64,000 bases of DNA, taken from Desulfobacteraceae bacterium. Lineage in GTDB: Bacteria > Desulfobacterota > Desulfobacteria > Desulfobacterales > Desulfosalsimonadaceae. Below the pieces are notes generated by a model, which saw only the letters and a program-made list of their open reading frames with translations, was not told where the DNA came from and made no database searches. The stretch spans positions 1 to 64,000 of the forward strand of contig QZKW01000083.1 of the NCBI GenBank assembly GCA_003599885.1, written 5' to 3'. Positions 1-64,000 of this stretch are shown here, one piece after another; position 1 is the first letter of the stretch, and every line of letters starts with the position of its first letter. The translations under genes and the position numbers were made by a program.

Positions 1-92
1 CGTATGGCAATGTCATTATCAGAGTTCTTTGTTGAAGGGGGTCAATTTTGGGTTATCGTTTCCTCTCAAAAGGGGTCAATTTTAGATTAGCG
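1..92. mobile_element. Terminal region of an IS21-family-like insertion sequence (partial)
   Basis: The motif GGGGTCAATTTT occurs twice in direct orientation, at 38-49 and 72-83, 34 bases apart. Short subterminal direct repeats of this type are a known feature of IS21-family ends. The reading frame of the downstream radical SAM remnant opens only after a stop at 88-90, so the junction with host DNA lies close to 90-105. No transposase is in the window; the element body would lie to the left. The family call rests on motif memory and was not tested by a search. Confidence 0.5.
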
Positions 93-690
93 AAACTATG
101 CCTACCCCCGCGTCAGACTTATCTGTGTTGTTTTTAAAACAAACGAGGATCATTTAGTCGATTTTGCCAAATTTGCAGCAGGCGTAAAAGCGGATAGTGT
201 TTTATATACCCCTATGAACGCCTCCGGTTTCAAGGGACTGTCAGTGCTTGTTCCGGCCCGGGAGGATTATGGTAAAATCAATAAACAGCTTGATGAAGCT
301 AAGACGTTCCTTCTGTCCAGGGGAATTGATACAAATGTGGATCTTTTTCGCCGCCTTTATAAAAAAGAGATCCATGATATTGATCCTTACACCCTCATCC
401 CCTGTTATTACGGATGGCTCGGGGTTCGTTTCGACACCATCGGAAATGTATACTCCTGCTGCCGTGCAGCCAAACCTTTTGGAAACGCAACGGAGAAAGG
501 ATTTTCCCAAATCTGGAACAGTACCGGCTATGCACAGTTCCGAAAAAAGGCCTTTCAGATAAACCAGCGCAAAACATCGGTTGAAGGGTGCCTCTGTGCA
601 AGCTGTCCCCATCGTACAGCTAATATGAAGGTGTATGAAGGACTGCATCCATTAAAACGACGGCTTCATTCACCTCAGGGTTTCTCCTGA
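91..690 (+). pseudogene. Radical SAM/SPASM protein, C-terminal part, 5' end removed by the IS-like element
   Basis: The frame is open from 91 and reads as protein from about 103. The first in-frame ATG is at 214, but coding similarity begins before it, so that ATG is probably not the true start. The product keeps the C-terminal half of a radical SAM enzyme. A SPASM-type cysteine set is visible: one Cys in PCYYGW, a Cys pair in YSCC, and three in CLCASC near the end, with the typical GNATEKGFSQIW stretch between. The N-terminal CxxxCxxC motif that binds the catalytic cluster is missing. An IS21-like end abuts the break, so an insertion is the likely cause. The gene converges with the methyltransferase at 841 and sits beside another radical SAM gene of the same cluster. 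Confidence 0.7.
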
Positions 691-765
691 TAAGTCCATC
701 TGATCCGCCTATGGCTTCGCGAAAAATACCTACAGCTTAACATCTCATCTTCACCTCCATTCTTT

Positions 766-796
766 AAACCAGCCGGATGGTTTTTCCAGCTGGTTT
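766..796. terminator. Hairpin between convergent genes
   Basis: AAACCAGC at 766-773 pairs with GCTGGTTT at 789-796, and GGA/TCC extends the stem inward. It lies between the convergent radical SAM remnant and the methyltransferase gene. There is no clean T-tract, so a terminator role is likely but not certain. Confidence 0.45.
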
Positions 797-840
797 GTAT
801 CTCTTTGCCTAAAGAGACAAATTAAAATGGCTGTAAAGCA

Positions 841-1785
841 TCATTCCTGTTTTTTCCTGACCAGCGCAAGATAAAGTATATATATTCTCTTATCAAATGG
901 TGTCATCTGATCAAGCAGCAGTGCAATGCCATTCAAAATCGGGCAAATCGCCATTGAAATCAGAAAAATCATCAATTGAAGCAATTTGGTAAACTGATTT
1001 TTATTAAAAAAGCTGTTGCGCACAGCGGTTGTGTAAGCAAGATATAAAATCGACACCCAGGATTTTGCCGGATAATACTCTTCAATCAGTTCCAGGTTGT
1101 TTTCCTTGAACATCTCATAATACCCGAACCGGATAACATTAAAATAATTATAGGGCACACGATGGGATGGGTAAACATCCCCCGGTCCGCCCAGAATCAG
1201 ATACCCGCCGGGTTTCAGTATTCGCGCCAGCTCTTTTATGTGATCGCGGGGATCTTTCACATGTTCAACGACGAAATAACTTAAAACCGCCTGAAACGCG
1301 TTCGATCGAATGGGAATCTTTTCCATCCGGGCATTGATGTCCGGATAATGTTCCTTTGCCGGCAGGACATTTTTGCTGGCCAGATCTTCAATGGTGACAC
1401 AGTTGTCTTTTCCAATGTGTGACAAAAGACTTTTGTTTTCAGGTTCCAAAAAAAGGATTTTCTGCTTTGCCGATTGGGCCAGCCATACTTTCATTTTTTT
1501 TTTTGCTCTCGAAAACCCAATACCCCCTCCCGCAAACACTGAGGTCAGGATTTTGGCGTCCAGATACCTGCTGAAAAGAGTGTTTAGGGTAAAAAGCAGT
1601 CCTTGACGGTCCTGTCTATTATCCGCTTGCGGAATGTCGATTCCTGTAAAATCGATCATGCCGTGGATGATGGGATATTGTCTCCCTGATTGCGCGTCCG
1701 CTATTATGTCGTTATTTATCATAAACTCAGCAGGTTCATCTGAATCCGGATGCTTTAGAAACCCAAGACACTGTTCAATCTTCAT
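841..1785 (-). CDS. SAM-dependent methyltransferase, C-terminal membrane segment
   Basis: The 314-residue product has a type-11-like methyltransferase core: HVKDP around residues 175-179 and LKPGGYLILGGPG around 190-202 fit motifs that follow the SAM-binding strand. Motif I is poor (FLEPENKS near 112-119, without GxGxG). The first 50 residues resemble the short Trm112-like zone often found ahead of such domains, but lack its cysteines. A hydrophobic stretch near 270-290 suggests membrane association. The start codon overlaps the radical SAM stop by four bases, so the two genes are translationally coupled. The substrate is unknown; context suggests a glycan or a peptide-like cell-surface product. 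Confidence 0.75.
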   Translation of the reverse strand: MKIEQCLGFLKHPDSDEPAEFMINNDIIADAQSGRQYPIIHGMIDFTGIDIPQADNRQDRQGLLFTLNTLFSRYLDAKILTSVFAGGGIGFSRAKKKMKVWLAQSAKQKILFLEPENKSLLSHIGKDNCVTIEDLASKNVLPAKEHYPDINARMEKIPIRSNAFQAVLSYFVVEHVKDPRDHIKELARILKPGGYLILGGPGDVYPSHRVPYNYFNVIRFGYYEMFKENNLELIEEYYPAKSWVSILYLAYTTAVRNSFFNKNQFTKLLQLMIFLISMAICPILNGIALLLDQMTPFDKRIYILYLALVRKKQE

Positions 1786-2648
1786 TGGTTAAGCCCTTTT
1801 TTAAACGCATGGTAGAGGTTAATGGCGCCATAATTAAGTTTTCGAAAAAGATGGGGAAGTGTTGCCGCCTCACTCCCGATCCATTCATGAATATCTTGCC
1901 GGGATAAATCCCATTTTTCAAATTTTCTCCGGGTCAGGCACCATCGGCACATGGGGACCGGTCGATCTAATAGATTCAGAATATCCGTCGGATCATTGGT
2001 TTCAAAAATATTAACGAAATCATTGTCCGTCACATCAATTGGACGATCAAAGTAATTGTTGAAAATATGGGCATAGGCGGGAAAAAAGCAGGGATAAATT
2101 TTACCGTCCCGCAATTGCGGTGTTTTAAACATCAGCCGGCAGTTGCGAAAACTTGCATCAGGGTCGGAATTTCCGTCAATGTTCAAGTGTTTAAAAAAAT
2201 GTTTAATCTGTGCCGGAAGCTTGATCCGGACATTGTTTTCTTTTGCTTTTTGAATAATTCCTGGGAGTTTGAGGTCAATGGGATAATAGCTGATTTTAAC
2301 AAGAATTTTTTTTTCCGCGCAGGTTTTCCAAAAAGTGTCGTTCATACCGGATAAGAGGATACCATTTGTAAAAATGGCAATTCTTGCATTTGGAAAGGCT
2401 TTCCGGGCTATATCGACAAACGAAAAAAGTCCGGGATGCAGGAGCGGTTCTCCTCCCATCAGACGAATTTCAAATATATTGCCAAAAAGCTGCTTGAGTC
2501 TTTCCATGTCCCGGTTGAAAATTTCAACATCGGCAAAAACTTTGCCTTTCACCAAAGGCGCAAAATGGCTGCACCCTTTGCAGTTCAAATTACAATGGTC
2601 CACCAAATGAGTTTCGAGTATGTGGGGGAAAGAGGGTTTTTTTTTCAT
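1782..2648 (-). CDS. Radical SAM protein with C-terminal auxiliary cysteines
   Basis: Residues 19-26 read CNLNCKGC, the CxxxCxxC motif that holds the SAM-cleaving [4Fe-4S] cluster. GGEPLLHP near residue 65 is the usual SAM-contact motif. Further cysteines near 170, 188, 234 and 237 (the last two in MCRWC) look like a SPASM-type auxiliary cluster. The 288-residue length fits a compact SPASM enzyme. Four-base ATGA overlaps on both sides link it to the upstream glycosyltransferase and the downstream methyltransferase, so all three are probably made together. The substrate cannot be read from the sequence. Confidence 0.85.
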   Translation of the reverse strand: MKKKPSFPHILETHLVDHCNLNCKGCSHFAPLVKGKVFADVEIFNRDMERLKQLFGNIFEIRLMGGEPLLHPGLFSFVDIARKAFPNARIAIFTNGILLSGMNDTFWKTCAEKKILVKISYYPIDLKLPGIIQKAKENNVRIKLPAQIKHFFKHLNIDGNSDPDASFRNCRLMFKTPQLRDGKIYPCFFPAYAHIFNNYFDRPIDVTDNDFVNIFETNDPTDILNLLDRPVPMCRWCLTRRKFEKWDLSRQDIHEWIGSEAATLPHLFRKLNYGAINLYHAFKKGLNQ

Positions 2649-3922
2649 GCGGGGTCATGGCTTAATATTTTTTGGATGACGGGCAGATATTTTTGAACGC
2701 CATAATTGTTCAATATACATATTATATCTTGTTGGTTGGGTTTTTCAAGCTGCCGGAGTTCTGAAAACGACGTATTGAGAAGATCTTCTTTATTTTTTTT
2801 CACTATGGCATATTTTTTGTTTTTCAGGTCAAATCCATAATCCCCGATGGATTCCAAAAGAATGAGACTGTTTTGAGTCGCCAGATACTCCGGAATTTTA
2901 ACCGGTGACGAAACCCTGCTCACCCAGTCATCGCTACGGGTGGAGATGCCAATATCAGCGGCATTATATATGCCGTTGAGATCACTTCCGCTGGCAGTGT
3001 CGACAATCAGATCTTTTATACCATATTTAAGTGCATAAGAACGCGCCTTTTCAAGATCAAATGTCGCTATCATAAACCGAAATGCATTTTGATCATCCTG
3101 TAGCTGTATTTTTTGAAAAAAAGCAAACAGCACGTCCGGCATCTGCCAATTTTGAAGCATCCCACTGTATAAAATCAGCTTCTGATTATCGCTGATTTGA
3201 TATTTACTGCGGAAGCGGCTTCTTGATTCATGATCCACAAAAAAAACTTTATCATCATAAAAACAGGGAATTACATTAATCAGTGACGGAGATAATCCAT
3301 ATCTTGCAACGATATATTGTTTAAAACGTTTTGAGACAACGGATATGGAATCCGCATGTCTTATATTGATCCGGCACAATCCTTTAAGCGTCAGAAAATT
3401 GATTATTTTGAATGCCAGGCGGGTCTCGGAATACAGCAGCTCTTCTTCGGGAACAAGACCCATCATTTCAAAATGAAGACGGGTATTCGGCAAGCGCTGC
3501 TTGATCAGCACCCCCAGAAAACAGTTAAAATAGTTTGACGCCCATACGAATCGTTTTTCAAATAACATCGTTTTTTTGCGAATTTCTTTCAGTACGCTCA
3601 GCAGGCCGGTAATCGTCCTGCCCCTGATATGGCAGAATTCAACAGCTATGCCATATTCAGCGGCAAGCTTTTTGATCTGTTCTTCTTTTTCTCTTAACAG
3701 CTCGGCTTTATCATCCGATAGTCGGTCTGGGGTAATAATGGTCATCAATACACAGGAAAAATCTGCCAGGTGAAACGCTAAAAGATTATTTATAAATTTT
3801 ATGTTCACATTATCAAAAAGTCCTTCCCAGAAATTGAGGCCTGCCAGAAAAATAAAAACGGTGCCTGGATTGCCGCAGCAATGACTATCTTTTTTTGGCT
3901 TAAAGGATTGATTTAAATGCAT
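2645..3922 (-). CDS. Glycosyltransferase, GT-B fold, family 4-like
   Basis: The 425-residue product is cytosolic or peripheral. The C-terminal Rossmann half contains LILYSGMLQNW (around 245) and a donor-site region with SSPVKIPEYLATQ (around 350), matching the P-x-K-x-x-E-Y pattern of GT4 enzymes. It would transfer a sugar from a nucleotide donor to a glycan or lipid acceptor. The start at 3922 has only a weak upstream purine run. It is first in a tightly overlapping three-gene set with radical SAM and methyltransferase genes. The DUF4338 remnant upstream may separate it from the rest of the cluster. Confidence 0.75.
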   Translation of the reverse strand: MHLNQSFKPKKDSHCCGNPGTVFIFLAGLNFWEGLFDNVNIKFINNLLAFHLADFSCVLMTIITPDRLSDDKAELLREKEEQIKKLAAEYGIAVEFCHIRGRTITGLLSVLKEIRKKTMLFEKRFVWASNYFNCFLGVLIKQRLPNTRLHFEMMGLVPEEELLYSETRLAFKIINFLTLKGLCRINIRHADSISVVSKRFKQYIVARYGLSPSLINVIPCFYDDKVFFVDHESRSRFRSKYQISDNQKLILYSGMLQNWQMPDVLFAFFQKIQLQDDQNAFRFMIATFDLEKARSYALKYGIKDLIVDTASGSDLNGIYNAADIGISTRSDDWVSRVSSPVKIPEYLATQNSLILLESIGDYGFDLKNKKYAIVKKNKEDLLNTSFSELRQLEKPNQQDIICILNNYGVQKYLPVIQKILSHDPA

Positions 3923-4127
3923 TTATATGTTTTCCCGGTTTTCATACCCACATCAATAAGAGAAACCTTGCGGAATGGTCCAGATTTTTTTAAACGGCAT
4001 TATCCGGCAAATAAACATAAGATCAATTTATCTCGTAACATTTTTTTGCTCTTTGAAAATTTATCAAAAAAACTGGCGTCAGGTTTCGTAATATTTTATC
4101 AGGTTCTCCAGAGAAAGGGGGAACCCT

Positions 4128-4697
4128 TTGGAGTCGATTATATTCCGATATCGTGCACGAGATGTGGCAGACCGATACATCACTTTCATTCAGGAGATCA
4201 TCAACCGCCATTTTGTCCGGGGAAGAAGCCTTATCTCCCGGGTATTGTGCGAAGAATGGCAATGGAAACTTCCAAACGGGAATCCAAAGGGTTACGCTGT
4301 CGGGGATATTCTGCTGCGCCTGGAAGAAACGGGATACACATACCTTCCGGAGCGCATCTATGCAAAAAACAACATAAAAAAAGCAATGTTTTGATCAGAT
4401 TCCCCTTTTCATCAAAAAAATCTGACCGGCTCCATCTGCGATTATGAAAAGCCAGTTATCCATGCCGTCAGGGGTTCGGATGCCTATCTGTGGGATTTTC
4501 TCATCCACCATTACCATTATCTAGGGCTGCCCACACTTGTGGGTAAATATCTCAAACAGATCGTGACCATTTCCGGCCAGCCTGTCGCCTGTCTCGGCTG
4601 GGCTTCCGCTGCTATGCGGGTCAGACCGCCGGCAGCGCAAAAAAAGAATCTTTTCAAATTGAGTATAAAAAAGCAGCTTAGTTTTTCAAAGAGCTAA
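4128..4697 (+). pseudogene. DUF4338 (DruA-like) gene, interrupted by an in-frame TGA and truncated
   Basis: A TTG start at 4128 follows a purine-rich GAGAAAGGGGGA. The N-terminal part (IIFRYRARDVADRYITFI, then LCEEWQWKLPNGNPKG) and, in the same frame after TGA at 4392-4394, the part AVRGSDAYLWDFLIHHYHYL with PVACLGWASAAMRVRP match the known layout of DUF4338 proteins. Homology stops there, where intact members continue, and the frame ends at 4697 in non-matching sequence. DUF4338 includes DruA of the Druantia defence system but is also common in mobile elements, so this remnant alone does not prove defence. It sits in a break of the glycan cluster. Confidence 0.65.
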
Positions 4698-4726
4698 AAT
4701 GTTACATAAATTTATAAATTTCAATT

Positions 4727-5275
4727 TTATTTCCAGATACTCAAATCCCGCTGTATCAGTTGCTCTAATTGTTTTATATCTTCTTTAAAATAATCGGCCC
4801 AATGTGTTCTGGTTGTTTCAGAGAGAGCCGGCCGGTTCTCCATCGGTTTCACATTAATTCGGTCCCTGATTAATTCTGCAATTGCGGCCGCACCGGACTT
4901 GCGTATACCCGTTTTTAACCAACGGAACTTTTTAGGCTGCAATATTTCCCTCGCCCCGCTAATAAATTGATTGACTGACTCTATCCGAGGCGTTTTCGTC
5001 TGGTTTGAGCGGGATGTTATCTCATTGCCAAACCAGGAAGTTACTCCCAGGAATGAATAAATTTCTTCCAGAAGCTGCTTTCTGCCGGATTGAATATCCT
5101 CATAAAGCACTACCTTAATATTCCTCTTGCCGAAAAGGCTAAAATAGTTTTTCAGCTGTTGATAATAAAGACTTTCCTTAAGAATAGACAGCGTTTTTTT
5201 TATAGCCGTTTCAAACTGATGTTCCGCTATGGCTCCCAGCTGCCGTTGAAATAGAAAAGCTGATTGCTTATAAAT
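4727..5275 (-). pseudogene. Sulfotransferase, 3' half only
   Basis: The frame encodes the C-terminal part of a PAPS-dependent sulfotransferase-family protein. SLYYQQLKNYFSLFGKRNIK and VVLYEDIQSGRKQLLEEIY correspond to the conserved region after the 3'-phosphate-binding serine. The N-terminal P-loop-like PAPS motif (GxPKSGTT type) is absent. The frame can be followed to 5323, but only inside the 3' end of the preceding gene, so an internal start there is unlikely to be natural. A deletion that joined the flippase-like gene to the tail of the sulfotransferase explains the layout. If translated, the product would lack the cofactor site. Confidence 0.65.
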
Positions 5276-6230
5276 CCTTTTTAAGCATGGACAATAATTC
5301 CCAAATTCCTCCGATGACTGCACCTATAAATACTGTAACAATAAAAATTAAAAATGACATTGCCAGGGCTTCATGGCCAGAAACACCATAAAGGCCCAAA
5401 AGGTATACCATTGAGCCGTCTCTCACTCCCAGTCCTGCAAAGGTGACCGGCAACATTGTTGATGTCATGACTGCGGCACGAATCCAACCCATAGAAATAA
5501 AGTTCAACGGAATGTTTAGTGATGAAGCCAGAAGGACAAAAACAAGCACCCCGAGCAGGTGGCTTAAAAGGGTCAGGGTAAAAATAATTAAAGCGTCTGT
5601 AATGCTCAGTTCCTTGAACTTGATCAATGCGTTTGTCCAGAGGTGAATTTTAGTTGAAATGGTGCCTCCCACTGAAAGATGAATGAAAAATTGAAATATT
5701 CCTGTGATGATTGCCGTACAAAAATACAATCCGCCCATTGCGATTAAAATTGCCAGGAAGGCTCCCCAAATATTTTTTGGAAGCCATTCTTGATGGAAAC
5801 TCCAGAAAATGGCCCCGCCGATAAAGACGCCGAAGGTTGATATGAGACGGTCAAACAAAATGATGGAAACAACGGAATCCAGTTTATTGCTGGCCTGTTT
5901 GAGCTTGTAGCTTCGAACCAGTATCGAAGTGATTGTGCCGCCGGGAATAAACAGTTTATAAAATTGAGCGGTAAAGTTAATATCTAAAAGTTTAGTGATG
6001 CCCAGACTTAATCTGTGTTTATCTGTTAAGACTTTTAGCCGGAAAGTAAGAATTATCTGGCCAAGTAAAAAAGCAAAGCATGCTGCAAGGAGTTGTTCTC
6101 TTGAGACCCGGCCGAGTAATCTGCTGAATTTGGTAAAAGGAATATACTGATAGAGAATCAAAAGAATGACACATGAAATAATCAGCTTGGCCGCCCAGAT
6201 GAAAGTTTTCCGAAGCATCGTATAATACAA
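5268..6230 (-). CDS. Lysylphosphatidylglycerol synthase TM region/UPF0104 family flippase-like membrane protein
   Basis: The 320-residue product has about eight hydrophobic segments and the family signature around FTAQFYKLFIPGGTITSILV and the late AGLGVRDGSMVYLLGLYG. Members are integral inner-membrane proteins linked to lipid or lipid-linked glycan handling (MprF N-terminal half, AglD, YbhN); the precise activity is usually unknown. A TTG start at 6230 has an AAGGG five to six bases upstream; an ATG at 6218 is an alternative. It follows the two phosphatase-superfamily genes on the same strand and probably belongs to their operon. Confidence 0.8.
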   Translation of the reverse strand: MYYTMLRKTFIWAAKLIISCVILLILYQYIPFTKFSRLLGRVSREQLLAACFAFLLGQIILTFRLKVLTDKHRLSLGITKLLDINFTAQFYKLFIPGGTITSILVRSYKLKQASNKLDSVVSIILFDRLISTFGVFIGGAIFWSFHQEWLPKNIWGAFLAILIAMGGLYFCTAIITGIFQFFIHLSVGGTISTKIHLWTNALIKFKELSITDALIIFTLTLLSHLLGVLVFVLLASSLNIPLNFISMGWIRAAVMTSTMLPVTFAGLGVRDGSMVYLLGLYGVSGHEALAMSFLIFIVTVFIGAVIGGIWELLSMLKKDL

Positions 6231-6283
6231 AACACCCTTATGAAATTTTACCTGATGTTCGATTGGTGGATCTGTTTTCTTTT

Positions 6284-7522
6284 TTATTTATCGACCGATA
6301 CTTTTTCTTCGATAACAGACTGCCCCTGCATCTTATCTGATTTCCGATATCCCAATAACTCAAGAACCGATGGCGCAAAATCAAGAATATTCATATTCTT
6401 TTTTAATTTAAAGTGATCGTTCGTTATCAACATGAATCCCTTTTCACAATCATTCGATGGGAGATAACCGTGATAGCCTTTCTGATGGGGAGACCAGATT
6501 CTTCGATACTGCTGCCGGTCTAATCCAAGGAAAAGGTTTGCCAGCGGATGGTAAAAATCATTGGGAAACATGATATAGCCGGGTTCGGTTAAAAAGAATG
6601 TGTCCCCATAGCGGTTGTCCGGAAATTTCATATTATAATTATGAAGATCCTTGTATGAAAGGACTTGACCATTGGGAATCGCAGATAACATCGCCGTGAT
6701 TTCCTTTCGTGCCCTGTCTGTGAAAAACCAGAACCGGGCCTGAACTGCATGTACAAAAAACAGATATTCATTTTTGGGGATTTTTGAATGGTTGAGTTTT
6801 TTTTTTATGTCAATGGTTCCCTTCACAGGTTCCTGGCCGTGATCCGACAGCAGCAGAAATGCGAAATTATTTTGCTTGGCTTTTTGATGCAGATCCTGCA
6901 CAAGGCTGTCGATTTTGCGGTAAAGGTTTTTCATAATTTTCGGATGGTCCAGGTTCCAGTGGGAGGTGACATCCAAAGCGTATATTTCAAAAAGTTCCAG
7001 CCGGTTGTCGGGTGCAAACAAACCGGGGATGAAGTTTTTCAGCTTATGGTATTTTCTGCAGTAAATCCATCGGGACCGGCCCTTACCCACGATGTTGAAT
7101 ATCGTCGGGGCATGAGGGGCAATCAGGTCAATGGCTTGTTCTGTTGTCATGTATTTGGTGCGTTTTAATTCCATAAGGCGTCTTCTGCGGTGGGGAACGG
7201 CCGCCAAATCAAATGAGCCGGTGAACAGATGGACAAAACATTGGTATGTCGTGCTCAGCCAGTCGGGAATTTTGTCGGCAGCGGTCAATTTAAAAGGGGC
7301 TTCTGATTCTTTCAGTTTCACCTGTGAAAACCCGTGCACATGAGGAGGCGTCCCGGTCACCAGAGTCTGGACCAGATGCGACTCCGGCAAATTTGTCATT
7401 TCGGACCATGAATAATCTTCAAGCAGTTTTGAAATATAAGGGGTAGTGTCTTTATCGATTCGCCTTAAATCGAGGGTCGGTATATAACATACGAACAATT
7501 GGTCAACAGGAGGTAGCGACAT
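6284..7522 (-). CDS. Alkaline phosphatase superfamily phosphodiesterase/nucleotide pyrophosphatase-like protein (copy 2)
   Basis: The 412-residue product shows the fold's metal and nucleophile signatures. QTLVTGTPPHVHGFSQ near residue 50-65 resembles the TxxTGxxPxxHG motif, with Thr as probable nucleophile, and LLLSDHGQEPVKG near 220 is the metal-binding DHG motif. No signal peptide or membrane segment is obvious, so it may act in the cytoplasm. It is clearly paralogous to the next gene upstream (7683-8909) along the full length, so the pair came from a tandem duplication. Likely substrates are phosphodiester or phosphoglycerol groups, but this is inference. Confidence 0.75.
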   Translation of the reverse strand: MSLPPVDQLFVCYIPTLDLRRIDKDTTPYISKLLEDYSWSEMTNLPESHLVQTLVTGTPPHVHGFSQVKLKESEAPFKLTAADKIPDWLSTTYQCFVHLFTGSFDLAAVPHRRRRLMELKRTKYMTTEQAIDLIAPHAPTIFNIVGKGRSRWIYCRKYHKLKNFIPGLFAPDNRLELFEIYALDVTSHWNLDHPKIMKNLYRKIDSLVQDLHQKAKQNNFAFLLLSDHGQEPVKGTIDIKKKLNHSKIPKNEYLFFVHAVQARFWFFTDRARKEITAMLSAIPNGQVLSYKDLHNYNMKFPDNRYGDTFFLTEPGYIMFPNDFYHPLANLFLGLDRQQYRRIWSPHQKGYHGYLPSNDCEKGFMLITNDHFKLKKNMNILDFAPSVLELLGYRKSDKMQGQSVIEEKVSVDK

Positions 7523-7682
7523 AAAAAAATTACCTTTAATTGGTTTTCTTCAAAAAATATTTTCCAAATGGAGGAACATCCTGATCAAAATCAGTGTCTA
7601 TAATATCTTGTTGTTTTTATCAATAACCCCAATATTTTTATTGCGGGTTCGAAGCCGTCTGCAGGTGCGAACCTACACCGGA

Positions 7683-8909
7683 TTATTTGTCCTCCGTTAT
7701 AATACATTTCCCCCTCATCAGACTTGTTTTTTGAAGCCCCAGTAACTCCAAAATTGAAGGCGCAAAATCAATAATTTCCATATCCCGTTGTATTTTATAT
7801 CGATTGTCAGCCACCAGGACAAAACCATGGTCACATCCGTGAGCGGGGAGATATCCATGATACCCTTTCTGATGGGGAGAGATCAGCCTTCTGTATTGCT
7901 GACGGTCGAATCCCATGAAAATATTCGCCAGGGGATGGTGGAAGTCATGGGGGAAAAAAATAAATCCCGGATCGGCAAGAAAGAAAGTGTCACCGAATCG
8001 GGTGTCGGAAAATTTTATATGATACGCGTGAAAATCTTTATGAGTTAACATTTTTCCGTGGGGAATAGAGGCCAGTAATGCGGTGATTTCCTTTTTCGCC
8101 TTTTCTGTAAAAAACCAGAACCGGGCTTTTATCGCATCAATAAAGAAAAGGTATTCAGTTGGCTTAACGTTTAACCGCTTAAGTTTCTTTTTAATGTCAA
8201 TAGTCTCTTTTACGGGTTCCTGTCCATGGTCGGAGAAAAGGAGGAACGTATAGTTATTCCGGCGGCATTTTTCGTGTATTTGTTTAACTAAAACATCCAC
8301 CTGTCTGTAATATTTTCGCATGATTCCGTCATGATCCAGATTCCAGTGGGCAATGACATCAAGTGCATATATTTCAAAAAGTTCCAATTGGTTGCGTACA
8401 GAACACAAACTGGGAATTAATCCTTTTAGTTTATGAAATTTTCTTGAAAAGATCCATCGTGACTTCTCGTAACCGACAATATTAAAAATAGTGGGAGCGT
8501 TGACAGCAATCCGGTCGATCGCCGTTTGTTCAGGAATGTATTTGGTTCGTGTGATGTCAAAAAACCGGCGCCTTCGGGTAGGAACCGCGGCTAAATCAAA
8601 CGAACCGGTAAATAAATGGATAAAACACTGGGCGGTGGAAGTAAGCCAGTCGGGCAGACGGTCGACAGAAAGTCGTTTTGACGGATCAATATTCTCTTTT
8701 AATTTTACCTGGGAATAGCCATTCACATGGGGGTATGTTCCAGTAATCAATGTTGGAATCAGGTTCGTTTCGGTCAAGGTCGTCATGTTCCCCCAGGAAT
8801 AAGATTTGAGAAGACTATCCATATACGGGGTATCATCTTTGTTGATTCGTCTGATATCCAATGACGGGATATAACAGACAAACAAACGATCAACTGAAGT
8901 CAGTTTCAT
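7683..8909 (-). CDS. Alkaline phosphatase superfamily phosphodiesterase/nucleotide pyrophosphatase-like protein (copy 1)
   Basis: The 408-residue protein carries PTLITGTYPHVNGYSQ (nucleophile region) and LLFSDHGQEPVKETIDIKKK (metal site). Its gene overlaps the end of the oxidoreductase gene by 20 bases, and a strong GGAGGAG lies five bases before its ATG. Shared blocks with copy 2, such as LFTGSFDLAAVP and HQKGYHGYLP, show both enzymes keep the same architecture. Unlike copy 2 it has CSVRNQ rather than FAPDNR in the middle, so the substrate pocket may differ. The partner glycerol-3-phosphate dehydrogenase-like gene suggests a glycerophosphate-containing substrate. Confidence 0.75.
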   Translation of the reverse strand: MKLTSVDRLFVCYIPSLDIRRINKDDTPYMDSLLKSYSWGNMTTLTETNLIPTLITGTYPHVNGYSQVKLKENIDPSKRLSVDRLPDWLTSTAQCFIHLFTGSFDLAAVPTRRRRFFDITRTKYIPEQTAIDRIAVNAPTIFNIVGYEKSRWIFSRKFHKLKGLIPSLCSVRNQLELFEIYALDVIAHWNLDHDGIMRKYYRQVDVLVKQIHEKCRRNNYTFLLFSDHGQEPVKETIDIKKKLKRLNVKPTEYLFFIDAIKARFWFFTEKAKKEITALLASIPHGKMLTHKDFHAYHIKFSDTRFGDTFFLADPGFIFFPHDFHHPLANIFMGFDRQQYRRLISPHQKGYHGYLPAHGCDHGFVLVADNRYKIQRDMEIIDFAPSILELLGLQKTSLMRGKCIITEDK

Positions 8910-10557
8910 AGTTGCTCCTCCGTCCTAAAATGTCTTTAAGCCCCTGAATTTCGCATTGCTGTCGGTGATTATCCCAACCCAGTATCCGCGCCATGCTATC
9001 CCCATATGCCCTGTAGCAGAACCTTTTTTCAGATACAAATGGCCGAAGGGTCCGTCTGAACATAACATCCTGAAGTTTTACGGCCATTTCCTGGTCAGCG
9101 CTGTGGTATATTTCAGCAATATCCATGGGGTCAAGGGGGCTATTTTGTCGGCCTGCTGGCAAATAACGAAGTATTTCCGGGTAACGGGTACCGTAATTTG
9201 AAATCAGATAATGGATTTCCTCGCTGTTCAGCCGTGATGACAGATATGTGTTTTTTTCGGCAATATAGCTGTCCATATCAGTCATATCCCCGCCGTGGAC
9301 AGGCGTGACAGCCGTCAGGCAGGGGGGGGATGTTCTGCCCAGTTTTTTGAACACCAGGTCCACTACTTTTTGAGCCTTATACCTGGCCTCGGTATATTTC
9401 ATGCCAAAGACGGAAATTATTCCGTCAATATGGTCTGTCTTCCGGTGGTCAAAAATCTGTTTTTTTTGCGTCCGATTGATTCTGCCGCTTTTATTAGTCG
9501 CAATTGACACATAACCGCTATATGCCCATAAAACATTTTCGCGTTTGAGTCCGAGGCCGGAAGCCTTGTTGATAATGGTCAGAAACTGGTTTATTTCCGA
9601 TTCCGTGACTGAGCAGTCATCATTAATTTGTTTACAAGGGATATAGTGGGATCCGATCAAAGAATAACAGTGCCAGGGGATGATGAAAAACAGGCGGGAT
9701 TTTTTCTGCAACAGATTTTTAATTCCGTGGGAATCGGTATCCGGCATCCCGATCGCATAGTCTTTTATAATTTGATGATCAATAACCAGGTTGATACCTC
9801 TGGCCATGGGAAAGTAAACAGGGTGTCCGTCAATCAATTGAATGATCCGGTTGATCCAGGGGCCGGTAGCATTCACCACCATACGCGCCTTAATATCAAA
9901 TTCATTTTTGCTTAACAAATCGATCGCCCGCACTCCGGTTGCCCTGTCTTTTTTCAGGAGTACACTGGCAACGTCTATGTAGTTTGAGATTTCAGCCCCT
10001 TGATTAACAGCTGAGTGAAGAACGGAAAGGAGCAGTCTCTCGGGATGATGGAGCAGGCAATCATAAAAAACAGCGCTGCCGGTAAGGTTTGCGTCTGGAA
10101 TCTTGGGAAAAACATACAGCATCTCTTCTCTGGAAAGAAAATGCCCGTGAAGCAAGTCCTGTTGATTATTTAACGAGGTAACACAGGACCGACTTAACAG
10201 TTTTCTGAGTTTAAACGCAATCTTAAAGCTTTCACTACTGTATAGTGAACGATTGTAAGTCGGTATTATAAATGGGATTGGCCGGACAAGGTGGGGGGCG
10301 ATTTTAATAAATGCCTGCTGCTCATTCTGTAATCTTCTCATACGCAGGATATCCCCCTGTTGCAGGCAGCGAAGACCCCCGTGGATTATTTTTAAGCTGT
10401 TTGCGGATGTCGCGTGGCCGAAATCTCCTTTTTCTATCATTGCCACGGATAATCCGCGCAAAACAGCATCCCAGGCAATAAAGGCCCCATAGATACCCCC
10501 ACCGATCACAAGAACATCAAATTCTTTATCCGTCAGTTGCCGGGGTTTTCTTTTCAT
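8890..10557 (-). CDS. FAD-dependent glycerol-3-phosphate dehydrogenase-like oxidoreductase
   Basis: The 555-residue product starts with the dinucleotide-binding motif VIGGGIYGAFIAWDAVLRG (residues 16-34). It continues with EKGDFGHATSANS and IIHGGLRCLQ, the typical GlpD pattern. The C-terminal region (about 420-540) fits the GlpD cap domain, with FCYRAYGDSMARILGW. Such enzymes oxidise sn-glycerol 3-phosphate to dihydroxyacetone phosphate and pass electrons to the quinone pool. It has a good AAGGAA before ATG 10557, overlaps the upstream glycosyltransferase by 32 bases and the downstream phosphodiesterase by 20, so the three are co-translated. Its place in a glycan cluster argues for a dedicated role rather than glycerol catabolism. 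No glpF or glpK is nearby. Confidence 0.8.
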   Translation of the reverse strand: MKRKPRQLTDKEFDVLVIGGGIYGAFIAWDAVLRGLSVAMIEKGDFGHATSANSLKIIHGGLRCLQQGDILRMRRLQNEQQAFIKIAPHLVRPIPFIIPTYNRSLYSSESFKIAFKLRKLLSRSCVTSLNNQQDLLHGHFLSREEMLYVFPKIPDANLTGSAVFYDCLLHHPERLLLSVLHSAVNQGAEISNYIDVASVLLKKDRATGVRAIDLLSKNEFDIKARMVVNATGPWINRIIQLIDGHPVYFPMARGINLVIDHQIIKDYAIGMPDTDSHGIKNLLQKKSRLFFIIPWHCYSLIGSHYIPCKQINDDCSVTESEINQFLTIINKASGLGLKRENVLWAYSGYVSIATNKSGRINRTQKKQIFDHRKTDHIDGIISVFGMKYTEARYKAQKVVDLVFKKLGRTSPPCLTAVTPVHGGDMTDMDSYIAEKNTYLSSRLNSEEIHYLISNYGTRYPEILRYLPAGRQNSPLDPMDIAEIYHSADQEMAVKLQDVMFRRTLRPFVSEKRFCYRAYGDSMARILGWDNHRQQCEIQGLKDILGRRSNYETDFS

Positions 10558-11755
10558 AGATTCCTTTTTTCAATGCCATTTCATAAATTTTTTTGGTTTT
10601 ATGAATAAACTGGGAGTAGCTGTAATAAGAATGGAACCATTTTTGGGCCTGATCGCCTAAAGTTTTTGCCCTTTCCGGATCGGACAGAATGTCGACGATA
10701 CCTTTGGCCATTGCGGTCTCTTCAGGCGCGACAAGAACGGAAATTTTATGGTTCAAAACCTGGGTGTGAGTATAAAGGTTTGTGGCGATGATGGGTTTGC
10801 CGGATTTTAAGTAGCTGTATATCTTCAGCGGTGTGTTTGTGCCATGGATCCTGGGAGAAATCAGAAAGTCACAATGTTTAATGAAAAAGGGAATTTCGGC
10901 GTAAGGCCGCTTGCCGGTAAAATGGAAATTGGAAGCCATTCCGCTTGTATTCACAAACGCCTGATAAAACTTTATGTGTTCCGGTTCTCCGCCCACTAAT
11001 AGAAAAAGAACATCTCGATGTTGCGCAACAACGAGTCTGGCACTTTTGATTAGAAGCTCGATTCCCTGATATGATTGGAAATTCCCTGTGTACAGGAAGA
11101 TTTTTTTTCCTTGCCATTGATTAAGCAGGTTGCGGTCAAAATCATCCGGTGTTTCCGGGTTTATTGGGTCTTTTTCGACAGGGACATTTTCAATCATGAC
11201 CTGGGGAATCGATGCGTCAATTTTTTTTACATAATCGCATAAAGCCGGACAAATTGTAATGACGGCGTTGCTTGACCGCAACACCTTTAATTCCATTAAA
11301 AGGAATATCCTCACCAGCAAAGGATGTCTGAAATATTTAAAATTGCTCAATTGTTGCGGAAGTGAAGAATGCATGTCGTAGATATGGGGAACACGAAACA
11401 TCCTTTTTAAAATAATGGAAAAAAAGCCGGCTTCTTCATGGGTATGAAGGAGATGATATTTTTTCTTTCGTAGCATTTTAAATGCTTTTATCAGCAGATT
11501 TATATCCAGCAGCGCTTTTTTCCATGATGGACCAATCGGAACCTCCTTGATAAAAGGTACGGCAAGGCAACGGTAAATATGGACTCCGGGAATTTCTACC
11601 TTTTCGCCAACCGGATAGGTGATTAAATCCACCATATGGCCAAGATCCGAAAGAGCACTTAATCTGCCTAAAACACTTATAGGGGTTCCCCTGTTCTCAA
11701 AAAACGGCTGGGGCGCAATCATAAGAATTCTTAAGGGGTTTGTGTCTGATGGCAT
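10526..11755 (-). CDS. Glycosyltransferase family 4 protein
   Basis: The 409-residue GT-B protein begins ILMIAPQPFFENRGTPISVL, a frequent GT4 N-terminus with the acceptor-side glycine-rich loop. It has HLLHTHEEAGFFSIIL near 105, FLYTGNFQSYQGIELLI near 215 and a donor-site block NTPLKIYSYLKSGKPIIATN near 320. It is the promoter-proximal gene of the minus-strand cluster running down to the flippase-like gene. The start at 11755 has no clear Shine-Dalgarno sequence. A long A/T palindrome lies about 57 bases upstream. Confidence 0.8.
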   Translation of the reverse strand: MPSDTNPLRILMIAPQPFFENRGTPISVLGRLSALSDLGHMVDLITYPVGEKVEIPGVHIYRCLAVPFIKEVPIGPSWKKALLDINLLIKAFKMLRKKKYHLLHTHEEAGFFSIILKRMFRVPHIYDMHSSLPQQLSNFKYFRHPLLVRIFLLMELKVLRSSNAVITICPALCDYVKKIDASIPQVMIENVPVEKDPINPETPDDFDRNLLNQWQGKKIFLYTGNFQSYQGIELLIKSARLVVAQHRDVLFLLVGGEPEHIKFYQAFVNTSGMASNFHFTGKRPYAEIPFFIKHCDFLISPRIHGTNTPLKIYSYLKSGKPIIATNLYTHTQVLNHKISVLVAPEETAMAKGIVDILSDPERAKTLGDQAQKWFHSYYSYSQFIHKTKKIYEMALKKGIYEKKTPATDG

Positions 11756-11811
11756 GTGAATTTTAAATACAGCAAGTTATTCCAAAGAGAGACGGCTGAG
11801 GCAAGTGCCTT

Positions 11812-11833
11812 TTAAAAATATTAATATTTTTAA
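11812..11833. repeat. Perfect 22-bp A/T-rich palindrome upstream of the glycosyltransferase operon
   Basis: The left arm TTAAAAATATT is followed directly by its exact reverse complement. It lies 57-78 bases upstream of the ATG at 11755 and just past the GMC remnant stop at 11860. It could be an operator for the minus-strand operon; the sequence alone does not decide. Confidence 0.5.
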
Positions 11834-11859
11834 ACTGCTCGGGCGGTTTCATTATTCAG

Positions 11860-12003
11860 TTATTTAAATTGTTTTCTGGTGCGGTCTGCCATGGGGATTG
11901 TCAGCGCAATAACCTTAAGCATCGGGTTCGCCCGGCCGGAGGCATGAAAGAAAATCAAACTTCCGACAACAAACAGGTTCTCAACCCCTTGCACACCGGG
12001 CAT
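11860..12003 (-). pseudogene. GMC oxidoreductase, last ~47 residues only
   Basis: Reading the minus strand to TAA at 11860-11862 gives a stretch containing VQGVENLFVVGS, then ASGRANPMLKVIALTI and MADRTRKQFK. This matches the C-terminal signature of GMC-type flavin oxidoreductases (intact form roughly GIDNLYVVGSSVFPTSGHANPT followed by AL and AD). The catalytic-site region is worn and a TGA lies just upstream in the same frame, so this is a dead 3' remnant. It occupies part of an otherwise gene-free gap. Confidence 0.6.
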
Positions 12004-12094
12004 CCTTGTTTTTCATGTCAAGTATCGGTAAGAGAATTCTTGATGAATTGCCCATTTTTTTATAAGCTTAAAGCCAAGGCTGATGTCCCTGCAG

Positions 12095-12113
12095 TTTGTT
12101 TACCATAAACAAA
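12095..12113. repeat. Inverted repeat upstream of the membrane TPR gene
   Basis: TTTGTTTA and TAAACAAA are separated by CCA, giving 8-bp perfect arms 57 bases before the ATG at 12170. The compact dyad fits a dimeric repressor site. No regulator can be assigned. Confidence 0.45.
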
Positions 12114-12169
12114 TACGATAAAGAACAATCTTTTTTCAAATATATTATTAGCCCCTGTAAATATTGATT

Positions 12170-14011
12170 ATGACTGTGAAGATGAATTATCGGAAGTCAT
12201 TTTTTGAAATAACGATAATATTGTTACTTATCCTGTCGTCTTTGCTCGTCTACGGACAGGTGCGCAATTTCGATTTTGTTCATTTTGACGATGCCACCTA
12301 TGTCTCCCAAAACACGGAAATTCAGCAGGGGCTGACGGTTGACTCCATCATCTGGGCCTTTACAACGTTTCATGCCGCAAACTGGCATCCGGTGACATGG
12401 GTGTCCCACATGCTGGATTACCAGTTGTTCGGGTTGAACTCCGGAATGCATCATATGACCAGTGTGTTTCTGCATATCGCCAACAGCCTGCTGCTGTTTT
12501 TTATTTTCAGGAAAATGACCGGCAATCTTTGGCAAAGCGCCATGATTGCCGCGCTGTTTGCCCTTCATCCCTTGCGTGTCGAGACGGTGGCCTGGGTGTC
12601 GGAGCGGAAAGATGTGTTAAGTACATTATTCTGGATGCTGACGCTGAGAGCTTATCTTTTCTATACAGACCGGCCGTCCGGTCGCCGCTACGCGGCTGTT
12701 GTTCTTTTTTTTGTTCTGGGTCTGATGAGCAAACCCATGCTGGTGACCCTGCCGTTTATTCTGCTGCTGTTGGATTATTGGCCATTAAATCGCATTTCCT
12801 TCCTGCCGCCGACAGAGCAAAAATATGCTCTCGCGTGGGCCCTGGTCCGGGAAAAGCTCCCTTTGTTCATTCTGGTTGTTCTATCGTCTGTCATTACTTA
12901 TTACGCCCAGCAAAAGGGCGGTGCTGTGGCGTCACTGGATGTGATTCCGCTGGCTGAGAGAATTACGAATTCGATTGTGGCATACATCGGCTACATCTGG
13001 AAAATGGTTTACCCGGTGCATCTGGCATGTCTTTACCCCCATCCGGGCATGCTGCCTTGGTGGAAGGTCGCAACTTCCGGCCTGCTGATTGCCGCCCTAT
13101 CGGCTGCGGCCTTCGGGTCGGCCCGAAAATACCCCTACGTGATTGTTGGCTGGCTGTGGTACCTGGGAACTTTGGTTCCGGTTATCGGCATTGTTCAGGT
13201 CGGATCCCAGTCCATGGCAGACCGGTATACCTATGTTCCGGCCATCGGATTATTTATGGTCGCCGTCTGGGGCCTGCCGGAGTTTTTCAAAAAATGGCCA
13301 TGGGGGAAGACGTTTCTTTCTGTGGGTTCGGTCGTTATTTTATGCGGTTTGACGATTCTGGCCTGGCACCAGACCGGTTACTGGAAAAACAGCATCATGC
13401 TGTTTGAGAGGACCCTTGAAGTGACGGATGATAATTACACCATGCACTATAATCTCGCCAATGTGCTGGCCAGGCATGAACAGGGAGCGAGGAGCAATGA
13501 AGTCGCTGTTAAGCATTATCTGGAGGCATTGCGAATAAAACCGGATTTCGCGGATGCGCACAACAATCTGGCCAATCTTTATATGTCCAGCGGCCGTTTG
13601 GATGCGGCCATTGAACAATATTCAAAGGCTCTGGCAATAGACCCGAGCTACGAGGGCGCCCATTATAATCTGGGCATCGCGGCTTTCCGTCAGGGCCGGG
13701 CGCTCGAAGCGGCGGACTATTTCAAGCTGGCCCTGCAAACCATGACGGACAATGCGGAAACGTATTTCCGGTATGGCAATGCGCTGCACCAGGCAGGTGA
13801 CGGTGACGGAGCCGTCCGTGCCTACCAGGAGGCGATTCATTTACGGCCGGATTATGTGGACGCGCATTGCAATCTGGGGGTAGCGCTGTTTCAGAAAGGG
13901 GATTTGGCGGGTGCGATTGCGGCGTTTAATGAAGCGCTGAGGGTTCAGCCGGACTATACCCCTGCCCGGCAATATCTGAGAAAAGCCCTGATGGCCAAGC
14001 CGAAAGAGTAA
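12170..14011 (+). CDS. Membrane GT-C-like protein with C-terminal TPR repeats
   Basis: About 613 residues. The first ~390 form about ten membrane helices with the block FDFVHFDDATYVSQN (around residue 30-45) and ALHPLRVETVAWVSERKDVL. This is the layout of TMTC-like/DUF1736 proteins, where an acidic pair in the first outer loop is part of a GT-C sugar-transferase site. The last ~180 residues hold five TPR units, visible as ALRIKPDFADAHNNLANLY, ALAIDPSYEGAHYNLGIAAF and AIHLRPDYVDAHCNLGVALF. A TTG lies at 12164 and a later ATG at 12182; ATG 12170 is chosen. A role as a lipid-linked sugar transferase is an inference from family similarity. Confidence 0.75.
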   Translation: MTVKMNYRKSFFEITIILLLILSSLLVYGQVRNFDFVHFDDATYVSQNTEIQQGLTVDSIIWAFTTFHAANWHPVTWVSHMLDYQLFGLNSGMHHMTSVFLHIANSLLLFFIFRKMTGNLWQSAMIAALFALHPLRVETVAWVSERKDVLSTLFWMLTLRAYLFYTDRPSGRRYAAVVLFFVLGLMSKPMLVTLPFILLLLDYWPLNRISFLPPTEQKYALAWALVREKLPLFILVVLSSVITYYAQQKGGAVASLDVIPLAERITNSIVAYIGYIWKMVYPVHLACLYPHPGMLPWWKVATSGLLIAALSAAAFGSARKYPYVIVGWLWYLGTLVPVIGIVQVGSQSMADRYTYVPAIGLFMVAVWGLPEFFKKWPWGKTFLSVGSVVILCGLTILAWHQTGYWKNSIMLFERTLEVTDDNYTMHYNLANVLARHEQGARSNEVAVKHYLEALRIKPDFADAHNNLANLYMSSGRLDAAIEQYSKALAIDPSYEGAHYNLGIAAFRQGRALEAADYFKLALQTMTDNAETYFRYGNALHQAGDGDGAVRAYQEAIHLRPDYVDAHCNLGVALFQKGDLAGAIAAFNEALRVQPDYTPARQYLRKALMAKPKE

Positions 14012-14106
14012 TTGAGCGGCAGGGCATGCAAATATGTGCCTGAATTACAATTTTATAATTTTTATATTAATCAGCAGATTATCTATCTTTAAAAGAGGAA
14101 GAACCT

Positions 14107-14631
14107 GTGGAGAAAAAGCAAAAGCGCCGATACTGGCTCATGAAATCCGAGCCGTCCTGCTTTTCCTTTGAAGACCTGAAGGCATCGCCCGGTGGCGTGG
14201 TCCACTGGGACGGCGTGAGAAATTATCAGGCCCGCAATCTGATGCGGGATGAAATGAAGCCCGGTGACGGCGTGCTGTTCTATCACAGCAGCATAAAGAC
14301 ACCTGCAATCGTTGGCCTGGCGACGGTTGCAAGTCTGGGGTATCCGGACCACACCGCCTGGGACCCGGCTTCAGAACACTATGATCCCAAAGCCGGTCCG
14401 GACCATCCCATCTGGTTTATGGTGGACGTCCGGTATCTGGCAGACCTGAGCCCGCCGGTGACCCGGGACGATCTCCGCGCCCACCCGGACCTCGAAAGTA
14501 TGGGGGTGCTCAAAAAAGGCAACCGCCTGTCCGTTATGCCGGTTACGGAACTTGAGTGGCGGGCTGTTCTGGCGTTAAGCATCGGGGATGACTCACTGGA
14601 GAAACAATCTGAGGGAGATGACAACCAATGA
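14107..14631 (+). CDS. EVE domain-containing protein
   Basis: The 174-residue protein is a single EVE (PUA-like) domain: YWLMKSEPSCFSFEDL at the N-terminus, WDGVRNYQARNLMRDEMKPGD next, and FYHSSIKTPAIVGLA. EVE domains recognise modified bases in RNA or DNA and resemble YTH. Bacterial members are often stand-alone with unknown ligands. GTG 14107 follows AGAGGAAG. The stop overlaps the next ATG by four bases, so it is coupled to the SDR gene. Confidence 0.9.
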   Translation: MEKKQKRRYWLMKSEPSCFSFEDLKASPGGVVHWDGVRNYQARNLMRDEMKPGDGVLFYHSSIKTPAIVGLATVASLGYPDHTAWDPASEHYDPKAGPDHPIWFMVDVRYLADLSPPVTRDDLRAHPDLESMGVLKKGNRLSVMPVTELEWRAVLALSIGDDSLEKQSEGDDNQ

Positions 14632-15626
14632 CATCAAACGGCCAAAATCCACCTAAAAAAATTCTGCTGACCGGGCCCACCGGTTTTATCGGCAAACGGT
14701 TGCTTTACAGGCTGGATGAACTCGGCTGGCAGGTCCGCTGTCTGGTGCGGCGGTCCGAAACCCTTCATCTGCCGATTCCCTTGCGTCATACCCCGGAAAT
14801 CGTCCATGCCGACCTGCTGGACCCAGGTTCTCTGCCCGCAGCCCTTGATGGCATGGACGCAGCCTATTACCTGGTGCATTCCATGGGCGGCCGCAACATT
14901 CGTCAGACGCTGGCGTTTGAACAAAAAGATCGCGAGGCTGCGCAGAACTTTTTGACCGCTGCAGACCAGGCCGGGCTGTCGCGCATTATCTATCTGGGTG
15001 GGTTGGGTGATATCAATGATAACCTTTCCCATCACCTTGCCAGCCGTCAGGAAGTAGGCAGAATTCTTCAGTCAGGACGGGTGCAGACCACGGTGCTGAG
15101 GGCAGCCGTGATTGTGGGGGCCGGGGGCGCGGCGTTTGAGATTGTCCGTTATCTGGTGGAGCGGCTGCCGGTGATGGTCTGTCCCAAATGGGTGTATACC
15201 TTGTCACAGCCCATTGCCATTGAAAATGTGCTGGATTATCTGGCAGGCTGCCTCGATACGCCCGCAACCATCGGCCGGTCCCTGGATATCGGCGGCCCCC
15301 AGATATTGAGTTATGCGGATTTGATGCGCATGTACGCAAAGGTGCGGGGACTCAGGCGGACCATTGTGGGGGCGCCCCTGATTCCCGCAAAACTTTCCGC
15401 TTACTGGGTCAACCTGATTACGCCCGTGCCTGCGGGGGTGGTGCTGCCCCTGGCCGAAGGTTTGCGCAACAAAGCCATTTGCCGGGAAAATGCCATCCGG
15501 GAAATGATACCGCTCCGGTTAGTCAGCATGGAACAGGCTATCTGCAATGCCTTGTCCGAAGAAGCCGAAGGGCCGGGAAAGTTATTGTCTCAACAAGCCT
15601 GTTTTCTACCGGGAGATTTAAAATGA
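14628..15626 (+). CDS. NAD(P)-binding SDR-like protein, YbjT/NmrA type
   Basis: The 332-residue product opens with ILLTGPTGFIGKRLLYRL, the TGxxGxxG dinucleotide motif of atypical short-chain dehydrogenases. HADLLDPGSLPAALDGMDAAYYLVHSM and IIYLGGLGD are typical of the YbjT branch. It lacks a convincing YxxxK pair, as do many NmrA-like proteins. It is coupled by ATGA overlaps to both the EVE gene before it and the SRPBCC gene after it. In other genomes YbjT-like domains can be fused to an SRPBCC-like DUF2867 domain; here the two parts look encoded separately. Confidence 0.8.
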   Translation: MTSNGQNPPKKILLTGPTGFIGKRLLYRLDELGWQVRCLVRRSETLHLPIPLRHTPEIVHADLLDPGSLPAALDGMDAAYYLVHSMGGRNIRQTLAFEQKDREAAQNFLTAADQAGLSRIIYLGGLGDINDNLSHHLASRQEVGRILQSGRVQTTVLRAAVIVGAGGAAFEIVRYLVERLPVMVCPKWVYTLSQPIAIENVLDYLAGCLDTPATIGRSLDIGGPQILSYADLMRMYAKVRGLRRTIVGAPLIPAKLSAYWVNLITPVPAGVVLPLAEGLRNKAICRENAIREMIPLRLVSMEQAICNALSEEAEGPGKLLSQQACFLPGDLK

Positions 15627-16066
15627 TCATTGAAGCATCTGTCCGGATCAATGCGCCGCTTCAGGCCGTATGGGATGTATTTTCAGATATTGAGAACTGG
15701 AATGAATGGAATCCGGTTTGCCGTGAATGCCGGTTTGAAGCAGGCAGTTCTTTGGTGAGGGGCGCGTGTATCTCTTTTTCTCTCAGTCCAATGATACTGC
15801 CGATTCGCATTGCCCCGGAGGTCACCCATTGCGAACCCGGCAAAAAGGTGGTCTGGGCGGGTGGCCGTTTGGGTATCCATGCGTCCCATGAATTTCTGTT
15901 TGAATTAATTGATGACGGGGTGGTGTTAAAAAGCACGGAATTTTTCAAAGGCCCGATGCTGATATTCGCCCGGCTGATGTTTCTGCCCGCCCGGTTGCAT
16001 TCCCTGACGCTTCGTCTGCTTAATGCCATTAAAAAGCAGGCGGAAGCGCGGTCGTCGGACCATTAA
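15623..16066 (+). CDS. SRPBCC (START-like) family protein
   Basis: About 147 residues. The start MIIEASVRINAPLQAVWDVF and FSDIENWNEWNPVCRECRF are classic for the SRPBCC/polyketide-cyclase fold, a small hydrophobic-ligand pocket. ATG 15623 overlaps the upstream stop by four bases. An in-frame upstream ATG at 15479 lies inside the SDR gene and is rejected because the fold begins at 15623. It probably works with the upstream SDR, possibly binding its lipid-like substrate; this is inference. Confidence 0.85.
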   Translation: MIIEASVRINAPLQAVWDVFSDIENWNEWNPVCRECRFEAGSSLVRGACISFSLSPMILPIRIAPEVTHCEPGKKVVWAGGRLGIHASHEFLFELIDDGVVLKSTEFFKGPMLIFARLMFLPARLHSLTLRLLNAIKKQAEARSSDH

Positions 16067-16122
16067 AATCAACCGGCTGAAGAGGTTGAAACCCGGTTGA
16101 TGCTTAACCTCGCTGCGGCATT

Positions 16123-16998
16123 TCATGGCCCCATGATGGGAAGATAGTTTGGCTTGAGTGAAATATGGACTTCCGGAAAATGGCCTGCGAAATCCCCGTC
16201 GAGCTGCATGGGAATGGGGGTATCGGCGGTGATGGTAACCTGTCTCCCTTTTAAATAGGCAACGTCCTTCAGTCGGGTGATCCGGCTGAACCGGGCCATG
16301 AAGAAATATTTCGCAATTGATTCCGCGTTTTCTTTCGGCAGCACGATAATATCCAGGTTGCCGCTGTCCACACCGGCGTCAAAGGCCATTTCACAAATCC
16401 CGCCGTAACTGCGCACGTTGTTCACCAGCACGATTTCACCCCTGGCACGGTGGCGGCCATCGACGGCCACATGAAACATCATGCGCCGACCGTCCCGAAG
16501 CGTGCGCAATGTCGGGAGGGCATAACTTAAGTTGCTGACTCTCCCGGTCCTGACAGCATTGAGCGCTTCCGTAACCTTGGCGTCAAAACCCGCGCCCGCG
16601 ATCATGATAAACTTCATACTGTTCATTTCCGCCAGATCCGCCATGATCACGCGCCCGTTTTCAATCAGATCCGCTGTTCCGGCAGGTGTTCGCGGCAGAC
16701 TAAGATCTTTGCCGAGAAGGTTCGCGTTTCCGGTCGGGAGCTGAGCGATGGGAATAGAAACGCCGGGGGGCAGTCCATTGATGATTTCATTGAAGGTTCC
16801 GTCGCCGCCGACAACAACGATTCGGTCAAAGTCATCCGGGCCGATTTCGGACACACGCTGTTTTCCGTCCCCGGCAAAACGGGTGAGGTAGGGTTCCGCC
16901 TGATGGCCCCTTCGGTTCAAAATGGCAGCCAGAAGACCGGCTCTTTTTCCGGCGTCCCCGCCGCTGGCGATCGGGTTTGCAATGATGAGTATGTTCAT
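16123..16998 (-). CDS. Diacylglycerol/lipid kinase family protein (YegS-like)
   Basis: The 291-residue product has the DAGK catalytic signature VVVGGDGTFNEIINGLPPG around residues 60-78 and PTGNANLLGKDLSLP around 87-100. It also has AGAGFDAKVTEALN and a C-terminal VHISLKPNYLPI. Such kinases phosphorylate diacylglycerol, sphingoid bases or related lipids with ATP at the membrane face. It is convergent with the SRPBCC gene and has no operon partner. Confidence 0.9.
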   Translation of the reverse strand: MNILIIANPIASGGDAGKRAGLLAAILNRRGHQAEPYLTRFAGDGKQRVSEIGPDDFDRIVVVGGDGTFNEIINGLPPGVSIPIAQLPTGNANLLGKDLSLPRTPAGTADLIENGRVIMADLAEMNSMKFIMIAGAGFDAKVTEALNAVRTGRVSNLSYALPTLRTLRDGRRMMFHVAVDGRHRARGEIVLVNNVRSYGGICEMAFDAGVDSGNLDIIVLPKENAESIAKYFFMARFSRITRLKDVAYLKGRQVTITADTPIPMQLDGDFAGHFPEVHISLKPNYLPIMGP

Positions 16999-17254
16999 GT
17001 TAAGGTCCGGTTACGGTTAAAATTAAGGGTATCTAAAGGACGGTGTATGCCCCTTCCCGGCGGATATCGTTTTAAAGTTCACTATAGTTATCGTTTTAAG
17101 TCAGGAAAAGCGTAAGATCAACCGATAAGTTGTGATTCTGATTTGTGCCTTCATTTCTTGATATTTCAACAGGCTATTGGTATGAGCGTTACATCGTGCA
17201 TATCTGCTGGGGGCGCTGGTTTTTAGCATGTTTAATGAAACAGGTTGATGATTG

Positions 17255-17638
17255 ATGATCAAACTCATGGTAATCGGCATTGGCGGCGCTGTTGGTTCCA
17301 TCCTTCGGTACCTGATCAGCGGGTATGTCCAGCAATTAACCAGAAGCGTCGGATTTCCCTATGGAACACTGGCGGTGAATGTGCTGGGGTGCTTTATCAT
17401 CGGGGCCCTGTTCCATTTGGCCGACACTCACGGCGTCTTTTCGTCGCAAACCCGGTCGTTTATGTTTATTGGCGTGCTGGGGGGACTGACGACATTTTCC
17501 ACTTTTGGCAATGAAACCATGATTCTGGTCAGGGACGCTCAGCATGGGCTGGCTTTGGCCAATATCGCGGCAAATGTCCTGTTGTGCCTGGGGGCTGTAT
17601 GGCTGGGGCGAGTGACCGCATTCTGGATGTGGAGGTAA
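17255..17638 (+). CDS. crcB: Fluoride channel CrcB/Fluc
   Basis: About 127 residues with four membrane helices. GGAVGSILRYLIS, then FPYGTLAVNVLGCFIIGAL and VLGGLTTFSTFGNETM give the conserved Asn and the TTFSTF phenylalanine pore motif of Fluc fluoride exporters, which act as antiparallel dimers. ATG 17255 is preferred over TTG 17252. Five bases after its stop begins a DUF190 gene whose GGAGGT spans the crcB stop, a common pairing. I see no fluoride riboswitch signature in the upstream 250 bases. Confidence 0.95.
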   Translation: MIKLMVIGIGGAVGSILRYLISGYVQQLTRSVGFPYGTLAVNVLGCFIIGALFHLADTHGVFSSQTRSFMFIGVLGGLTTFSTFGNETMILVRDAQHGLALANIAANVLLCLGAVWLGRVTAFWMWR

Positions 17639-17642
17639 CTGC

Positions 17643-17990
17643 ATGAAGCTGCCTGTAGAAGGATGCCTGCTCCGCATATTTATCGGTGAAAGTGATAAAT
17701 GCGACGGGAAACCCCTGTATGAGTGGATTGTTGTGAAAGCAAAAGAGCAGGGGCTGGCCGGGGCCACCGTATTGCGGGGCATGATGGGATTCGGTGCGAA
17801 CAGCCGGGTCATCCACACATTCAAAGTCATCCGGCTGTCCGAGGATATGCCAATCATCATTGAACTTGTCGATACCAGGGAGCGGCTGGAAGGATTTCTT
17901 GGCCTGATAGAGGATAAAATTGATGCGGGCCTGGTAACTCTGGAGAAAGCCGAAGTCCGGTTTTATCAAAGCAAAAAAACGGGGCAATAA
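17643..17990 (+). CDS. DUF190 domain protein, CrcB partner
   Basis: The 115-residue product matches DUF190: GCLLRIFIGESDKCDGKPLYEWIV, then GLAGATVLRGMMGFG and LPIIIE-like IIIELVDTRERLEGFL. The fold is PII-like, so a regulatory ligand-binding role is suspected. It often follows or is fused to CrcB. It is translated from a strong GGAGGT overlapping the crcB stop. Confidence 0.9.
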   Translation: MKLPVEGCLLRIFIGESDKCDGKPLYEWIVVKAKEQGLAGATVLRGMMGFGANSRVIHTFKVIRLSEDMPIIIELVDTRERLEGFLGLIEDKIDAGLVTLEKAEVRFYQSKKTGQ

Positions 17991-18031
17991 ATCCGGGTGA
18001 TTTTGTTTTTTGAGTAATGCCGGAAAACTGT

Positions 18032-18550
18032 TTATCGAAACGGCATCAGCGCCCTGAAAAATTTTATTGCTTCAGGCGCCGCTCCCCGCATATCCCACAC
18101 GTATTCCCCGATACCAAACTGTGCCAAAACGTATTTTCCCAAACCGAACTGCCCGATGGCGGTGAGGCCTGTTGCGAACTGTCCGATACCAAAGAGATAG
18201 GCGATTGCCAGCTGCCCCACAGCATAAACGCCGGTGGAAGCCTGGCCCAGGCCGAAAACCATTCCAACGGCGAGCTGGCCAATAGAGATCAGGCCGGCAG
18301 AGGCATGGCCGACAGCAATCCCTCCCACTGCCAGGCGGCCGATGGCAATAATTCCTTTTGCGATGATTCGTTTTCCGGTTTCCGGGCATTTCCCACGGGT
18401 ATAATGAATCAGCGGCAAACCCATCAGTTGTTTCCGGGTCATGAATTCTTCAAACAAATCGCCATTCGGATACACAAACCGCCGCCAGACGCCCAGCGGG
18501 GTTTCTGTAATTTGGTATTCAACAGATTCGAGCAGAAGATTTTTCATCAT
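18032..18550 (-). CDS. Glycine-rich decapeptide-repeat protein, unknown function
   Basis: About 172 residues from ATG 18550 (or 18547); an in-frame ATG at 18751 would add a hydrophobic, less conserved-looking leader. Residues from about 65 onward are built from eight consecutive 10-11-residue units of the form xxIGQLAVG, for example LISIGQLAVG, LTAIGQFGLG and KYVLAQFGIG. The regular small/hydrophobic pattern could form a narrow coil or beta-helix-like stack, perhaps within or against the membrane. The N-terminal 65 residues (LLLESVEYQITETPLGVWRRF) are non-repetitive. I do not recognise a named family. Confidence 0.6.
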   Translation of the reverse strand: MMKNLLLESVEYQITETPLGVWRRFVYPNGDLFEEFMTRKQLMGLPLIHYTRGKCPETGKRIIAKGIIAIGRLAVGGIAVGHASAGLISIGQLAVGMVFGLGQASTGVYAVGQLAIAYLFGIGQFATGLTAIGQFGLGKYVLAQFGIGEYVWDMRGAAPEAIKFFRALMPFR

Positions 18551-18817
18551 TGAATGGCCCGTAAAATTGTTTTTTTGCAGGGTTGAAAGATAAAGGGAAG
18601 TCATTTCTGACATACCGAAATATGCTGATAAAATCAATAAATTTAAAATTTTATATAGATGCAGCCGGATCGATGGAAGCAAAAATGCTAGTTTTTGGCT
18701 AGTATAAACCTCATATTCTTTTCGAAATGGGTATTCCTGAAAATGTGTCATAGTAGCACCATCAAAATGGGTTTAATTTTTCCCAGGCCTTAAATCATTT
18801 TCAGAAAGGTGATCCTC

Positions 18818-19900
18818 ATGTTTATGTTCAACTCTTCATCAAAAGCATTGAATTCGTCCAATTACATCCCGGCGCCAAACATTGCCGATGCATGGGTGTT
18901 GCATGACAGCAAGGAGAAAACAGAGAATTTGTCAGAAGCCTTTGCTTTCAGTTTCGAAGAGCGAATGACGTATATCAGAAAATATGGCAGCCATTGCATG
19001 TCATTTTCAACCCTGCAGCCGGGAATGAAATTTTTTGACGTTCCGGACAAGGGTTTTATCGCTTATATGCAGAAATGGGGCAGCCAGATGGTTTTGTCCG
19101 ATCCGGTATGTCATGAAAAAGACCGGGAACTCGTCATCAGTGAATTCCTGAAAAAATACAAACACACCGGATTTGTTCAGATCACCGAGCCGGTGGCGAA
19201 ACTGATGCATGAACGTTTTGGCTATTACGCCACCCAGTTTGGCATTGAAACCATCGTGGATCTGGAAACCTGGGACCTTTCAGGAAAGAAAAAACAGATA
19301 TTGCGCACTTCGCTGAATCAGAGCCGCAAAAACGGCATTGTCATCCGGGAATGCCGGGAGGAAACCCGGCACCATGAGCTTTCCAGACAGTGGATGTCCA
19401 CCCGGAAGATCAAAAACAGGGAAATCGGATTTTTGATCCGTCCCATGGTCATGGAGCACGAAGAGGAAACCCGCAAATTTTTCGCCTACCATGAGGACAA
19501 GCTCGTGGGGTTTGTTTTTTTTGATCCGATTTACAAGGACGGGAAAATCATCAGTTATGTTCCCAATATTTCCCGATTCAGCCACAGCTTCCGGCAGGGA
19601 ATTTTTTATTCACTGCTGGTTTACGCCATGGATACCTTTAAGAAAGAAGGCCTCAATGAAATAAATCTGGGGCTGTCGATTCTGGTGCTGGATGAGGAAG
19701 ACAAGCAATCCGAATCCTGGATATTAAAGAACATCGAACGGCTGATTTTCCGGTATGGAAATTTTATCTATAATTTTAAGGGCATTGCGTTTACCAAATC
19801 CCGGTTTAACGGAAAAACCAATAAATTCTATTCGGCACACCAATGGAGTCTGCCGGCCATCAAGCTGATTTCCATGTTCAAGCTGTCGAATGTCTTTTGA
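18818..19900 (+). CDS. Phosphatidylglycerol lysyltransferase C-terminal (DUF2156) GNAT-fold protein
   Basis: About 360 residues, starting at ATG 18818 behind AGGTGATCC. The protein is a stand-alone copy of the catalytic half of MprF-type enzymes. MTYIRKYGSHCMSFSTLQPG, then GSQMVLSDPVCHEKD and LRTSLNQSRKNGIVIRE fit the tandem GNAT fold of LPG_synthase_C. MprF transfers an aminoacyl group from tRNA to phosphatidylglycerol, but many stand-alone copies have unknown substrates. It lacks the membrane flippase half. A thioester-reductase-like gene follows 23 bases downstream on the same strand, suggesting a two-gene lipid pathway. Confidence 0.8.
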   Translation: MFMFNSSSKALNSSNYIPAPNIADAWVLHDSKEKTENLSEAFAFSFEERMTYIRKYGSHCMSFSTLQPGMKFFDVPDKGFIAYMQKWGSQMVLSDPVCHEKDRELVISEFLKKYKHTGFVQITEPVAKLMHERFGYYATQFGIETIVDLETWDLSGKKKQILRTSLNQSRKNGIVIRECREETRHHELSRQWMSTRKIKNREIGFLIRPMVMEHEEETRKFFAYHEDKLVGFVFFDPIYKDGKIISYVPNISRFSHSFRQGIFYSLLVYAMDTFKKEGLNEINLGLSILVLDEEDKQSESWILKNIERLIFRYGNFIYNFKGIAFTKSRFNGKTNKFYSAHQWSLPAIKLISMFKLSNVF

Positions 19901-19923
19901 TTCTGCACCATCAAGGAGGAGCT

Positions 19924-21234
19924 ATGATTTACTTTGTCACGGGCATTACCGGCACTGTTGTTCCAGTTGTCGTTGAAGACTTGATGAAAAAGGATCCGGA
20001 TGCGGCATTTTATTTTGCGATCCGAAAAGATAAAAAAGGAAACGGCATCCAGGCCCGATTTGAATCGGTTGTTGATTCTCTGGACCTTGATATTCCGACC
20101 CGAAGAAAACTTGCGGAGCGGTCCCGGCTGGTTGAAATTAATGTGGAGAAGGAAAGACTGGGCATCGATCCGAAATTATATTCAGAAATAATTGAAAAAA
20201 CAGAAAAAATCCTTCATGGCGCGGCAGATGTCCGGTTTGATCAGCCTTACGAAAAAATCCGGATTTCGAATGTGGTGTTTTCTCAAAAAATTTACGATTT
20301 GTTTGATTCAATCAAACAGCACCGCGAGACCTACGCCAAAAACAAACCCACACTCTATTATATTTCAACCGGTTATGCCTATGGGATTCACAAAAAACCC
20401 ATTCCGGAGGATTTCCCGGAATTCCATCCGGGAAAACCCGACAATACCTATGCTCAAACCAAGGCCGAAGCAAAGATTTTTATGCTGGATAAAATCAACC
20501 GGTGCAAGGACTCCATTGTTATTTTTGAGCCCACCATCATTGGCGGTTCCGCCCGGACCGGCCGAACCAAGACATATAATCTTCACTATATCGTGATGAT
20601 GCTCGGGTATATGGGAAAACTTCCCTTTCTGACCGCGCCGGAAAATCAGCTGGACATCGTTCCGGTGGACTGGGTGGCGGCGGTTATTTCCGATATCATG
20701 GCCGGAGATCAATACCATCAAGGGGTTGTGCGGCTGGCCAGCGGAGCCGGGGGGGTTCCAGTGAAAACCCTGCATGATGTGGGATACAATTATTATGTAA
20801 CTCATGACCCGGTTCCGGGGCATGTGATACCCAAGATCCGCTTTGTCCCCTGCTGGTTTTTTTATTCGATGATCAATGTTCAGAAAATTTTTTATCAGGC
20901 CATGTATTTTTGCACCCGTCAAAAGCGGTTCCGCAAAATGGCCAAGGGCATCAGCCTGCTGGAAGGATATTTCCCGTATATCACCCGTTCAAAAGTGTTT
21001 GAAAATTCCCGGAGCATGGAACTGATTCAAAAATATACGAATTGTTCATCTGCCCCAACAATGCAGGATATCAGGGACAAAGATGGGCAGGTGATTCAAA
21101 AAGGGTATTTTGGAAAAATACTAGCCGATACCCTGGAAACCGGCTGGGGCGGGATGGTGGATTTCAAGCGTCTGGAAAAAAAGACTGCCGAATACAAGAG
21201 CCCCCAGGCGGCATTGATCTCTTCCAGAAAATAA
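19924..21234 (+). CDS. Thioester-reductase/fatty acyl-CoA reductase-like SDR (NAD_binding_4)
   Basis: About 436 residues from ATG 19924, preceded by AAGGAGGAG. Residues 1-13 hold the cofactor motif (FVTGITGTVV). YAQTKAEAKIFM supplies the YxxxK pair after TGYAYG (Ser/Thr region). EPTIIGGSARTGRTK and LDIVPVDWVAAVI match extended SDRs that reduce acyl thioesters to aldehydes or alcohols. The C-terminal ~150 residues have no assignable fold. It ends in a strong terminator. Pairing with the GNAT gene suggests that one modifies and the other reduces a fatty-acyl or aminoacyl lipid. Confidence 0.8.
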   Translation: MIYFVTGITGTVVPVVVEDLMKKDPDAAFYFAIRKDKKGNGIQARFESVVDSLDLDIPTRRKLAERSRLVEINVEKERLGIDPKLYSEIIEKTEKILHGAADVRFDQPYEKIRISNVVFSQKIYDLFDSIKQHRETYAKNKPTLYYISTGYAYGIHKKPIPEDFPEFHPGKPDNTYAQTKAEAKIFMLDKINRCKDSIVIFEPTIIGGSARTGRTKTYNLHYIVMMLGYMGKLPFLTAPENQLDIVPVDWVAAVISDIMAGDQYHQGVVRLASGAGGVPVKTLHDVGYNYYVTHDPVPGHVIPKIRFVPCWFFYSMINVQKIFYQAMYFCTRQKRFRKMAKGISLLEGYFPYITRSKVFENSRSMELIQKYTNCSSAPTMQDIRDKDGQVIQKGYFGKILADTLETGWGGMVDFKRLEKKTAEYKSPQAALISSRK

Positions 21235-21248
21235 CACTAAATCTATAA

Positions 21249-21287
21249 AAGCCCGCTCAAACCAAAGTTTTGAGCGGGCTTTTTTTA
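21249..21287 (+). terminator. Rho-independent terminator
   Basis: AGCCCGCTCAAA pairs with TTTGAGCGGGCT around a short loop and is followed by T7. It ends the SDR gene and sits against the 3' end of msrAB, so it may serve both directions (an A-run precedes the stem). Confidence 0.9.
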
Positions 21288-22379
21288 TTCAAACAATCTG
21301 AGAAACGATTCATATCCCTGTTTTTTAAGATCTTCCTTTGGGATAAAGCGCAAAGCTGCGGAATTGATACAGTACCTAAGTCCCGTAGGTTCCGGCCCAT
21401 CATCAAATACATGTCCGAGATGGGAATCCGCCTTTTTGCTTCTCACTTCAGTTCGCGTCATAAACAGGGTTTTATCTGTTTTTTCCACCACCGCATCCTT
21501 TGAAACCGGGCGGATGAAACTCGGCCATCCGGTGCCGGAATCAAATTTATCCAGCGAGCTGAACAAGGGCTCGCCGGATATGACATCCACATAGATCCCC
21601 GGTTTTTTGTTGTCCCAGTATTCGTTGTCAAAAGGCGGTTCTGTTTTGTCCTGCCGGGTGACCGAATACTGTAGCGGCGTCAGCCGATCCTTGAGTTCTT
21701 TGTCCGCCGGGCGGACATAGGCGGATGAAGAGGCTTTATTTTCAGGCTCTTTGTCCCATATTTTTTTTAAATACTGGTCCCTTCCGGATCCGTGACGATA
21801 GTATTTGTAACGGATGGGGTTATTTTTGTAATAATCCTGGTGGTAATCCTCTGCCGGATAAAAGGCGTCGTATGGAGTGATCTCCGTAACCACCTTTCCA
21901 TTGTGTCTGCCTGATTGTTCAATAGCCTGCTTTGATTTTTCAGCCAAAGCACGTTGCGCTTCGCTGTGATAAAAAATGGCGGAGCGGTACTGGGGCCCCC
22001 GGTCAACAAATGATCCGCCGCTGTCTGTGGGATCAATCTGGCGCCAGAAAACATCAAGGAGCCGTTCATAGGCAATTTGTTCCGGGTCGAATGTGACTTG
22101 TATCGCTTCCATGTGGCCGGTTTTACCACTGGAGACCTGCTCGTAGGTGGGATTTACCTCCCTTCCGCCGGTGTATCCGGAAATTACATTGATGACCCCG
22201 TCTTGCTTTTCAAATGGCGCTTCCATACACCAGAAACACCCGCCGGCAAATGTAGCTGTTTCAAAAGTCTTTTCCCGGTCCGCGGCCGGGATGTTTTTTT
22301 CATCCGCCGTGGCCGGTGTTGATCCAAATAGTGTCATGGTCATAATTCCTAATATAAATAGGGTGTTTAAAATTTTCAT
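21285..22379 (-). CDS. msrAB: Secreted peptide methionine sulfoxide reductase MsrA/MsrB fusion
   Basis: 364 residues. A signal peptide occupies residues 1-25 ([20 protein letters not shown], then ATADE). MsrA follows with [15 protein letters not shown] (catalytic Cys near 48), then MsrB (about 220-360) with [11 protein letters not shown] and [14 protein letters not shown], whose Cys is catalytic. The Zn-binding CxxC pairs of some MsrB forms are absent, as usual in fusions. ATG 22379 is chosen since GAGGAG precedes it and the leader begins there; an upstream in-frame start at 22448 is not needed. It repairs both S- and R-sulfoxides of methionine outside the cytoplasm. Confidence 0.95.
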
Positions 22380-22470
22380 CGTCAATAGCTCCTCAAAAAT
22401 GTGCCCAAAAGACATCAGCAGGTATATGTTGATAACATAAGGCGTCATGGGTTCGATGCAAACAAACCGA

Positions 22471-22500
22471 TTGACTTTTTTTTAAAACATATTGTATATA
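22471..22500 (+). promoter_or_regulatory. Sigma-70-type promoter upstream of the small membrane-anchored gene
   Basis: TTGACT at 22471-22476 and TATATA at 22495-22500 are separated by 18 bases, 38 bases before the ATG at 22538. A perfect TATAAT at 22504-22509 is too far from this -35 and may belong to a weaker alternative. Confidence 0.45.
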
Positions 22501-22537
22501 CTATATAATTTTAACTCTATCAGATGAGGGTGCTTCT

Positions 22538-23017
22538 ATGAAAATGACGGATTTTTTTCTTTTTAGAGGGTTCAGGCGATCAGGCGGCTTGCTGGTGGTC
22601 GGTGTCCTGCTGGCTGTTTTGGCAAGCGCCTGTTGTGTTTCTAAAAAATACGATGGGCCGGGTCTGCCAAAAGAAGAGATCACCCTCATCCGGCCTGATG
22701 ACAAAGAGTTTACTCCGGTGAACATCCTTTCGATAGATGGCAAGGTACTCAAGACCACGGAGTCCAGCGTTACCGTTCTGCCCGGGCAGCATGTCCTGTT
22801 TGTGGAAGCCATGCTGGATTATCCCTTATTCAGCAAGCAATTGTATTTTAACATGCACCTGCCGTTTGAAGCGGAAGCCGGCGATACCTATACGGTCCAC
22901 GCAACAATTCTGCCAATGAAGAAAAAAGGGTTTGTATGGCTCACATCGGAAAAGAATCCGGAAAAATTTATCGCTAAAGAATATGCCACAAATATGATGC
23001 TGATACACTTTGAGTAA
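22538..23017 (+). CDS. Small membrane-anchored or lipoprotein-like hypothetical protein
   Basis: The 159-residue product starts with a hydrophobic leader (GGLLVVGVLLAVLASACC) followed by a soluble domain of about 115 residues. The Cys-Cys after LASA could be a lipidation site, but the lipobox is imperfect because position -3 is Ala. The body (ITLIRPDDKEFTPVNILSI, then GQHVLFVEAML) looks beta-rich. No family recognised. It lies 55 bases before a universal stress protein gene and may share its transcript. Confidence 0.6.
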   Translation: MKMTDFFLFRGFRRSGGLLVVGVLLAVLASACCVSKKYDGPGLPKEEITLIRPDDKEFTPVNILSIDGKVLKTTESSVTVLPGQHVLFVEAMLDYPLFSKQLYFNMHLPFEAEAGDTYTVHATILPMKKKGFVWLTSEKNPEKFIAKEYATNMMLIHFE

Positions 23018-23072
23018 TGCAAATGGGCGATCTCGCGGTGCGACGCCTGTTTAAATCGGACAACAGGATGAA

Positions 23073-24014
23073 ATGGATAAAAATATAACAAAAATGCTGG
23101 TGTTGCCCCAGGATGGGTCTTCATTTGCCATGCGGTCTCTGGATTATATCCATCTTGTATTCGGCCCTTCCCATAATTTGACGCCGGTACTCATGCACAT
23201 TTTGCCCTCCATGCCGCAGGCTTTGGTGGACGAGGGACTGCGGAGCAAAGAAATTAACAGGCAGTTGCAGCAAATTGAAAAGCGAAACGAAAAGAACGCC
23301 GGACATGTTTTGCAGAAGGCAAAAGAGGTTCTGGTTCAGTACGGGTTTGATCCGGATAAAATAAAAACGGTCTACCAGAAACGGAAAACCGATATCGCCA
23401 GGGATATTGCCTGCTGGTCTGAAGAGCAAATGGCGGACGGTCTGGTGCTCAGCTCACATGGCAGATCCTGGTTAGAAACTTTTTTTATCGGCGAAGTGTC
23501 CATGAAACTGCTGGAATGCTGCCGGACATGCCCGGTGTGGATGATTCGGGGCGTCATCAAAAGCCGTCATGTTCTGGTGGCAGTGGACAATTCCGAACAT
23601 GCGCTGCGTTCAGTGGATTATGCCGGGTTTATGCTCCAGGGGACGAACAGCCGGATCACATTGTTCCACGGCAAGCCGAAGCTGCGGCGCTTTTTGCCCA
23701 GAGCGCTGTTTGAGGACATGCCGGGGATAGAAGAGGCCTTGTCCCGTAAAACAGATGAAACGATTCATCCGGTTATGGAAAAAGCAAAAGAAATGCTGGT
23801 CCAGGCGGGTGTGGAAGAAAATAAAATCACCATTGAAATCACAAGCGGCTCAAATAATCCAGCCAAAGATATTCTGGAGGCCGTCCGCAAACATGATTGC
23901 GGCACGATTGTTCTGGGCCGTCAGGGCGACTCCAATACGGGCGGGTTCTCAATGGGAAGCTTTACCCGCAAGGTTCTTGAGGGGGTGGAGGATATGGCGG
24001 TGTGGGTCGTCTAA
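23073..24014 (+). CDS. Tandem universal stress protein (two UspA domains)
   Basis: The 313-residue protein has two UspA domains, about 1-155 and 165-313. Each starts with a MLVLPQDGS- or VLVAVDNSEHALRSVDYA-type strand. Domain 1 ends GLVLSSHGRSWLETFFIGEVSMKLL with CPVWMI. Domain 2 has TIVLGRQGDSNTGGFSMGSFTRKVL, near the ATP-binding G-x2-G-x9-G-S/T pattern. AGGA precedes the ATG. It is expected to be cytosolic and respond to stress; the exact trigger is unknown. Confidence 0.85.
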   Translation: MDKNITKMLVLPQDGSSFAMRSLDYIHLVFGPSHNLTPVLMHILPSMPQALVDEGLRSKEINRQLQQIEKRNEKNAGHVLQKAKEVLVQYGFDPDKIKTVYQKRKTDIARDIACWSEEQMADGLVLSSHGRSWLETFFIGEVSMKLLECCRTCPVWMIRGVIKSRHVLVAVDNSEHALRSVDYAGFMLQGTNSRITLFHGKPKLRRFLPRALFEDMPGIEEALSRKTDETIHPVMEKAKEMLVQAGVEENKITIEITSGSNNPAKDILEAVRKHDCGTIVLGRQGDSNTGGFSMGSFTRKVLEGVEDMAVWVV

Positions 24015-24096
24015 GCGCCTTTTCACCAATCGAACGGACTATCCATCGAAACGTATATTTTATTCCAGTATGTTATTAAGCTATCCGGGCTGAGTT

Positions 24097-24891
24097 TTAC
24101 AATACGGTCCAAGTTGTGGGGTCAACCGCCTGTTTGTATGAATGCTGATGAACAATTTTAAAAAATTCCTGGTTTTCATATTCCAGATAGTCTTTTAAGT
24201 CATTAGTGGAAAATTGAATGAGCCGCTTTAAACCGGAGAGGGTTGTTCCCGGAACTTCGCCAAACTGATGGGCGACCCGCAGCACTTCAGGCTGGAACCC
24301 GTTCAATGGGACAATTTTGTCGATAATTCCATAAGCCATTGCTTCTTCCGCCGCGTATTCCTTCTTTAAAGCCAGCAATTCCCAGGTTTTGCCGGGGCCG
24401 ATCATTTTGGAAAGGAAATACGCTCCCCCGCCGATGGGCAGCACCCCCATATCCAGGTATGAATTTTTATAAACCGTATTATCGGCGGCAATTCGATAGT
24501 CGCACACAAGACTCAAATTTAAAAACAACGGTAGCACATTGCCACAGGCCGTATGAATTATTATTTTGTTAAGCTCTTTGATTTTAAGAATAAACGAAGC
24601 ATAGGCATTGCACAGCCGTTGAAGGCCCAGATTGTTCTGTTTGGATTTGATGGCTTGAAAAAAATTAATATACGCCTGATGCCCGGATTCTTCCAGAGAT
24701 GAGCAGATAACAATGGCTTTGATAAAATCGCAAGCCGCAACCTTATCCAGATAAGCCAGAAGGGTATCCCGGTTTTCCAGGCTGGTGGACTGAATCAGCA
24801 AATTTTTTTGAAAATTAATCCATAGGACGTCATCAAAAATTTTGGTAGAAAAAAATTTAAACTCAACTTCAATGGCTGGGTGCTGTTTCAT
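24097..24891 (-). CDS. Enoyl-CoA hydratase/isomerase (crotonase) family protein
   Basis: About 264 residues starting at ATG 24891 with GGGGGAA upstream; an in-frame start at 24915 lacks this. The crotonase core is visible in IIHTACGNVLPLFLNLSLVCDYRIAAD and DMGVLPIGGGAYFLSKMIG, then the turn EEAMAYGIIDKIVP. The oxyanion-hole loop is unusual (CGNVLPLF instead of G-x-A-x-G-G-G), so hydratase activity is doubtful. It could be a non-classical member such as a decarboxylase or an inactive paralogue. It stands alone between two plus-strand genes. Confidence 0.7.
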   Translation of the reverse strand: MKQHPAIEVEFKFFSTKIFDDVLWINFQKNLLIQSTSLENRDTLLAYLDKVAACDFIKAIVICSSLEESGHQAYINFFQAIKSKQNNLGLQRLCNAYASFILKIKELNKIIIHTACGNVLPLFLNLSLVCDYRIAADNTVYKNSYLDMGVLPIGGGAYFLSKMIGPGKTWELLALKKEYAAEEAMAYGIIDKIVPLNGFQPEVLRVAHQFGEVPGTTLSGLKRLIQFSTNDLKDYLEYENQEFFKIVHQHSYKQAVDPTTWTVL

Positions 24892-24915
24892 ACTTCCCCC
24901 GTATGTTTTGATCAT

Positions 24916-25224
24916 GGGTTATAATGAAGCGCGGTTTTCAACTATAAAGATATTGCAATTCCGGTGCCACCTCTCCTTTCATTTTATTTAACGGTTCGAT
25001 TTTATAAATGATATTGGCTCAGTCAAAAGCGGATGTTGTAAAAATGCGATTCAGAGAGTGCCGGTTTTGTTTACAGGATGTAAAAAAATATTATGTTCCG
25101 GCCTATATGCGCAATGGAGGCCGGTGACCAGAAACGCTTCATTCCGTTTTGACTTTTTCACAGGACTCATCTAATTTTAAAATAATCGGCATACTCAAAC
25201 TGACAAACACAGAAAGGATTCGCC
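24916..25224. other. Intergenic gap with one hairpin
   Basis: No coding signal is apparent. CCGGCCT at 25098-25104 pairs with AGGCCGG at 25118-25124 around a 13-base loop. The region just before 25225 contains AAAGGA, the ribosome binding site of the nitronate monooxygenase gene. Confidence 0.5.
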
Positions 25225-26226
25225 ATGAAAACACGCATCACCGAATTGTTCGGCATCAAATACCCTATCCAGTGCGGCGGTATGCTGTGGATCGCCAAAC
25301 CGGAGCTGTCGGCCGCTATCAGCAACACCGGGGCCATGGGAAATCTGACATCCGGGAATTACAACACCGCTGATGAACTTCGGGAGGCCATTGACCAGAC
25401 CCGCACACTCACGCACAACCCGTTTATCGTCAATATCACCACCATGCCGTCCATCCGCCTTCCCCTGGGATTGCTTCAGGATTTTTTTCGGGTTTGCTGT
25501 GAAAAACGTGTCACTGCCATTGAAATAGCGGGCGCGCCGGTGGACAGTTTTCTGGGAAAAGAATTTATCCCTTTGGCCAAAGATGCCGGAGTCAAGGTGC
25601 TTCACAAAGTCGGCACCGTCAGGCATGCGGTTCATGCCGAGAAAGTGGGGTACGACGCCATCACCATCGCCGGATTTGAGGAAGGCGGGTTTCCCCACAA
25701 AGACAATGTTTCCACTATGGTGCTGGTGCCCAAGGTCCGGGAGACGGTGAGCATTCCAGTGATGGCCGCCGGCGGCATGGCGGATGGCAAAAGTCTGGCC
25801 GCAGCCCTGGCGCTGGGAGCCGATGGGGTCATGATGGCCACGCGGTTTCTGGCCACGAAAGAAAGCGGAATTCATCCCAACATCTACAAGGTGCTGGTGG
25901 AAAAAACCGAGGCCGACACGTCCCTTCAGCTTCAGACGCTTCTGGCTGGTTTCGGTCTTCAGGTGCGGGCGCTTCGCAACGAGATTATGCGAAAAGTCGA
26001 GCAGGTGGAAAACTCGGGCGGCGATCTGGGCGAACTGCTTCCCCTGATTTCCGGGGAGCGGGCGCGTCAGGTCTGGAAGGAGGGCAACGCGGAAGAGGCC
26101 ATGCTCACCATCGGTCAGTCGGTGGGCCGAATCAACGACATTCCAACCGTCGCCGAACTGGTTTCCCGCATGGTTGCTGACGCCAGGTCGGCACTGGAAA
26201 GCAGCCTGAAAATGTTCGGGGGATAA
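25225..26226 (+). CDS. Nitronate monooxygenase family FMN enzyme
   Basis: The 333-residue TIM-barrel protein shows the class signature: IKYPIQCGGMLWIAKPELSA with SNTGAMGNLTSGNY at the start. KVGTVRHAVHAEKVGYDAI and FEEGGFPH follow, then the phosphate-binding end AAGGMADGKSLAAALALGADGVMMATRFLAT. These FMN enzymes oxidise nitronates; related enoyl reductases share the fold. AAAGGA precedes the ATG. No neighbouring pathway gene clarifies the substrate, so detoxification is a guess. Confidence 0.85.
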   Translation: MKTRITELFGIKYPIQCGGMLWIAKPELSAAISNTGAMGNLTSGNYNTADELREAIDQTRTLTHNPFIVNITTMPSIRLPLGLLQDFFRVCCEKRVTAIEIAGAPVDSFLGKEFIPLAKDAGVKVLHKVGTVRHAVHAEKVGYDAITIAGFEEGGFPHKDNVSTMVLVPKVRETVSIPVMAAGGMADGKSLAAALALGADGVMMATRFLATKESGIHPNIYKVLVEKTEADTSLQLQTLLAGFGLQVRALRNEIMRKVEQVENSGGDLGELLPLISGERARQVWKEGNAEEAMLTIGQSVGRINDIPTVAELVSRMVADARSALESSLKMFGG

Positions 26227-26257
26227 CCGGGTGAAAAATTAGGACGGCTCGGGTATT

Positions 26258-26301
26258 CAGAATTCAGGAGTCAGGAGTCAGAATTCTGACTCCTGAATTC
26301 T
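26258..26301. repeat. Imperfect inverted repeat of the AATTCAGGAGTCA family (copy 1)
   Basis: GAATTCAGGAGTCA at 26260-26273 and TGACTCCTGAATTC at 26287-26300 are exact inverted arms. GGAGTCA is repeated in between, so a shorter 26-bp perfect palindrome also exists at 26271-26296. A second copy of the core lies at 30525-30551. It is probably an abundant intergenic repeat and may act as a terminator. Confidence 0.7.
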
Positions 26302-26320
26302 TGACTCTTTACTAAAATTA

Positions 26321-26608
26321 TTACTTGAACCGGGATCTCGCCTTGTCAAATGCATCGGCCAGATCTTTCCAGGCTTTTTCCATACCCGTCCGCAGATCCT
26401 GCCAACTGCTGTCTCCGGTCTTTTTCACATCCTCCATTTTTAAACGCATGTCATCCAGTCTTTCCCTGAGATCATCAATGTAATTTTCAAATTTAACACT
26501 GGCATCCACCTGGGCTTTTTTTGCTGTCTGCATTAATTCTTCAATTTGCTTGTTCCATTCGGCAATCTGGGCTTTTTGTTTTTCAAGGAAATCTTTTTTT
26601 TCAGTCAT
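26321..26608 (-). CDS. Small coiled-coil protein, hypothetical
   Basis: The 95-residue product is almost wholly helical and charged, with heptad-like spacing from KDFLEKQKAQIAEWNKQIEEL through FENYIDDLRERLDDMRLKMEDV. Similar short coiled-coil proteins occur near stress genes, but I assign no function. GGAGGGAAG lies just before ATG 26608, supporting translation. It ends beside the palindromic repeat. Confidence 0.7.
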   Translation of the reverse strand: MTEKKDFLEKQKAQIAEWNKQIEELMQTAKKAQVDASVKFENYIDDLRERLDDMRLKMEDVKKTGDSSWQDLRTGMEKAWKDLADAFDKARSRFK

Positions 26609-26998
26609 GGCTTCCCTCCGTTGGCTGGATGTAAATCAGGGTTATCGGCATGATCCTTGGGTTGAGATTAATCTATTTGAAATTATATCGAAATGTGCCG
26701 CCGAACAGCAAGTGAATTATTGGTCTTGTCCAAAATTATCAAAAAAAAGGTTTTGTCACTGAAAAGGATAATCGTTGTGAAAAGGCGGGCTTGTGACGCC
26801 CTGCAATATTCTGCGCTTTTCCCGGTGCCGGAAAAGAGATATTTCATTTTATTAACCCTTCAAAATGCTTGACGAATAGCGTGTTTTTCCGATACATATG
26901 CCGCTTCAAGGCAAGGTTTATTTTTGCGGACGTTGTTTTCTATTTTAAACAGGGGTCCTGAAGAGCAGGACGCCCCAACACAAGGAAAGGGGAAAAAA

Positions 26999-27583
26999 AT
27001 GAAAAAGTTAGCGGTTGTCATGATGGTCCTTTTGTTTTTATGTCCGGCAGCAATGGCCAAGAAGGTCGGGGATGTGGAGGTTGCGGATTCCATTACGGTT
27101 GGGGGGCAGGCCTTAAGTTTAAACGGAGCAGGTGAAAGAATCAAAAAAGTGGCGTTTATCAAAATAGAGGTCTATGCGGCGGGTTTGTACCTTCAGGCCA
27201 AGAGTGCAAACGCTCAGAGCATTATTGATGCTGATGCGCCCATGGGCATCCGGATGTATATTACGACCGGCATGGCCACCAAAGAAAAGCTCACGACAGC
27301 TTGGAGCGAAGGGTTTGAAACCGCCACCGGCGATAATGTCGATCCCATTAAGGGCGAAATCGCCAAGTTCAACGCACTGTTCAAGACAGACCCCAAAGAA
27401 GGCGATATGTATGAAATCGCTTATGTTCCGGGACAGGGTATCTCACTGGCCATGAACGGCGTGAGCCAGGGCGCACCCATTCCGGGGCTGGAATTTAAAA
27501 AAGCGGTGTTCGGCATCTGGCTCAGCGACAATATTGACGATGACTACCTGAATGACTTGAAAGCGAATTTGCTCGGAAAATAA
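26999..27583 (+). CDS. Secreted chalcone isomerase-like protein
   Basis: About 194 residues from ATG 26999 (AAGGAAAGGGG upstream). Residues 1-20 are a signal peptide (MKKLAVVMMVLLFLCPAAMA). The domain begins VADSITVGGQALSLNGAGER and continues IKIEVYAAGLYLQAKSANAQ, typical of bacterial CHI-like folds, which often bind lipids rather than catalyse flavonoid isomerisation. It acts in the periplasm. A strong terminator follows 30 bases downstream. An upstream in-frame start at 26924 is rejected because the leader begins at 26999. Confidence 0.85.
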   Translation: MKKLAVVMMVLLFLCPAAMAKKVGDVEVADSITVGGQALSLNGAGERIKKVAFIKIEVYAAGLYLQAKSANAQSIIDADAPMGIRMYITTGMATKEKLTTAWSEGFETATGDNVDPIKGEIAKFNALFKTDPKEGDMYEIAYVPGQGISLAMNGVSQGAPIPGLEFKKAVFGIWLSDNIDDDYLNDLKANLLGK

Positions 27584-27613
27584 AACAAGATCGGTTTTTA
27601 TGAAAATCCAAAG

Positions 27614-27650
27614 TCTGCCCGGTAACAAATGTTACCGGGCAGGCTTTTTT
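27614..27650 (+). terminator. Rho-independent terminator
   Basis: CTGCCCGGTAAC at 27615-27626 pairs with GTTACCGGGCAG at 27631-27642 over AAAT and runs into T6. It ends the chalcone-isomerase-like gene. Confidence 0.9.
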
Positions 27651-27718
27651 AGTGTGCGGAGCTGCCCTCTCATTAGACGGAGGCACACCTCCGAGCGCGA
27701 TTCAGCATTCAGCACTCA

Positions 27719-29440
27719 TCATTTTCCGTTCCCATATTCCATGCCGTTTTTCAGCATTTCCGCTGCATGGCTGCGGGTGGCGGCCGTGATTTTTTCGCCG
27801 CCGATCATGCGGGCGGTTTCCTCCAGGCGCTGGTCGCCCGTTAACGGCGATATCCGGGTGAAGGTACGGCCGTTTTCGATATGTTTGGATATTTTATAAT
27901 GATGGTGGCCGAACGCGGCAATCTGGGCCAGATGGGTAATGCAGATCACCTGATTGGCCGCCGCCAGTCGCGACAGTTTTTTACCGACCACTTCCGCGAC
28001 ATCGCCGCCGATACCGGCGTCCACTTCATCAAAAATCATGGTGCCGGTGGATGCATCGTTTGCGGTGATGGATTTCAGCGCCAGCACCACCCGCGACAAT
28101 TCGCCGCCGGAGGCGATCTGGGAAAGGGGTTTCAGCTCTTCCCCCACATTGGGCGCGATCATAAAACTGGCCTGTTCCATGCCGGTGTCTCCGATTATCA
28201 AACCGTCGGCAGTTAACCAGGGGGATGACTTCGGCGTGGCCGGAACCCCGGTAAACGCGATGTCGAACCGGGTGGCCGGCATTTTAAGCGCGTGGAGTTC
28301 CGCCTCCACTTTCCGGGCAAGAGAAGCGGCAACCTCCCGCCGGCTCAGAGATAACTTTTTTGCAAGCGCTACAAGCTGCTGGTGATCTTTGTCCAGGGTT
28401 TGTTCCGTCTCTGCGATCCGGTCTTCCAGGCAGTCCAGAGTATCCAGCTCCCGGGTGATTTTCTCCAGGTGCTGAAATACGTCTTCAATGGTTGCCCCAT
28501 ATTTCCGTTTCAGGCGGTTGATCTGGTCCAGCCGGGCCGCCACCGACTCCAGCCGGGCCGGGTCAAACAAAATGCCATCCAGATATCCTTGAAGCTCCCT
28601 GGCAATATCTTCGATACGAAACACGGCATCACTTAATGCTTCCGCCGAAGACACGAGTGCGCCGTCAATGCGGGCCGCCGTTTCCACCTGTCGCTTCACT
28701 TCGCCTAATCTTTCGGCAACCGCCCCATCAACATTATACAACGCTTCAAGGCTTCCCTGAATGGTCTGGTACAGCATCTCCGCGTTTTTCAAACGGGTTT
28801 GTTCCTGCTTGAGGAGGGTATCTTCATCAGGGGAAAGATCCGCGTCTTCAATCTCTTTTTTTTGAAATTCCAGGAGCTGCATTTGGTCATGCTGTTTCTG
28901 ACGGTTTGCTCTCAAATCGGCGAGTTCCTGAATCAAGGGAAGGATGGCGTGGTGGCAATCCGTGACTTGTGTTCTCAGGTGCATGTTGTCACCGCTCTGG
29001 TCAAGAATGAGCAGATGGCTGGTTTCATTTAACAGCCGCTGATGCTCATGCTGGCCGGAGATGGCGGCCAGATTCCCGGTGACTTCGTTTAAGGCCTGCA
29101 TGGTGGACAGCCGGCCGTTGATATACACCCGGTGCCGGTCATTTTTGGAGATAATCCGCCGGATCAGGAGATCGGCTGAGGGTTCAATGCCCTGGTCGGC
29201 GAGAACTTGGACGGTGGCACCGGTCAGGGGGAGATGAAACAGTGCGTCGATTTCAGCCGTTTCCGCGCCGGTCCGGATCATTTTGGATGTGGCGCGGCTC
29301 CCGAGAACCAGATTGACCGCGTTTATAATGATGGATTTGCCCGCCCCGGTTTCTCCGCTTAAAATAGTAAGCCCCTCAGAAAACCGGATGGTCACATCGT
29401 CAATAATGGCGAAATTTTTAATTGAAAGTTCGGTCAGCAT
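27719..29440 (-). CDS. recN: DNA repair protein RecN
   Basis: The 573-residue SMC-like ATPase has Walker A (LSGETGAGKSIIINAV) near residues 27-42, a coiled-coil arm from about 160 to 370, and the C-terminal signature ASGGELSRVVLALKSI. Walker B is TMIFDEVDAGIGGDVAEVV. RecN works in double-strand-break repair with RecA. Only a weak ribosome binding site precedes ATG 29440. No SOS-type box was recognised upstream. Confidence 0.95.
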   Translation of the reverse strand: MLTELSIKNFAIIDDVTIRFSEGLTILSGETGAGKSIIINAVNLVLGSRATSKMIRTGAETAEIDALFHLPLTGATVQVLADQGIEPSADLLIRRIISKNDRHRVYINGRLSTMQALNEVTGNLAAISGQHEHQRLLNETSHLLILDQSGDNMHLRTQVTDCHHAILPLIQELADLRANRQKQHDQMQLLEFQKKEIEDADLSPDEDTLLKQEQTRLKNAEMLYQTIQGSLEALYNVDGAVAERLGEVKRQVETAARIDGALVSSAEALSDAVFRIEDIARELQGYLDGILFDPARLESVAARLDQINRLKRKYGATIEDVFQHLEKITRELDTLDCLEDRIAETEQTLDKDHQQLVALAKKLSLSRREVAASLARKVEAELHALKMPATRFDIAFTGVPATPKSSPWLTADGLIIGDTGMEQASFMIAPNVGEELKPLSQIASGGELSRVVLALKSITANDASTGTMIFDEVDAGIGGDVAEVVGKKLSRLAAANQVICITHLAQIAAFGHHHYKISKHIENGRTFTRISPLTGDQRLEETARMIGGEKITAATRSHAAEMLKNGMEYGNGK

Positions 29441-29571
29441 GGTTTATCCGGTAAATTCAATTGACTGCTGTCATGAAGAATAATAGATTACCCACTTTTA
29501 TTATTGATAATTGAAGTTTTGTCAATAACCCGTATAAATTGAGAGATTTCCTTTTTTGGGATAAAGACTGT

Positions 29572-30504
29572 ATGCTTAAACAACATGCTGAAAACATATC
29601 GGAGCCGTCCCATCATGTGATGGGCGGCGTGGCGGTCGAAGTCAGGAATATTCAGACAACAGACGGTGCCCTTTTGTCGCTCAGCCGGATCAAGCCCCGC
29701 GGCATATCGGCCCTGCCGTTTCCGGTGATTTTGGTTCACGGCAGTTATTCCACCCGGAGCTTCTGGATTTCCCCCAAAGGCATCGGCCTTGGGGTGTATC
29801 TGGCGGACCAGGGGTTTGATGTGTGGTTTCCGGAACTGAGAGGCCACGGCCTGTCGCCCAAAACCGATTCTTTTTCAAAAATAACCGCTGAAGACCAGAT
29901 CCGGTATGATTTGCCGGCGGTTCAGGATGCCGTGTTCTCCTTCACCAATGCCCCCGCTTTCTGGATCGGGCATTCATTTGGCGGGTTATTTGTCATTGGC
30001 GCGCTGTCGATGGACTGGCTGCGGCATGACCAGGTGCGGGGTTTCGTCACGTTCGGCAGCCAGATCAGCCTGGGGGACCGGTATCTGAAAATCCCTCCGC
30101 TCGCTTGGACCCTGTCCGCATTGCTCCGCATCATGGGTCATTTTCCGGCTCCGGCATTCGGGCTGGGGCCGGAGATCGAATCCGCCGGAACCATGATGGA
30201 AACCATTCGATGGAAAAAATTCGGCGGGCGATGGACCAGTTCCGAAGGCGTATCTTACTGGGACGGGCTGGAAAAGATAACCATGCCGGCCCTGACCTAT
30301 GCGGCGGCGGACGATAAAAATGATCCGCCGGCCGGGTGCCGGAAAATCCATAAACGATTGGGAAGCATCGATAAAATGTTTATGGTGCTGGGTAAAGACA
30401 CCGGGTTTTCGACAGATTATGACCATGTGGGCATGGTGGTGAGCCGGGAAGCGCAGCAGGAGGTCTGGCCGGATGTGGCCGGGTGGCTTCGGGACCGTGT
30501 TTAA
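29572..30504 (+). CDS. Alpha/beta hydrolase
   Basis: About 310 residues. FPVILVHGSYSTRSFW gives the oxyanion region, FWIGHSFGGLFVIG the GxSxG nucleophile elbow (Ser), and YDHVGMVV the likely catalytic His. ELRGHGLS follows the core. ATG 29572 is chosen; TTG 29539 would add 11 residues and has no better ribosome site. It could be an esterase or lipase. It is divergent from recN. Confidence 0.8.
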   Translation: MLKQHAENISEPSHHVMGGVAVEVRNIQTTDGALLSLSRIKPRGISALPFPVILVHGSYSTRSFWISPKGIGLGVYLADQGFDVWFPELRGHGLSPKTDSFSKITAEDQIRYDLPAVQDAVFSFTNAPAFWIGHSFGGLFVIGALSMDWLRHDQVRGFVTFGSQISLGDRYLKIPPLAWTLSALLRIMGHFPAPAFGLGPEIESAGTMMETIRWKKFGGRWTSSEGVSYWDGLEKITMPALTYAAADDKNDPPAGCRKIHKRLGSIDKMFMVLGKDTGFSTDYDHVGMVVSREAQQEVWPDVAGWLRDRV

Positions 30505-30524
30505 AGAGTGACTACTCAGGTATA

Positions 30525-30551
30525 CAGAATTCAGGAGTCAGAATTCAGAAT
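30525..30551. repeat. AATTCAGGAGTCA-family repeat (copy 2)
   Basis: CAGAATTCAGGAGTCAGAAT starts here and continues TCAGAAT. It shares AGAATTCAGGAGTCA with 26259-26273 and also follows a gene's 3' end by 20 bases. A related motif (ATTCAGCATTCAGCACTCA) stands before the recN stop near 27702-27720. Confidence 0.6.
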
Positions 30552-30592
30552 GGCCCATATGTAAAATTATACTATAACAGGATTAATAAACA

Positions 30593-30994
30593 ATGACTAC
30601 AGCAACTTATGAAAACTTATTTACACCTGAAACCCTTCAGGAAATCTTTCCGGAAAGCCGGGCAGATCAGTTTTTCGATGCCATGTACGGTGATCCGGAG
30701 GAAGGCGCTTACAATATTTCTTTAAAATTTAAGCGGCAGACTGAAAATACGATCGTATTTGAATTCCACCTGACCCGGCGGCCCGGAAAATGCCTCCGGT
30801 GCAACCTGACCTATGGGCTGCCCCCGGTTTTTTCAAGACATCCGGTCATTGATGTAAAAGGGCTCGTGAAAAAAATCGACCAGCGGCTTACCGGACAGGC
30901 ACGGTGCCGGGACTGGAAGCTCGGCGAGACCATGGAAATGTCCGATGCCCTGCATGTGATTCCGCTCACGGTTTTTCTGGAACCGGTTGCGTAG
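30593..30994 (+). CDS. Conserved hypothetical protein with a CxxC
   Basis: The 133-residue product has an acidic N-terminus (FTPETLQEIFPESRADQFF) and a basic middle with CLRCNLTYGLPPVFSRHP, a CxxC that might bind metal. The start follows AGGA. No domain recognised. It is a compact soluble protein. Confidence 0.6.
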   Translation: MTTATYENLFTPETLQEIFPESRADQFFDAMYGDPEEGAYNISLKFKRQTENTIVFEFHLTRRPGKCLRCNLTYGLPPVFSRHPVIDVKGLVKKIDQRLTGQARCRDWKLGETMEMSDALHVIPLTVFLEPVA

Positions 30995-31515
30995 AGACTG
31001 TTTGAAAAATATGAAATGATTTTTACCTGGGAAATATTTCCCAGGTAAACTCATCCAGCCTCTTTGGATTGCTGGGATTTCAACCTTCATCTGATTTAGT
31101 CACTTGTTTTCATCTGATTTTTTCGTAGGTCGGGTTTCTTACCCGACATTGACCCATTCCGTAAGCAAGCGGGACATGGGGAGAAAGGCAACACTCTTTC
31201 GGCGGGGGGAGCCCATTGCGATGCGGCCCTGAGCCCTTTGGTTTCCGTGGATCACGGGGGCAAACTGTTTGAGCGGATAAAAACCAATGAACTTGACGGT
31301 TGCGGGAAATGAGATTGACATAACGCCCGTCGGCATTCCACTTTGTCAGCGAGTTTTTGCCCACGCCACGGAAATCGAAGGGGCAGGGATCTTTCCGCAG
31401 CGCACGGGCTGGGTTCTTTTGTTACTTTTCTTTCCCATAAAGAAAAGTAAAAATCTATTAATTCGGTATGGTGCCCCCAGAATTACATCCTTTTTTATCG
31501 GCAAAAATGCTTGTT
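30995..31515. repeat. Repeat-rich intergenic element with three perfect hairpins
   Basis: No convincing gene. A perfect 28-bp palindrome lies at 31022-31049 (arms TTTACCTGGGAAAT/ATTTCCCAGGTAAA). GTCGGGT/ACCCGAC pair at 31129-31147, and 12-bp arms TTACTTTTCTTT/AAAGAAAAGTAA lie at 31422-31450. The 84-codon minus-strand frame at 31110-31364 lacks a ribosome site. The layout suggests a dispersed non-coding repeat; a genome-wide copy count would settle it. Confidence 0.55.
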
Positions 31516-31803
31516 TTAATTAGAAATAAAAGTATCATAAAGGGGCTCCACTATGGTTTCATTTAGGAATTTTTGAAAGTTAAAGGCGATCAATTGATCG
31601 GTGAGGCCAGTAACGAAAAAAAATAAAACAGAAAACAAAAATGATGCCACAAGAGATATCGGAAACATTAAAAAATTTCCTCCAGAGATTATCGTAGTTA
31701 TAACTCCAACAATAACCCCGGCGAAAAGCCAAAGGATGATCAACGGGAACACTGTATTTATCCCGACGGCAGTTTTAAACGCTATTTTCAAGAACTCCTT
31801 CAT
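31516..31803 (-). CDS. Small two-helix membrane protein
   Basis: The 95-residue product has two hydrophobic segments (FPLIILWLFAGVIVGVITTI and FPISLVASFLFSVLFFFVTG). Its start overlaps the end of the acyl-reductase-like gene by 29 bases, and the GGAG before its ATG 31803 lies within that gene. Tight coupling suggests a shared membrane-linked role. No family assigned. Confidence 0.65.
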   Translation of the reverse strand: MKEFLKIAFKTAVGINTVFPLIILWLFAGVIVGVITTIISGGNFLMFPISLVASFLFSVLFFFVTGLTDQLIAFNFQKFLNETIVEPLYDTFISN

Positions 31804-32977
31804 GACAATCTCCTGTAATGGACTTTGCTGTTATTTCAAGATTAAACGATTTAATAGCTTTTCCAAAATTTCGAGGTGTAGGCATGCCAAAATCAAGAGC
31901 GGCAAACATGACTCTTACAATATCCATATTTTTTTCGTTTATGGACATCCAGTCAAAGGAACCGATTTTTTTATCTTTTTTTAAAAAAAAGGCGATCGCG
32001 AGCGTTTCAGCGAAACATCCAAACACCACCCCTTTCGTCAGCCTGAAGGTGAGGTAGCTAAACGGACCCAGAACATATTTTAAGCGGGGAGAATATCCAT
32101 TTCCTGCATCTTGCCGGATAATTTTATTCCTATGTTTCATGTAGACACTTCGTTTCATGTTTGATGGTTCGGCAACATCAACCACCAGAATTTTCTTTTT
32201 CGCTTTCTCAGCGAGAAAAGCGACCGTCTCATCGGTTAACCTGACTTTTTCAGAATGCGTACACGCCACGATTGCCGAGACTTCGGGCATGTCCGCCAGG
32301 CTGGCAAAACAGTCGATTCCGTATTTTTCTCGGATTTTTTCAAGTCCGTTTCCATTGGCACCGACCCCTATGACATTGTAGCCTTTTTGGACAAGCATGC
32401 CAGTGATGTGTTCCCCCAAAAAGCCATACGGTCCAAGCACTGCAATTCTTGATTTTTCCGGGCTGATTTTTGTCTTTTCAATCGCCCTCATTGTTTCATC
32501 CATAAGAAGAAGCAACGTTCCATTGTCGCCCAAGGTGAAAATCAATTCCGGAAAACGTTTCTTTAGCTCTGCTGCATCATCGCCAAACAATCTTTTGGTG
32601 CTGGCAGCCAGAAGTATCACCTTGGCTCCTTTTTTTTGAGACCATTCCACCGTTTTAATGAAAAGTTTCCGGGCCGCTTCCCTCCCTTCATGTGTGGCAA
32701 GATCATTTGTAGTAACATCAATGGTCCTTGTCCTCCCTGCAATTCCATTAATCCATAAACGCGGGCAGTTGAAGTGGCCGCAGCTAGGTCGCCATTTCCC
32801 AAGAAAACGCAGGCGGTCAACGTCATCTCGCATATTAGAAATAAACACACAGTCAAGGACCGGTCGAAATGTTAATCTCCGGATATGCGCCCGCCAATCG
32901 AAACCAGCAACAAGCGCCCGCCAAGTGGCCGCCATCAAAGTTCTCCAGTGCAAATAAATTACAAGCTGTTTAAACAT
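31775..32977 (-). CDS. Distant acyl-[ACP] reductase-like NAD(P)-binding protein
   Basis: The 400-residue product has a Rossmann motif (AVLGPYGFLGEHITGML, about residues 179-195). Parts parallel the cyanobacterial long-chain acyl-ACP reductase: FTLGDNGTLLLLMDETMRA (147-165) against its FTTGNTHTAY region, and VVFGCFAETLAIAF (317-330), then INEKNMDIVRVMFAALDFGM, against its FACFAEAM and following helix. Cys321 aligns with the Cys I recall as acyl-binding there. AAGGAGT precedes ATG 32977. It may reduce acyl-thioesters, but a shikimate-dehydrogenase-like or glutamyl-tRNA-reductase-like role cannot be excluded. Confidence 0.55.
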   Translation of the reverse strand: MFKQLVIYLHWRTLMAATWRALVAGFDWRAHIRRLTFRPVLDCVFISNMRDDVDRLRFLGKWRPSCGHFNCPRLWINGIAGRTRTIDVTTNDLATHEGREAARKLFIKTVEWSQKKGAKVILLAASTKRLFGDDAAELKKRFPELIFTLGDNGTLLLLMDETMRAIEKTKISPEKSRIAVLGPYGFLGEHITGMLVQKGYNVIGVGANGNGLEKIREKYGIDCFASLADMPEVSAIVACTHSEKVRLTDETVAFLAEKAKKKILVVDVAEPSNMKRSVYMKHRNKIIRQDAGNGYSPRLKYVLGPFSYLTFRLTKGVVFGCFAETLAIAFFLKKDKKIGSFDWMSINEKNMDIVRVMFAALDFGMPTPRNFGKAIKSFNLEITAKSITGDCHEGVLENSV

Positions 32978-33201
32978 AGCACTCCTTGATAATAATAATT
33001 CCGGACTATATAACGAATCCGATCGTGACCCGGAACACAGAAGAGGAATAATTTGAGATAAAAGAATAATCAGAAAATTTAGTCACCCCGCAAATCTGCA
33101 TTAGACAACCGAATAAATTCCTTGATTGAAAAAATTAACACCTATAAACAGCACCGTCAACCATAAATTACCCACAATAGAGGGTTTTTTGACCAGGATT
33201 T

Positions 33202-33236
33202 GCCACCTATAATTGGTTCTAAAAAACCGAGGTGGC
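33202..33236 (+). promoter_or_regulatory. Hairpin enclosing the XRE gene's ribosome binding site, or regulator operator
   Basis: GCCACCT (33202-33208) is complementary to AGGTGGC (33230-33236), which is the Shine-Dalgarno region two bases before ATG 33239. A nested GGTT/AACC pair lies at 33215-33218 and 33225-33228. As RNA the hairpin would hide the ribosome site; as DNA it is a long-spaced dyad. Confidence 0.5.
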
Positions 33237-33238
33237 GC

Positions 33239-33568
33239 ATGGCTGATCCGCTATTATTGAAAATAGGCGAAAAAATAAGAAAAATAAGAAAACTTCAGGG
33301 GTTGACCCAGGAAGAATTAGCGGAGAAGTGCGGGCTAAGCTACAAATATCTGGGGGAAATTGAGCGGGGCGAGAAAAACTCCGGTATCCTGAATCTTTTT
33401 AAAATCGCCAGTGGCTTATCTCTTTCCGTCGCGGATATAGTGGATATTGACCCCGGCGTTGATGGGGAAGACAATAATCTGAAAATAGAATTCCTTCATT
33501 TTTTATCGGACAAAAACGCCCAAGATTTGAAAAAAGCCTTGGAGGTCTTGAAAGCAGTTTTTGAATAA
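33239..33568 (+). CDS. XRE-family helix-turn-helix regulator
   Basis: About 109 residues. IGEKIRKIRKLQGLTQEELA with EKCGLSYKYLGEIERGEKN is the Cro/C1-type HTH (about residues 8-62), followed by a short acidic tail (DIDPGVDGEDNN) and a helix FLHFLSDKNAQDLKKALEVL. ATG 33239 follows AGGTGG. It has no obvious target gene, and stands near gene debris, which can mark former mobile DNA. Confidence 0.85.
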   Translation: MADPLLLKIGEKIRKIRKLQGLTQEELAEKCGLSYKYLGEIERGEKNSGILNLFKIASGLSLSVADIVDIDPGVDGEDNNLKIEFLHFLSDKNAQDLKKALEVLKAVFE

Positions 33569-33910
33569 CCTTATACTGAGTTGCTTCTGAACCAAAGGGA
33601 AGATTTAGGGGCGGTCATGCCTAAATGCATAAGTCTCATTCTTTGAACTGTAAGCGGATAGTGTCCAGTTGCCGGAAGACCAGAAGTAAACCATTTTTTT
33701 TGACCCGACGGCCCATGTCGTAAATGAACTCGACTTTCTTACCGCCGCCTGCCTACGCGGCGGGTTGCGAGAATGCCTTAAAATCTGATTTCCCTTTTGT
33801 ACTTCAGGCACCGGTAATTTTGCCGACACCACCTTGCAGATTGCGGCCCATGCTTGCGCCGCGTCTTTGGAAGTGGAGAAATAAGTTCCGGAGCGGTTGT
33901 GACGGCCGGA
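33569..33910. other. Gene-debris strip on the minus strand
   Basis: Between the XRE gene and the SDR tail there is no intact gene. The minus strand at 33640-33740 reads as an RHS/YD-repeat fragment. A further protein-like stretch (YFSTSKDAAQAWAAICKV, about 33828-33884) could not be assigned. Confidence 0.5.
33640..33740 (-). pseudogene. RHS/YD-repeat protein fragment with a frameshift
   Basis: One minus-strand frame reads VEFIYDMGRRVKK, and after a one-base shift at an A-run the adjacent frame reads KKMVYFWSSGNWTLS. Together they match the RHS form YDYMGRRVxKxVYxWxSGNW. Length is about 30 residues, so the gene is dead. Confidence 0.45.
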
Positions 33911-33982
33911 TCAGTCGGCCATAGTCAGCCCGCCGCTGACGCTCAGAATCTGGCCGATGATGAAATCCGCCTCATTGGACGC
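33911..33982 (-). pseudogene. Short-chain dehydrogenase C-terminal tail (BadH/FabG-like)
   Basis: Just after the crotonase stop, the minus strand reads ASNEADFIIGQILSVSGGLT and MAD then stop, the usual C-terminus of classical SDR enzymes (ASDEADFITGQxLxVDGG). The other ~230 residues are missing. The tail sits where a BadH-type 2-hydroxycyclohexanecarboxyl-CoA dehydrogenase gene might be expected next to a BadI-like gene. Confidence 0.65.
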
Positions 33983-33998
33983 GATATTGATGAATCCA

Positions 33999-34796
33999 TC
34001 ATTTTCTGAATTTTGAAAACTCAGGCGGCCGTTTTTCCATAAACGCGTTTCTGCCTTCCAGGGATTCTTCGGTATCATAAAACATGCTTAAGCCGCCGAC
34101 ACCCAGGTTCGTGATGCCCACCACCCCGTCGGTTTCCGCATGGAAGGCGTATTTCAGCATTTTTAAGGCTGTGGGGCTTTTTGCCAGAAGTTCCGCGCAC
34201 CAGTTGTCCACTTCCGCATCGAGACGATCATGGGGAACCACCGCGTTGACCAGCCCCATTTTCAGGGCTTCATCAGCCGAATACTTGCGGCACAAGAACC
34301 AGATTTCCTTGGCTTTTTTAAGCCCCACCGCACGGACGAGATCTCCGGTGCCATAGCCCGGATCAAAACTGCCCACCTTCGGTCCTGCCTGCCCGAATGT
34401 CGCTTTGTCGGATGCAATGGAAAAATCGCACACCACATGAAACACATGGCCGCCGCCAATGGCATACCCGTTGACCCGCGCGATGACGGGTTTGGGTATG
34501 GTGCGGATCAGGGTGCTGACCTGCTGCCAGCCCACCTCCAGGGGCAGGGCCGCGACGGTTCCGGCATAGCCGCCGGGCTCCCGGATGGACTGGTCCCCGC
34601 CGGTGCAGAAAGCCTTATCCCCGGCCCCGGTCAGAACCACCACGCCCACGGAAGGATCCACCCATGCATCGGTAAATGCCTGGGTCAGCTCAAAAATCGT
34701 TGTCGGGGTGCAGGCATTGTATTTTTCCGGCCGGTTGATGGTAATCCGCGCCGTGCCGTCTTTTTTATCAAAAAAAATTTCTTTAAAGTCCATCAT
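33999..34796 (-). CDS. Crotonase of the BadI/MenB group, probable 2-ketocyclohexanecarboxyl-CoA hydrolase-like
   Basis: The 265-residue protein has GAGDKAFCTGGDQSIREPGG, then PKPVIARVNGYAIGGGHVFH (oxyanion hole GGG) and FGQAGPKVGSFDPGYGTGDL. The DPGYGT form is closer to BadI, the ring-cleaving hydrolase of anaerobic benzoate breakdown, than to MenB (GGWGA), but EIWFLCRKY and GRNAFMEKR are shared with both. ATG 34796 or 34793 directly follows the DUF218 stop. A C-terminal SDR tail lies right behind it. The ring-cleavage role is inference. Confidence 0.7.
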   Translation of the reverse strand: MMDFKEIFFDKKDGTARITINRPEKYNACTPTTIFELTQAFTDAWVDPSVGVVVLTGAGDKAFCTGGDQSIREPGGYAGTVAALPLEVGWQQVSTLIRTIPKPVIARVNGYAIGGGHVFHVVCDFSIASDKATFGQAGPKVGSFDPGYGTGDLVRAVGLKKAKEIWFLCRKYSADEALKMGLVNAVVPHDRLDAEVDNWCAELLAKSPTALKMLKYAFHAETDGVVGITNLGVGGLSMFYDTEESLEGRNAFMEKRPPEFSKFRK

Positions 34797-35477
34797 TCAC
34801 CACGAAAGTTTGATATTCAGGAGTAACAGTGATTTTAAAAAGCGCGATATCTGACTTTGCCCCTCCGGTTTTTCCGGGAGCTTACCTGTGATTTTCCAGG
34901 AGGTAAATTCAAACAGGCTTCCCCAGAATTCCAGAAATTCATTATAAAGGAAATGCGCCAGCGGGGGGTCTCCGGTCTGATGGAAGCTGGTCACTTTATG
35001 GATTTTGACCCGAACATCCGTTCCTGCCAGAAACAGACGCAGCAGCATCAGGCTTCTGGGCATGTGATAGTCGGATGTCACCAGAGTAACGGTCTTAAAT
35101 TGATTGGTTTCAATAATGCGGGAGGTGTAAAAAGCGTTCTCAAATGTGGTGGAGCCGTGAATTTCAGGAATATGGGTGATGCCGGTTTTTAATGAGTATC
35201 GTTTATCCCACAGATTCCGGAGTCTTTTGCAGGAAGGGGAAAGTATCAGATAGGGTGCTATGCCTTGGTTGGCAAGCTGGTAGGCGGTTTCGATCCTTTT
35301 TTCAGTGCCCATGAAAACGAGGACGGCGTCTGAACGAGCCGTGTCGTTCTTCGCATTTAAAATCCAGGCAAAGAACAGGCCTTCAACTAAAAAAAGCAGA
35401 AACACGGCAAGGCACACCCCATAGAAAGCCCGGCTAAAAAATCGAATTCCGAAGCCCTTTTTTTTTTGACTGTTCAT
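34797..35477 (-). CDS. DUF218/SanA-ElyC-like membrane-anchored protein
   Basis: The 226-residue product has an N-terminal membrane helix (FYGVCLAVFLLFLVEGLFFAW) and a DUF218 core. ARSDAVLVFMGTEKRIETAY, then GSTTFENAFYTSRII and VTLVTSDYHMPRSLMLLRL are typical of YdcF/SanA/ElyC proteins, which affect envelope glycan or lipid-carrier metabolism. The stop is followed directly by the ATG of the BadI-like gene, so they are probably cotranscribed though functionally unrelated by family. Confidence 0.8.
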   Translation of the reverse strand: MNSQKKKGFGIRFFSRAFYGVCLAVFLLFLVEGLFFAWILNAKNDTARSDAVLVFMGTEKRIETAYQLANQGIAPYLILSPSCKRLRNLWDKRYSLKTGITHIPEIHGSTTFENAFYTSRIIETNQFKTVTLVTSDYHMPRSLMLLRLFLAGTDVRVKIHKVTSFHQTGDPPLAHFLYNEFLEFWGSLFEFTSWKITGKLPEKPEGQSQISRFLKSLLLLNIKLSW

Positions 35478-35677
35478 GGGGTCTTTTTTGCTTTTGATTT
35501 TCCGGTTCCCGGTTGTTGAGCAACATGTGTTTGAAGGGAATATGATATTTTAAAGCCCTTGTCAATCCTCCCATATCGTGACAGCAACAGGGCTGAATCT
35601 GCTCAGCATCATGGGGGTTCCATTATGCCGATGATTTACAGTACCTCGCAAACAAGCGGATAATCGTCTGGAATCAG

Positions 35678-35699
35678 CGGGAGGGCTTTCGCCCTCCCG
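35678..35699. terminator. GC-rich hairpin after rubrerythrin
   Basis: CGGGAGGGC pairs perfectly with GCCCTCCCG around TTTC, 37 bases beyond the rubrerythrin stop on the minus strand. No T-tract follows in that direction, so it may act as a 3'-end stabiliser. Confidence 0.5.
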
Positions 35700-35735
35700 A
35701 TAATCTCTCATGCTCCGTTTCCGATTTTTTCTTTT

Positions 35736-36311
35736 CTACCAGTTTTCTCCCAGCAGCTCAAAATAAGCCTGGGGGTGGGCGCAGGCCGGGCACGATTGCG
35801 GCGCTTCCTCGCCTTCATGAAGATATCCGCAGTTGCGGCACCGCCATTTGGTTGTGGGGGTTCGTTTAAATACGCGACCGGCTGCGATATTGGCGGCCAG
35901 ATCGACATAACGTTTTTCATGCTGTTTTTCCGCCACGGAAATCGCGTCAAACACCATAGCGATGGCGTCAAACCCTTCTTCACGGGCGATTTTGGCAAAT
36001 CCGGGATACATGGAAGTATGCTCATGATGTTCACCGGCGGCGGCGGCCTTAAGATTTTCCAGGGTGGTGCCGATCACACCGGCAGGAAACGCGCCGATGA
36101 TTTCAACGTCCCCGCCTTCGAGAAATTTAAAAAACCGCTTGGCGTGCTCTTTTTCCTGGTTGGCTGTTTCTTCAAAAATATCGGCAATTTGAACATATCC
36201 TTCTTTTCTTGCCGCACCGGCAAAATAGGTGTACCGGTTGCGCGCCTGGGATTCCCCGGCAAACGCGGTGAGCAGGTTTTTTTCGGTCCGGGTTCCTTTT
36301 AAACTGGCCAT
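35736..36311 (-). CDS. rbr: Rubrerythrin
   Basis: The 191-residue protein has a di-iron four-helix domain with ligands in FAGESQARNRYTYF (E20), NQEKEHAKRF (E53, H56) and EKQHEKRY (near 128-132). A rubredoxin domain follows, with CRNCGYLHEG (C158, C161) and CPAC (C174, C177). It reduces hydrogen peroxide in anaerobes. A strong AAGGAGG precedes the ATG, and AATAA/TTATT arms at 36328-36343 could be a second PerR-type site. The perR gene lies just upstream on the same strand, with a 103-base gap. Confidence 0.95.
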   Translation of the reverse strand: MASLKGTRTEKNLLTAFAGESQARNRYTYFAGAARKEGYVQIADIFEETANQEKEHAKRFFKFLEGGDVEIIGAFPAGVIGTTLENLKAAAAGEHHEHTSMYPGFAKIAREEGFDAIAMVFDAISVAEKQHEKRYVDLAANIAAGRVFKRTPTTKWRCRNCGYLHEGEEAPQSCPACAHPQAYFELLGENW

Positions 36312-36414
36312 AATTGTTCCTCCTTAAAATAAATTACGTTATTGACAGGGTGTATTTGAATTTCGGCATCCGCCAACCGGACGACTGTCACTGATCCAGT
36401 TGGGGGGCCTGTTG

Positions 36415-36825
36415 CTATATGCATTTGTCGCACAAGCCTTTTATCACCATTCGTTTGCCGGTGACATGAAACCGGCGGCTGATGTTTTCCGGTATTTCCA
36501 GATTATCATATTCCTTGTGAAAAAAATCGGTTATTTCGCCGCACCCCACGCAGTAAAAGTGATGGTGGGTTTTGAGGTTCGGTTCAAACCGCCGGCAGTG
36601 ACCGTTGCTTTCAATCACTTCAATCATTCCGACTTCAGCAAAGGTCAGCAGCGTGCGATTGACTGTATCAAAGGAAATATTTGGAAATTCCGTTTTGACT
36701 TCCTGATACACATTGTCTGCGGTCGGATGGTTTCGGGCTGTGGTCAGAATTTTGAAAATCGCGGTTCGCTGGGGCGTGATTTTCAATTGGTGCTGCCTGC
36801 TTTTTTCATCAAAGTCCATCATCAT
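36415..36825 (-). CDS. perR: Fur-family peroxide-type repressor (PerR-like)
   Basis: About 136 residues from ATG 36825 (alternatives 36822 and 36819); AAGGAG lies 11 bases upstream. The winged helix has KITPQRTAIFKIL and SFDTVNRTLLTFAEVG. The dimerisation half has HHHFYCVGCGEI (His cluster, C92/C95) and CDKC (C132/C135), giving the structural zinc site. PerR rather than Fur is inferred from the rubrerythrin neighbour and the C-terminal CxxC. An upstream in-frame start at 36885 would overlap the promoter and is rejected. Confidence 0.85.
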   Translation of the reverse strand: MMMDFDEKSRQHQLKITPQRTAIFKILTTARNHPTADNVYQEVKTEFPNISFDTVNRTLLTFAEVGMIEVIESNGHCRRFEPNLKTHHHFYCVGCGEITDFFHKEYDNLEIPENISRRFHVTGKRMVIKGLCDKCI

Positions 36826-36856
36826 GTTAATATTGGCTCCTTGCTTAATTGTGGCT

Positions 36857-36885
36857 ATTAAATAGGAGTAATTACTATTTGTCAA
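36857..36885 (-). promoter_or_regulatory. perR promoter with an operator between -35 and -10
   Basis: On the minus strand, TTGACA (36880-36885) and TTTAAT (36857-36862) are 17 bases apart. AAATAG (36860-36865) and CTATTT (36875-36880) are inverted arms spanning this spacer, with a near-palindromic GAGTAATTA centre. A repressor bound here would block RNA polymerase. Autoregulation by PerR is the simplest reading. Confidence 0.65.
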
Positions 36886-37069
36886 GCGCTTTTTCTAATT
36901 TTAAATTTTGACGGTTCCGGCATCAAAGGATGAATAATCCTTTGTTTATGGGTGATTATATAGTAAAACAAACGGCATTTGGAACCGGCTGTTCCTTGAA
37001 TAAAAACACACTCTGTAGACCGGTAAATTCCTGTCGGCAGAAATACCATCAGGCAATGCGGGGGAATAA

Positions 37070-38182
37070 ATGCGACTTTACAAACAGGCGTTTTCGGCAA
37101 CCTGGAAATTGTTCGGGCTGAGCAGGAATTTTATCTTTTTCATTTTTGTGATTCTGTTCTTTATGACCCATTCTTTGTTTACCGCTGCTACGCTTTTTCT
37201 GGACAGGATTTTTTTTCCGGGATTCCATAAGGTGGAGGTCAAACAGCCGGTGTTTATCATCGGTCATCCCCGAAGCGGCACGACGTTTATCCATCACCTG
37301 TTTACCCAGACAAATGATATGGCGGCGTTCACCACCTGGCAGCTTCTTTTCCCGGCCATCACTGCCAGAGCCATCGTGAAACCGGTTGTAAGGCTTTTGA
37401 CACGAAAAAAGCCGATGATATTGATTCCTGAAGAAGCGGGGCATCAGATTTCACTGGATTCCGTGGAAGAAGATGAAATGCTGTTTCTACATAACCACGA
37501 TACCCAGTTTATGCTGGCGGGAACACCGCTGGGATTTGTTGAGGATGAATACCGGGAATTGCGTTTTCATGATTTACAGCCGGCACGCCGGAGAATCCGG
37601 TCTGTATGGTTTTTAAAGACCGTGTTCCAGCGGCATATTTATTATACCGGAAAAACGCAGATTTTCGCCCAGACCCATTTTTCAACCCACCGGATTAAAA
37701 CGATTCTGGAAGTGTTCCCGGATGCAAAATTTATCTACATGCACCGCCTGCCGGAAAAAACCCTGCCGTCCTATTTTTCTTTAAATTATAACACCATGGA
37801 CATATTATGGGGGATGCGCCGGTTTTCTGAAAAACAGCAGAAGACCTTTTTTAACTACCGGTACAAACACAGCCTGGAGTTGTATCGCTATTTTTATGAC
37901 ATCTGGCATGGCAATGAGATTGACAAGGAAAAGGTGCTGATCGTTCCCTATGACAAGCTGAGGGATGACCTGGTGCCCATGTTTGACCAAATTCTTGATT
38001 TTACGGGGATTGAGGCAAGCCCTGAACTGCGGGCCACTGTCCTGCGGCAGGCGGAAAAACAAAAAGCGTATCAGCGTCCCCACAAGGTCAAAAAACTTGA
38101 GGATTTTGGCATTGACAGCCGCCGGTTAAAAACCGATTTTGCATTTTTGTATACGGATGATCCTTTCGGGACGGCATCATAG
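37070..38182 (+). CDS. Sulfotransferase family protein
   Basis: The 370-residue protein has an N-terminal membrane helix (FIFFIFVILFFMTH) and the PAPS motif FIIGHPRSGTTFIHHLFTQ (about 63-81). A later block AKFIYMHRLPEKTLPSYFSL holds the 3'-phosphate-binding Arg/Ser region. It would move sulfate from PAPS to a membrane-near acceptor, perhaps a lipid or glycan. GGGGGA precedes ATG 37070. This one has the cofactor site lost in the remnant at 4727. Confidence 0.85.
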   Translation: MRLYKQAFSATWKLFGLSRNFIFFIFVILFFMTHSLFTAATLFLDRIFFPGFHKVEVKQPVFIIGHPRSGTTFIHHLFTQTNDMAAFTTWQLLFPAITARAIVKPVVRLLTRKKPMILIPEEAGHQISLDSVEEDEMLFLHNHDTQFMLAGTPLGFVEDEYRELRFHDLQPARRRIRSVWFLKTVFQRHIYYTGKTQIFAQTHFSTHRIKTILEVFPDAKFIYMHRLPEKTLPSYFSLNYNTMDILWGMRRFSEKQQKTFFNYRYKHSLELYRYFYDIWHGNEIDKEKVLIVPYDKLRDDLVPMFDQILDFTGIEASPELRATVLRQAEKQKAYQRPHKVKKLEDFGIDSRRLKTDFAFLYTDDPFGTAS

Positions 38183-38218
38183 CCCCTGGAGGCAACATTT
38201 TTCTTTCATTTTTTCCGC

Positions 38219-38779
38219 TCACCTTAATTTGACTTCTTCCAGATATGACTTGACGCTGCCGATGGTGGCGATAAACAGACGTGCGCCGGTCATGACCGTG
38301 AACACGTCATCCGCGTTCCCGCAGGTTCGGGCGAATTCCGGACCGATGACCGCTGCGGGTTCCGTTGCATCCGTTTTTTCGTTCATGGCCCCCACATAGG
38401 TGTTCAGACGGTCTTTTAAGATCTGAAAATAATCAATATTCTGACCGGTCATCAGCCCTGAAGTCGTGGAAACGGTTTGGGAAAATTCACGGACCCCGTC
38501 CCAGAAATTTTCAGCCAGCGCCGCTTTATGGGGGCTGTGTTCCAGAAAATAGGCAAGGCTCCACCCCACACTGATAATTTTCAATATCGCCAGTTCATAT
38601 TCAAGGGTATGGCGAGGGGTTTGGGCATTCGGGTGCAGGGCCGCCAGAACGGCTTTAATGTCTTCCCTGTCAACGGCGAAATCAAACAGGTCCTGGGCGG
38701 CCAGTTCAACCGGCGATTTTTCGGTGTTTGGGGTTTGCATGGGAATATCCATTTGTTTTGTTTTAAAGAATTCATTCAT
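38219..38779 (-). CDS. Hypothetical helical protein
   Basis: The 186-residue product is rich in helices with no membrane segment: VELAAQDLFDFAVDREDIKA, then ALAENFWDGVREFSQTVSTT and SVKSYLEEVKLR. No family recognised. Internal ATGs near the start (38770 and others) leave the N-terminus uncertain. It is divergent from tyrA. Confidence 0.5.
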   Translation of the reverse strand: MNEFFKTKQMDIPMQTPNTEKSPVELAAQDLFDFAVDREDIKAVLAALHPNAQTPRHTLEYELAILKIISVGWSLAYFLEHSPHKAALAENFWDGVREFSQTVSTTSGLMTGQNIDYFQILKDRLNTYVGAMNEKTDATEPAAVIGPEFARTCGNADDVFTVMTGARLFIATIGSVKSYLEEVKLR

Positions 38780-39008
38780 TCACATGGCCCGGCATCTTAG
38801 CAAAATCGCGGGCAAAGTCAAGGGGTTAAAATCTAAATACCTTGATATCATTGATAAGTAATTAAATTTTGGCGGGGTGGCGGGGGAGTTGATACCGGGG
38901 GATTCTTTGTTGATAAAAACCGGTTTCAAAGATATAGTTTTCCAGTTAGGCAGGATACAATTAAGATTTCGATTTTCATCTGCACAAGCACATAATAAAG
39001 GATCATAC

Positions 39009-40151
39009 ATGACCGATGTTTCCCGTGAGTGTCAATCTGAGTTGGATTGTTTGCGAAAAGGCATTGATGCGATTGACCAGCAGATAGTGGAGTTGCTGTC
39101 AAAGCGTCAGCAACAGGTGAATCAGGTGGTGGCGCTGAAAAAAGCGCACAACCTTCAGGTGTACCATCCGGCGAGGGAGGAAGATTTGATTTCCGCCCGG
39201 CGTCAGCAGGCCCGGGAAGCGGGTTTGTGTCCGGATTTTATTGAAGAACTATACCGGATTATCATTCACCGCTCACGGGTGGTGCAGTCCGGCCAGATGG
39301 CCGTTAAAGGGGTGAAGCCGGGCGCAACCGTGCTGATTGTCGGCGGGACCGGGGAAATGGGCCGGTATTTTGTCGACTGGTTCCAGAGAGCGGGATATGG
39401 GGTCCGGTCCATGGGCAGCCGGGATTGGGAGAATATCTCTGCGCTCTGCGACGGCATTGATCTGGCGATAATCTCTGTCACCATTGATAAAACCCCTGAG
39501 ATTATAGAGCGCATCGGTCCCTATCTGCCGCCGGACGCCGTGCTGGCGGATGTCACCAGTATTAAAAAGAAACCGCTGGCCGCCATGCTGGCCGCGCATT
39601 CCGGACCGGTGATCGGCTTGCATCCGCTGTTCGGTCCCACCACATCTACTCTGGACAAGCAGATTGTGGTGGCCACTCCGGGCCGGGATGACGCCGCCTG
39701 CCGGTGGGTGACCGACCAGTTTGCCACCTGGGGATCGATTATTGTGACCGCGACTGCGGAGGAGCACGATCAGATCATGGAGTTTGTCCAGGCGCTCCGG
39801 CATTTTGCCACCTTTAGTTTCGGCCAGTTCCTGGCCGCCAAAAATGTACCCCTGGCACGGACCCTGGAGTTTTCAAGTCCCATTTACCGGTTGGAGCTGG
39901 GAATGGTCGGGCGGCTGTTTGCCCAGGACGCGGGTCTGTATGCGGAAATCATTTTCGCAACTCCCGAACGCCGGGCATTGCTTAAGGAATACATTGCCAG
40001 CCTCGCCCGGAATCTGGACATGCTGGAAACCGGGGACCGGTCTGTTTTTGAAGCGGAATTTAAAAAAATCGCCGCCTGGTTCGGTCCGTTTGGGGAACAG
40101 GCCATCCGGGAAAGCTCGTTTTTGATAGACAAGCTGATTGAGCGGTTTTGA
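39009..40151 (+). CDS. tyrA: Bifunctional chorismate mutase/prephenate dehydrogenase
   Basis: 380 residues. The first ~95 form a chorismate mutase of the AroQ type (LDCLRKGIDAIDQQIVELLS with a KK.H/YHPAREEDLI helix). Then a prephenate dehydrogenase follows with VLIVGGTGEMGRYFVDWF as NAD site, GLHPLFGPTTSTLDKQIVV and QALRHFATFSFGQFLA. Together they turn chorismate into 4-hydroxyphenylpyruvate for tyrosine. ATG 39009 follows AAAGGA; earlier in-frame codons to 38877 are upstream of the domain. The stop touches the next gene's zone. Confidence 0.95.
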   Translation: MTDVSRECQSELDCLRKGIDAIDQQIVELLSKRQQQVNQVVALKKAHNLQVYHPAREEDLISARRQQAREAGLCPDFIEELYRIIIHRSRVVQSGQMAVKGVKPGATVLIVGGTGEMGRYFVDWFQRAGYGVRSMGSRDWENISALCDGIDLAIISVTIDKTPEIIERIGPYLPPDAVLADVTSIKKKPLAAMLAAHSGPVIGLHPLFGPTTSTLDKQIVVATPGRDDAACRWVTDQFATWGSIIVTATAEEHDQIMEFVQALRHFATFSFGQFLAAKNVPLARTLEFSSPIYRLELGMVGRLFAQDAGLYAEIIFATPERRALLKEYIASLARNLDMLETGDRSVFEAEFKKIAAWFGPFGEQAIRESSFLIDKLIERF

Positions 40152-40201
40152 TGACGGCCTTGCCGCCGTCGTGCTGGAATCAAAAAAACGGAAGCGTCAC
40201 G

Positions 40202-42112
40202 ATGTCAGCTAATCGCCCCGCAACCCGGATAGAACTTCTGGCCCCGGCCGGAACGTCAGCCATCGGAATAGCTGCGATCAATTGCGGAGCGGATGCGGTC
40301 TATATCGGAGCGAGCCGTTTTGGCGCCCGGGAAAAAGCCGGCAACAGTATTGCCGATATTGAAGCCTTATGCCGGTATGCCCATAAATACTGGGGCCGGG
40401 TCTATGCAACGGTCAATACGATTTTTCATGATGCGGAACTGCCCCTGGCCCGGCAGCTCATTTTTGATCTCTGCCATGCCGGGATTGACGGATTGATCAT
40501 TCAGGACGTCGGCCTTCTGGAAATGGATTTGCCGGATATCCCATTGATCGCCAGCACCCAAATGCACAACCACACACCGGAGCGGGTGGCGTTTCTGGAA
40601 TCGGTCGGGTTTCAGCGGGTCATTCTGGCCCGGGAGCTGTCTCTGGATCAGATCATTGCCATCCGGCGGCAAACCACGATAGAACTGGAATGTTTTGTGC
40701 ATGGGGCCTTGTGCGTGGGTTACAGCGGCCAGTGTTATCTGAGTCATGCTCTCGGCGGCCAGAACGCCAATCGGAGCGCCAATCGCGGAACCTGCGCCCA
40801 GCCTTGCCGGCGGCGCTATTCGCTTAAGGACGGAAGCGGCAAAACCATCGTATCAGACACCCATCTCCTGTCTTTAAAAGATCTCAATCTGTCCGGTCAT
40901 CTGGATGCCCTGCTTGACGCGGGTGTTACCTCGTTTAAAATTGAAGGGCGGCTGAAAGACCAGGCGTATGTCAGCAATATCGTCAGCTTTTACCGCCAGC
41001 GGCTGGATGCAATTCTTCAAAAAAAAGGCATGGGCCGGGCTTCTTCCGGTACCAGCCGCATCGATTTTGCCCCGGACCCGGAAAAAACATTCAACCGGGG
41101 ATTTACCTCCTTTTTTATAGCGGGCCGGGACCTTGACATGGCTTCGTTAAAAACGCCCAAATCCATGGGCCTGTGCATGGGAACCGTCATGGGTTTGGGG
41201 AAGAATTTCTTTCAGATTCGGGATAAAAAAGAACCGTTCCATCCCGGTGACGGGATCTGTTTTTTTGATTCATCGGACCGGCTCCAGGGAACGCTTGTTA
41301 ACCGGGTGGAGGAAGGACGGGTGTATCCGGATAAAATGGACGGCATTGAACCCGGCGTTGTTATTTACCGGAATCACGATCACCTTTTTCTAAAACATCT
41401 GGCAAAGGCCTGTCCACAGCGAAAAATTGACGTGCGCCTCTTATTGATGGAAACCCCGGCTGGGTTTACGCTTCGGGCCATTGACGAAGACGGCAATCAG
41501 GCTGAATCAGCCCTGGAAACAGAAAAACAGCCCGCTGAAAAGCCGGACATGGCACGTTCAGGCATGGAAAAGCAGCTGCAAAAACTCGGGGCAACGGATT
41601 TTGTGTGCGTTGACCTTGCTATTAAAACGGATCAGCCGTATTTTATTCCGGTTCAGGCATTAAATGAACTGCGCCGGCAACTGGTGGCTGCCCTGATAAC
41701 CGTGCGGGAACAGGAACGGCCCAAACAAATGGAAAAAACAGGACAAACCGTAAAATTTGAAAAAAATGCAGTTCCTTTTCCGGAAAAAAGAGTATCCTAT
41801 CTGGGCAATGTGCTGAACCGCCAGGCAGCGGCCTTTTATCGCCGCCACGGGGTTTCAGAAATCGAACCGGCCCCGGAATCGCGTCCGGAACCAGCAATGG
41901 GCATGACCGGTAAAACCGTTATGATTTCAAAATATTGCATACTCTATCCGCTTGGATATTGCCGGCGGGACCCGGTGGCGGCAAAACCAGCGGAGCCTTT
42001 GGTTTTGATTGATGAAAACAACCGGGAGCTTGAAATCCGGACCCGTTGCGATGTTTGCGAAATGGAAATCGTCCTTTCCCCTGCGGCCCGCAACCACTTA
42101 AGAAATTTATGA
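40202..42112 (+). CDS. rlhA: U32 peptidase-like protein, RlhA-type RNA hydroxylation factor
   Basis: About 636 residues, near the 650 of E. coli RlhA. IELLAPAGTSAIGIAAINCG opens the barrel, and FVHGALCVGYSGQCYLSHAL with RGTCAQPCRRRYSLKD is the U32 cysteine motif that holds a [4Fe-4S] cluster. The C-terminal part carries a DUF3656-like region and a late Cys cluster near RCDVCEMEIVL. RlhA makes 5-hydroxycytidine in 23S rRNA; some homologues (TrhP) act on tRNA, so the substrate is inferred from length. ATG 40202 has GGAAG upstream; frame is open from 40148 in tyrA's end. Confidence 0.8.
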   Translation: MSANRPATRIELLAPAGTSAIGIAAINCGADAVYIGASRFGAREKAGNSIADIEALCRYAHKYWGRVYATVNTIFHDAELPLARQLIFDLCHAGIDGLIIQDVGLLEMDLPDIPLIASTQMHNHTPERVAFLESVGFQRVILARELSLDQIIAIRRQTTIELECFVHGALCVGYSGQCYLSHALGGQNANRSANRGTCAQPCRRRYSLKDGSGKTIVSDTHLLSLKDLNLSGHLDALLDAGVTSFKIEGRLKDQAYVSNIVSFYRQRLDAILQKKGMGRASSGTSRIDFAPDPEKTFNRGFTSFFIAGRDLDMASLKTPKSMGLCMGTVMGLGKNFFQIRDKKEPFHPGDGICFFDSSDRLQGTLVNRVEEGRVYPDKMDGIEPGVVIYRNHDHLFLKHLAKACPQRKIDVRLLLMETPAGFTLRAIDEDGNQAESALETEKQPAEKPDMARSGMEKQLQKLGATDFVCVDLAIKTDQPYFIPVQALNELRRQLVAALITVREQERPKQMEKTGQTVKFEKNAVPFPEKRVSYLGNVLNRQAAAFYRRHGVSEIEPAPESRPEPAMGMTGKTVMISKYCILYPLGYCRRDPVAAKPAEPLVLIDENNRELEIRTRCDVCEMEIVLSPAARNHLRNL

Positions 42113-42143
42113 TTCCATGCCAATCAAAAAAAAGGAGAAGAAC

Positions 42144-42533
42144 ATGAATCTTGAAGCGTATTTTGAAAATACAAAGGGAACCGGCGTAATGGCCACAGCC
42201 GATAAAGACGGAAAAGTGGATGCCGCCGTGTATTCCCGGCCCCATTTTTTGGAAGACGGAACCGTGGCCTTTATTATGCGGGACCGGCTGACCCGGAGCA
42301 ACCTGCAAACCAATCCCCATGCGGCGTATCTGTTTATTGAAAAAGGACCCGGCTACGCTGGAAAGCGGCTGTACCTGACCAAAATCCGCGAAGAGGAAAA
42401 AAGCGAACTGCTGGTAAAATTCAAACGCCGTCAGCTAAACCCGGAAGAAACAGCTGAAAAAGGCCCCCTGTTTCTGACGGTGTTTCAGATTGATAAGGAA
42501 CTGCCCCTTATCGGCCCGGGAGATGAGGCATAG
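42144..42533 (+). CDS. Pyridoxamine 5'-phosphate oxidase-like FMN-binding protein
   Basis: About 129 residues. NLEAYFENTKGTGVMATADK, then DAAVYSRPHFLEDGTVAFIM and RLTRSNLQTNPHAAYLFIE fit the small split-barrel flavin-binding fold. Such proteins may be flavoreductases, F420 or heme-linked; no specific substrate is visible. AAGGAGAAG precedes the ATG. It follows rlhA by 31 bases. Confidence 0.8.
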   Translation: MNLEAYFENTKGTGVMATADKDGKVDAAVYSRPHFLEDGTVAFIMRDRLTRSNLQTNPHAAYLFIEKGPGYAGKRLYLTKIREEEKSELLVKFKRRQLNPEETAEKGPLFLTVFQIDKELPLIGPGDEA

Positions 42534-42622
42534 CGCTTCGACTATGGGTATAGAATAACCCTTTTGTTATCATGAAGATGCTTTCATTGGGTGCAGCACT
42601 CTCTAAAAAAGCAGGAGAATAA

Positions 42623-45600
42623 ATGAAATTCCAGAAATTACTTTATTTTCTTCAAAATGTCGGGCGGGACCCCTCGTCGCTGATGCAGGAGGACTATCTG
42701 ACCGGGCTGAAAAACCGCCGGTTTTTACTGCATTATCTGAAATACGCCCTGGACTGGGACAACATTTCCGATCATCCGGTTTCCCTGCTGCTGGTGGATA
42801 TCGATTATTTTAAGCGGATTAATGAGCAATACGGCAGCGAGGTCGGCGACCAGGTACTGGTGCATGTGGCCGGGATGCTGAAGCAGATTTCCGGTAAAAA
42901 CGGTATTCCTGTTCTAAATGCCGGGGATGAGTTTATGGTCATCATGCCGAACATGAAAAAACAGAGCGCTTTGCTATTGGCTTCGGAACTGGTAACGCAC
43001 GCCGCAGGGAACCTCTTTTTTTCATCAGACGCAGGCACCCAGATTCCGATTACCTTAAGTATCGGGGCCGCCACCGCGCCGGATGACGCGGGCAGCGCAA
43101 ACAGCCTGATCAACCAGACAAAAAACGCCCTGCACCAGGCAAAGGCAGCCGGGAGAAATCAGTATGTGGATGCGGCTATCGTGGCCCGGCAGGCGCTCCA
43201 GTATCTGGACAGCGCCAGTATTGTGGGCAGAAAAGCCCAGTTTGAAGCCATCAGCCCCGCCATTAGCGGGGTTGAAAACGGGATCAGCCGGTTTGTTATT
43301 GTGGACGGAGCCACCGGCATGGGCAAAACCAGTTTTCTGGATGCGGTCTTCCGGAATCTGAACAAGTCGGGATTCCAGGTGGTGCGCGTGTCCGGCGTAG
43401 TCCAGGAATCGTTCCGCCCCTATTATCTTGTCGCGTATATCGTCATAGCGCTGATGAACGAACGGGAGGATAAAGGCATCGATGTTCTGGAAAATATGGA
43501 AAAAGCCGATCTTGAAAACATTGCCCTGATTCTGCCTCAGGTCGGAGATGCGGAGGTAAATGCTCAGAAGATTGATGAGCGGCGGCGGGAGGACATTTTC
43601 CGGTCGTTTATCCGGTTTTTTATCACCCTGGCATCCGGCCGGCAGCTGGCCCTGCTGATTGATGATCTGGATTACAGTGATCCGGCATCCCTGCATCTGC
43701 TTCGGATGATGCATCTGGAAAAATCCGTGGTGATGCTGGTCTGCGCCACTGCCACCGAGGAAGCCAAAGTCAAGCCCAAAACCATCCCCCTGGAACTGTT
43801 CCGCTCCGCATACAGCGACGCTCTGAACATTCTGACCATTCAGTTGACGCCATTGACTGCCCCGGAGATTGAAAAACATATTCATATTATTTTTCCCGGA
43901 ATTGAGATTCCGTCCGCGTTGTCCACTGCTCTGGCCCAGGTTTCACAAGGAAGCCCGCTTTTTGTGAATGAAATCCTGAGAAAAATGATCACGGACCAGA
44001 AAATCGTTCAGTCCGGCCAGCGCTGGAAAGTGATGAAGATAGACAAAGGCTATTTCCCCAAATCTCTTGAAGACATCATCCGGACCAAATTCCAGGCATT
44101 GGACGGCGACAGCCAGCGGTTTCTGGATTGCGCGTCCGCGTTTGGCGAATCCATTTCACTCAGCATGCTCACCGGCGTTTCCGATGAAAAGTCAGCTCTG
44201 GTGCATGATTTATTGAACCGGGCCATCGATCAGGGGCTGGTGTGCACGGATTTTAATGAAAATGATGAAACGATCCGGTTTTTGAGCAAACGCATCCAGA
44301 ATGTCATTTATGACAGGATCCACCCGGACCAGAAGAAAAGTCTTCACGAACAGATCGGCAATTACCAGGAAAAGCTTTATCGGCATCATCTGCTCCCTTC
44401 CGCCTCGTTTCTGGCCCATCATTTCAAACGGTCCGATAATCAGGAAAAAGCCACAGCCTACGAAGGTCTTCAGGCAGAGCTGAATAGCAGCCTTTTCAAT
44501 GACAGGGAAATGGCCCGGTACCAGGTGAATGGAGAAACGGAAGATACTGCGGCGGGGGAAGCCGCTCTGGGTGATGTGCCGCTGGGTGAAACCAGCAGGG
44601 CCTTTATCCCGAAACTCCTGCAATCCCTGCTCATCGCCATCCGGAACGCCCGGCTGTATCCTCCGGAAAGTAAATCCGTGGTCAATTCCATTGATCAGCT
44701 CAAGCTGCTGTTGGAACGGGTGCTGGAAGACACCGGCCGCCTCAGCATCATTACGGAAAAAAACACCCTGATAATGAACGGCCAGGTTTTGGAAGTCGGA
44801 AATTTCCAATCCATCGCCCAGACCATTATCGATTTCTGGGACCGGCTTCAAATCAGCAGCCTGACTTTTGTCAAGGGATTGACTGAAAGTGAGCTGAAAA
44901 TTGTGCTGGGAAGAATTTGCCGTATTGAGCCCAAGGAGATCACCCCGCGGTTCTGGAAGACTTTTTCCGAGGCCAATCAGCTTCAATTTGTCCTCCCGAG
45001 ACAGGTTCGGTATAAAAAAATCAAGGCGCCATTACTGGCAGCAGACCCGGACCGTGCCGGAGTCGCCAGCCGGATGGACGCCGATGTTGCCGCGTCCGGA
45101 GAATACGGGTTTAACGAGCAGGAAATGATCGTTATTCAGCGAATTATCACTGTTCTGCTTGGGGCTTACAGCAAACTGAAGCTTTACCCCGCCGAGGGAC
45201 CGGTAGCCAAACAGGCTGTTTCCCAGGTGATGACCGCATTCGCCCCGTTTTTTGAGACCCGCCCGGCCCTCACCCTCACACGGATTGACTCCTCGCTTTT
45301 GATCAATGGGGTCCGGATGGACGCGTCAGGATTTGAAACCATGACGAGCGGAATGATCCGGTTTCTGGCGGAGATGGAATTAAACAGCCTCACGTTTTTG
45401 CATTCAGTGGCGGAGTCTGATGTGATTGCCTTTATGGCTGCCGCCTGCGGAGACATCGGTGAAGGAGGGGCGGCGTTCTGGCACAAAATCGCGGCGGAAA
45501 AACAGATTAAAGGGGTTCTGTTTGATCAGCGGGTATACGGCATCGCAGCCATGGTTCCGGGGCCGGGAACCGGTCAGGATGAGGCCGGGGCAGCGCCTGA

Positions 45601-46813
45601 AGCATCTGAAGGGGTATCCGGTGCTGAAGAAACACCAGAGGTGATGCCGGAAGAAACGCCGCTGGAAGAGCTGGATCCGAAACAATTTACAGATCAGTTA
45701 AAGAAACTCTTTCTGTCCGGCGACCGGAAACAGGCCGCCGCCAAAATTTGGCAATTGTGCAGGCAATACGAGTCTGCCGATGGTCCCGGTAAAAATGTCA
45801 TACTGGACGTTTTTGAAGCGGTTTTTCAACCCGCTGACTGGCGGCCCGGCGCCGCCTATCTCCATCTGGTTCTCAGCCAGGCAATGCCGGTGTTTGAACC
45901 GGAAAAGAATCCGGAACAAATTCTCCGAATGGCGGGGATCCTGAACGTCTGCGCCAAAGATTTTATTCTTTTCGGGGATTATACGTCTGCGGCCTGGGCG
46001 ATTTCGCAGGTGGAACAAATGGCCGGGGCGGACGCTCTGAATATTGAAACCGGAGTGATTGACGGGGTCCAGGAAGATCTGAAATCCGAAGACCGCGCCC
46101 GTCAACAGGAAGCGTACCAGCTTTTAAGTACTCTGGGGGCCCGGATTGTTCCGGCGCTCATTGATGCGGCGAAACGGGAAAGCAGTCTGCGGGTCCGGCG
46201 TATGATTGCGGATCTCATCAGCAACCAGGGGGAAGAAGCGGTCGGAACATTCAGAAAATCGCTGATGGGGGAGAACCGGCCCGAATACCGTGCCCGGCTG
46301 GTGGATGTGATTGACGCGGTGGCCTCGGATGTGATGATGGAGCTGGCGGACACCCTGTCGGATTCTTCCGATGTGGTCCGCCGTTCCGCGTTCCGGCTGG
46401 CGGAACGAATGAATACCTCCCTTGTGATTGAGCTGATGATTGAATTGGCTGTGGGGGAAGATCCGGATGTGGCGATTCCGGCCATTGGGGTGCTGGGAAG
46501 CCTTAAAGCCAGAAATGCCATTGAGGTATTGATTCAGATAGCGGAACAGGCGGAAGGCAAAGAGACGCTGACGGCGGTCTGCCGGGCCATGGGGCAAATT
46601 GCGGATCCCGCGTTTGTGGCTACCCTTGAAAATCTTCTTCTGCCCCGGCGGCGGCTGTTTTTTCATAAAAAAAGTGATCCGGCGGTCCGGGTGGCTGCCC
46701 TGTATGCTGTTTCCCAGATTCAGGATCCGCGCATAAAAACCATGTTGATGGCGCTGGCGGAGGATCCGGACTCACGGATTCGGGAAGTGGTGAAGAATTT
46801 GGGCATTATTTGA
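42623..46813 (+). CDS. GGDEF-STAND ATPase-HEAT repeat signalling protein
   Basis: 1396 residues. GGDEF-type domain: DYLTGLKNRRF (24-34) and NAGDEF (99-104), with the first Gly of GGDEF changed to Ala, then VGRKAQF at 201. AAA_16-like NTPase: Walker A DGATGMGKTS (228-237), Walker B LALLIDDLDYSD (342-353), with a helical winged part to about 650. Two similar modules follow (about 660-810 and 830-980), each having LYPxE, an internal LLINGx/LIMNGQ strand and SLTF. HEAT-like repeats fill 1110-1396 (VRRMIADLISN, AIEVLIQIAEQAE). c-di-GMP synthesis is doubtful because of the GGDEF change. The role is probably a nucleotide-switched scaffold. Confidence 0.8.
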   Translation: MKFQKLLYFLQNVGRDPSSLMQEDYLTGLKNRRFLLHYLKYALDWDNISDHPVSLLLVDIDYFKRINEQYGSEVGDQVLVHVAGMLKQISGKNGIPVLNAGDEFMVIMPNMKKQSALLLASELVTHAAGNLFFSSDAGTQIPITLSIGAATAPDDAGSANSLINQTKNALHQAKAAGRNQYVDAAIVARQALQYLDSASIVGRKAQFEAISPAISGVENGISRFVIVDGATGMGKTSFLDAVFRNLNKSGFQVVRVSGVVQESFRPYYLVAYIVIALMNEREDKGIDVLENMEKADLENIALILPQVGDAEVNAQKIDERRREDIFRSFIRFFITLASGRQLALLIDDLDYSDPASLHLLRMMHLEKSVVMLVCATATEEAKVKPKTIPLELFRSAYSDALNILTIQLTPLTAPEIEKHIHIIFPGIEIPSALSTALAQVSQGSPLFVNEILRKMITDQKIVQSGQRWKVMKIDKGYFPKSLEDIIRTKFQALDGDSQRFLDCASAFGESISLSMLTGVSDEKSALVHDLLNRAIDQGLVCTDFNENDETIRFLSKRIQNVIYDRIHPDQKKSLHEQIGNYQEKLYRHHLLPSASFLAHHFKRSDNQEKATAYEGLQAELNSSLFNDREMARYQVNGETEDTAAGEAALGDVPLGETSRAFIPKLLQSLLIAIRNARLYPPESKSVVNSIDQLKLLLERVLEDTGRLSIITEKNTLIMNGQVLEVGNFQSIAQTIIDFWDRLQISSLTFVKGLTESELKIVLGRICRIEPKEITPRFWKTFSEANQLQFVLPRQVRYKKIKAPLLAADPDRAGVASRMDADVAASGEYGFNEQEMIVIQRIITVLLGAYSKLKLYPAEGPVAKQAVSQVMTAFAPFFETRPALTLTRIDSSLLINGVRMDASGFETMTSGMIRFLAEMELNSLTFLHSVAESDVIAFMAAACGDIGEGGAAFWHKIAAEKQIKGVLFDQRVYGIAAMVPGPGTGQDEAGAAPEASEGVSGAEETPEVMPEETPLEELDPKQFTDQLKKLFLSGDRKQAAAKIWQLCRQYESADGPGKNVILDVFEAVFQPADWRPGAAYLHLVLSQAMPVFEPEKNPEQILRMAGILNVCAKDFILFGDYTSAAWAISQVEQMAGADALNIETGVIDGVQEDLKSEDRARQQEAYQLLSTLGARIVPALIDAAKRESSLRVRRMIADLISNQGEEAVGTFRKSLMGENRPEYRARLVDVIDAVASDVMMELADTLSDSSDVVRRSAFRLAERMNTSLVIELMIELAVGEDPDVAIPAIGVLGSLKARNAIEVLIQIAEQAEGKETLTAVCRAMGQIADPAFVATLENLLLPRRRLFFHKKSDPAVRVAALYAVSQIQDPRIKTMLMALAEDPDSRIREVVKNLGII

Positions 46814-46826
46814 TATAGAAATCAAC

Positions 46827-47309
46827 TCACGGATGGCAGCTGTTTTTTTCTTTTCCGCCTTTAAATTCCTGGAGCTTTTCCACATGGGTTTCTTCTTCGG
46901 CAATGATATGGCGTATGTTTTCTTTCGCCTCCTCGTCCGGTATAAAAGCCATCAGGATATCGTAGAAAAGAATGGTGTCTCTTTCAAATTCAATAAAAAC
47001 ATCCATCAGCTCACGAACATTGCGGACAGCGGCAAAATCCACGTCTTTGAGTGAAAAGGCCTGATCGCCCAGAAAATCATCAACCAAAGACTTGTTCATC
47101 GCTTTTAACGATTCATTGTCCTCTATAACGACCGCTGTGCCTCTAAGCGCGGAAAACCATTTTGCGTGGCGGCCCTCCTCCTCTGCCATCCATTCCAGCA
47201 ACTGTTTCAGGCTGGCATCACTTACAGACTCCAGAGCAGACCGGTAAATCTGCTCTCCGTTCTTCTCAAGCTGAACTGCCATATCAATGACTTCGGAAAT
47301 TGAAAACAA
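46827..47309 (-). CDS. Ferritin-like (rubrerythrin-type) di-iron protein
   Basis: About 160 residues. Start is probably TTG 47309, with AAGGAG six bases upstream; ATG 47348, overlapping the hslO stop as ATGA, would add 13 residues. Helices carry QLEKNGEQIYRSAL (E), EEEGRHAKWF (E/H), FIEFERDTILFYDIL (E) and AEEETHVEKLQEF (E/H), the four-helix di-iron ligand set. There is no rubredoxin domain. It is cotranscribed with hslO, giving a redox-defence operon. Confidence 0.8.
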   Translation of the reverse strand: MFSISEVIDMAVQLEKNGEQIYRSALESVSDASLKQLLEWMAEEEGRHAKWFSALRGTAVVIEDNESLKAMNKSLVDDFLGDQAFSLKDVDFAAVRNVRELMDVFIEFERDTILFYDILMAFIPDEEAKENIRHIIAEEETHVEKLQEFKGGKEKNSCHP

Positions 47310-47347
47310 TGCGCACTCCTTTTTACGGCCGGTTTCTGGTGTGATCA

Positions 47348-48184
47348 TCAATGATACACGGATGCATGTTCACCCAAATCCTTTTCCGTGACCTGATAAG
47401 CCGTCTTGCAATATTCGCACACCACTTCAAGAACCTCCTTGTCCGGCGAAAACAAATTTTCACCACTGGTCCGGACAAATTTCTTCACATTTTCAATCAT
47501 CTGCTCCTTCGAACACCCGCACGCAAAACGGACCGGTCTTTCGGCCAGATATTTAAATCCGATCTCTTGTAATTCCGCCTGGATGCCCTTCGGATCTGTC
47601 AGTCCTTTCGACATAACGGCTTTCAGCGGAAAAACGGTTTCTTCAAATGCTGCCATCAAATCCGTCGGCTCCTCGCTTGATGACAAAGGCAATTGATGGA
47701 GCATGAAGCTTTGATCGCTGTCTTCCGATACGAATATCCGGCTGTTGACCTGATAGGACTGAGACAATACCCGGTTTATAATGTCATCCATGCCGACCCC
47801 CTGCAGTTCAATGGTTGACTGGTAGGGCGTTTCCGCGTGGGGAAGGAATTTCACCAGCCGCACCCGGCCGGTGATGCTTTCTGCGGCCAGGTGCGGCTCA
47901 TCGGAATAGAGCATGCCCCGCATCAGCCCGTTGGTGTTCATTTCGATTTTCAGCCGAAAATACGGGGATTCCGAATCCACGTAAAAACAAAAATATTCCC
48001 CGTGCTTTAAAAGCCCCAGCATGAGCTGAACGCTGAGGACTGCGGACCGGAAACAGGAAAACCCGCCGGCTTTGAGATTGTGCATCAGGACCAGGTCGTG
48101 AATGAGCTGCTGACCTTCAAGAAAGTACAGGGCGAATTTCTTGTCCTGACTGATATACGTTAACAAACGGCTTTGGTTGAGCAT
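47348..48184 (-). CDS. hslO: Redox-regulated chaperone Hsp33
   Basis: The 278-residue protein has the Hsp33 layout: a large N-terminal substrate-binding domain and a C-terminal zinc switch with ACGCS (C222, C224) and CEYC (C256, C259). Oxidation of these cysteines releases zinc and activates holdase function. LQGVGMDDIINRVLSQSY is a family-like helical region. It lies upstream of the ferritin-like gene with a four-base ATGA overlap, so they are co-produced. Confidence 0.9.
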   Translation of the reverse strand: MLNQSRLLTYISQDKKFALYFLEGQQLIHDLVLMHNLKAGGFSCFRSAVLSVQLMLGLLKHGEYFCFYVDSESPYFRLKIEMNTNGLMRGMLYSDEPHLAAESITGRVRLVKFLPHAETPYQSTIELQGVGMDDIINRVLSQSYQVNSRIFVSEDSDQSFMLHQLPLSSSEEPTDLMAAFEETVFPLKAVMSKGLTDPKGIQAELQEIGFKYLAERPVRFACGCSKEQMIENVKKFVRTSGENLFSPDKEVLEVVCEYCKTAYQVTEKDLGEHASVYH

Positions 48185-48287
48185 TCTGGCTCCCTTTAAT
48201 CATTTTTGTAAGGTTTGGTCCGCATGGAGAGTATACCCGGATGGACCATTCCAATCTGACATGAAGATATAAAATCAAATGAAACAC

Positions 48288-48315
48288 TTGACAAGCAGGA
48301 AAATGCTTATATTAT
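48288..48315 (+). promoter_or_regulatory. sahR-ahcY promoter
   Basis: TTGACA (48288-48293) and TATTAT (48310-48315) with a 16-base spacer. The predicted transcription start, near 48322, falls in the operator. This leads into the sahR ATG at 48351. Confidence 0.65.
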
Positions 48316-48337
48316 CATATCAAAATATCTTGATATG
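48316..48337 (+). promoter_or_regulatory. Probable SahR operator
   Basis: CATATCAA (48316-48323) and TTGATATG (48330-48337) are perfect 8-bp inverted arms around AATATC. The dyad follows the -10 at once and lies 13 bases before the ATG. ArsR-family dimers bind such sites. SahR autoregulation fits known cases. Confidence 0.7.
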
Positions 48338-48350
48338 TGGAAACCGCTAT

Positions 48351-49307
48351 ATGATTTGTCTTTCCTATTTTAAAGCACTGGCCGATGAGACCCGGGTTCG
48401 CTTGATGCACGTTCTTCTGAACCACGAACTCAGCGTGAACGAAATCGTGGCGCTTATGGATATGGGTCAGTCCCGCATATCCCGGCACTTGAAGATCCTG
48501 ACCGATTCAGGAATGATCGAATGCCGGAGGGACGGGGCCTGGGCGTTTTATTCAGCGGCTGCCGCAGGCCCCGCCGCCCGGTTTACGCATGCGATCCGGC
48601 CTTTTTTTCAAGCAGAAACCCGGCTGGCAAGAGATCTCGAAAAAGCGTCCGATCTGGTGAAACACCGGGGTATTCAGTCCCGTAATTTTTTTAACGCCAT
48701 TGCCGGCCAGTGGAATGCGCTGCAGCAAAAAGTGCTGGGGAATTTTGATTTAAACGGGACGATTCTGGGCTGCATCAGCGATTATATGGGAGACCGGGCC
48801 GATGACTGCCGGCTTGCCGTGGACCTGGGATGCGGCACCGGCGAACTGCTCCTCGGCCTTTCAAAAAAATCCGGGTTTGCCGTGGGCATCGACAGTTCCC
48901 GGAAAATGCTCGATCAGGCGGAAAAGCTGCTGTCCCCTTTGGCGTCAAATGTTGAACTCCGGCTGGGCGAGCTGGAGCATCTGCCGGTGGGAAACTGCGA
49001 GGCGGACCTTGCGGTTATTTCCATGGTCATGCACCATCTGCCAAGCCCGGAACGCGTGACCCTTGAAGTCGCCCGAATTTTGAAAAAAAACGGGCTGTTT
49101 GTGATCGCTGATTTTGACAAACACACGGATGAAACCATGCGGGAAAAATACGGGGACCGGTGGCTGGGATTTTCCCCGGAAGATATACGAACCATTTTAA
49201 ATAACAGCGGATTTGAAGCACTGAACATAAAAACATTTCAAGTGCAACAATCGATTCTTTTAAACATTACAACAGCGAGGAAAAGAAATGGGTTTTCAGG
49301 AACTTGA
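48351..49307 (+). CDS. sahR: ArsR-family regulator fused to a SAM-methyltransferase domain (SahR-like)
   Basis: 318 residues. The N-terminal winged helix (residues 1-85) has [17 protein letters not shown] and [20 protein letters not shown]. From about 150 a class I methyltransferase fold follows with [16 protein letters not shown] (motif I), then [16 protein letters not shown] and [15 protein letters not shown]. SahR, a described ArsR-methyltransferase in proteobacteria, senses S-adenosylhomocysteine and represses methionine-cycle genes. The adjacent ahcY, overlapping by 20 bases, supports this. ATG 48351 is chosen; the frame runs back to 48279 across the promoter. Confidence 0.85.
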
Positions 49308-50712
49308 TTTAACGATGAAAAACAAAGTGGCGGACATGTCTCTGGCCGAACTCGGACACAAGGACATGCAGCTTTCGGAACGGGAAATGCCGGGACTGAT
49401 GTCGGTCCGGGAAAAATACGGGACCGAAAAACCGTTAAAAGGGCTCAAGGTGATGGGCAGCCTGCACATGACCATTCAGACCGCCATGCTCATTGACACC
49501 CTGCATGCGCTGGGCGCGGACCTGCGGTGGGCCACCTGCAATATTTTCTCCACCCAGGACCATGCGGCGGCGGCCATTGCCGACAAGGGCACAGCCTCGG
49601 TGTTCGCCTGGAAAGGTGAAACTCTGGAGGATTTCTGGTGGTGCACGGAAATGGCCCTGACCTGGCCGGACGGCAGCGGACCGGACCTGATTGTCGACGA
49701 CGGGGGCGACGCCACCCTTTTTGTTCATCAGGGCGTCAAGGTGGAAAAAGACCCGTCCCTGCTCCAGAAAACCTATACCAATCCGGACGTGAAATGCCTG
49801 ATGGACCGGCTTAAAGCTTCCTATGAAAAGGATCCTCAGCACTGGCATCGGATTGCGGAAAACATCAAAGGGGTTTCCGAGGAAACCACCACCGGCGTTC
49901 ACCGGCTGTATCAGCTGGCCAAAAATAAGGAACTGCTGTTCCCGGCCATCAATGTCAATGATTCGGTCACCAAATCCAAATTCGACAACCTCTACGGGTG
50001 CCAGGAATCCCTGGCCGACGGTATCAAAAGGGCCACGGACATCATGCTGGCCGGAAAAGTCGTGGTGATTTGCGGATACGGAGATGTGGGCAAAGGGTGC
50101 GCGGCGTCCATGCGCGGCTACGGATCACGGATTCTCGTCACGGAAATCGACCCTATTTGTGCGCTCCAGGCGGCCATGGAAGGATTTGAAGTCACCACCA
50201 TGGAAGAGGCGGTCAAGACCGGCGATATTTTCGTCACCGCCACCGGGTGTTATCATGTGATCACCGGCGACCACATGGAACAGATGAAGGACGAGGCCAT
50301 TGTCTGCAATATCGGTCATTTCGACAATGAAATCGACATGGCTTACCTGTTGGATTCACCGGATTGCACCGTCACAAACATCAAACCCCAGGTGGACAAA
50401 TGGCGGCTGAAATCCGGCCGGTCCATTATTGTGCTGGCCGAGGGCCGGCTTGTCAATCTCGGGTGCGCCACCGGCCATCCCAGTTTCGTCATGAGCAACA
50501 GCTTCACCAACCAGACCCTTGCCCAGATTGCACTGGCCACGCAAAAACATGAAAACCAGGTCTACACCCTGCCCAAAAAACTGGATGAAGAAGTGGCCAG
50601 ACTCCACCTCGGCCGTCTGGGCGTCAAACTGACCCGGTTGACTCAGGAACAGGCCGACTATCTCGACGTTTCAGTGGATGGGCCTTACAAAGCGGAACAT
50701 TACCGGTATTAG
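49288..50712 (+). CDS. ahcY: Adenosylhomocysteinase
   Basis: The 474-residue enzyme splits S-adenosylhomocysteine to adenosine and homocysteine using bound [22 protein letters not shown] is the NAD site, and [29 protein letters not shown] and [18 protein letters not shown] are invariant blocks. C-terminal KAEHYRY is the usual ending (dimer-contact Lys/Tyr). AGGAAAAG precedes ATG 49288; the start lies inside sahR by 20 bases. This places SAH removal under its own sensor. Confidence 0.97.
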
Positions 50713-50747
50713 TTACAATGAGAGATAACCGCAGATAACAGCCTTTA

Positions 50748-50780
50748 CCATCTGATCCGCTTAAAAAGCGGATCAGATGG
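50748..50780. terminator. Strong hairpin between convergent ahcY and hypA
   Basis: CCATCTGATCCGCTT pairs exactly with AAGCGGATCAGATGG around AAA. It overlaps the hypA stop codon (50773-50775). No T-tract follows on either strand, so it may act with Rho or as an mRNA 3' end. Confidence 0.5.
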
Positions 50781-51123
50781 CTTCCATATTCGTAATATAA
50801 TATTCCCTGCCTGAAACCATGCTGTATTTTATCCCCCCGCAGTCCGGACAGGCGATGTCGTCAGTCTGTTTCGTATCCACATTAAAAGAAGCGCCGCAAT
50901 TATCGCACTTCATCACCACGGGCGTTTTTTCCACAACCAGCCGTGCGCCTTCGGCGATGCCTCCTTTGGCAAGATAATCAAAATAATCCTGCATCCATTT
51001 TTCTTCCAGATCGCACATTTCTCCCACTTTAAGGTGAACGGCCACGACTTTATTCACGTTATTCGCCACCGCATGCTTCATCACCACCTTGAGAATGCTG
51101 TTGATCACCGGCAATTCATGCAT
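50773..51123 (-). CDS. hypA: Hydrogenase nickel-insertion protein HypA-like
   Basis: About 116 residues from ATG 51123 (AAGGAG six bases upstream). The start MHELPVINSILKVV has the conserved His2 and Glu3 nickel ligands. CDNC (C73, C76) and CPDC (C92, C95) form the zinc site. HypA delivers nickel to [NiFe]-hydrogenase and urease. No hypB, hydrogenase or other nickel genes are within the window. The Fe-S protein gene lies 25 bases upstream on the same strand. Confidence 0.85.
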   Translation of the reverse strand: MHELPVINSILKVVMKHAVANNVNKVVAVHLKVGEMCDLEEKWMQDYFDYLAKGGIAEGARLVVEKTPVVMKCDNCGASFNVDTKQTDDIACPDCGGIKYSMVSGREYYITNMEAI

Positions 51124-51150
51124 CACAACTCCTTTATTTAAGCGCCTGCT

Positions 51151-52233
51151 CTACGCGTACCGACTGTAATCCACGCCTCGCATCTGGCCCCTTCGCCGGA
51201 ACCAGTCGTCTTCATCCACCGGGGGCATCACGATATCCTCCTGGTTTTTGCGAATCAGGGAAATGGCGTTTGACGGGCAGGTGGAAATACACAGCCCGCA
51301 GCCGATGCATTTTTCCGGAATGACCTCATACACGTCATCCGAAACGGAAATCGCGTTGACCTGGCACCGTTCATCCGCACAGACACCGCAACCGACACAC
51401 TCTTCCTGATTTATCTCCGCATAATAATTTGAATTCACCCCGCCGGATACGCCCAGTTCAATGACGCCGCGCAGCACACCGCAGCAGCAGCTACAGCAAT
51501 TACAGATATAATAATGGCCCTTTTCGATGTTGCTGGTCAGGTGCACCAGACCGGCTTCCTCGCTTTTTCTTAAAATATCATAGGCTTCTTCTTTGGTGAT
51601 GGGCCGGGCCTTCATCGGATGATTATCAAAAATATTGGGAACCGGGGCAATGGCCAGACAGACCTCCAGGGGTTTTTTGCAGGGTTCACCCAATATCTCA
51701 TTTTCTTTTTTGCAGATGCATTCATTCACCGCAAAGGATACGCCTTTTTCGATAATGGAAGACACCTGTTCAAAAGGCAGGGCCATTTCATTGCCGGCAA
51801 TTTCCTGTTCCACGGGCACCACATTCATGAGCGGGACCTTGGAGTTGAAAAACTGGGGCCCGAATGTTTTTTCATATTCCTTGCAGAGCAGGACAAATTC
51901 TTTGGTCATGTGCTTTAATTGAAATTCAAAAATGCCGAACACCCAGGGCATCATTTTGTATACCCTGACTGCTCCGAAATCCACCCCGAAAAGCTGCCCC
52001 TTAAGCCACATGCTTTTCAGATGGTCGTCCAGTCCTTCCAAGGGGCGGCCGGTGCGCTCGGCGATCTGTTCGGGGGTTTCAAATTTGAGCCTCAGATCGC
52101 AAAACAGTTCCGCATCCTCAGGCGAAAAAATCATTTTTAAAAGTTTAATTTCCACTCCGTTTTCGGTTGCGGGAAATCCGTTGGGCAGAGTATCCAAAAC
52201 GGTTGCCAGTTTTTTATAGATGTCTTCAGTCAT
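51151..52233 (-). CDS. Polyferredoxin-like 4Fe-4S protein
   Basis: The 360-residue product has an N-terminal ~150-residue region with a possible winged-helix-like segment (ETPEQIAERTGRPLEGLDDHL). A Cys-rich block (NECICKKENEILGEPCKK) follows, then a CNCCSCCCG cluster near 245. The end has a double-cluster ferredoxin domain: ECVGCGVCADERCQ and KCIGCGLCISTCP. It could move electrons for the HypA-linked process, but no partner enzyme is visible. It is between a TetR gene and hypA on the same strand. Confidence 0.75.
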   Translation of the reverse strand: MTEDIYKKLATVLDTLPNGFPATENGVEIKLLKMIFSPEDAELFCDLRLKFETPEQIAERTGRPLEGLDDHLKSMWLKGQLFGVDFGAVRVYKMMPWVFGIFEFQLKHMTKEFVLLCKEYEKTFGPQFFNSKVPLMNVVPVEQEIAGNEMALPFEQVSSIIEKGVSFAVNECICKKENEILGEPCKKPLEVCLAIAPVPNIFDNHPMKARPITKEEAYDILRKSEEAGLVHLTSNIEKGHYYICNCCSCCCGVLRGVIELGVSGGVNSNYYAEINQEECVGCGVCADERCQVNAISVSDDVYEVIPEKCIGCGLCISTCPSNAISLIRKNQEDIVMPPVDEDDWFRRRGQMRGVDYSRYA

Positions 52234-52320
52234 TTTCTTCTCCTTTATGATTAAATTTTATGATCCTGCGCCACATCTTATATTGTCTTTAATCCGTTTA
52301 TGAACATCCCCCTGAACGCA

Positions 52321-52980
52321 TTATTCCGGCCGAAGGCCGAAATAAAGGGTCATCACCACCGAGCGTTTGAGTTCTTTTAATGTGTTTTCATCCATTCCCC
52401 GGTCCGGTATGTGCTGATCAATGCGGAGCATAGCGAACCCGTGAACAATGGACCAGGCCGCCAGTGTCATTTCCTGCAGAACTCCGGCTTTTAAAAGGCC
52501 TTTTTCCTGGCAGATCCTTATTTTATCCTGAAGCAGTTGAAAAGAAGGGGTGGATTCGGGCGTAAATTCATCGGAAAAATAGGACTTTTCAGACCGGGTG
52601 CCGAACATCACCCGGTAGTGGGAGGGGTAATTTAATGCAAAATCAATATACGATAAGCCGCAAATCGCAAAATGCTCCAGTTCATTGCCCCGGCTGCGGG
52701 CGATCCGCTCTTCGGTCTGCCGGAGCATCATATCAAACCCTTCTCTGGCAACCTCGGCCAGGATGGCGTTCTTGTCCTTAAAATGGCGATACGGGGCGGA
52801 GTGGCTGACCCTGGCTATTTTGGCTATTTGTCTTAAGGAAAGCGTTTCCGCGCCCTGTTCGGAAATGATTTCCAACGCCGTATCAATCAGAACACGTCTT
52901 AAATTGCCGTGGTGATAGGCGGGATTTTCATTTTTCGCCGGGGCCATAGGGTTTTTCTTCATTTTTCTGCCTTGCGTCAT
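52321..52980 (-). CDS. TetR/AcrR-family regulator
   Basis: The 219-residue protein has a TetR HTH (LIDTALEIISEQGAETLSLR with IAKIARVSHSAPYRHFKDKN, about residues 30-80) and a ligand-binding helical half that resembles the WHG-type subgroup (SYIDFALNYPSHYRVMFG). Upstream starts at MKKNPM or MAPAKN are also possible. It lies first on the strand before the Fe-S gene and hypA, which it probably controls. A promoter with a dyad lies just upstream. Confidence 0.85.
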   Translation of the reverse strand: MTQGRKMKKNPMAPAKNENPAYHHGNLRRVLIDTALEIISEQGAETLSLRQIAKIARVSHSAPYRHFKDKNAILAEVAREGFDMMLRQTEERIARSRGNELEHFAICGLSYIDFALNYPSHYRVMFGTRSEKSYFSDEFTPESTPSFQLLQDKIRICQEKGLLKAGVLQEMTLAAWSIVHGFAMLRIDQHIPDRGMDENTLKELKRSVVMTLYFGLRPE

Positions 52981-53025
52981 GTAATCAGCGAAGCGTCTTA
53001 TGCAGGCTTTTATCTTAAACAGATA

Positions 53026-53042
53026 TGTTTACACTGTCAACA
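53026..53042. promoter_or_regulatory. TetR dyad overlapping its own -35
   Basis: TGTTTACACTGTCAACA is a one-mismatch inverted repeat (arms of 7, spacer 3). On the minus strand it contains TTGACA, a -35, followed 17 bases on by TAAGAT as weak -10. The arrangement suits TetR autorepression. Confidence 0.55.
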
Positions 53043-53587
53043 TTATTTTTGAATGAGATCTCTCTTTTAATTTCCGTTTACTATGTACTTTTTAGCGCAA
53101 ATGGATCAAATATCTCAATATTTCATGGCGAGCATTGTGGCAATATGTTTGGTTTTTTCAGGGTCCCCAAAAAAGAATTGCATTCTCAGCTTTTTCTCAA
53201 AATTCAATGGCGATTCAAAGATTTTTTCAAAATATGATAACCGCAACATCTTGTACGGATTTAGAACAGAAAATGTTAAGACCTGTTTATCGATATTGTT
53301 CATAATGAAAATTTTTGCATTACTGCCGGTTTTAGCCACCATGCTACGGTCGGTGACGACCTCAGAAGAGGACTGAATTTTTACCGGTTTTTATGAGCGA
53401 AAGAAAATTACGATGACAGGAAAATACTATATTGTGGTCGGCTAATCTCTTCAGGTGTTCCGAATCGATATTGGGGTGTTCACATGGAGAGCCGGTTGTA
53501 ATGTTGAGCACTTTTGTTTTTCCTGTTTCAGGATATTATTCTCAAATTACAAGGCATGCTCCTGGTTATGGATTTTTATTTCAGAAC
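53043..53587. other. Gap without a confident gene
   Basis: A 75-codon minus-strand frame (53115-53342, ending KTKHIATMLAMKY) has no ribosome site and no recognised family. Downstream of it no coding trend is visible on either strand. The sequence is A/T-richer than its neighbours, which is compatible with debris. Confidence 0.35.
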
Positions 53588-53615
53588 TTCGTGGAGGGAT
53601 CGCTCCCTCCACGAA
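53588..53615. terminator. Perfect 12-bp hairpin after the haloperoxidase/multicopper gene
   Basis: TTCGTGGAGGGA (53588-53599) pairs fully with TCCCTCCACGAA (53604-53615) around TCGC, 18 bases past the stop at 53633. The minus strand has no T-run after it. Probable intrinsic end or 3' protection. Confidence 0.6.
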
Positions 53616-53632
53616 AAACATCAAATACTGAA

Positions 53633-56600
53633 TTACCGGGTTCTTATGGGGAACGGCGTCGCATTCACCCATGCGGATGAACCCGATGCGTTAAATGATT
53701 GAACACGGAAATAATAGTCCCGGTTACGTCCAAGGACGCCACTGTTAAAAGTGGTAGTGTTCGCCCCGACGGTTCTCGTGACCACAGCGCTCGTAAATGC
53801 CGCGTTTCTGGCCATTTGGATTCTAAAGTTGGTTTCATTGTTTGAGTTGTCCGTCCACCTGACCGTGCAGCGGGCATCGTTTCCGGTGGTCCTTGATGTT
53901 ACTGTGACATTGGACGGAGGCGCCGGAACAAGGGATGCGGTCACGGCAACCGTGGCCGTGTTGGACCAGGGCGATGACGCGGGGCCGTTGACGGCTTTCA
54001 CCCGGTAGGCATAGGTGTTGCCGGGTGTTACCGCCGTGTCCGTATAGGTCACGCTGCCCGTAGTGACTCGCGGTCCGGGTGCGGCGATCTGGGCAAAAGC
54101 GCCGCCGTTAACGGCGCGCTCCAGGACAAAGCCGGTTTCATTAATCGCGTTGTCCATCCAGCTCACCAAGACCTGGGGGCCGGCCTGAACCGTCGCTGTC
54201 AGCGCGGTGGGCGCTGGCGGCGCGATCGCAACCATTATCGATGCGGTATTAGAGAACTCCGAAACCATGGTCGTGTTAGGGAACCCGATGGAAGGAGCGG
54301 CATAAATCGCCGTATCGCCCACCGTGTTGGATGCGAATATCCGATAGAAATACTCCTGGTTCACATCCCCGACGGTATCGGCGTATGTTGTGGTGCCGGG
54401 GGCGAGCGTGGCCAGGTCCGTCCACGGGCCGGCAGCAAATTCAGCCCGCTGTAAAGTGAAATGCGTCTCGTTCAGGGAGCTGTCAGTCCATTCCAGATTC
54501 ACCTGCGTACCGGCCCCGACGCCGCTTTGCGCGGCAGTCAGGTTCGCGGGCGTCCTCGGCCTGACGCCGACCGACTGCGGACGCATCATGTCCATTTCTT
54601 CATGGCTCAGGATATGGCAATGCCATACATACTCCCAGCCGAAGTTGATGAGACGGTTGGTGATGTTCACTGGATTTCCCAATGGATCAAATACTTGCAT
54701 GCCCATGGTCAATGGCGCATCTTCCGGCATCGTCGGATCCATCAGGCGGACGCTGTTGGGAAGATCCCACGGGATTCTGGGAATGAGCGGCCGCAGGGCA
54801 ACGATGGTGTCTTCCAGAGGGCTGACCCGCACCGTGTCCTTCCACCCCAATTCGTTCAGATCGGGTTTCCGGATGATGCCGTCCCAGCCAACCCGGTTGA
54901 TGAGTTGCACATCATAGAGATGGAAATGAATTGGGTGGGTGTCCACCCCGTTATGGGTGATCTTCCAGATCTGCGAGCCGTCGTCCGTCATGCTGATGGG
55001 CGCCAGCTCGACACCCTCCGGTAACTCGATGCCTCGGAGCACCTCCGTCGGCGGCATCCCGTATCCATATAAAATCATGTTCTGATTGCCCGCCTGCGCA
55101 TTCGGCGTCTCGAGTCCCAGAAATCCGCTCATCCGCCCATAGTCGCGTTCAAAGGCCTCACCCATCTCGTCCTGGATCATCTTGGGCTGGAAGGGCATGG
55201 TCAGTGTCGCACCCAAAAGGGTTTTAAACGTCAGGGACGTGTCAAAAATCTGCGCGAGTCCGGCCATCGGTCCATTATTCTGGAAACTGGTGCCGTAAGC
55301 CGAATTGTAAGCGCCTTGCCCCACGACAATCGGGTGCTGGCCGGACTCGAATACGCCCGAACCGTCCGCTTTATGGGCAAAGGCTGCCTGTAGCGCGCCT
55401 AAGTTGAAGCTTGGGGCGGGCGCCGCCGCCGCCACCTTGATCTGCATGACAGTCCGGGTGTTCGGGCCATAACCAGGCAGGGTCGACGGCGCACCGCCGG
55501 TATCCCTGTAGTCCCCGTTGCCGGTGTAATAATCATAGCGCGGGTCGCGCGCCGGGAAAGCTGCCGGTGCGTCATTATAGAGAATCAACGTCTGACCGGC
55601 ATAGGCGGAGAAGTCCACGATCACATCCGCCCGTTCCGCCGGGGCGATCAGCAGGGAATGCTGGTCCACATTACCGGCGTTGAACACGGTCGGGTCATTC
55701 ACCCAGGTGGTGGGATGGGCCGGAATAACCACCGGGGCCGGCAGGAATCCGCCTTCATTACCGATCTGGATCCAGTTCGGCCCTTCCGTACCCGCAACCG
55801 GAGTCGGGAACACCGTTGGATCTTCCAGTGCTTCCGCAACCTCTGCGGGATTCAACTGGACTTCGGTATCCGCCAGCGGATCGGCCATATATAGACTCAA
55901 ATTGAAGAAGCGGTCGTTGGCGGCATTCAGAACGCGGAAGCGGTAAGCCTTGGGCTCCACAGTAACCGTCGGGTAAGGAGTTCCGTTGACCATCGGCGTA
56001 TCCATGAACGCTTCCATGCCCATGGAGTTGAACGGTACGCCGGGCATCAGGGGCGGTTCACACCAACCGGCATCGGGATCACAGGCCGGGTCAAAATAAG
56101 GATTGTCAATCGGTCCGTATGCGACGCTCGATGTGGGCGGCCAGAACCAGGGGCCATAGGCCCAGCGGCCGAACTGGTTGACGCCGGAACTGTCGCCCGG
56201 GTTCTGGGCCGGTGAATAGACATGGGGCAGCCACAGGTTGCCGACGCCACCCCAGCGGGTCATATCCCAGGTTTCATCGGAGACAGCAAGCTGCGTCTCG
56301 CTCGGCACGAACGTCTTGTCCTGCACCACCAGCGGGATGGTGCTGTCAGAGCCGGGGATGAGCCCCTGATTGAGCAGCGCCTGCTCAGTATCGTCAGTAA
56401 TAATGTAGGGTGCGGCTTCGCCCGCATAGACGTTCAGGCGGGTAATGCCATAGGCGTGATCGTGGTAGAACATCAGCCGGGCGCTCTGCTGGTTGGTGTA
56501 ATAGAAAGTCATTTCCCCATCGTTTGGATCACCCGGATCATTCATGTCCGGAACGGGCATCACGCTGACGCCCTGCGGATACGGTGTATTTTCATTCGCC

Positions 56601-58687
56601 GGGGTGATCCACTGATGCGGGGTGCCGTCACTGATCCAGGGCGATATCCCGCCATGCAGGTGAAGGGTGGCCCGGTTTTCGGTGTAGCTTTCGTAGGGTT
56701 TCGGAATCATTCCGCTCATGGGATTCTGAGGATCCATTTCCTCCATGCCGCCCATCAATGGTCCCATGCCCGAACCCATGACCGTGGTGTCCACCGGAAG
56801 GAAAAGATTGCCGTCCACACCGGACGGAAGCAGGTTGTAGAATTTGATGCGTACCGGCCGGTTCTTGGTGGCAACGATTGTCGGCCCCAGGTAGTGGGGC
56901 GGTGTTACCCCTGTATACCCGATGATCGGATCGGATGTGCCATCCAGAAGCGTGTTGGATAATGGGGCCGCGCCCGGGACTACCCCTGTCGAAAGCTGCA
57001 CATAACCGCGCAGCAGGGTCGGGGGAAGGTCTGAGTGCATTTTTTCGCTGTACTGAACCACTGCGATTTCATAATAATCGGAACCCGGATAGGTGGTTTT
57101 GTCCGGAACGGCCACCGGAATGTACTGTCCGAGATTGTTTGCGCTTGCGGCGCCGAGGCCGGGCAGGGTGTCGACGAATTTACGGATGCCGCCGGAGGTC
57201 ATGGCATGAGCGCTCAGGTCGGCCGCGGGTGCGAAATAGTTCGCCGTCATTGCGTCCGCCACCAGTTGTTGGCCAATGCCTACCGCCAGAACGGAGGAAT
57301 TCCGCAAGTGGAGTCCGGCCCAGGTTCTGGCGTTCACGATTTCCGTTCGGAGATCATCCGCAGTGGCATAGTGCCGGGTTGTGCCGGTGATGCTGCTGTC
57401 CAGATCAATGGCGATATTGGGCGTGCCGAAGACCTGGGTGTAGACTTCGGCCTGAGCCGAAATAAAAGAGCCATGTCCCGCCACGTATTCAGGGAAGTTC
57501 GGGGTCATCACCAGCGGCATCCAGGTGGGATCAGCCACTGTCGCAGCATTGCCGTCGGTGTCGGCTCTCTGGATCGCTGTTACCGGCCGCCAAAGGTTAT
57601 AGAAATATTTGGCGTCAAACGTGGCGATCAGGCTGTCGGTGGCGGCCATGTTGCCCATGACCATCAGGCGGGCTGTGTCAAGCAGACTCAGGCCCCGGTT
57701 TGCGGCCTGCTGCCGGTAAGCGGCGTTGGTCTGTATGACCATGTTTGTTGTCCAGAATTTGGCTATTTCCGTCTGCTCCGCCGTCCGGGTCATACTCATG
57801 GCGCCGCCGATGTCCTTGACCTCGTTCAGATCCACTGCATATTCAGCGCTGTCGAGGGCCGGGGGAGGCACGGGGCGGTAGTCGTCCGGGTTGGATCGCA
57901 AAAACGGTGTCAATACGGCCATCCAGGGATCCATGGGGGGCGCGGGGGGCATCATCGTTGATTCCCAAACCCCCGGACCGGGAGCCGGCAATATGTAACC
58001 CCCATTTCCGCTGAGAACGTCGCCGGACCGGAGCGCGATAATCTCGTCGGCAGCGTCTTGGCCCACGGCGATCCCGTTTGTCTTGGCAGTGTTGTCGGGA
58101 ATCGCCGCAAGAGAGGCGTTGTACTTCCCTGTGAGGGCGGCTGACGGAAAATAATGGTTGAGTACGCCGTATGCGGCCGTCGCTACCGCAGCATCCCGTG
58201 AAGCGCCAGGATCGGCTGTCAATGTCGAGTTATAGGGTGCATACCCGCCCTCAATGGCCACCAGGGCGTTATAGACAGCACCCTGCACGTAGGACAGGTG
58301 GACAAATGCCGCTGACATTGAGGTTCCGCCCATCGGCATCGGCATTCCCTGCATGGGTGGGGGCTGGAGGATATCCTGGGCGATGACGTTCCACTCAGCC
58401 ACGATGTTGCCCGGCAGCGGGCTGTTGGCATAGTTCGGGTGGCTGAAATAATGCGGCGCGGTGCCTGGCATGGGCATGGCTGCCGCACCCGGCTCCTCCA
58501 GCAAAAAGCCGGCATCATCCGCACGTTCGGCGGCGGCTTGCCTGTCGGCCTGAGTGATTTTTTCTTTATTTTCGTTTCCCGGTTTTTTTGGGTTTTCGCT
58601 TTTGGCGAGAACCTGACCGGCTCCCCATAAAAATACAATTCCTATCAGAACCAAACTTAATACTCTACAAAGTTTGCGTTTTTTCAT
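53633..58687 (-). CDS. Secreted vanadium-haloperoxidase-like/multicopper oxidase/triple FN3 fusion protein
   Basis: 1684 residues from ATG 58687 (in-frame 58771 is rejected; a signal peptide MKKRKLCRVLSLVLIGIVFL starts here). Region A (about 60-540) has the haloperoxidase pocket: KYFYNLWRP (KxxxxxxRP), PEYVAGHGSF (PSGH with Ser to Ala) and ARTWAGLH (SRxxxxxH). Region B (about 590-1370) is a CotA-like multicopper oxidase with all four copper motifs: HLHGG, YHDHAYG, HPIHFH and WHCHILSHEEMDMM. Region C holds three FN3 domains (from about 1380, 1492, 1590). The only change from the vanadate set is Ser to Ala. It acts outside the cytoplasm, perhaps in metal or phenol oxidation. Confidence 0.9.
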   Translation of the reverse strand: MKKRKLCRVLSLVLIGIVFLWGAGQVLAKSENPKKPGNENKEKITQADRQAAAERADDAGFLLEEPGAAAMPMPGTAPHYFSHPNYANSPLPGNIVAEWNVIAQDILQPPPMQGMPMPMGGTSMSAAFVHLSYVQGAVYNALVAIEGGYAPYNSTLTADPGASRDAAVATAAYGVLNHYFPSAALTGKYNASLAAIPDNTAKTNGIAVGQDAADEIIALRSGDVLSGNGGYILPAPGPGVWESTMMPPAPPMDPWMAVLTPFLRSNPDDYRPVPPPALDSAEYAVDLNEVKDIGGAMSMTRTAEQTEIAKFWTTNMVIQTNAAYRQQAANRGLSLLDTARLMVMGNMAATDSLIATFDAKYFYNLWRPVTAIQRADTDGNAATVADPTWMPLVMTPNFPEYVAGHGSFISAQAEVYTQVFGTPNIAIDLDSSITGTTRHYATADDLRTEIVNARTWAGLHLRNSSVLAVGIGQQLVADAMTANYFAPAADLSAHAMTSGGIRKFVDTLPGLGAASANNLGQYIPVAVPDKTTYPGSDYYEIAVVQYSEKMHSDLPPTLLRGYVQLSTGVVPGAAPLSNTLLDGTSDPIIGYTGVTPPHYLGPTIVATKNRPVRIKFYNLLPSGVDGNLFLPVDTTVMGSGMGPLMGGMEEMDPQNPMSGMIPKPYESYTENRATLHLHGGISPWISDGTPHQWITPANENTPYPQGVSVMPVPDMNDPGDPNDGEMTFYYTNQQSARLMFYHDHAYGITRLNVYAGEAAPYIITDDTEQALLNQGLIPGSDSTIPLVVQDKTFVPSETQLAVSDETWDMTRWGGVGNLWLPHVYSPAQNPGDSSGVNQFGRWAYGPWFWPPTSSVAYGPIDNPYFDPACDPDAGWCEPPLMPGVPFNSMGMEAFMDTPMVNGTPYPTVTVEPKAYRFRVLNAANDRFFNLSLYMADPLADTEVQLNPAEVAEALEDPTVFPTPVAGTEGPNWIQIGNEGGFLPAPVVIPAHPTTWVNDPTVFNAGNVDQHSLLIAPAERADVIVDFSAYAGQTLILYNDAPAAFPARDPRYDYYTGNGDYRDTGGAPSTLPGYGPNTRTVMQIKVAAAAPAPSFNLGALQAAFAHKADGSGVFESGQHPIVVGQGAYNSAYGTSFQNNGPMAGLAQIFDTSLTFKTLLGATLTMPFQPKMIQDEMGEAFERDYGRMSGFLGLETPNAQAGNQNMILYGYGMPPTEVLRGIELPEGVELAPISMTDDGSQIWKITHNGVDTHPIHFHLYDVQLINRVGWDGIIRKPDLNELGWKDTVRVSPLEDTIVALRPLIPRIPWDLPNSVRLMDPTMPEDAPLTMGMQVFDPLGNPVNITNRLINFGWEYVWHCHILSHEEMDMMRPQSVGVRPRTPANLTAAQSGVGAGTQVNLEWTDSSLNETHFTLQRAEFAAGPWTDLATLAPGTTTYADTVGDVNQEYFYRIFASNTVGDTAIYAAPSIGFPNTTMVSEFSNTASIMVAIAPPAPTALTATVQAGPQVLVSWMDNAINETGFVLERAVNGGAFAQIAAPGPRVTTGSVTYTDTAVTPGNTYAYRVKAVNGPASSPWSNTATVAVTASLVPAPPSNVTVTSRTTGNDARCTVRWTDNSNNETNFRIQMARNAAFTSAVVTRTVGANTTTFNSGVLGRNRDYYFRVQSFNASGSSAWVNATPFPIRTR

Positions 58688-58807
58688 GACATTTTTCCTT
58701 TTTAGTGGTGATGTGGGCTTAAACTTTATTTTTAAATGCCGTAAAATGAATCTGACCGTCAATCGTATCAACCACCTCCTTTCATACGATGAAGGTTTTT
58801 ACATCCG

Positions 58808-59164
58808 TCAGGTTGCAAACAGTTCATCCATCACGCCCAGATTCAGGGCGTTTTTGGAAAAATGATAATCCGCGCCGCTTTTTATTGCGGCATTCTCATA
58901 TTCCGCACCATTTTCAGACGACAGGGCCACAATGATTGCGGAAGGGCATTTTTTTCTTGCGCGTTCAATGAGTTCAAGGCTTTTTTCAGTGGAAAAAGAA
59001 ATGTCTGAAAATATGATGTCCGGAATCAATTCATTTATTTTTTCAATGGCTTCTCTTGCATTGGCGGCTTCCTGAAACACAATGGCCGAATACTTGGAGT
59101 TCATGAGGCTTTTGAGGGCATTACGGAAATTGTGATTATTTTCTATGATCAGAACCTTGCTCAT
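58808..59164 (-). CDS. Stand-alone response regulator receiver domain
   Basis: The 118-residue protein is one receiver fold: LIIENNHNFRNAL (acidic pair position E-N), IIFSDISFSTEK with the phosphoacceptor Asp, ALSSENG and HFSKNA with the conserved Lys. It has no output domain. It lies 121 bases upstream of the fusion-oxidase gene on the same strand, so it may be cotranscribed or relay phosphate in the neighbouring two-component system. Confidence 0.8.
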   Translation of the reverse strand: MSKVLIIENNHNFRNALKSLMNSKYSAIVFQEAANAREAIEKINELIPDIIFSDISFSTEKSLELIERARKKCPSAIIVALSSENGAEYENAAIKSGADYHFSKNALNLGVMDELFAT

Positions 59165-59413
59165 CCGGGCCGCCCTCTTTTTTTGATTGATCCATCCGGG
59201 GTCAATGGGTTTATGTTGCGATGCGTCATGTATTTGCTTCTTTTTGCAATATCTTTACAGGCGCAACGTGTTGTGGTAAATACGGTGAACCATGTATTTA
59301 TTGCCGAAGAAAATACTGAATTGTTGTCGGGATAAATCCTGAAAAACCGGTGCGACAGGTTAAAATCGAATTTAACGAACTGATATTAATTATTATAATT
59401 TTCAGGAGTCGCC

Positions 59414-60076
59414 ATGACAGAAAAACGCCACCGCCTGTTGCTGGCCGAAGATCATAAGATCCTGAGGGAAGGTCTGAAAGCGCTGTTATCCGTTGCCCCG
59501 GATATTGAAGTGATTGGTGAGGCGGAAGATGGACGCATGGCCATCAAATATGCGGAAATGTATTCGCCGGATCTGATTCTGATGGATCTTTCAATGCCCA
59601 AAACAGGAGGTCTGGAGGCTATCCGGGAGATTAAGCGGACCCAGCCCGGCATCAAAATCTTGGTTCTGACCGTGAATGACAGCGAGGAATATGTTCAGGC
59701 GGCTTTACAGGCGGGCGCTGACGGATATGTGCTTAAAGACGCCGACCGGCAGGAGCTTTTGAGCGCCATCAGGCATGTCCTGAATGGAAAACGGTATTTA
59801 AGCCCGGGGATTTCGGGAAGGATTATTGAAGGATATTTATCATCCGGAAACGGGGTATTGAAAACAAAAACGGCATGGGATGGTCTCACTCACCGGGAGC
59901 GGGAAATCCTTAAACTGATTGCCGAAGGTTATCAAAACAGGAACATCGCCGATTACCTGTGCGTCAGCCTCAAGACGGTTGAAAAACACCGTGCGAACCT
60001 GATGAAAAAGCTGAACATACACAACGCTGCCCGCCTTACCGCCTATGCCCTGGAAAAAGGCCTGATAACGCGATAG
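59414..60076 (+). CDS. NarL/FixJ-type response regulator
   Basis: The 220-residue protein has a receiver (LLLAEDHKILREGLKALL, phosphoacceptor in DLILMDLSMPKTGG, Lys in YVLKDAD). After it a LuxR-type HTH follows (LTHREREILKLIAEGYQNRN and SLKTVEKHRANLMKKLNI). ATG 59414 follows CAGGAG. The histidine kinase gene converges with it 22 bases away and has the HisKA_3 type that usually pairs with this class. Confidence 0.9.
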   Translation: MTEKRHRLLLAEDHKILREGLKALLSVAPDIEVIGEAEDGRMAIKYAEMYSPDLILMDLSMPKTGGLEAIREIKRTQPGIKILVLTVNDSEEYVQAALQAGADGYVLKDADRQELLSAIRHVLNGKRYLSPGISGRIIEGYLSSGNGVLKTKTAWDGLTHREREILKLIAEGYQNRNIADYLCVSLKTVEKHRANLMKKLNIHNAARLTAYALEKGLITR

Positions 60077-60096
60077 GCCGATTTTCGGTCGTTTTT
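60074..60096 (+). terminator. Weak terminator after the response regulator
   Basis: GGCCGA and TCGGTC form a short stem with a TTT loop, then GTTTTT. It overlaps the narrow convergence with the kinase gene. Confidence 0.35.
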
Positions 60097-60098
60097 GC

Positions 60099-62951
60099 TT
60101 AAATCTTCCAGGTCACCCGGATCACGGCGCCCCTGGCGGGGGCGGCGTTAATGGAAAACGTACCCCCGGAAAGCCTGGCCCTTTGCTCCATGCTGGTTAG
60201 ACCGATGCCCTTTTCCCTGGGGAGGGCTTCGGGCGTCTCATCAACATTAAATCCAATTCCGTTGTCATAAACCTGTAGATCTATGTTGTCAGGCCCCTGA
60301 TCCAGAAGAACGGAAACGGCGCTCGCCCTGCTGTGCTTGGAAACGTTATTCAACGCTTCCTGTAAAATTCGAAAGATGACAACCTTTAAACTTTCAAAAA
60401 TCTCCCCATCAACCAAATTTAGTTTTTTCTGGACCACGATATGCTCATGGGTTTTTTCGAATTCCTGGCACAGCCAGGAAATCGCCGCTTTAAGACCCAG
60501 GTCGTCCAGGATAGCCGGGCGCATATTTTTAATGATATTGCGTACTTCTTCAACCGATGCCTTTGCCAGTGAAAGAATGGAACGGATGGATTCCATTGAT
60601 GCTTCGGGCCTGTTGTTTTCCATCTGGGCAATCGCCGCGTCTGACCAGACCTTGATGGCGCTCAGGGTTTGGGCAAGCCCGTCATGAAGCTCCTCGCCGA
60701 TTCGCCGTCTTTCTTCTTCATAGGATTGAATCAGCTTGGCGGAAAGATCTTTCAATTCCGTCTCTGATTTTAGAAGATTGTCCTCCAATATTTTACGTTC
60801 CTCTATCTCATTGACCAGAAGGAGATTAAATTCCGAAAGGGCTTTTGTTCTCTCCTTCACCCGTATTTCGAGTTCATCATTGGACTTACGAAGGGCGTCG
60901 GTAATAAGCCACCGGTTAATCGCCAGGGCATAATACTGCGCCAGGCGGCTGACAGCCGCCACATCCCTTTCCTCAAAAGGATCCTGTTTATTGCCCAAGG
61001 CAATCTGGCCGACCAGTTTTTCATTGAACAATACCGGAATGGACAGGAAATTTTTAATGGGGCGGTGGCCCTCGGGAAGTCCCTGCTGAGATGGATGCTC
61101 TGCCGGTGAGTTGGTGAAAAAAGGTTTCAGGGTATTGAGTGCATATCCCCAAAGACCCGGGTAAGAACCATCCGCCCCCACTGGGAAGACGATGGTCTTG
61201 TTTTCTTTGCATTCCGCCATCATTTCCGAAAAGGAGTGGCTCGTATTGATCCCGGTTTCAGGGTCTATGATGGAAACAAATCCATGTTCGCTATGGGTAA
61301 TCAGCTTGCCTTTTTCAAGGATTTTACTGCCGATCTCCTGCATGGAAATTTCAGGTGAAATCAAAGGAATATATAATTCCGACAAAGCGGAGTTAACGCC
61401 CAGTTCCCATATAAGGTCTCGTTGAACCTTTCTTGAGGCGGTGATGTCATCACCGGAACTGAGCGTGCCGGTGATGACGCCGTTTTCATCTCTTAAAATG
61501 CTGTTGTGCCATAAAATCAATTTTTCATCATTTTTACTGCTTAAAATTAAATTTTCATAAAATTCAGTATATTGAATCTCTCCGGACATGATATCCCGAA
61601 AAACCGATTTGGCTGCTTTCCGGTCTTTTTCCGGCACAAAGGTGTCAAACCATTTTTTCCCGACAATGTCTTTTTCATCGGTTTCCAGAAGTTCGCATCC
61701 CTTTTTGTTGATCAAGGCAACCGTTGTGTCCGGATTTAAAACAATAACAATGCTGCCGACAATATCCAGATAAAGCCGGGCCTTGTCTCTCTCCTGACGG
61801 CATTGGAGCTCGATTTGTCTGATTCCGGTAATATCCCTGAAAATGGTCAATTTCGAAACCGAGCCATCGACGTGGTGTACCGGCGAATGGGTAACATGAT
61901 AATAACGACCGTCCTTCTGCCGGAACGTCTCCTTGATTTCAAGCCCTCCCTGGGTGATTTTATGGAAATCGCAGAATTCACATTTCCGGTCATAGCCGTT
62001 TAATGCCTTATAGCAATGCTCCCCTATTGCTTCGCGCCCAATCCAGGATATCATCGCCGGATTCATGTAAGATACCGTAAAGTCGCTCGAAGCGATATAG
62101 ACCGGGTCCTGCATGGCCTCCATCATTGAGCGGTATCTGGCTTCACTCTCACTTAAGGCCTTCTCATTATTTTTGAGATTCCGGAAGAGGACGTCGTAAG
62201 GTCTTTGCAGGCCGGTTTCGATAATGGCCTTATAAATAAGGTAGAAGGAAATGATTTTAAAATAGTGCCCCATAAAATTGGAAAGGCTGTAAGGGTGGGC
62301 ATACAGTGTTAAGCTGACCTCACTGACGATGGTTAAGCAGAGGGAAGCCATGATATACCTTAAAACGGTTTCATCAAATGCCTGCCTGTTTTTAAAAAAC
62401 ATCCCGATGGATAACGCAAGCATCAGGCAGTTGACGTATTCCGCAATCTTCTTGAACGGGGTCAGCCCGGATCCCTCAACAAAGCAGACGGGAAAGACCT
62501 TCCAGTAGAAAATAGAGGCGATCAAAAACAGCGTCAGACCGATGTACCCCAAAAGAATGGTCTTTGCCGGAACCTTTCGATGAATAAAAAACGGTGCGAG
62601 AAGAAATGAAATGCTTTGCAGGAGCCTTGCTGAAACCCACAATTGGGTGGGCAGGTTGGCATCGCCGGTTTTAAAAACCCCCATTCCTTTATAGGCCAGG
62701 AGGTGAAGCAGGTCGATGGCGCCGATAAACAGATACGCAATGCCGATAATCAAAAAAGCATTATTGTCCAGGTTTTTCCGGGTATTCCAGGCAATGATGA
62801 AAATCGCAATGGAAACCACAATGCCGAACATTTCGGCCAGGGTGTGGTAAAGGAGGTAATTGTTCAGGCCGATCAGATAAACCATCAGGAAAATCAGGGT
62901 GCAGAAGATAATTTGCAGAAACAGGCTTTTGCTTGCAACCCTTTCGTTCAT
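60099..62951 (-). CDS. MASE3-PAS-PAS-GAF HisKA_3-type histidine kinase
   Basis: About 950 residues from ATG 62951 (AAGGAGT upstream; frame runs to 63017). Seven to eight membrane helices (residues 1-270) match MASE3 (WNTRKNLDNNAFLIIGIAYL, LLHLLAYKGMGVF). Two PAS domains follow: one near 290-400 with CYKALNGYDRKCEFCDFH, one near 410-520. A GAF domain is near 545-710. The kinase core has EEERRRIGEELHDGLAQTLS (His in HDG) near 755 and the ATPase motifs DNGIGFN and GIGLTSMEQRA near 890-920. It probably senses a membrane or redox signal and phosphorylates the NarL regulator. Confidence 0.9.
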   Translation of the reverse strand: MNERVASKSLFLQIIFCTLIFLMVYLIGLNNYLLYHTLAEMFGIVVSIAIFIIAWNTRKNLDNNAFLIIGIAYLFIGAIDLLHLLAYKGMGVFKTGDANLPTQLWVSARLLQSISFLLAPFFIHRKVPAKTILLGYIGLTLFLIASIFYWKVFPVCFVEGSGLTPFKKIAEYVNCLMLALSIGMFFKNRQAFDETVLRYIMASLCLTIVSEVSLTLYAHPYSLSNFMGHYFKIISFYLIYKAIIETGLQRPYDVLFRNLKNNEKALSESEARYRSMMEAMQDPVYIASSDFTVSYMNPAMISWIGREAIGEHCYKALNGYDRKCEFCDFHKITQGGLEIKETFRQKDGRYYHVTHSPVHHVDGSVSKLTIFRDITGIRQIELQCRQERDKARLYLDIVGSIVIVLNPDTTVALINKKGCELLETDEKDIVGKKWFDTFVPEKDRKAAKSVFRDIMSGEIQYTEFYENLILSSKNDEKLILWHNSILRDENGVITGTLSSGDDITASRKVQRDLIWELGVNSALSELYIPLISPEISMQEIGSKILEKGKLITHSEHGFVSIIDPETGINTSHSFSEMMAECKENKTIVFPVGADGSYPGLWGYALNTLKPFFTNSPAEHPSQQGLPEGHRPIKNFLSIPVLFNEKLVGQIALGNKQDPFEERDVAAVSRLAQYYALAINRWLITDALRKSNDELEIRVKERTKALSEFNLLLVNEIEERKILEDNLLKSETELKDLSAKLIQSYEEERRRIGEELHDGLAQTLSAIKVWSDAAIAQMENNRPEASMESIRSILSLAKASVEEVRNIIKNMRPAILDDLGLKAAISWLCQEFEKTHEHIVVQKKLNLVDGEIFESLKVVIFRILQEALNNVSKHSRASAVSVLLDQGPDNIDLQVYDNGIGFNVDETPEALPREKGIGLTSMEQRARLSGGTFSINAAPARGAVIRVTWKI

Positions 62952-63240
62952 TTTAGCAGACTCCTTTTGGAATGGTGCGGAAAGATGAGCGACCGCTTTT
63001 TGGCACTGAAGACCCAAACATGCTTGCCAAAGTGCTCTCCGCCAAAAAACACTTCTTATTGCACAATGAAAATATTCGGCTTTCCAGAAAAAAATTAGCC
63101 CACCGCAAAAATAGCGTTTTCCCCATCATCGTTATTTTCTGCCGCTCATCAAAACCAAAAAAAATTTATTCCACTTCTGGGATAGCCGCCGGCCATAGCA
63201 TCCTGCATTCCCGGAAAAATGTAACGATGAATCCTTAAAA

Positions 63241-63258
63241 ATACTGTAAATACAGTAT
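63241..63258. promoter_or_regulatory. 18-bp palindrome in the kinase upstream region
   Basis: ATACTGT and ACAGTAT are perfect arms with AAAT between. The dyad is about 290 bases before the kinase ATG and 58 bases past the cvfB-like stop. It resembles a LexA half-site set but the spacer is too short. Likely a regulator site. Confidence 0.4.
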
Positions 63259-63315
63259 GTAAATAGGAATAAAACCGACACAGTAGATTCGGATTTTTAC
63301 AGATTAAAACCCTGC

Positions 63316-64000
63316 TTATCTGGATAAGGCAATGCCCTCATTTTCCAAAATAATCCGCCGGGATTTATAGAGTGCGCCAATGGCTTTCTTAAACGTTTTT
63401 TTGCTGACGCCGAACATTTCACTGATTTCTTCAGCGGAACTTTTGTCGGTCACTTCGATGAACCCGCCGTGAGCAGCGATCACCCGGATGATTTGTTCGG
63501 CCAGATCCGGCACCTTTTCATAACCGGGTTTTTGCAGGCACAGGTCTATTTTTCCGTCCGGCCTCACTTTTTTTACCCAGCCCTTTATTTTTTGCCCGGT
63601 CGCAAGCTCCTGAAAAATTTCCGTTTGATAAAGAACGCCCCATGCTTTTTGATCGATAATGGCCTTATATCCCAAATCGGTTTGATCCGCGATGATCAGG
63701 TCCACCGCCTGCCCTTCGTTTAAATCCGCTGATTGTTTTGAAATAAACTGTTCGAGCCTTGATGATGCAACAATCAGCTGGCTTTGTTCATCAATATAAA
63801 TATACACCAGATAGAAACGGCCTTTTTTCATGGGATGAATCTGCTCGCTGAAGGGGACCAGCAGATCCTTGGCCAGGCCCCAGTCCAGAAACGCGCCCAC
63901 ATCGTTTACATCCGCCACTTTGAGCCATGCAATGTCACCCGTCTGGGCATAGGGCTTCTGGGTTGTGGCGATGATGCGGTCTTCCGAATCAAAATAAATA
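63316..64000 (-). CDS. CvfB-like S1 RNA-binding protein (5' end outside the window)
   Basis: The frame runs off the window edge; 228 codons are seen. VNDVGAFLDWGLAKDLLVPF is the S1-like strand set typical of CvfB/YitL, followed by VYIYIDEQSQLIVASSRLEQ, then an S1-like segment ATGQKIKGWVKKVRPDGKIDL. A winged-helix end follows (SSAEEISEMFGVSKKTFKKA). These proteins bind RNA and affect virulence or translation in others. Partial, so the start is not visible. Confidence 0.85.
   Translation of the reverse strand, partial: IYFDSEDRIIATTQKPYAQTGDIAWLKVADVNDVGAFLDWGLAKDLLVPFSEQIHPMKKGRFYLVYIYIDEQSQLIVASSRLEQFISKQSADLNEGQAVDLIIADQTDLGYKAIIDQKAWGVLYQTEIFQELATGQKIKGWVKKVRPDGKIDLCLQKPGYEKVPDLAEQIIRVIAAHGGFIEVTDKSSAEEISEMFGVSKKTFKKAIGALYKSRRIILENEGIALSR

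Follow-up and report, generated by a model that had tools for sequence, protein, structure and literature searches.

A conserved and unnamed decapeptide-repeat family with the predicted fold of a beta-solenoid variant

The gene at 18032..18550 on the minus strand of the window (the whole stretch of 64,000 nucleotides that was analysed, from a Desulfobacteraceae contig) encodes a standalone protein of 172 amino acids belonging to an unnamed family. This decapeptide family is real and conserved, and by its predicted fold it is a variant of the beta-solenoid kind. The explanation that best accounts for the whole, to which we give an even chance of being right, is a narrow beta-solenoid with one turn per repeat unit and with glycine and alanine inside, which would be held at a membrane or packed against itself and would anchor an N-terminal module.

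Gene, repeat units and family motif

The reading frame runs from an ATG at 18550 (protein start M-M-K-N-L-L-L-E) to a stop codon at 18034-18032, and five relatives align with the product over its full length at 49-63% identity. Of the two Met codons, it is the second with which the starts of these five nearest relatives align. The frame stays open upstream to an ATG at 18751 which has no counterpart in the five, and the extension 18751-18550 is probably untranslated because the nearest relatives start at the second Met. Residues of the 172-amino acid protein are counted here from the first Met.

The protein has three parts: an N-terminal module with the family motif (residues 1-65; 18356..18550, minus strand), supported by alignments of family members and zinc-ribbon model matches in relatives; a repeat region (residues 66-147; 18110..18355, minus strand), supported by unit spacing, a shuffle test and column composition; and a C-terminal part (residues 148-172; 18035..18109, minus strand) with a helix at residues 159-168 in the AlphaFold2 model and a D-P-E-A-V-x-F-F pattern found in many relatives. 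Judged by eye, the predicted helix is amphipathic, and the ends of most long members look amphipathic too.

A previous sequence-only reading had described eight decapeptide-type units of 10 or 11 residues, and this description is borne out. Residues 66-147 (82 residues) consist of eight units with lengths of 10, 10, 10, 11, 10, 11, 10 and 10, the fourth and the sixth being undecapeptides, and the consensus unit is G-x-[ILV]-A-[IV]-G-Q-[FLV]-A-V. Residues 72, 82, 92, 103, 113, 124, 134 and 144 are R, H and then six times Q, each after a Gly or Ala. In the self-similarity of residues 64-153 the top lag is 10 (z 6.3), with lag 5 at z 5.7 and lag 21 at z 5.0, and none of 2000 shuffles equalled the best score over lags 5-34. 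The other 27 members of the family alignment have their best lag at 10, 21 or 31, and in many relatives lag 21 equals lag 10 in strength. Their best lag was reached by 0 of 2000 shuffles for 21 of the 27, and by 18, 8, 3, 2, 1 and 1 of 2000 for the remaining six. The repeat is thus conserved across the family, which excludes a chance reading.

Members differ by whole units, with eight in the group of the window protein, seven in most long zinc-ribbon forms and five in the short form when counted by eye. Column composition and charge were counted in 20 of the 28 aligned rows, with L022-L029 left out. In these 20 members Gly, Ala or Ser fills 100% of the cells at position 1 of the unit, 80% at position 4, 99% at position 6 and 85% at position 9, all with low entropy, and Gln occupies 136 of 146 cells at position 7. 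Aliphatic residues, aromatic residues or Cys make up 88%, 97%, 87% and 77% of the cells at positions 3, 5, 8 and 10, where Ile, Leu, Val and Phe exchange freely. The repeats, their conservation, the absence of charge described below and the variants in domain structure can all be read directly from the aligned proteins.

The core module of the family is E-[FYW]-x-[ST]-x5-G-x-P-[LV]-x-H followed by A-[KR]-G and then by the ten-residue units, and a few members deviate from it at single positions. The motif E-F/Y/W-x-S/T-x5-G-x-P-L/V-x-H occupies residues 35-49 of the window protein, which has the motif, A-[KR]-G and the repeats that define this GLPLIH-decapeptide family. The part ahead of the motif is variable: many relatives carry a zinc ribbon in its place, while the window protein and its five nearest relatives have a different N-terminus. 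Zinc-ribbon models match ahead of the core module in 20 of the 28 aligned members at E <= 0.1 (best 5.6e-6, PF13248). No signal peptide was seen when the sequences were judged by eye, which together with the zinc ribbons suggests that the N-terminus of the family is cytosolic.

In the relative from Bacillota (L070:2830-3474), the gene lies directly behind one that resembles a serine recombinase by eye, and the N-terminal domain looks as if severed by a mobile element. An XRE-type helix-turn-helix ahead of its repeat was considered and then dropped, as Pfam and PDB searches gave no support, and the remaining N-terminus may resemble the end of a helix-turn-helix.

Distribution and genomic surroundings

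The sequence-only reading proposed a search for other proteins with the same repeat, and relatives are indeed found within the phylum and beyond it. A search with the window protein matches 33 of 395 sampled genomes of the phylum at E <= 0.001, a number that includes the window's own genome and remnants. A profile of the repeat domain matches 34 of the 395 at E <= 1e-4, a few of them being weak matches with five-residue units. In the taxonomic family of the window there are matches in 5 of 36 genomes, of which two (G000 and G423) have an open gene, two (G333 and G412) have remnants and one (G409) matches through the zinc ribbon of another protein. Fragments (L017, L030, L031) and single-protein matches without a locus do not form part of the 28-member alignment. 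A further relative was found on a record of Subdoligranulum variabile (Bacillota), and when used as query it recovers the same family, with matches in 35 of the 395 genomes, 32 of which are among the 34 of the profile. Taken together, the Bacillota relative and the matches in the 395-genome sample show that the domain crosses phyla.

Within the libraries searched (Pfam, NCBIfam, PDB sequences and PHROGs), the claim that the protein is of no known family stands. The window protein matches no Pfam family at E <= 1 and no PDB sequence, and the comparisons with NCBIfam and PHROGs gave nothing save one chance hit each (E 0.13 and 0.38). Against the PDB, a profile search gives E values of 0.064 or worse, mostly with ribosomal zinc-ribbon proteins, and the repeat domain alone gives no profile hits. 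There is no relative in the viral contigs scanned, and a phage search with L026 matched the zinc-ribbon stretch only. Plasmid searches with the window protein and with L022 gave no match; the zinc-ribbon form hit one Bacillota record, which when used as query matched the same record only. The domain is left blank by the searched libraries despite its presence in 34 of 395 sampled genomes. No description of this decapeptide family was found in literature searches, and no such repeat is described in the accessible part of PMC7618865. The Knotted Solenoid was considered as a counterpart and dropped, since the accessible part of PMC13123833 concerns a Brevundimonas family.

The weak profile matches in L105 (G312), L106 (G083), L107 (G226) and L108 (G183) have pure five-residue units. 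Among them are GLFSAG units that match Pfam GLTT and are preceded by a hydrophobic segment at the N-terminus, and GALAI-type units that lead into a charged tail, RLEIDELVV for example. These proteins with five-residue units possibly represent a broader class of Gly/Ala/aliphatic solenoids.

The gene converges with two neighbours on the plus strand, a member of the CrcB fluoride exporter family (17252..17638; PF02537, 1.3e-27) and a DUF190 gene (17643..17990; PF02641, 2.2e-35), and diverges from a gene for a lysyl-phosphatidylglycerol synthase C-terminal domain (18809..19900, plus strand; PF09924, 1.2e-45). Within the genus, DUF190 and CrcB adjoin the decapeptide gene both in the window and, by eye, in G423, and the G333 remnant lies on the same 10-kb stretch as these two genes. 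A gene similar to the one at 18809..19900 stands divergently beside the remnant in L031. When 35 loci were clustered, no neighbour was common beyond the genus.

Some other reading frames of the window are worth recording. The membrane and catalytic parts of an MprF-like lysyl-phosphatidylglycerol synthase are encoded by separate genes about 12.6 kb apart (5268-6230, minus strand, and 18809-19900, plus strand). A 1712-residue frame (53633-58771, minus strand) has fibronectin type III domains and multicopper-oxidase matches (one over the cut-off and two below) across about 700 residues, and a 1396-residue frame (42623-46813, plus strand) combines GGDEF, AAA ATPase and HEAT repeats. The 387-amino acid frame at 21285-22448 on the minus strand looks like a fusion of the peptide methionine sulfoxide reductases A and B, and L031 has a similar frame about 3.5 kb away from its remnant.

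Several copies of the decapeptide gene are decaying. The remnant at L031:5995-6159 lacks the N-terminal part. The one at L064:1-400 (G333, same genus) by eye lacks the start and just one unit, and part of this loss could come from assembly because the remnant lies near the contig start. At L063:7708-7800 (G237) the start and the C-terminal helix remain, each in a different frame, and the repeats between them are lost. The decay recurs in relatives, and the protein is probably a dispensable accessory protein.

Predicted fold, charge and membrane contact

The all-beta, solenoid-like character of the repeats comes from AlphaFold2 models of two distant members and from fold comparison. Model 1 (window protein, alignment of 28 sequences) has pLDDT 93.4 and pTM 0.78, with five models ranging from 93.4 to 77.9. 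Model 2 (zinc-ribbon relative L012, 25 sequences) has pLDDT 88.8 and pTM 0.69, and its five models disagree, from 88.8 to 66.3. Because the alignments have most of their sequences in common, the two models are only partly independent. Both are nearly all beta in the repeats, mostly at good confidence, and in model 1 the pLDDT is near 98 for the beta structure of residues 111-160. According to DSSP, each of the first five units in model 1 forms one strand of 7 to 9 residues with a 2-residue break at the Gln turn, which looks hairpin-like, and there is no break at the Gln turns of the last three units. Model 2 likewise lacks a break at several Gln turns. The unbroken strand runs across these turns cover residues 114-153 in model 1 and 66-115 in model 2. 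Strands that continue across Gln turns would be expected of stacked turns and not of an antiparallel meander.

Foldseek comparisons of both models with the PDB gave nothing at E <= 0.001. The same threshold left nothing in BFVD, where the list, which is viral, includes a MORN-repeat and a pentapeptide protein at E 1 or worse. With VIA-align, the first rank for model 1 is the YadA-type head 3s6l (Z 8.1, rmsd 5.5 A, 106 aligned residues), and the first ranks for model 2 are EibD (Z 6.1, 7.0 A, 89 aligned) and CbpF (Z 6.0, 6.5 A, 123 aligned). Next in both lists come mostly left-handed hexapeptide beta-helices with Z 2.0-3.5, and the list for model 1 also mixes in a Toll-receptor repeat (Z 3.6) as well as KhtT domains (Z 3.1-3.4). 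By the program's own caveat such Z values may mean no more than a shared arrangement. Pentapeptide and RTX beta-roll families are absent among the fold matches listed, which does not count against either. No PDB fold matches the models well, and what comes nearest to both is the left-handed beta-roll of YadA-type heads. The narrow beta-stack suggested from the sequence agrees with these two models, whose top structural look-alikes are beta-solenoids. No well-known repeat family is matched by sequence, and by fold there is no more than a likeness to the YadA-type heads (best Z 8.1, rmsd 5.5 A).

Charge is nearly absent from the repeat region. The membrane-lining structure considered in the sequence-only reading is one possible setting for such a region, a buried interface being another. 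Across residues 86-137 there are 4 charged residues in 1039 cells, as against 283 of 1006 and 93 of 420 (22-28%) in the flanks (20 of the 28 members). The core of the window protein has one charged residue in 73 and a mean hydropathy of 1.25, and two membrane proteins in the window have means of 1.05 and 1.32. Hexapeptide-helix segments of the same genome have at least 4 charged residues and a hydropathy of at most 0.67 in seven of eight loci, one locus having given no segment and two of the eight segments being shorter than 73 residues. Of the 53 window reading frames of at least 100 amino acids, no other has a 73-residue stretch with one charge or fewer. A rod with almost no charged surface, whichever side faces out, probably belongs in or at a membrane, or else lies hidden within an oligomer. 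In the favoured explanation it would sit in the membrane or on its surface, or pack against its own copies, as neither face carries charge.

A soluble homo-oligomer with no membrane contact, in which greasy faces would pack on copies of the protein as in YadA-type trimers or in a filament, is a serious contender, though the chances are somewhat against it. The top fold look-alikes are trimeric adhesin heads, and flat Ala/Gly/aliphatic faces are suitable for packing, but charge is absent from both faces, beyond the need of one buried face, and the C-terminal end of one member (L067) consists by eye of a hydrophobic stretch followed by KKKR, which points to a membrane.

The same member allows a further argument. 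If its C-terminal stretch is a helix with a cytosolic basic end and its N-terminus is also cytosolic, the repeat region of this one protein would need to cross the membrane. A membrane-spanning beta-solenoid could be imagined as an uncharged rod of five to eight ten-residue turns, charged mainly at its ends, lying axially across the inner membrane and carrying a cytosolic zinc ribbon or other module. Beta-solenoids are spaced 4.8 A per turn, and a rod of 5-8 turns would be about 24-38 A long. This idea is speculative and probably wrong. If it is true, proteins made by ribosomes would have a third route across the membrane, in addition to helix bundles and beta-barrels. No paper on a transmembrane beta-solenoid or beta-helix was found in literature searches. 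For the family in general, the most likely role is that the rod would serve as an anchor or scaffold that keeps a cytosolic N-terminal module, for example a zinc ribbon, at the membrane.

Turn size and comparison with known systems

We infer turn size, handedness and the inward or outward facing of side chains from alignment spans and DSSP strings rather than coordinates. The residues per turn were obtained by dividing the alignment length or span by the template turn size. Each template was assigned a solenoid class, and the turn sizes used were 18, 15 and, for YadA heads, the 14 stated in the available part of PMC9543794. Over 38 alignments the median number of aligned residues per template turn is 10.4 for model 1 (12 of 20 listed rows, leaving out 7b1d, four KhtT entries, 4zsx, 8j9h and 4a0t) and 9.5 for model 2 (26 of 26), most of these alignments having Z 2-3.5 and rmsd 6-9 A. 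When the span from first to last aligned residue is used, the values rise to 13.6 in model 1 and 11.6 in model 2, and the best single hit gives 15.5, so the number of residues per turn is not sharp. A turn of 20-21 residues should yield clearly more per template turn. One turn per unit is favoured by this and by the fact that single units are gained and lost, as in the G333 remnant of the same genus, which by eye is short of just one. On the basis of the models, each decapeptide probably forms one turn of a very narrow beta-solenoid.

In such a solenoid each unit G-x-[ILV]-A-[IV]-G-Q-[FLV]-A-V would make about one full turn. Only Gly and Ala would fit inside a ten-residue turn, which puts the large residues outside: Gly and Ala at positions 1, 4, 6 and 9 would fill the interior, the aliphatic and aromatic residues at positions 3, 5, 8 and 10 would point outwards, and the conserved Gln at position 7 would stack as a ladder down one edge. 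To our knowledge a turn of ten residues is tighter than in any solved beta-solenoid.

Another arrangement is a two-sided beta-roll of 20-21 residues per turn, in which each unit is a half turn (a strand of 8 and a Gly-Gln turn) and the large residues lie partly inside. The strand of 7-9 residues with a 2-residue break in each of the first five units of model 1 fits this, as do the strong lag 21 and the undecapeptides in the fourth and sixth places. The template turn advances per about 10 aligned residues and not per 20, single units are gained or lost in relatives, and several Gln turns of model 2 have no break, all of which makes the two-sided roll unlikely, yet well worth keeping in mind. 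A pentapeptide-repeat protein with unusual residues (right-handed, four-sided, 20 residues per turn) is improbable. Lag 5 is strong (z 5.7), weak matches elsewhere have pure five-residue units (GALAI), one matching Pfam GLTT repeats, and a viral pentapeptide protein is found among the Foldseek rows at E 1.0, but no Pfam pentapeptide-repeat model matches at E <= 1, no solved pentapeptide protein was recognised among the Foldseek and VIA-align matches listed, and the spans favour about 10 residues per turn. An ordinary alpha-helical membrane protein misfolded by AlphaFold2 is highly improbable, for despite a composition like that of membrane proteins in the same window, neither a Gln at every tenth residue nor Gly/Ala-rich units would give 20-residue helices, and model 1 has the pLDDT near 98 noted above for beta structure.

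If the narrow one-turn-per-unit solenoid is true, it would be among the tightest protein beta-solenoids and inside out, with an aliphatic surface and a Gly/Ala interior. Nature would then have supplied a case in which to ask whether membranes can host a beta-solenoid, and designers would gain a repeat scaffold of simple make-up.

Several known systems resemble the family in part. GLTT (PF01744) and GALAI-type proteins have short Gly/Ala/aliphatic repeats and are weak profile hits of the family, but their units have five residues and no GLPLIH module was seen in them. The beta-flower fold (PF21784-PF21786) is likewise small, symmetric, all-beta and unannotated, but it is an antiparallel barrel, as far as the accessible part of PMC10584680 describes it, and the window protein matches none of PF21784-PF21786 at E <= 1. 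Toastrack (DUF4097/DUF2154/DUF2807) is closer in the proposed role: in the accessible part of PMC11237479 it is an intracellular beta-helix, proposed as a docking surface near the membrane and combined with regulators. It is right-handed according to the same source, it has no Pfam match here and no conserved neighbours were found around the decapeptide genes. The left-handed hexapeptide beta-helices (GlmU, LpxA, gamma carbonic anhydrase) are solenoids and next in the fold lists, but they are more charged than the core of the window protein, and PF00132 matches 24 places in the genome and none in this gene.

The YadA-type heads (BoaA 3s6l, EibD 2xqh and CbpF 9gh5) are the top structural look-alikes of both family models. 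They differ in having units of 14 residues as against 10-11 here (lag 14 has z -1.9 in the window protein), and they belong to long autotransporters with a stalk and a membrane anchor, whereas the window protein has 172 amino acids and no such Pfam domain. There is no match to their sequence family, and the present family is greasy on both faces. The head motif is GxNSVAIGAxSxAx in the accessible part of PMC9543794, and in our own reading the removal of two residues per strand turns it into GxVAIGAxSx, which is close to GIIAIGQLAV.

Follow-up and report, generated by a model that had tools for sequence, protein, structure and literature searches.

The gene at positions 53633–58687 (minus strand) of the DNA analysed here, a stretch of 64,000 nucleotides called the window below, probably encodes a secreted CotA/OmpB-like multicopper oxidase (MCO). 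This oxidase carries a vanadium-haloperoxidase (VHPO) domain nested in a slot that was probably filled by cassette exchange, and an O2-using and a peroxide-using oxidase would thus be tethered on the same chain.

Gene Structure and Domain Order

The gene, its ends and its C-terminal part were located as follows.

53633–58687, minus strand: whole gene, secreted protein of 1684 aa plus stop, VHPO nested in an MCO followed by FN3
58604–58687, minus strand: predicted signal peptide, aa 1–28 (MKKRKLCRVLSLVLIGIVFLWGAGQVLA), read by eye from the sequence
53636–54553, minus strand: three FN3 repeats, aa 1379–1684 (Pfam fn3, 6e-10)

The continuous frame reported in the preliminary description was confirmed. 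It runs intact from the ATG at 58687 to the stop at 53633–53635 (1684 codons), with an AAGGA site immediately upstream of this candidate start codon. In-frame TTG codons at 58771 and 58762, further upstream and preceded by an extended Shine-Dalgarno-like sequence, are alternative candidates for the start. The sequence ATGAAAGGAGGTGGTTGA (58768–58785), found once in the genome, lies about 85 bases upstream of the ATG and holds this Shine-Dalgarno-like sequence and a five-codon frame. The region upstream of the gene gave no Rfam match to an RNA element, and no tRNA was found within the window.

Secretion, proposed earlier, is consistent with the predicted signal peptide. The three FN3 domains proposed earlier can be recognised by a recurring W(T/M)DxxxNExxF motif; Pfam gives two separate stretches. 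The order MCO then FN3 was common to the relatives. On the whole protein, Pfam returned Cu-oxidase_2 (6.9e-11) and fn3, with a weak match to VCPO_2nd (0.003). Both enzyme families named at the outset, VHPO and MCO, were recovered by sequence and predicted-structure matches. An assembly chimera was ruled out by intact full-length relatives in many genomes of several phyla. The GC content of the gene (0.588, GC3 0.694) was at the top of the range of the window, only about 2 SD out, and base composition is only suggestive of a recent transfer.

The Oxidase Core and Its Insertion Slot

58412–58456, minus strand: conserved 5′ flank of the slot, aa 78–92 (PHYFSHPNYANSPLP), present in most MCO relatives with any insert
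57098–57196, minus strand: conserved 3′ flank of the slot and start of the MCO core, aa 498–530 (SGGIRKFVDTLPGLG...GQYIPVAVPD)
54554–57196, minus strand: CotA-type MCO core, aa 498–1378 (phmmer and Foldseek matches to CotA)
56648–56662, minus strand: copper motif HLHGG, aa 676–680 (HLH 676–678), His invariant in 64 aligned MCO cores
56456–56464, minus strand: copper motif HDH, aa 742–744, invariant in the 64 cores
54920–54937, minus strand: copper motif HPIHFH, aa 1251–1256, His invariant in the 64 cores
54584–54622, minus strand: copper motif HCHILSHEEMDMM, aa 1356–1368, near-invariant block in the 64 cores

The oxidase part matched CotA/bilirubin oxidase with an E-value of 2.9e-38 in phmmer, and its predicted structure (pTM 0.86) matched CotA in Foldseek with an E-value of 3e-37 and a TMt of 0.76–0.79. 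The protein has the four copper motifs and the three-cupredoxin fold of CotA-type MCOs. All four motifs, already seen in the preliminary description, were borne out, every oxidase ligand being invariant among the 64 aligned cores. A Met-rich stretch was also present in the core (aa 637–651). CotA laccase and bacterial bilirubin oxidase (1gsk, 7z5p) resemble this core and its copper motifs, but they are about 510 residues long, compared to about 880 here, and they have neither the VHPO insert nor FN3 domains.

The VHPO part had first been described as an N-terminal fusion partner, and this has to be corrected. In the relatives, PHYFSHPNYANSPLP (or PHYFGPYPNWANSPL) was followed by a variable stretch, then by SGGIRKFVDTLPGLG and the CotA-like core. 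Since the material between the fixed flanks varies, the VHPO domain is nested in a fixed slot, which is empty or otherwise filled in relatives. The slot was nearly empty (4–33 residues) in 11 proteins. Elsewhere among the tree members it contained GxGYT repeats (26 proteins), a module of about 185 aa (14), both (11) or a VHPO domain (10). The eight intact VHPO inserts that were measured spanned 406–437 aa. A head-to-tail fusion was ruled out, the PHYFSHPNYANSPLP and SGGIRKF flanks being nearly adjacent in the empty-slot members.

Slot classes were set by length and motif patterns, with four proteins reassigned by hand, and were then checked by BLASTP. In the all-against-all comparison every VHPO insert matched every other VHPO insert, and every 185-aa module matched every other 185-aa module; no similarity was detected between VHPO inserts and the other slot classes. 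Examples of the 185-aa module and of the GxGYT repeats were seen in L046 (8274–8825) and similar loci, in L041 (8301–9302) and in L059. These non-VHPO modules gave no family match in Pfam (L046, L041) or NCBIfam (L046, L059). The MCO thus resembles a common frame in which one insert can be exchanged for another.

Fold and Pocket of the Inserted Domain

57197–58411, minus strand: inserted VHPO domain, aa 93–497 (fold, phmmer, clade with other inserts)
58316–58366, minus strand: Met-rich loop, aa 108–124 (QPPPMQGMPMPMGGTSM)
57584–57610, minus strand: vanadate-pocket motif K360-x6-R367-P368, invariant in the 11 inserted or free copies and in 32/32 VHPO rows
57473–57481, minus strand: A403-G404-H405, G404 and H405 invariant in the 11 inserted or free copies
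57308–57328, minus strand: R454-x5-H460, invariant in 32/32 VHPO rows

The identity of this domain is secure despite the weak Pfam match, as judged from four observations. Searched against solved structures, the N-terminal part matched PDB 4cit, the vanadium-dependent iodoperoxidase of Zobellia galactanivorans, with an E-value of 2.2e-19 in phmmer. It was 60–79% identical to the other inserted copies. The predicted structure had pLDDT values of mostly 90–98. Finally, the model aligned to 4usz with a Z-score of 39.7 over 379 residues (VIA, 2.7 Å, aa 92–490, model range 31–429), and it shows the complete two-helical-bundle VHPO fold. The Zobellia enzyme (4cit/4usz) resembles the domain over its whole fold (21% identity, 379 residues), and its K, R, G, H, R and H pocket residues align with those of the window domain; it differs in being a stand-alone protein, not nested in another enzyme, and in having Ser (TSGH) where the window domain has Ala. 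For class A acid phosphatases, in which one half of this fold recurs, the Z-score was about 15. A class A acid phosphatase or PAP2 protein was rejected as the identity of the domain: a single compact bundle of about 220 aa would be expected, and the domain here is larger and two-bundled.

The order of the motifs KxxxxxxRP, (A)GH and ARxxxxxH stood up to examination, with K360, R367 and P368, then A403-G404-H405, then R454 and H460. The pocket residues K360, R367, G404, H405, R454 and H460 were all present and were invariant in the inserted lineage. Their convergence in space is predicted from the whole-domain structural match and the residue alignment. H405 corresponds to the acid-base residue, and H460 to the vanadate ligand, of known VHPOs. 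The change from Ser to Ala noted earlier is real: A403 stands where the vanadate-contacting Ser of (P/T)SGH is expected. In the inserted and free copies this position was Ala, with Thr in one of them, and it was also variable in related stand-alone proteins (PSAH, PGAH, PAAH). With Ala there, one contact to vanadate is missing, and the domain may therefore oxidise halides poorly or not at all. A keyword search found no paper on a Ser-to-Ala mutant of the fungal enzyme.

We describe the domain as a VHPO-fold relative and a candidate haloperoxidase. Some VHPO homologues, for example NapH3, catalyse non-halogenating chemistry, and NapH3 was among the homologues matched. Among stand-alone relatives from Chloroflexota (L125–L141) the SGH motif was variable (PGAH, PSAH, PSGY), which suggests that many of them may not be classic haloperoxidases. 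Phe357, three positions before K360, was likewise invariant in the inserted lineage; in other VHPOs the position three before the pocket Lys affects halogen preference (PMC11871015).

The Met-rich loop was found in every inserted copy covering the region and in the free copy, and in none of the stand-alone VHPOs aligned. Judged from these alignments, it is a marker of the inserted lineage. That it binds metal is a guess.

Distribution

The VHPO-in-MCO arrangement is not unique to the window. The searches recovered about 10 more inserted copies, along with a single free copy. A scan of named genomes gave 79 loci, from the best 80 of 231 relatives, so that the counts are lower bounds. Among these best 80, the VHPO carriers belonged to Anaerolineales/Anaerolineae, Syntrophobacteraceae, a Planctomycetes genome and others, nearly all of them metagenome-assembled. 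In an even sample of 395 genomes from the phylum of the window, matches at E ≤ 1e-20 were present only in the genome of the window and in one other. In 400 sampled Chloroflexota the VHPO-bearing type was present only in the seed genome itself, and ten other genomes of the same genus as the window contained no VHPO-bearing oxidase. The inserted VHPO type is rare.

The Anaerolineaceae contig L038 showed a tandem of VHPO-bearing oxidases (7989–13169 and 15922–21165) with a di-haem peroxidase gene between them. The two host cores of this pair were not sisters in the oxidase tree. A VHPO-type oxidase with a frame broken in the VHPO part was seen in L043, on a contig labelled Treponema denticola (SulCav metagenome; the label looks doubtful).

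Host and Insert Phylogenies

The tree of VHPO sequences grouped the ten inserted copies with the free copy in one clade (99/97), to the exclusion of 21 stand-alone proteins. In the oxidase tree (81 rows) the VHPO carriers were scattered, and the slot contents required 19 changes. A single clade of VHPO-carrying hosts was rejected (dlnL 394.6, AU p = 3.5e-6). The VHPO data rejected the host topology (dlnL 95, p 6.2e-7); the MCO data rejected the VHPO topology only marginally (p 0.047). With one VHPO clade, scattered hosts and conflicting trees, cassette exchange is the simplest reading: the VHPO would have entered the MCO family once, then moved around, and in one case been freed. The pattern strongly supports an exchange of slot contents among MCO genes from different phyla, and recombination within the conserved flanks may have been the mechanism.

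The free copy (L004/L116/L153) came from G012, a genome from the same family as that of the window, where a gene of its own encodes it as a secreted protein of about 452 aa. It was 75% identical to the window insert, had the same Ala and Met-rich loop, and was the sister of the window insert (97/94) with a similar signal peptide. The sister position, the loop and the signal peptide indicate that it was probably freed from an oxidase. No related MCO was found in the G012 genome (87% complete), and no MCO remnants were found at a convincing score beside the free gene. The free gene followed a desulfoferrodoxin (superoxide reductase) gene at a distance of about 75 bp. In L153 the run 8385–11719 read hemerythrin, GGDEF, superoxide reductase and VHPO, and genes for rubrerythrin and flavodoxin lay on the opposite side. 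This redox neighbourhood suggests that the protein helps to deal with oxygen species, but it is a single case, and superoxide reductase usually resides in the cytoplasm.

Genomic Neighbourhood

58808–59164, minus strand: receiver-only response regulator (Pfam Response_reg 1.8e-14), same strand, 120 bp upstream of the gene
59414–60076, plus strand: NarL/LuxR-type response regulator (Pfam)
60099–63017, minus strand: MASE3-PAS-GAF histidine kinase with HisKA_3 (Pfam)

A two-component system flanked the window gene, and similar systems were found near several relatives. Such systems are common. About 5 kb from the VHPO-MCO gene, a ferritin-/rubrerythrin-like gene overlapped an Hsp33 gene (46827–48184), and it is possible that the two form a redox-stress pair.

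In about ten loci, which differed in their slot contents, the oxidase was followed by a secreted CCP_MauG di-haem peroxidase-like gene, among them L034 (6727–8133), L035 (12697–14415), L038 (13265–14731), L041, L042, L046 and L099. A di-haem cytochrome c peroxidase-like gene stood after the MCO in three VHPO-bearing loci, which fits a redox role, but a search of the genome of the window gave no such gene, which counts against it.

Discussion

By description, the closest named group is that of OmpB and MofA. OmpB of Geobacter sulfurreducens is described as an MCO associated with the outer membrane that has EXXE motifs and an FN3 domain, and OmpB and MofA (of Leptothrix) as extracellular multicopper oxidases (PMC5566968). 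The window protein is also a predicted secreted MCO with FN3 and EXXE, the latter being weakly specific. Geobacteraceae MCOs with FN3 lie in the same MCO family tree, which makes kinship to OmpB/MofA-type oxidases likely; this link goes through other Geobacteraceae members, OmpB itself being compared by description. Unlike that of the window protein, the slot of the Geobacteraceae relatives is empty or filled with something other than a VHPO. A mofC-like haem (cytochrome) partner gene would be expected in an OmpB/MofA cluster, but the genome of the window (G000) gave no CCP_MauG match. A keyword search of open-access papers found no description of a VHPO inside a multicopper oxidase and no well-studied MCO family already described with a VHPO domain. 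This lack of a published description is weak evidence of novelty.

We propose that the gene product is a secreted, probably surface-associated CotA/OmpB-like MCO with a fixed N-terminal insertion slot, which in the lineage of the window holds a complete two-bundle vanadium-haloperoxidase domain. The MCO core would use O2 to oxidise a reductant outside the cell, such as phenolics, Mn(II) or Fe(II), and the tethered VHPO would oxidise a halide, most likely iodide or bromide, with H2O2. The two oxidases would be displayed together, probably for protection or oxidation at oxic–anoxic boundaries. The two enzymes most likely share a chain for the sake of tethering, rather than of obligatory channelling. 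The cooperation between the two sites suggested in the preliminary description has so far found no support. The MCOs with other inserts and the free VHPO of G012 argue against obligatory cooperation and for tethering. Most of the other contents are not recognisable enzymes, and the slot may accordingly serve binding or display.

In one alternative, the inserted domain has lost its haloperoxidase function and works in binding or display, as would the other slot contents, or else is a phosphatase of the PAP2 type. The other modules are repeats or unnamed domains, the Ser of the pocket is Ala, and half of the fold is also found in class A acid phosphatases. However, the remaining pocket residues are invariant in the 11 copies across phyla, which a mere spacer would not require, and the full two-bundle fold scores far above the phosphatases; we hold this alternative to be unlikely, while the most serious of those considered. 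Chemical coupling of the two sites, with halogen or metal species passing between them and copper held by the Met-rich loop, seems very improbable. It would fit the single chain, the restriction of the loop to the inserted lineage and the Met-rich stretch of the MCO core, but the loop is retained in the free copy, which has no MCO, and most MCOs of the family have no VHPO.

The history of the insert could also be one of plain descent, with a single entry of the VHPO into the MCO family, in a deep ancestor, a patchiness due to repeated loss or replacement, and no movement of the cassette between hosts. The inserted VHPOs do form one clade, always in the same slot and of similar length. Yet plain descent predicts agreeing trees, and both the rejection of the host topology by the VHPO data and the 19 changes of slot content stand against it, so that it is disfavoured and rather improbable. 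A tethered VHPO in a slot subject to cassette exchange remains our preferred reading. Its stronger form would make the slot a dedicated device for swapping domains between phyla, and the VHPO version a true dual-metal oxidase with O2 and H2O2 sites acting jointly on halides, metals or phenols; we consider this form doubtful, with perhaps a small chance of being correct.

MCOs of the OmpB/MofA group have links to the cycling of Fe and Mn, and vanadium haloperoxidases have links to the chemistry of halogens. An enzyme nested in another enzyme, at a slot that also accepts unrelated modules, offers a natural system for the study of domain insertion and cassette exchange in a secreted protein. It also brings a candidate haloperoxidase to lineages of the subsurface and of sediments that abound in anaerobes and from which haloperoxidase chemistry is not expected.
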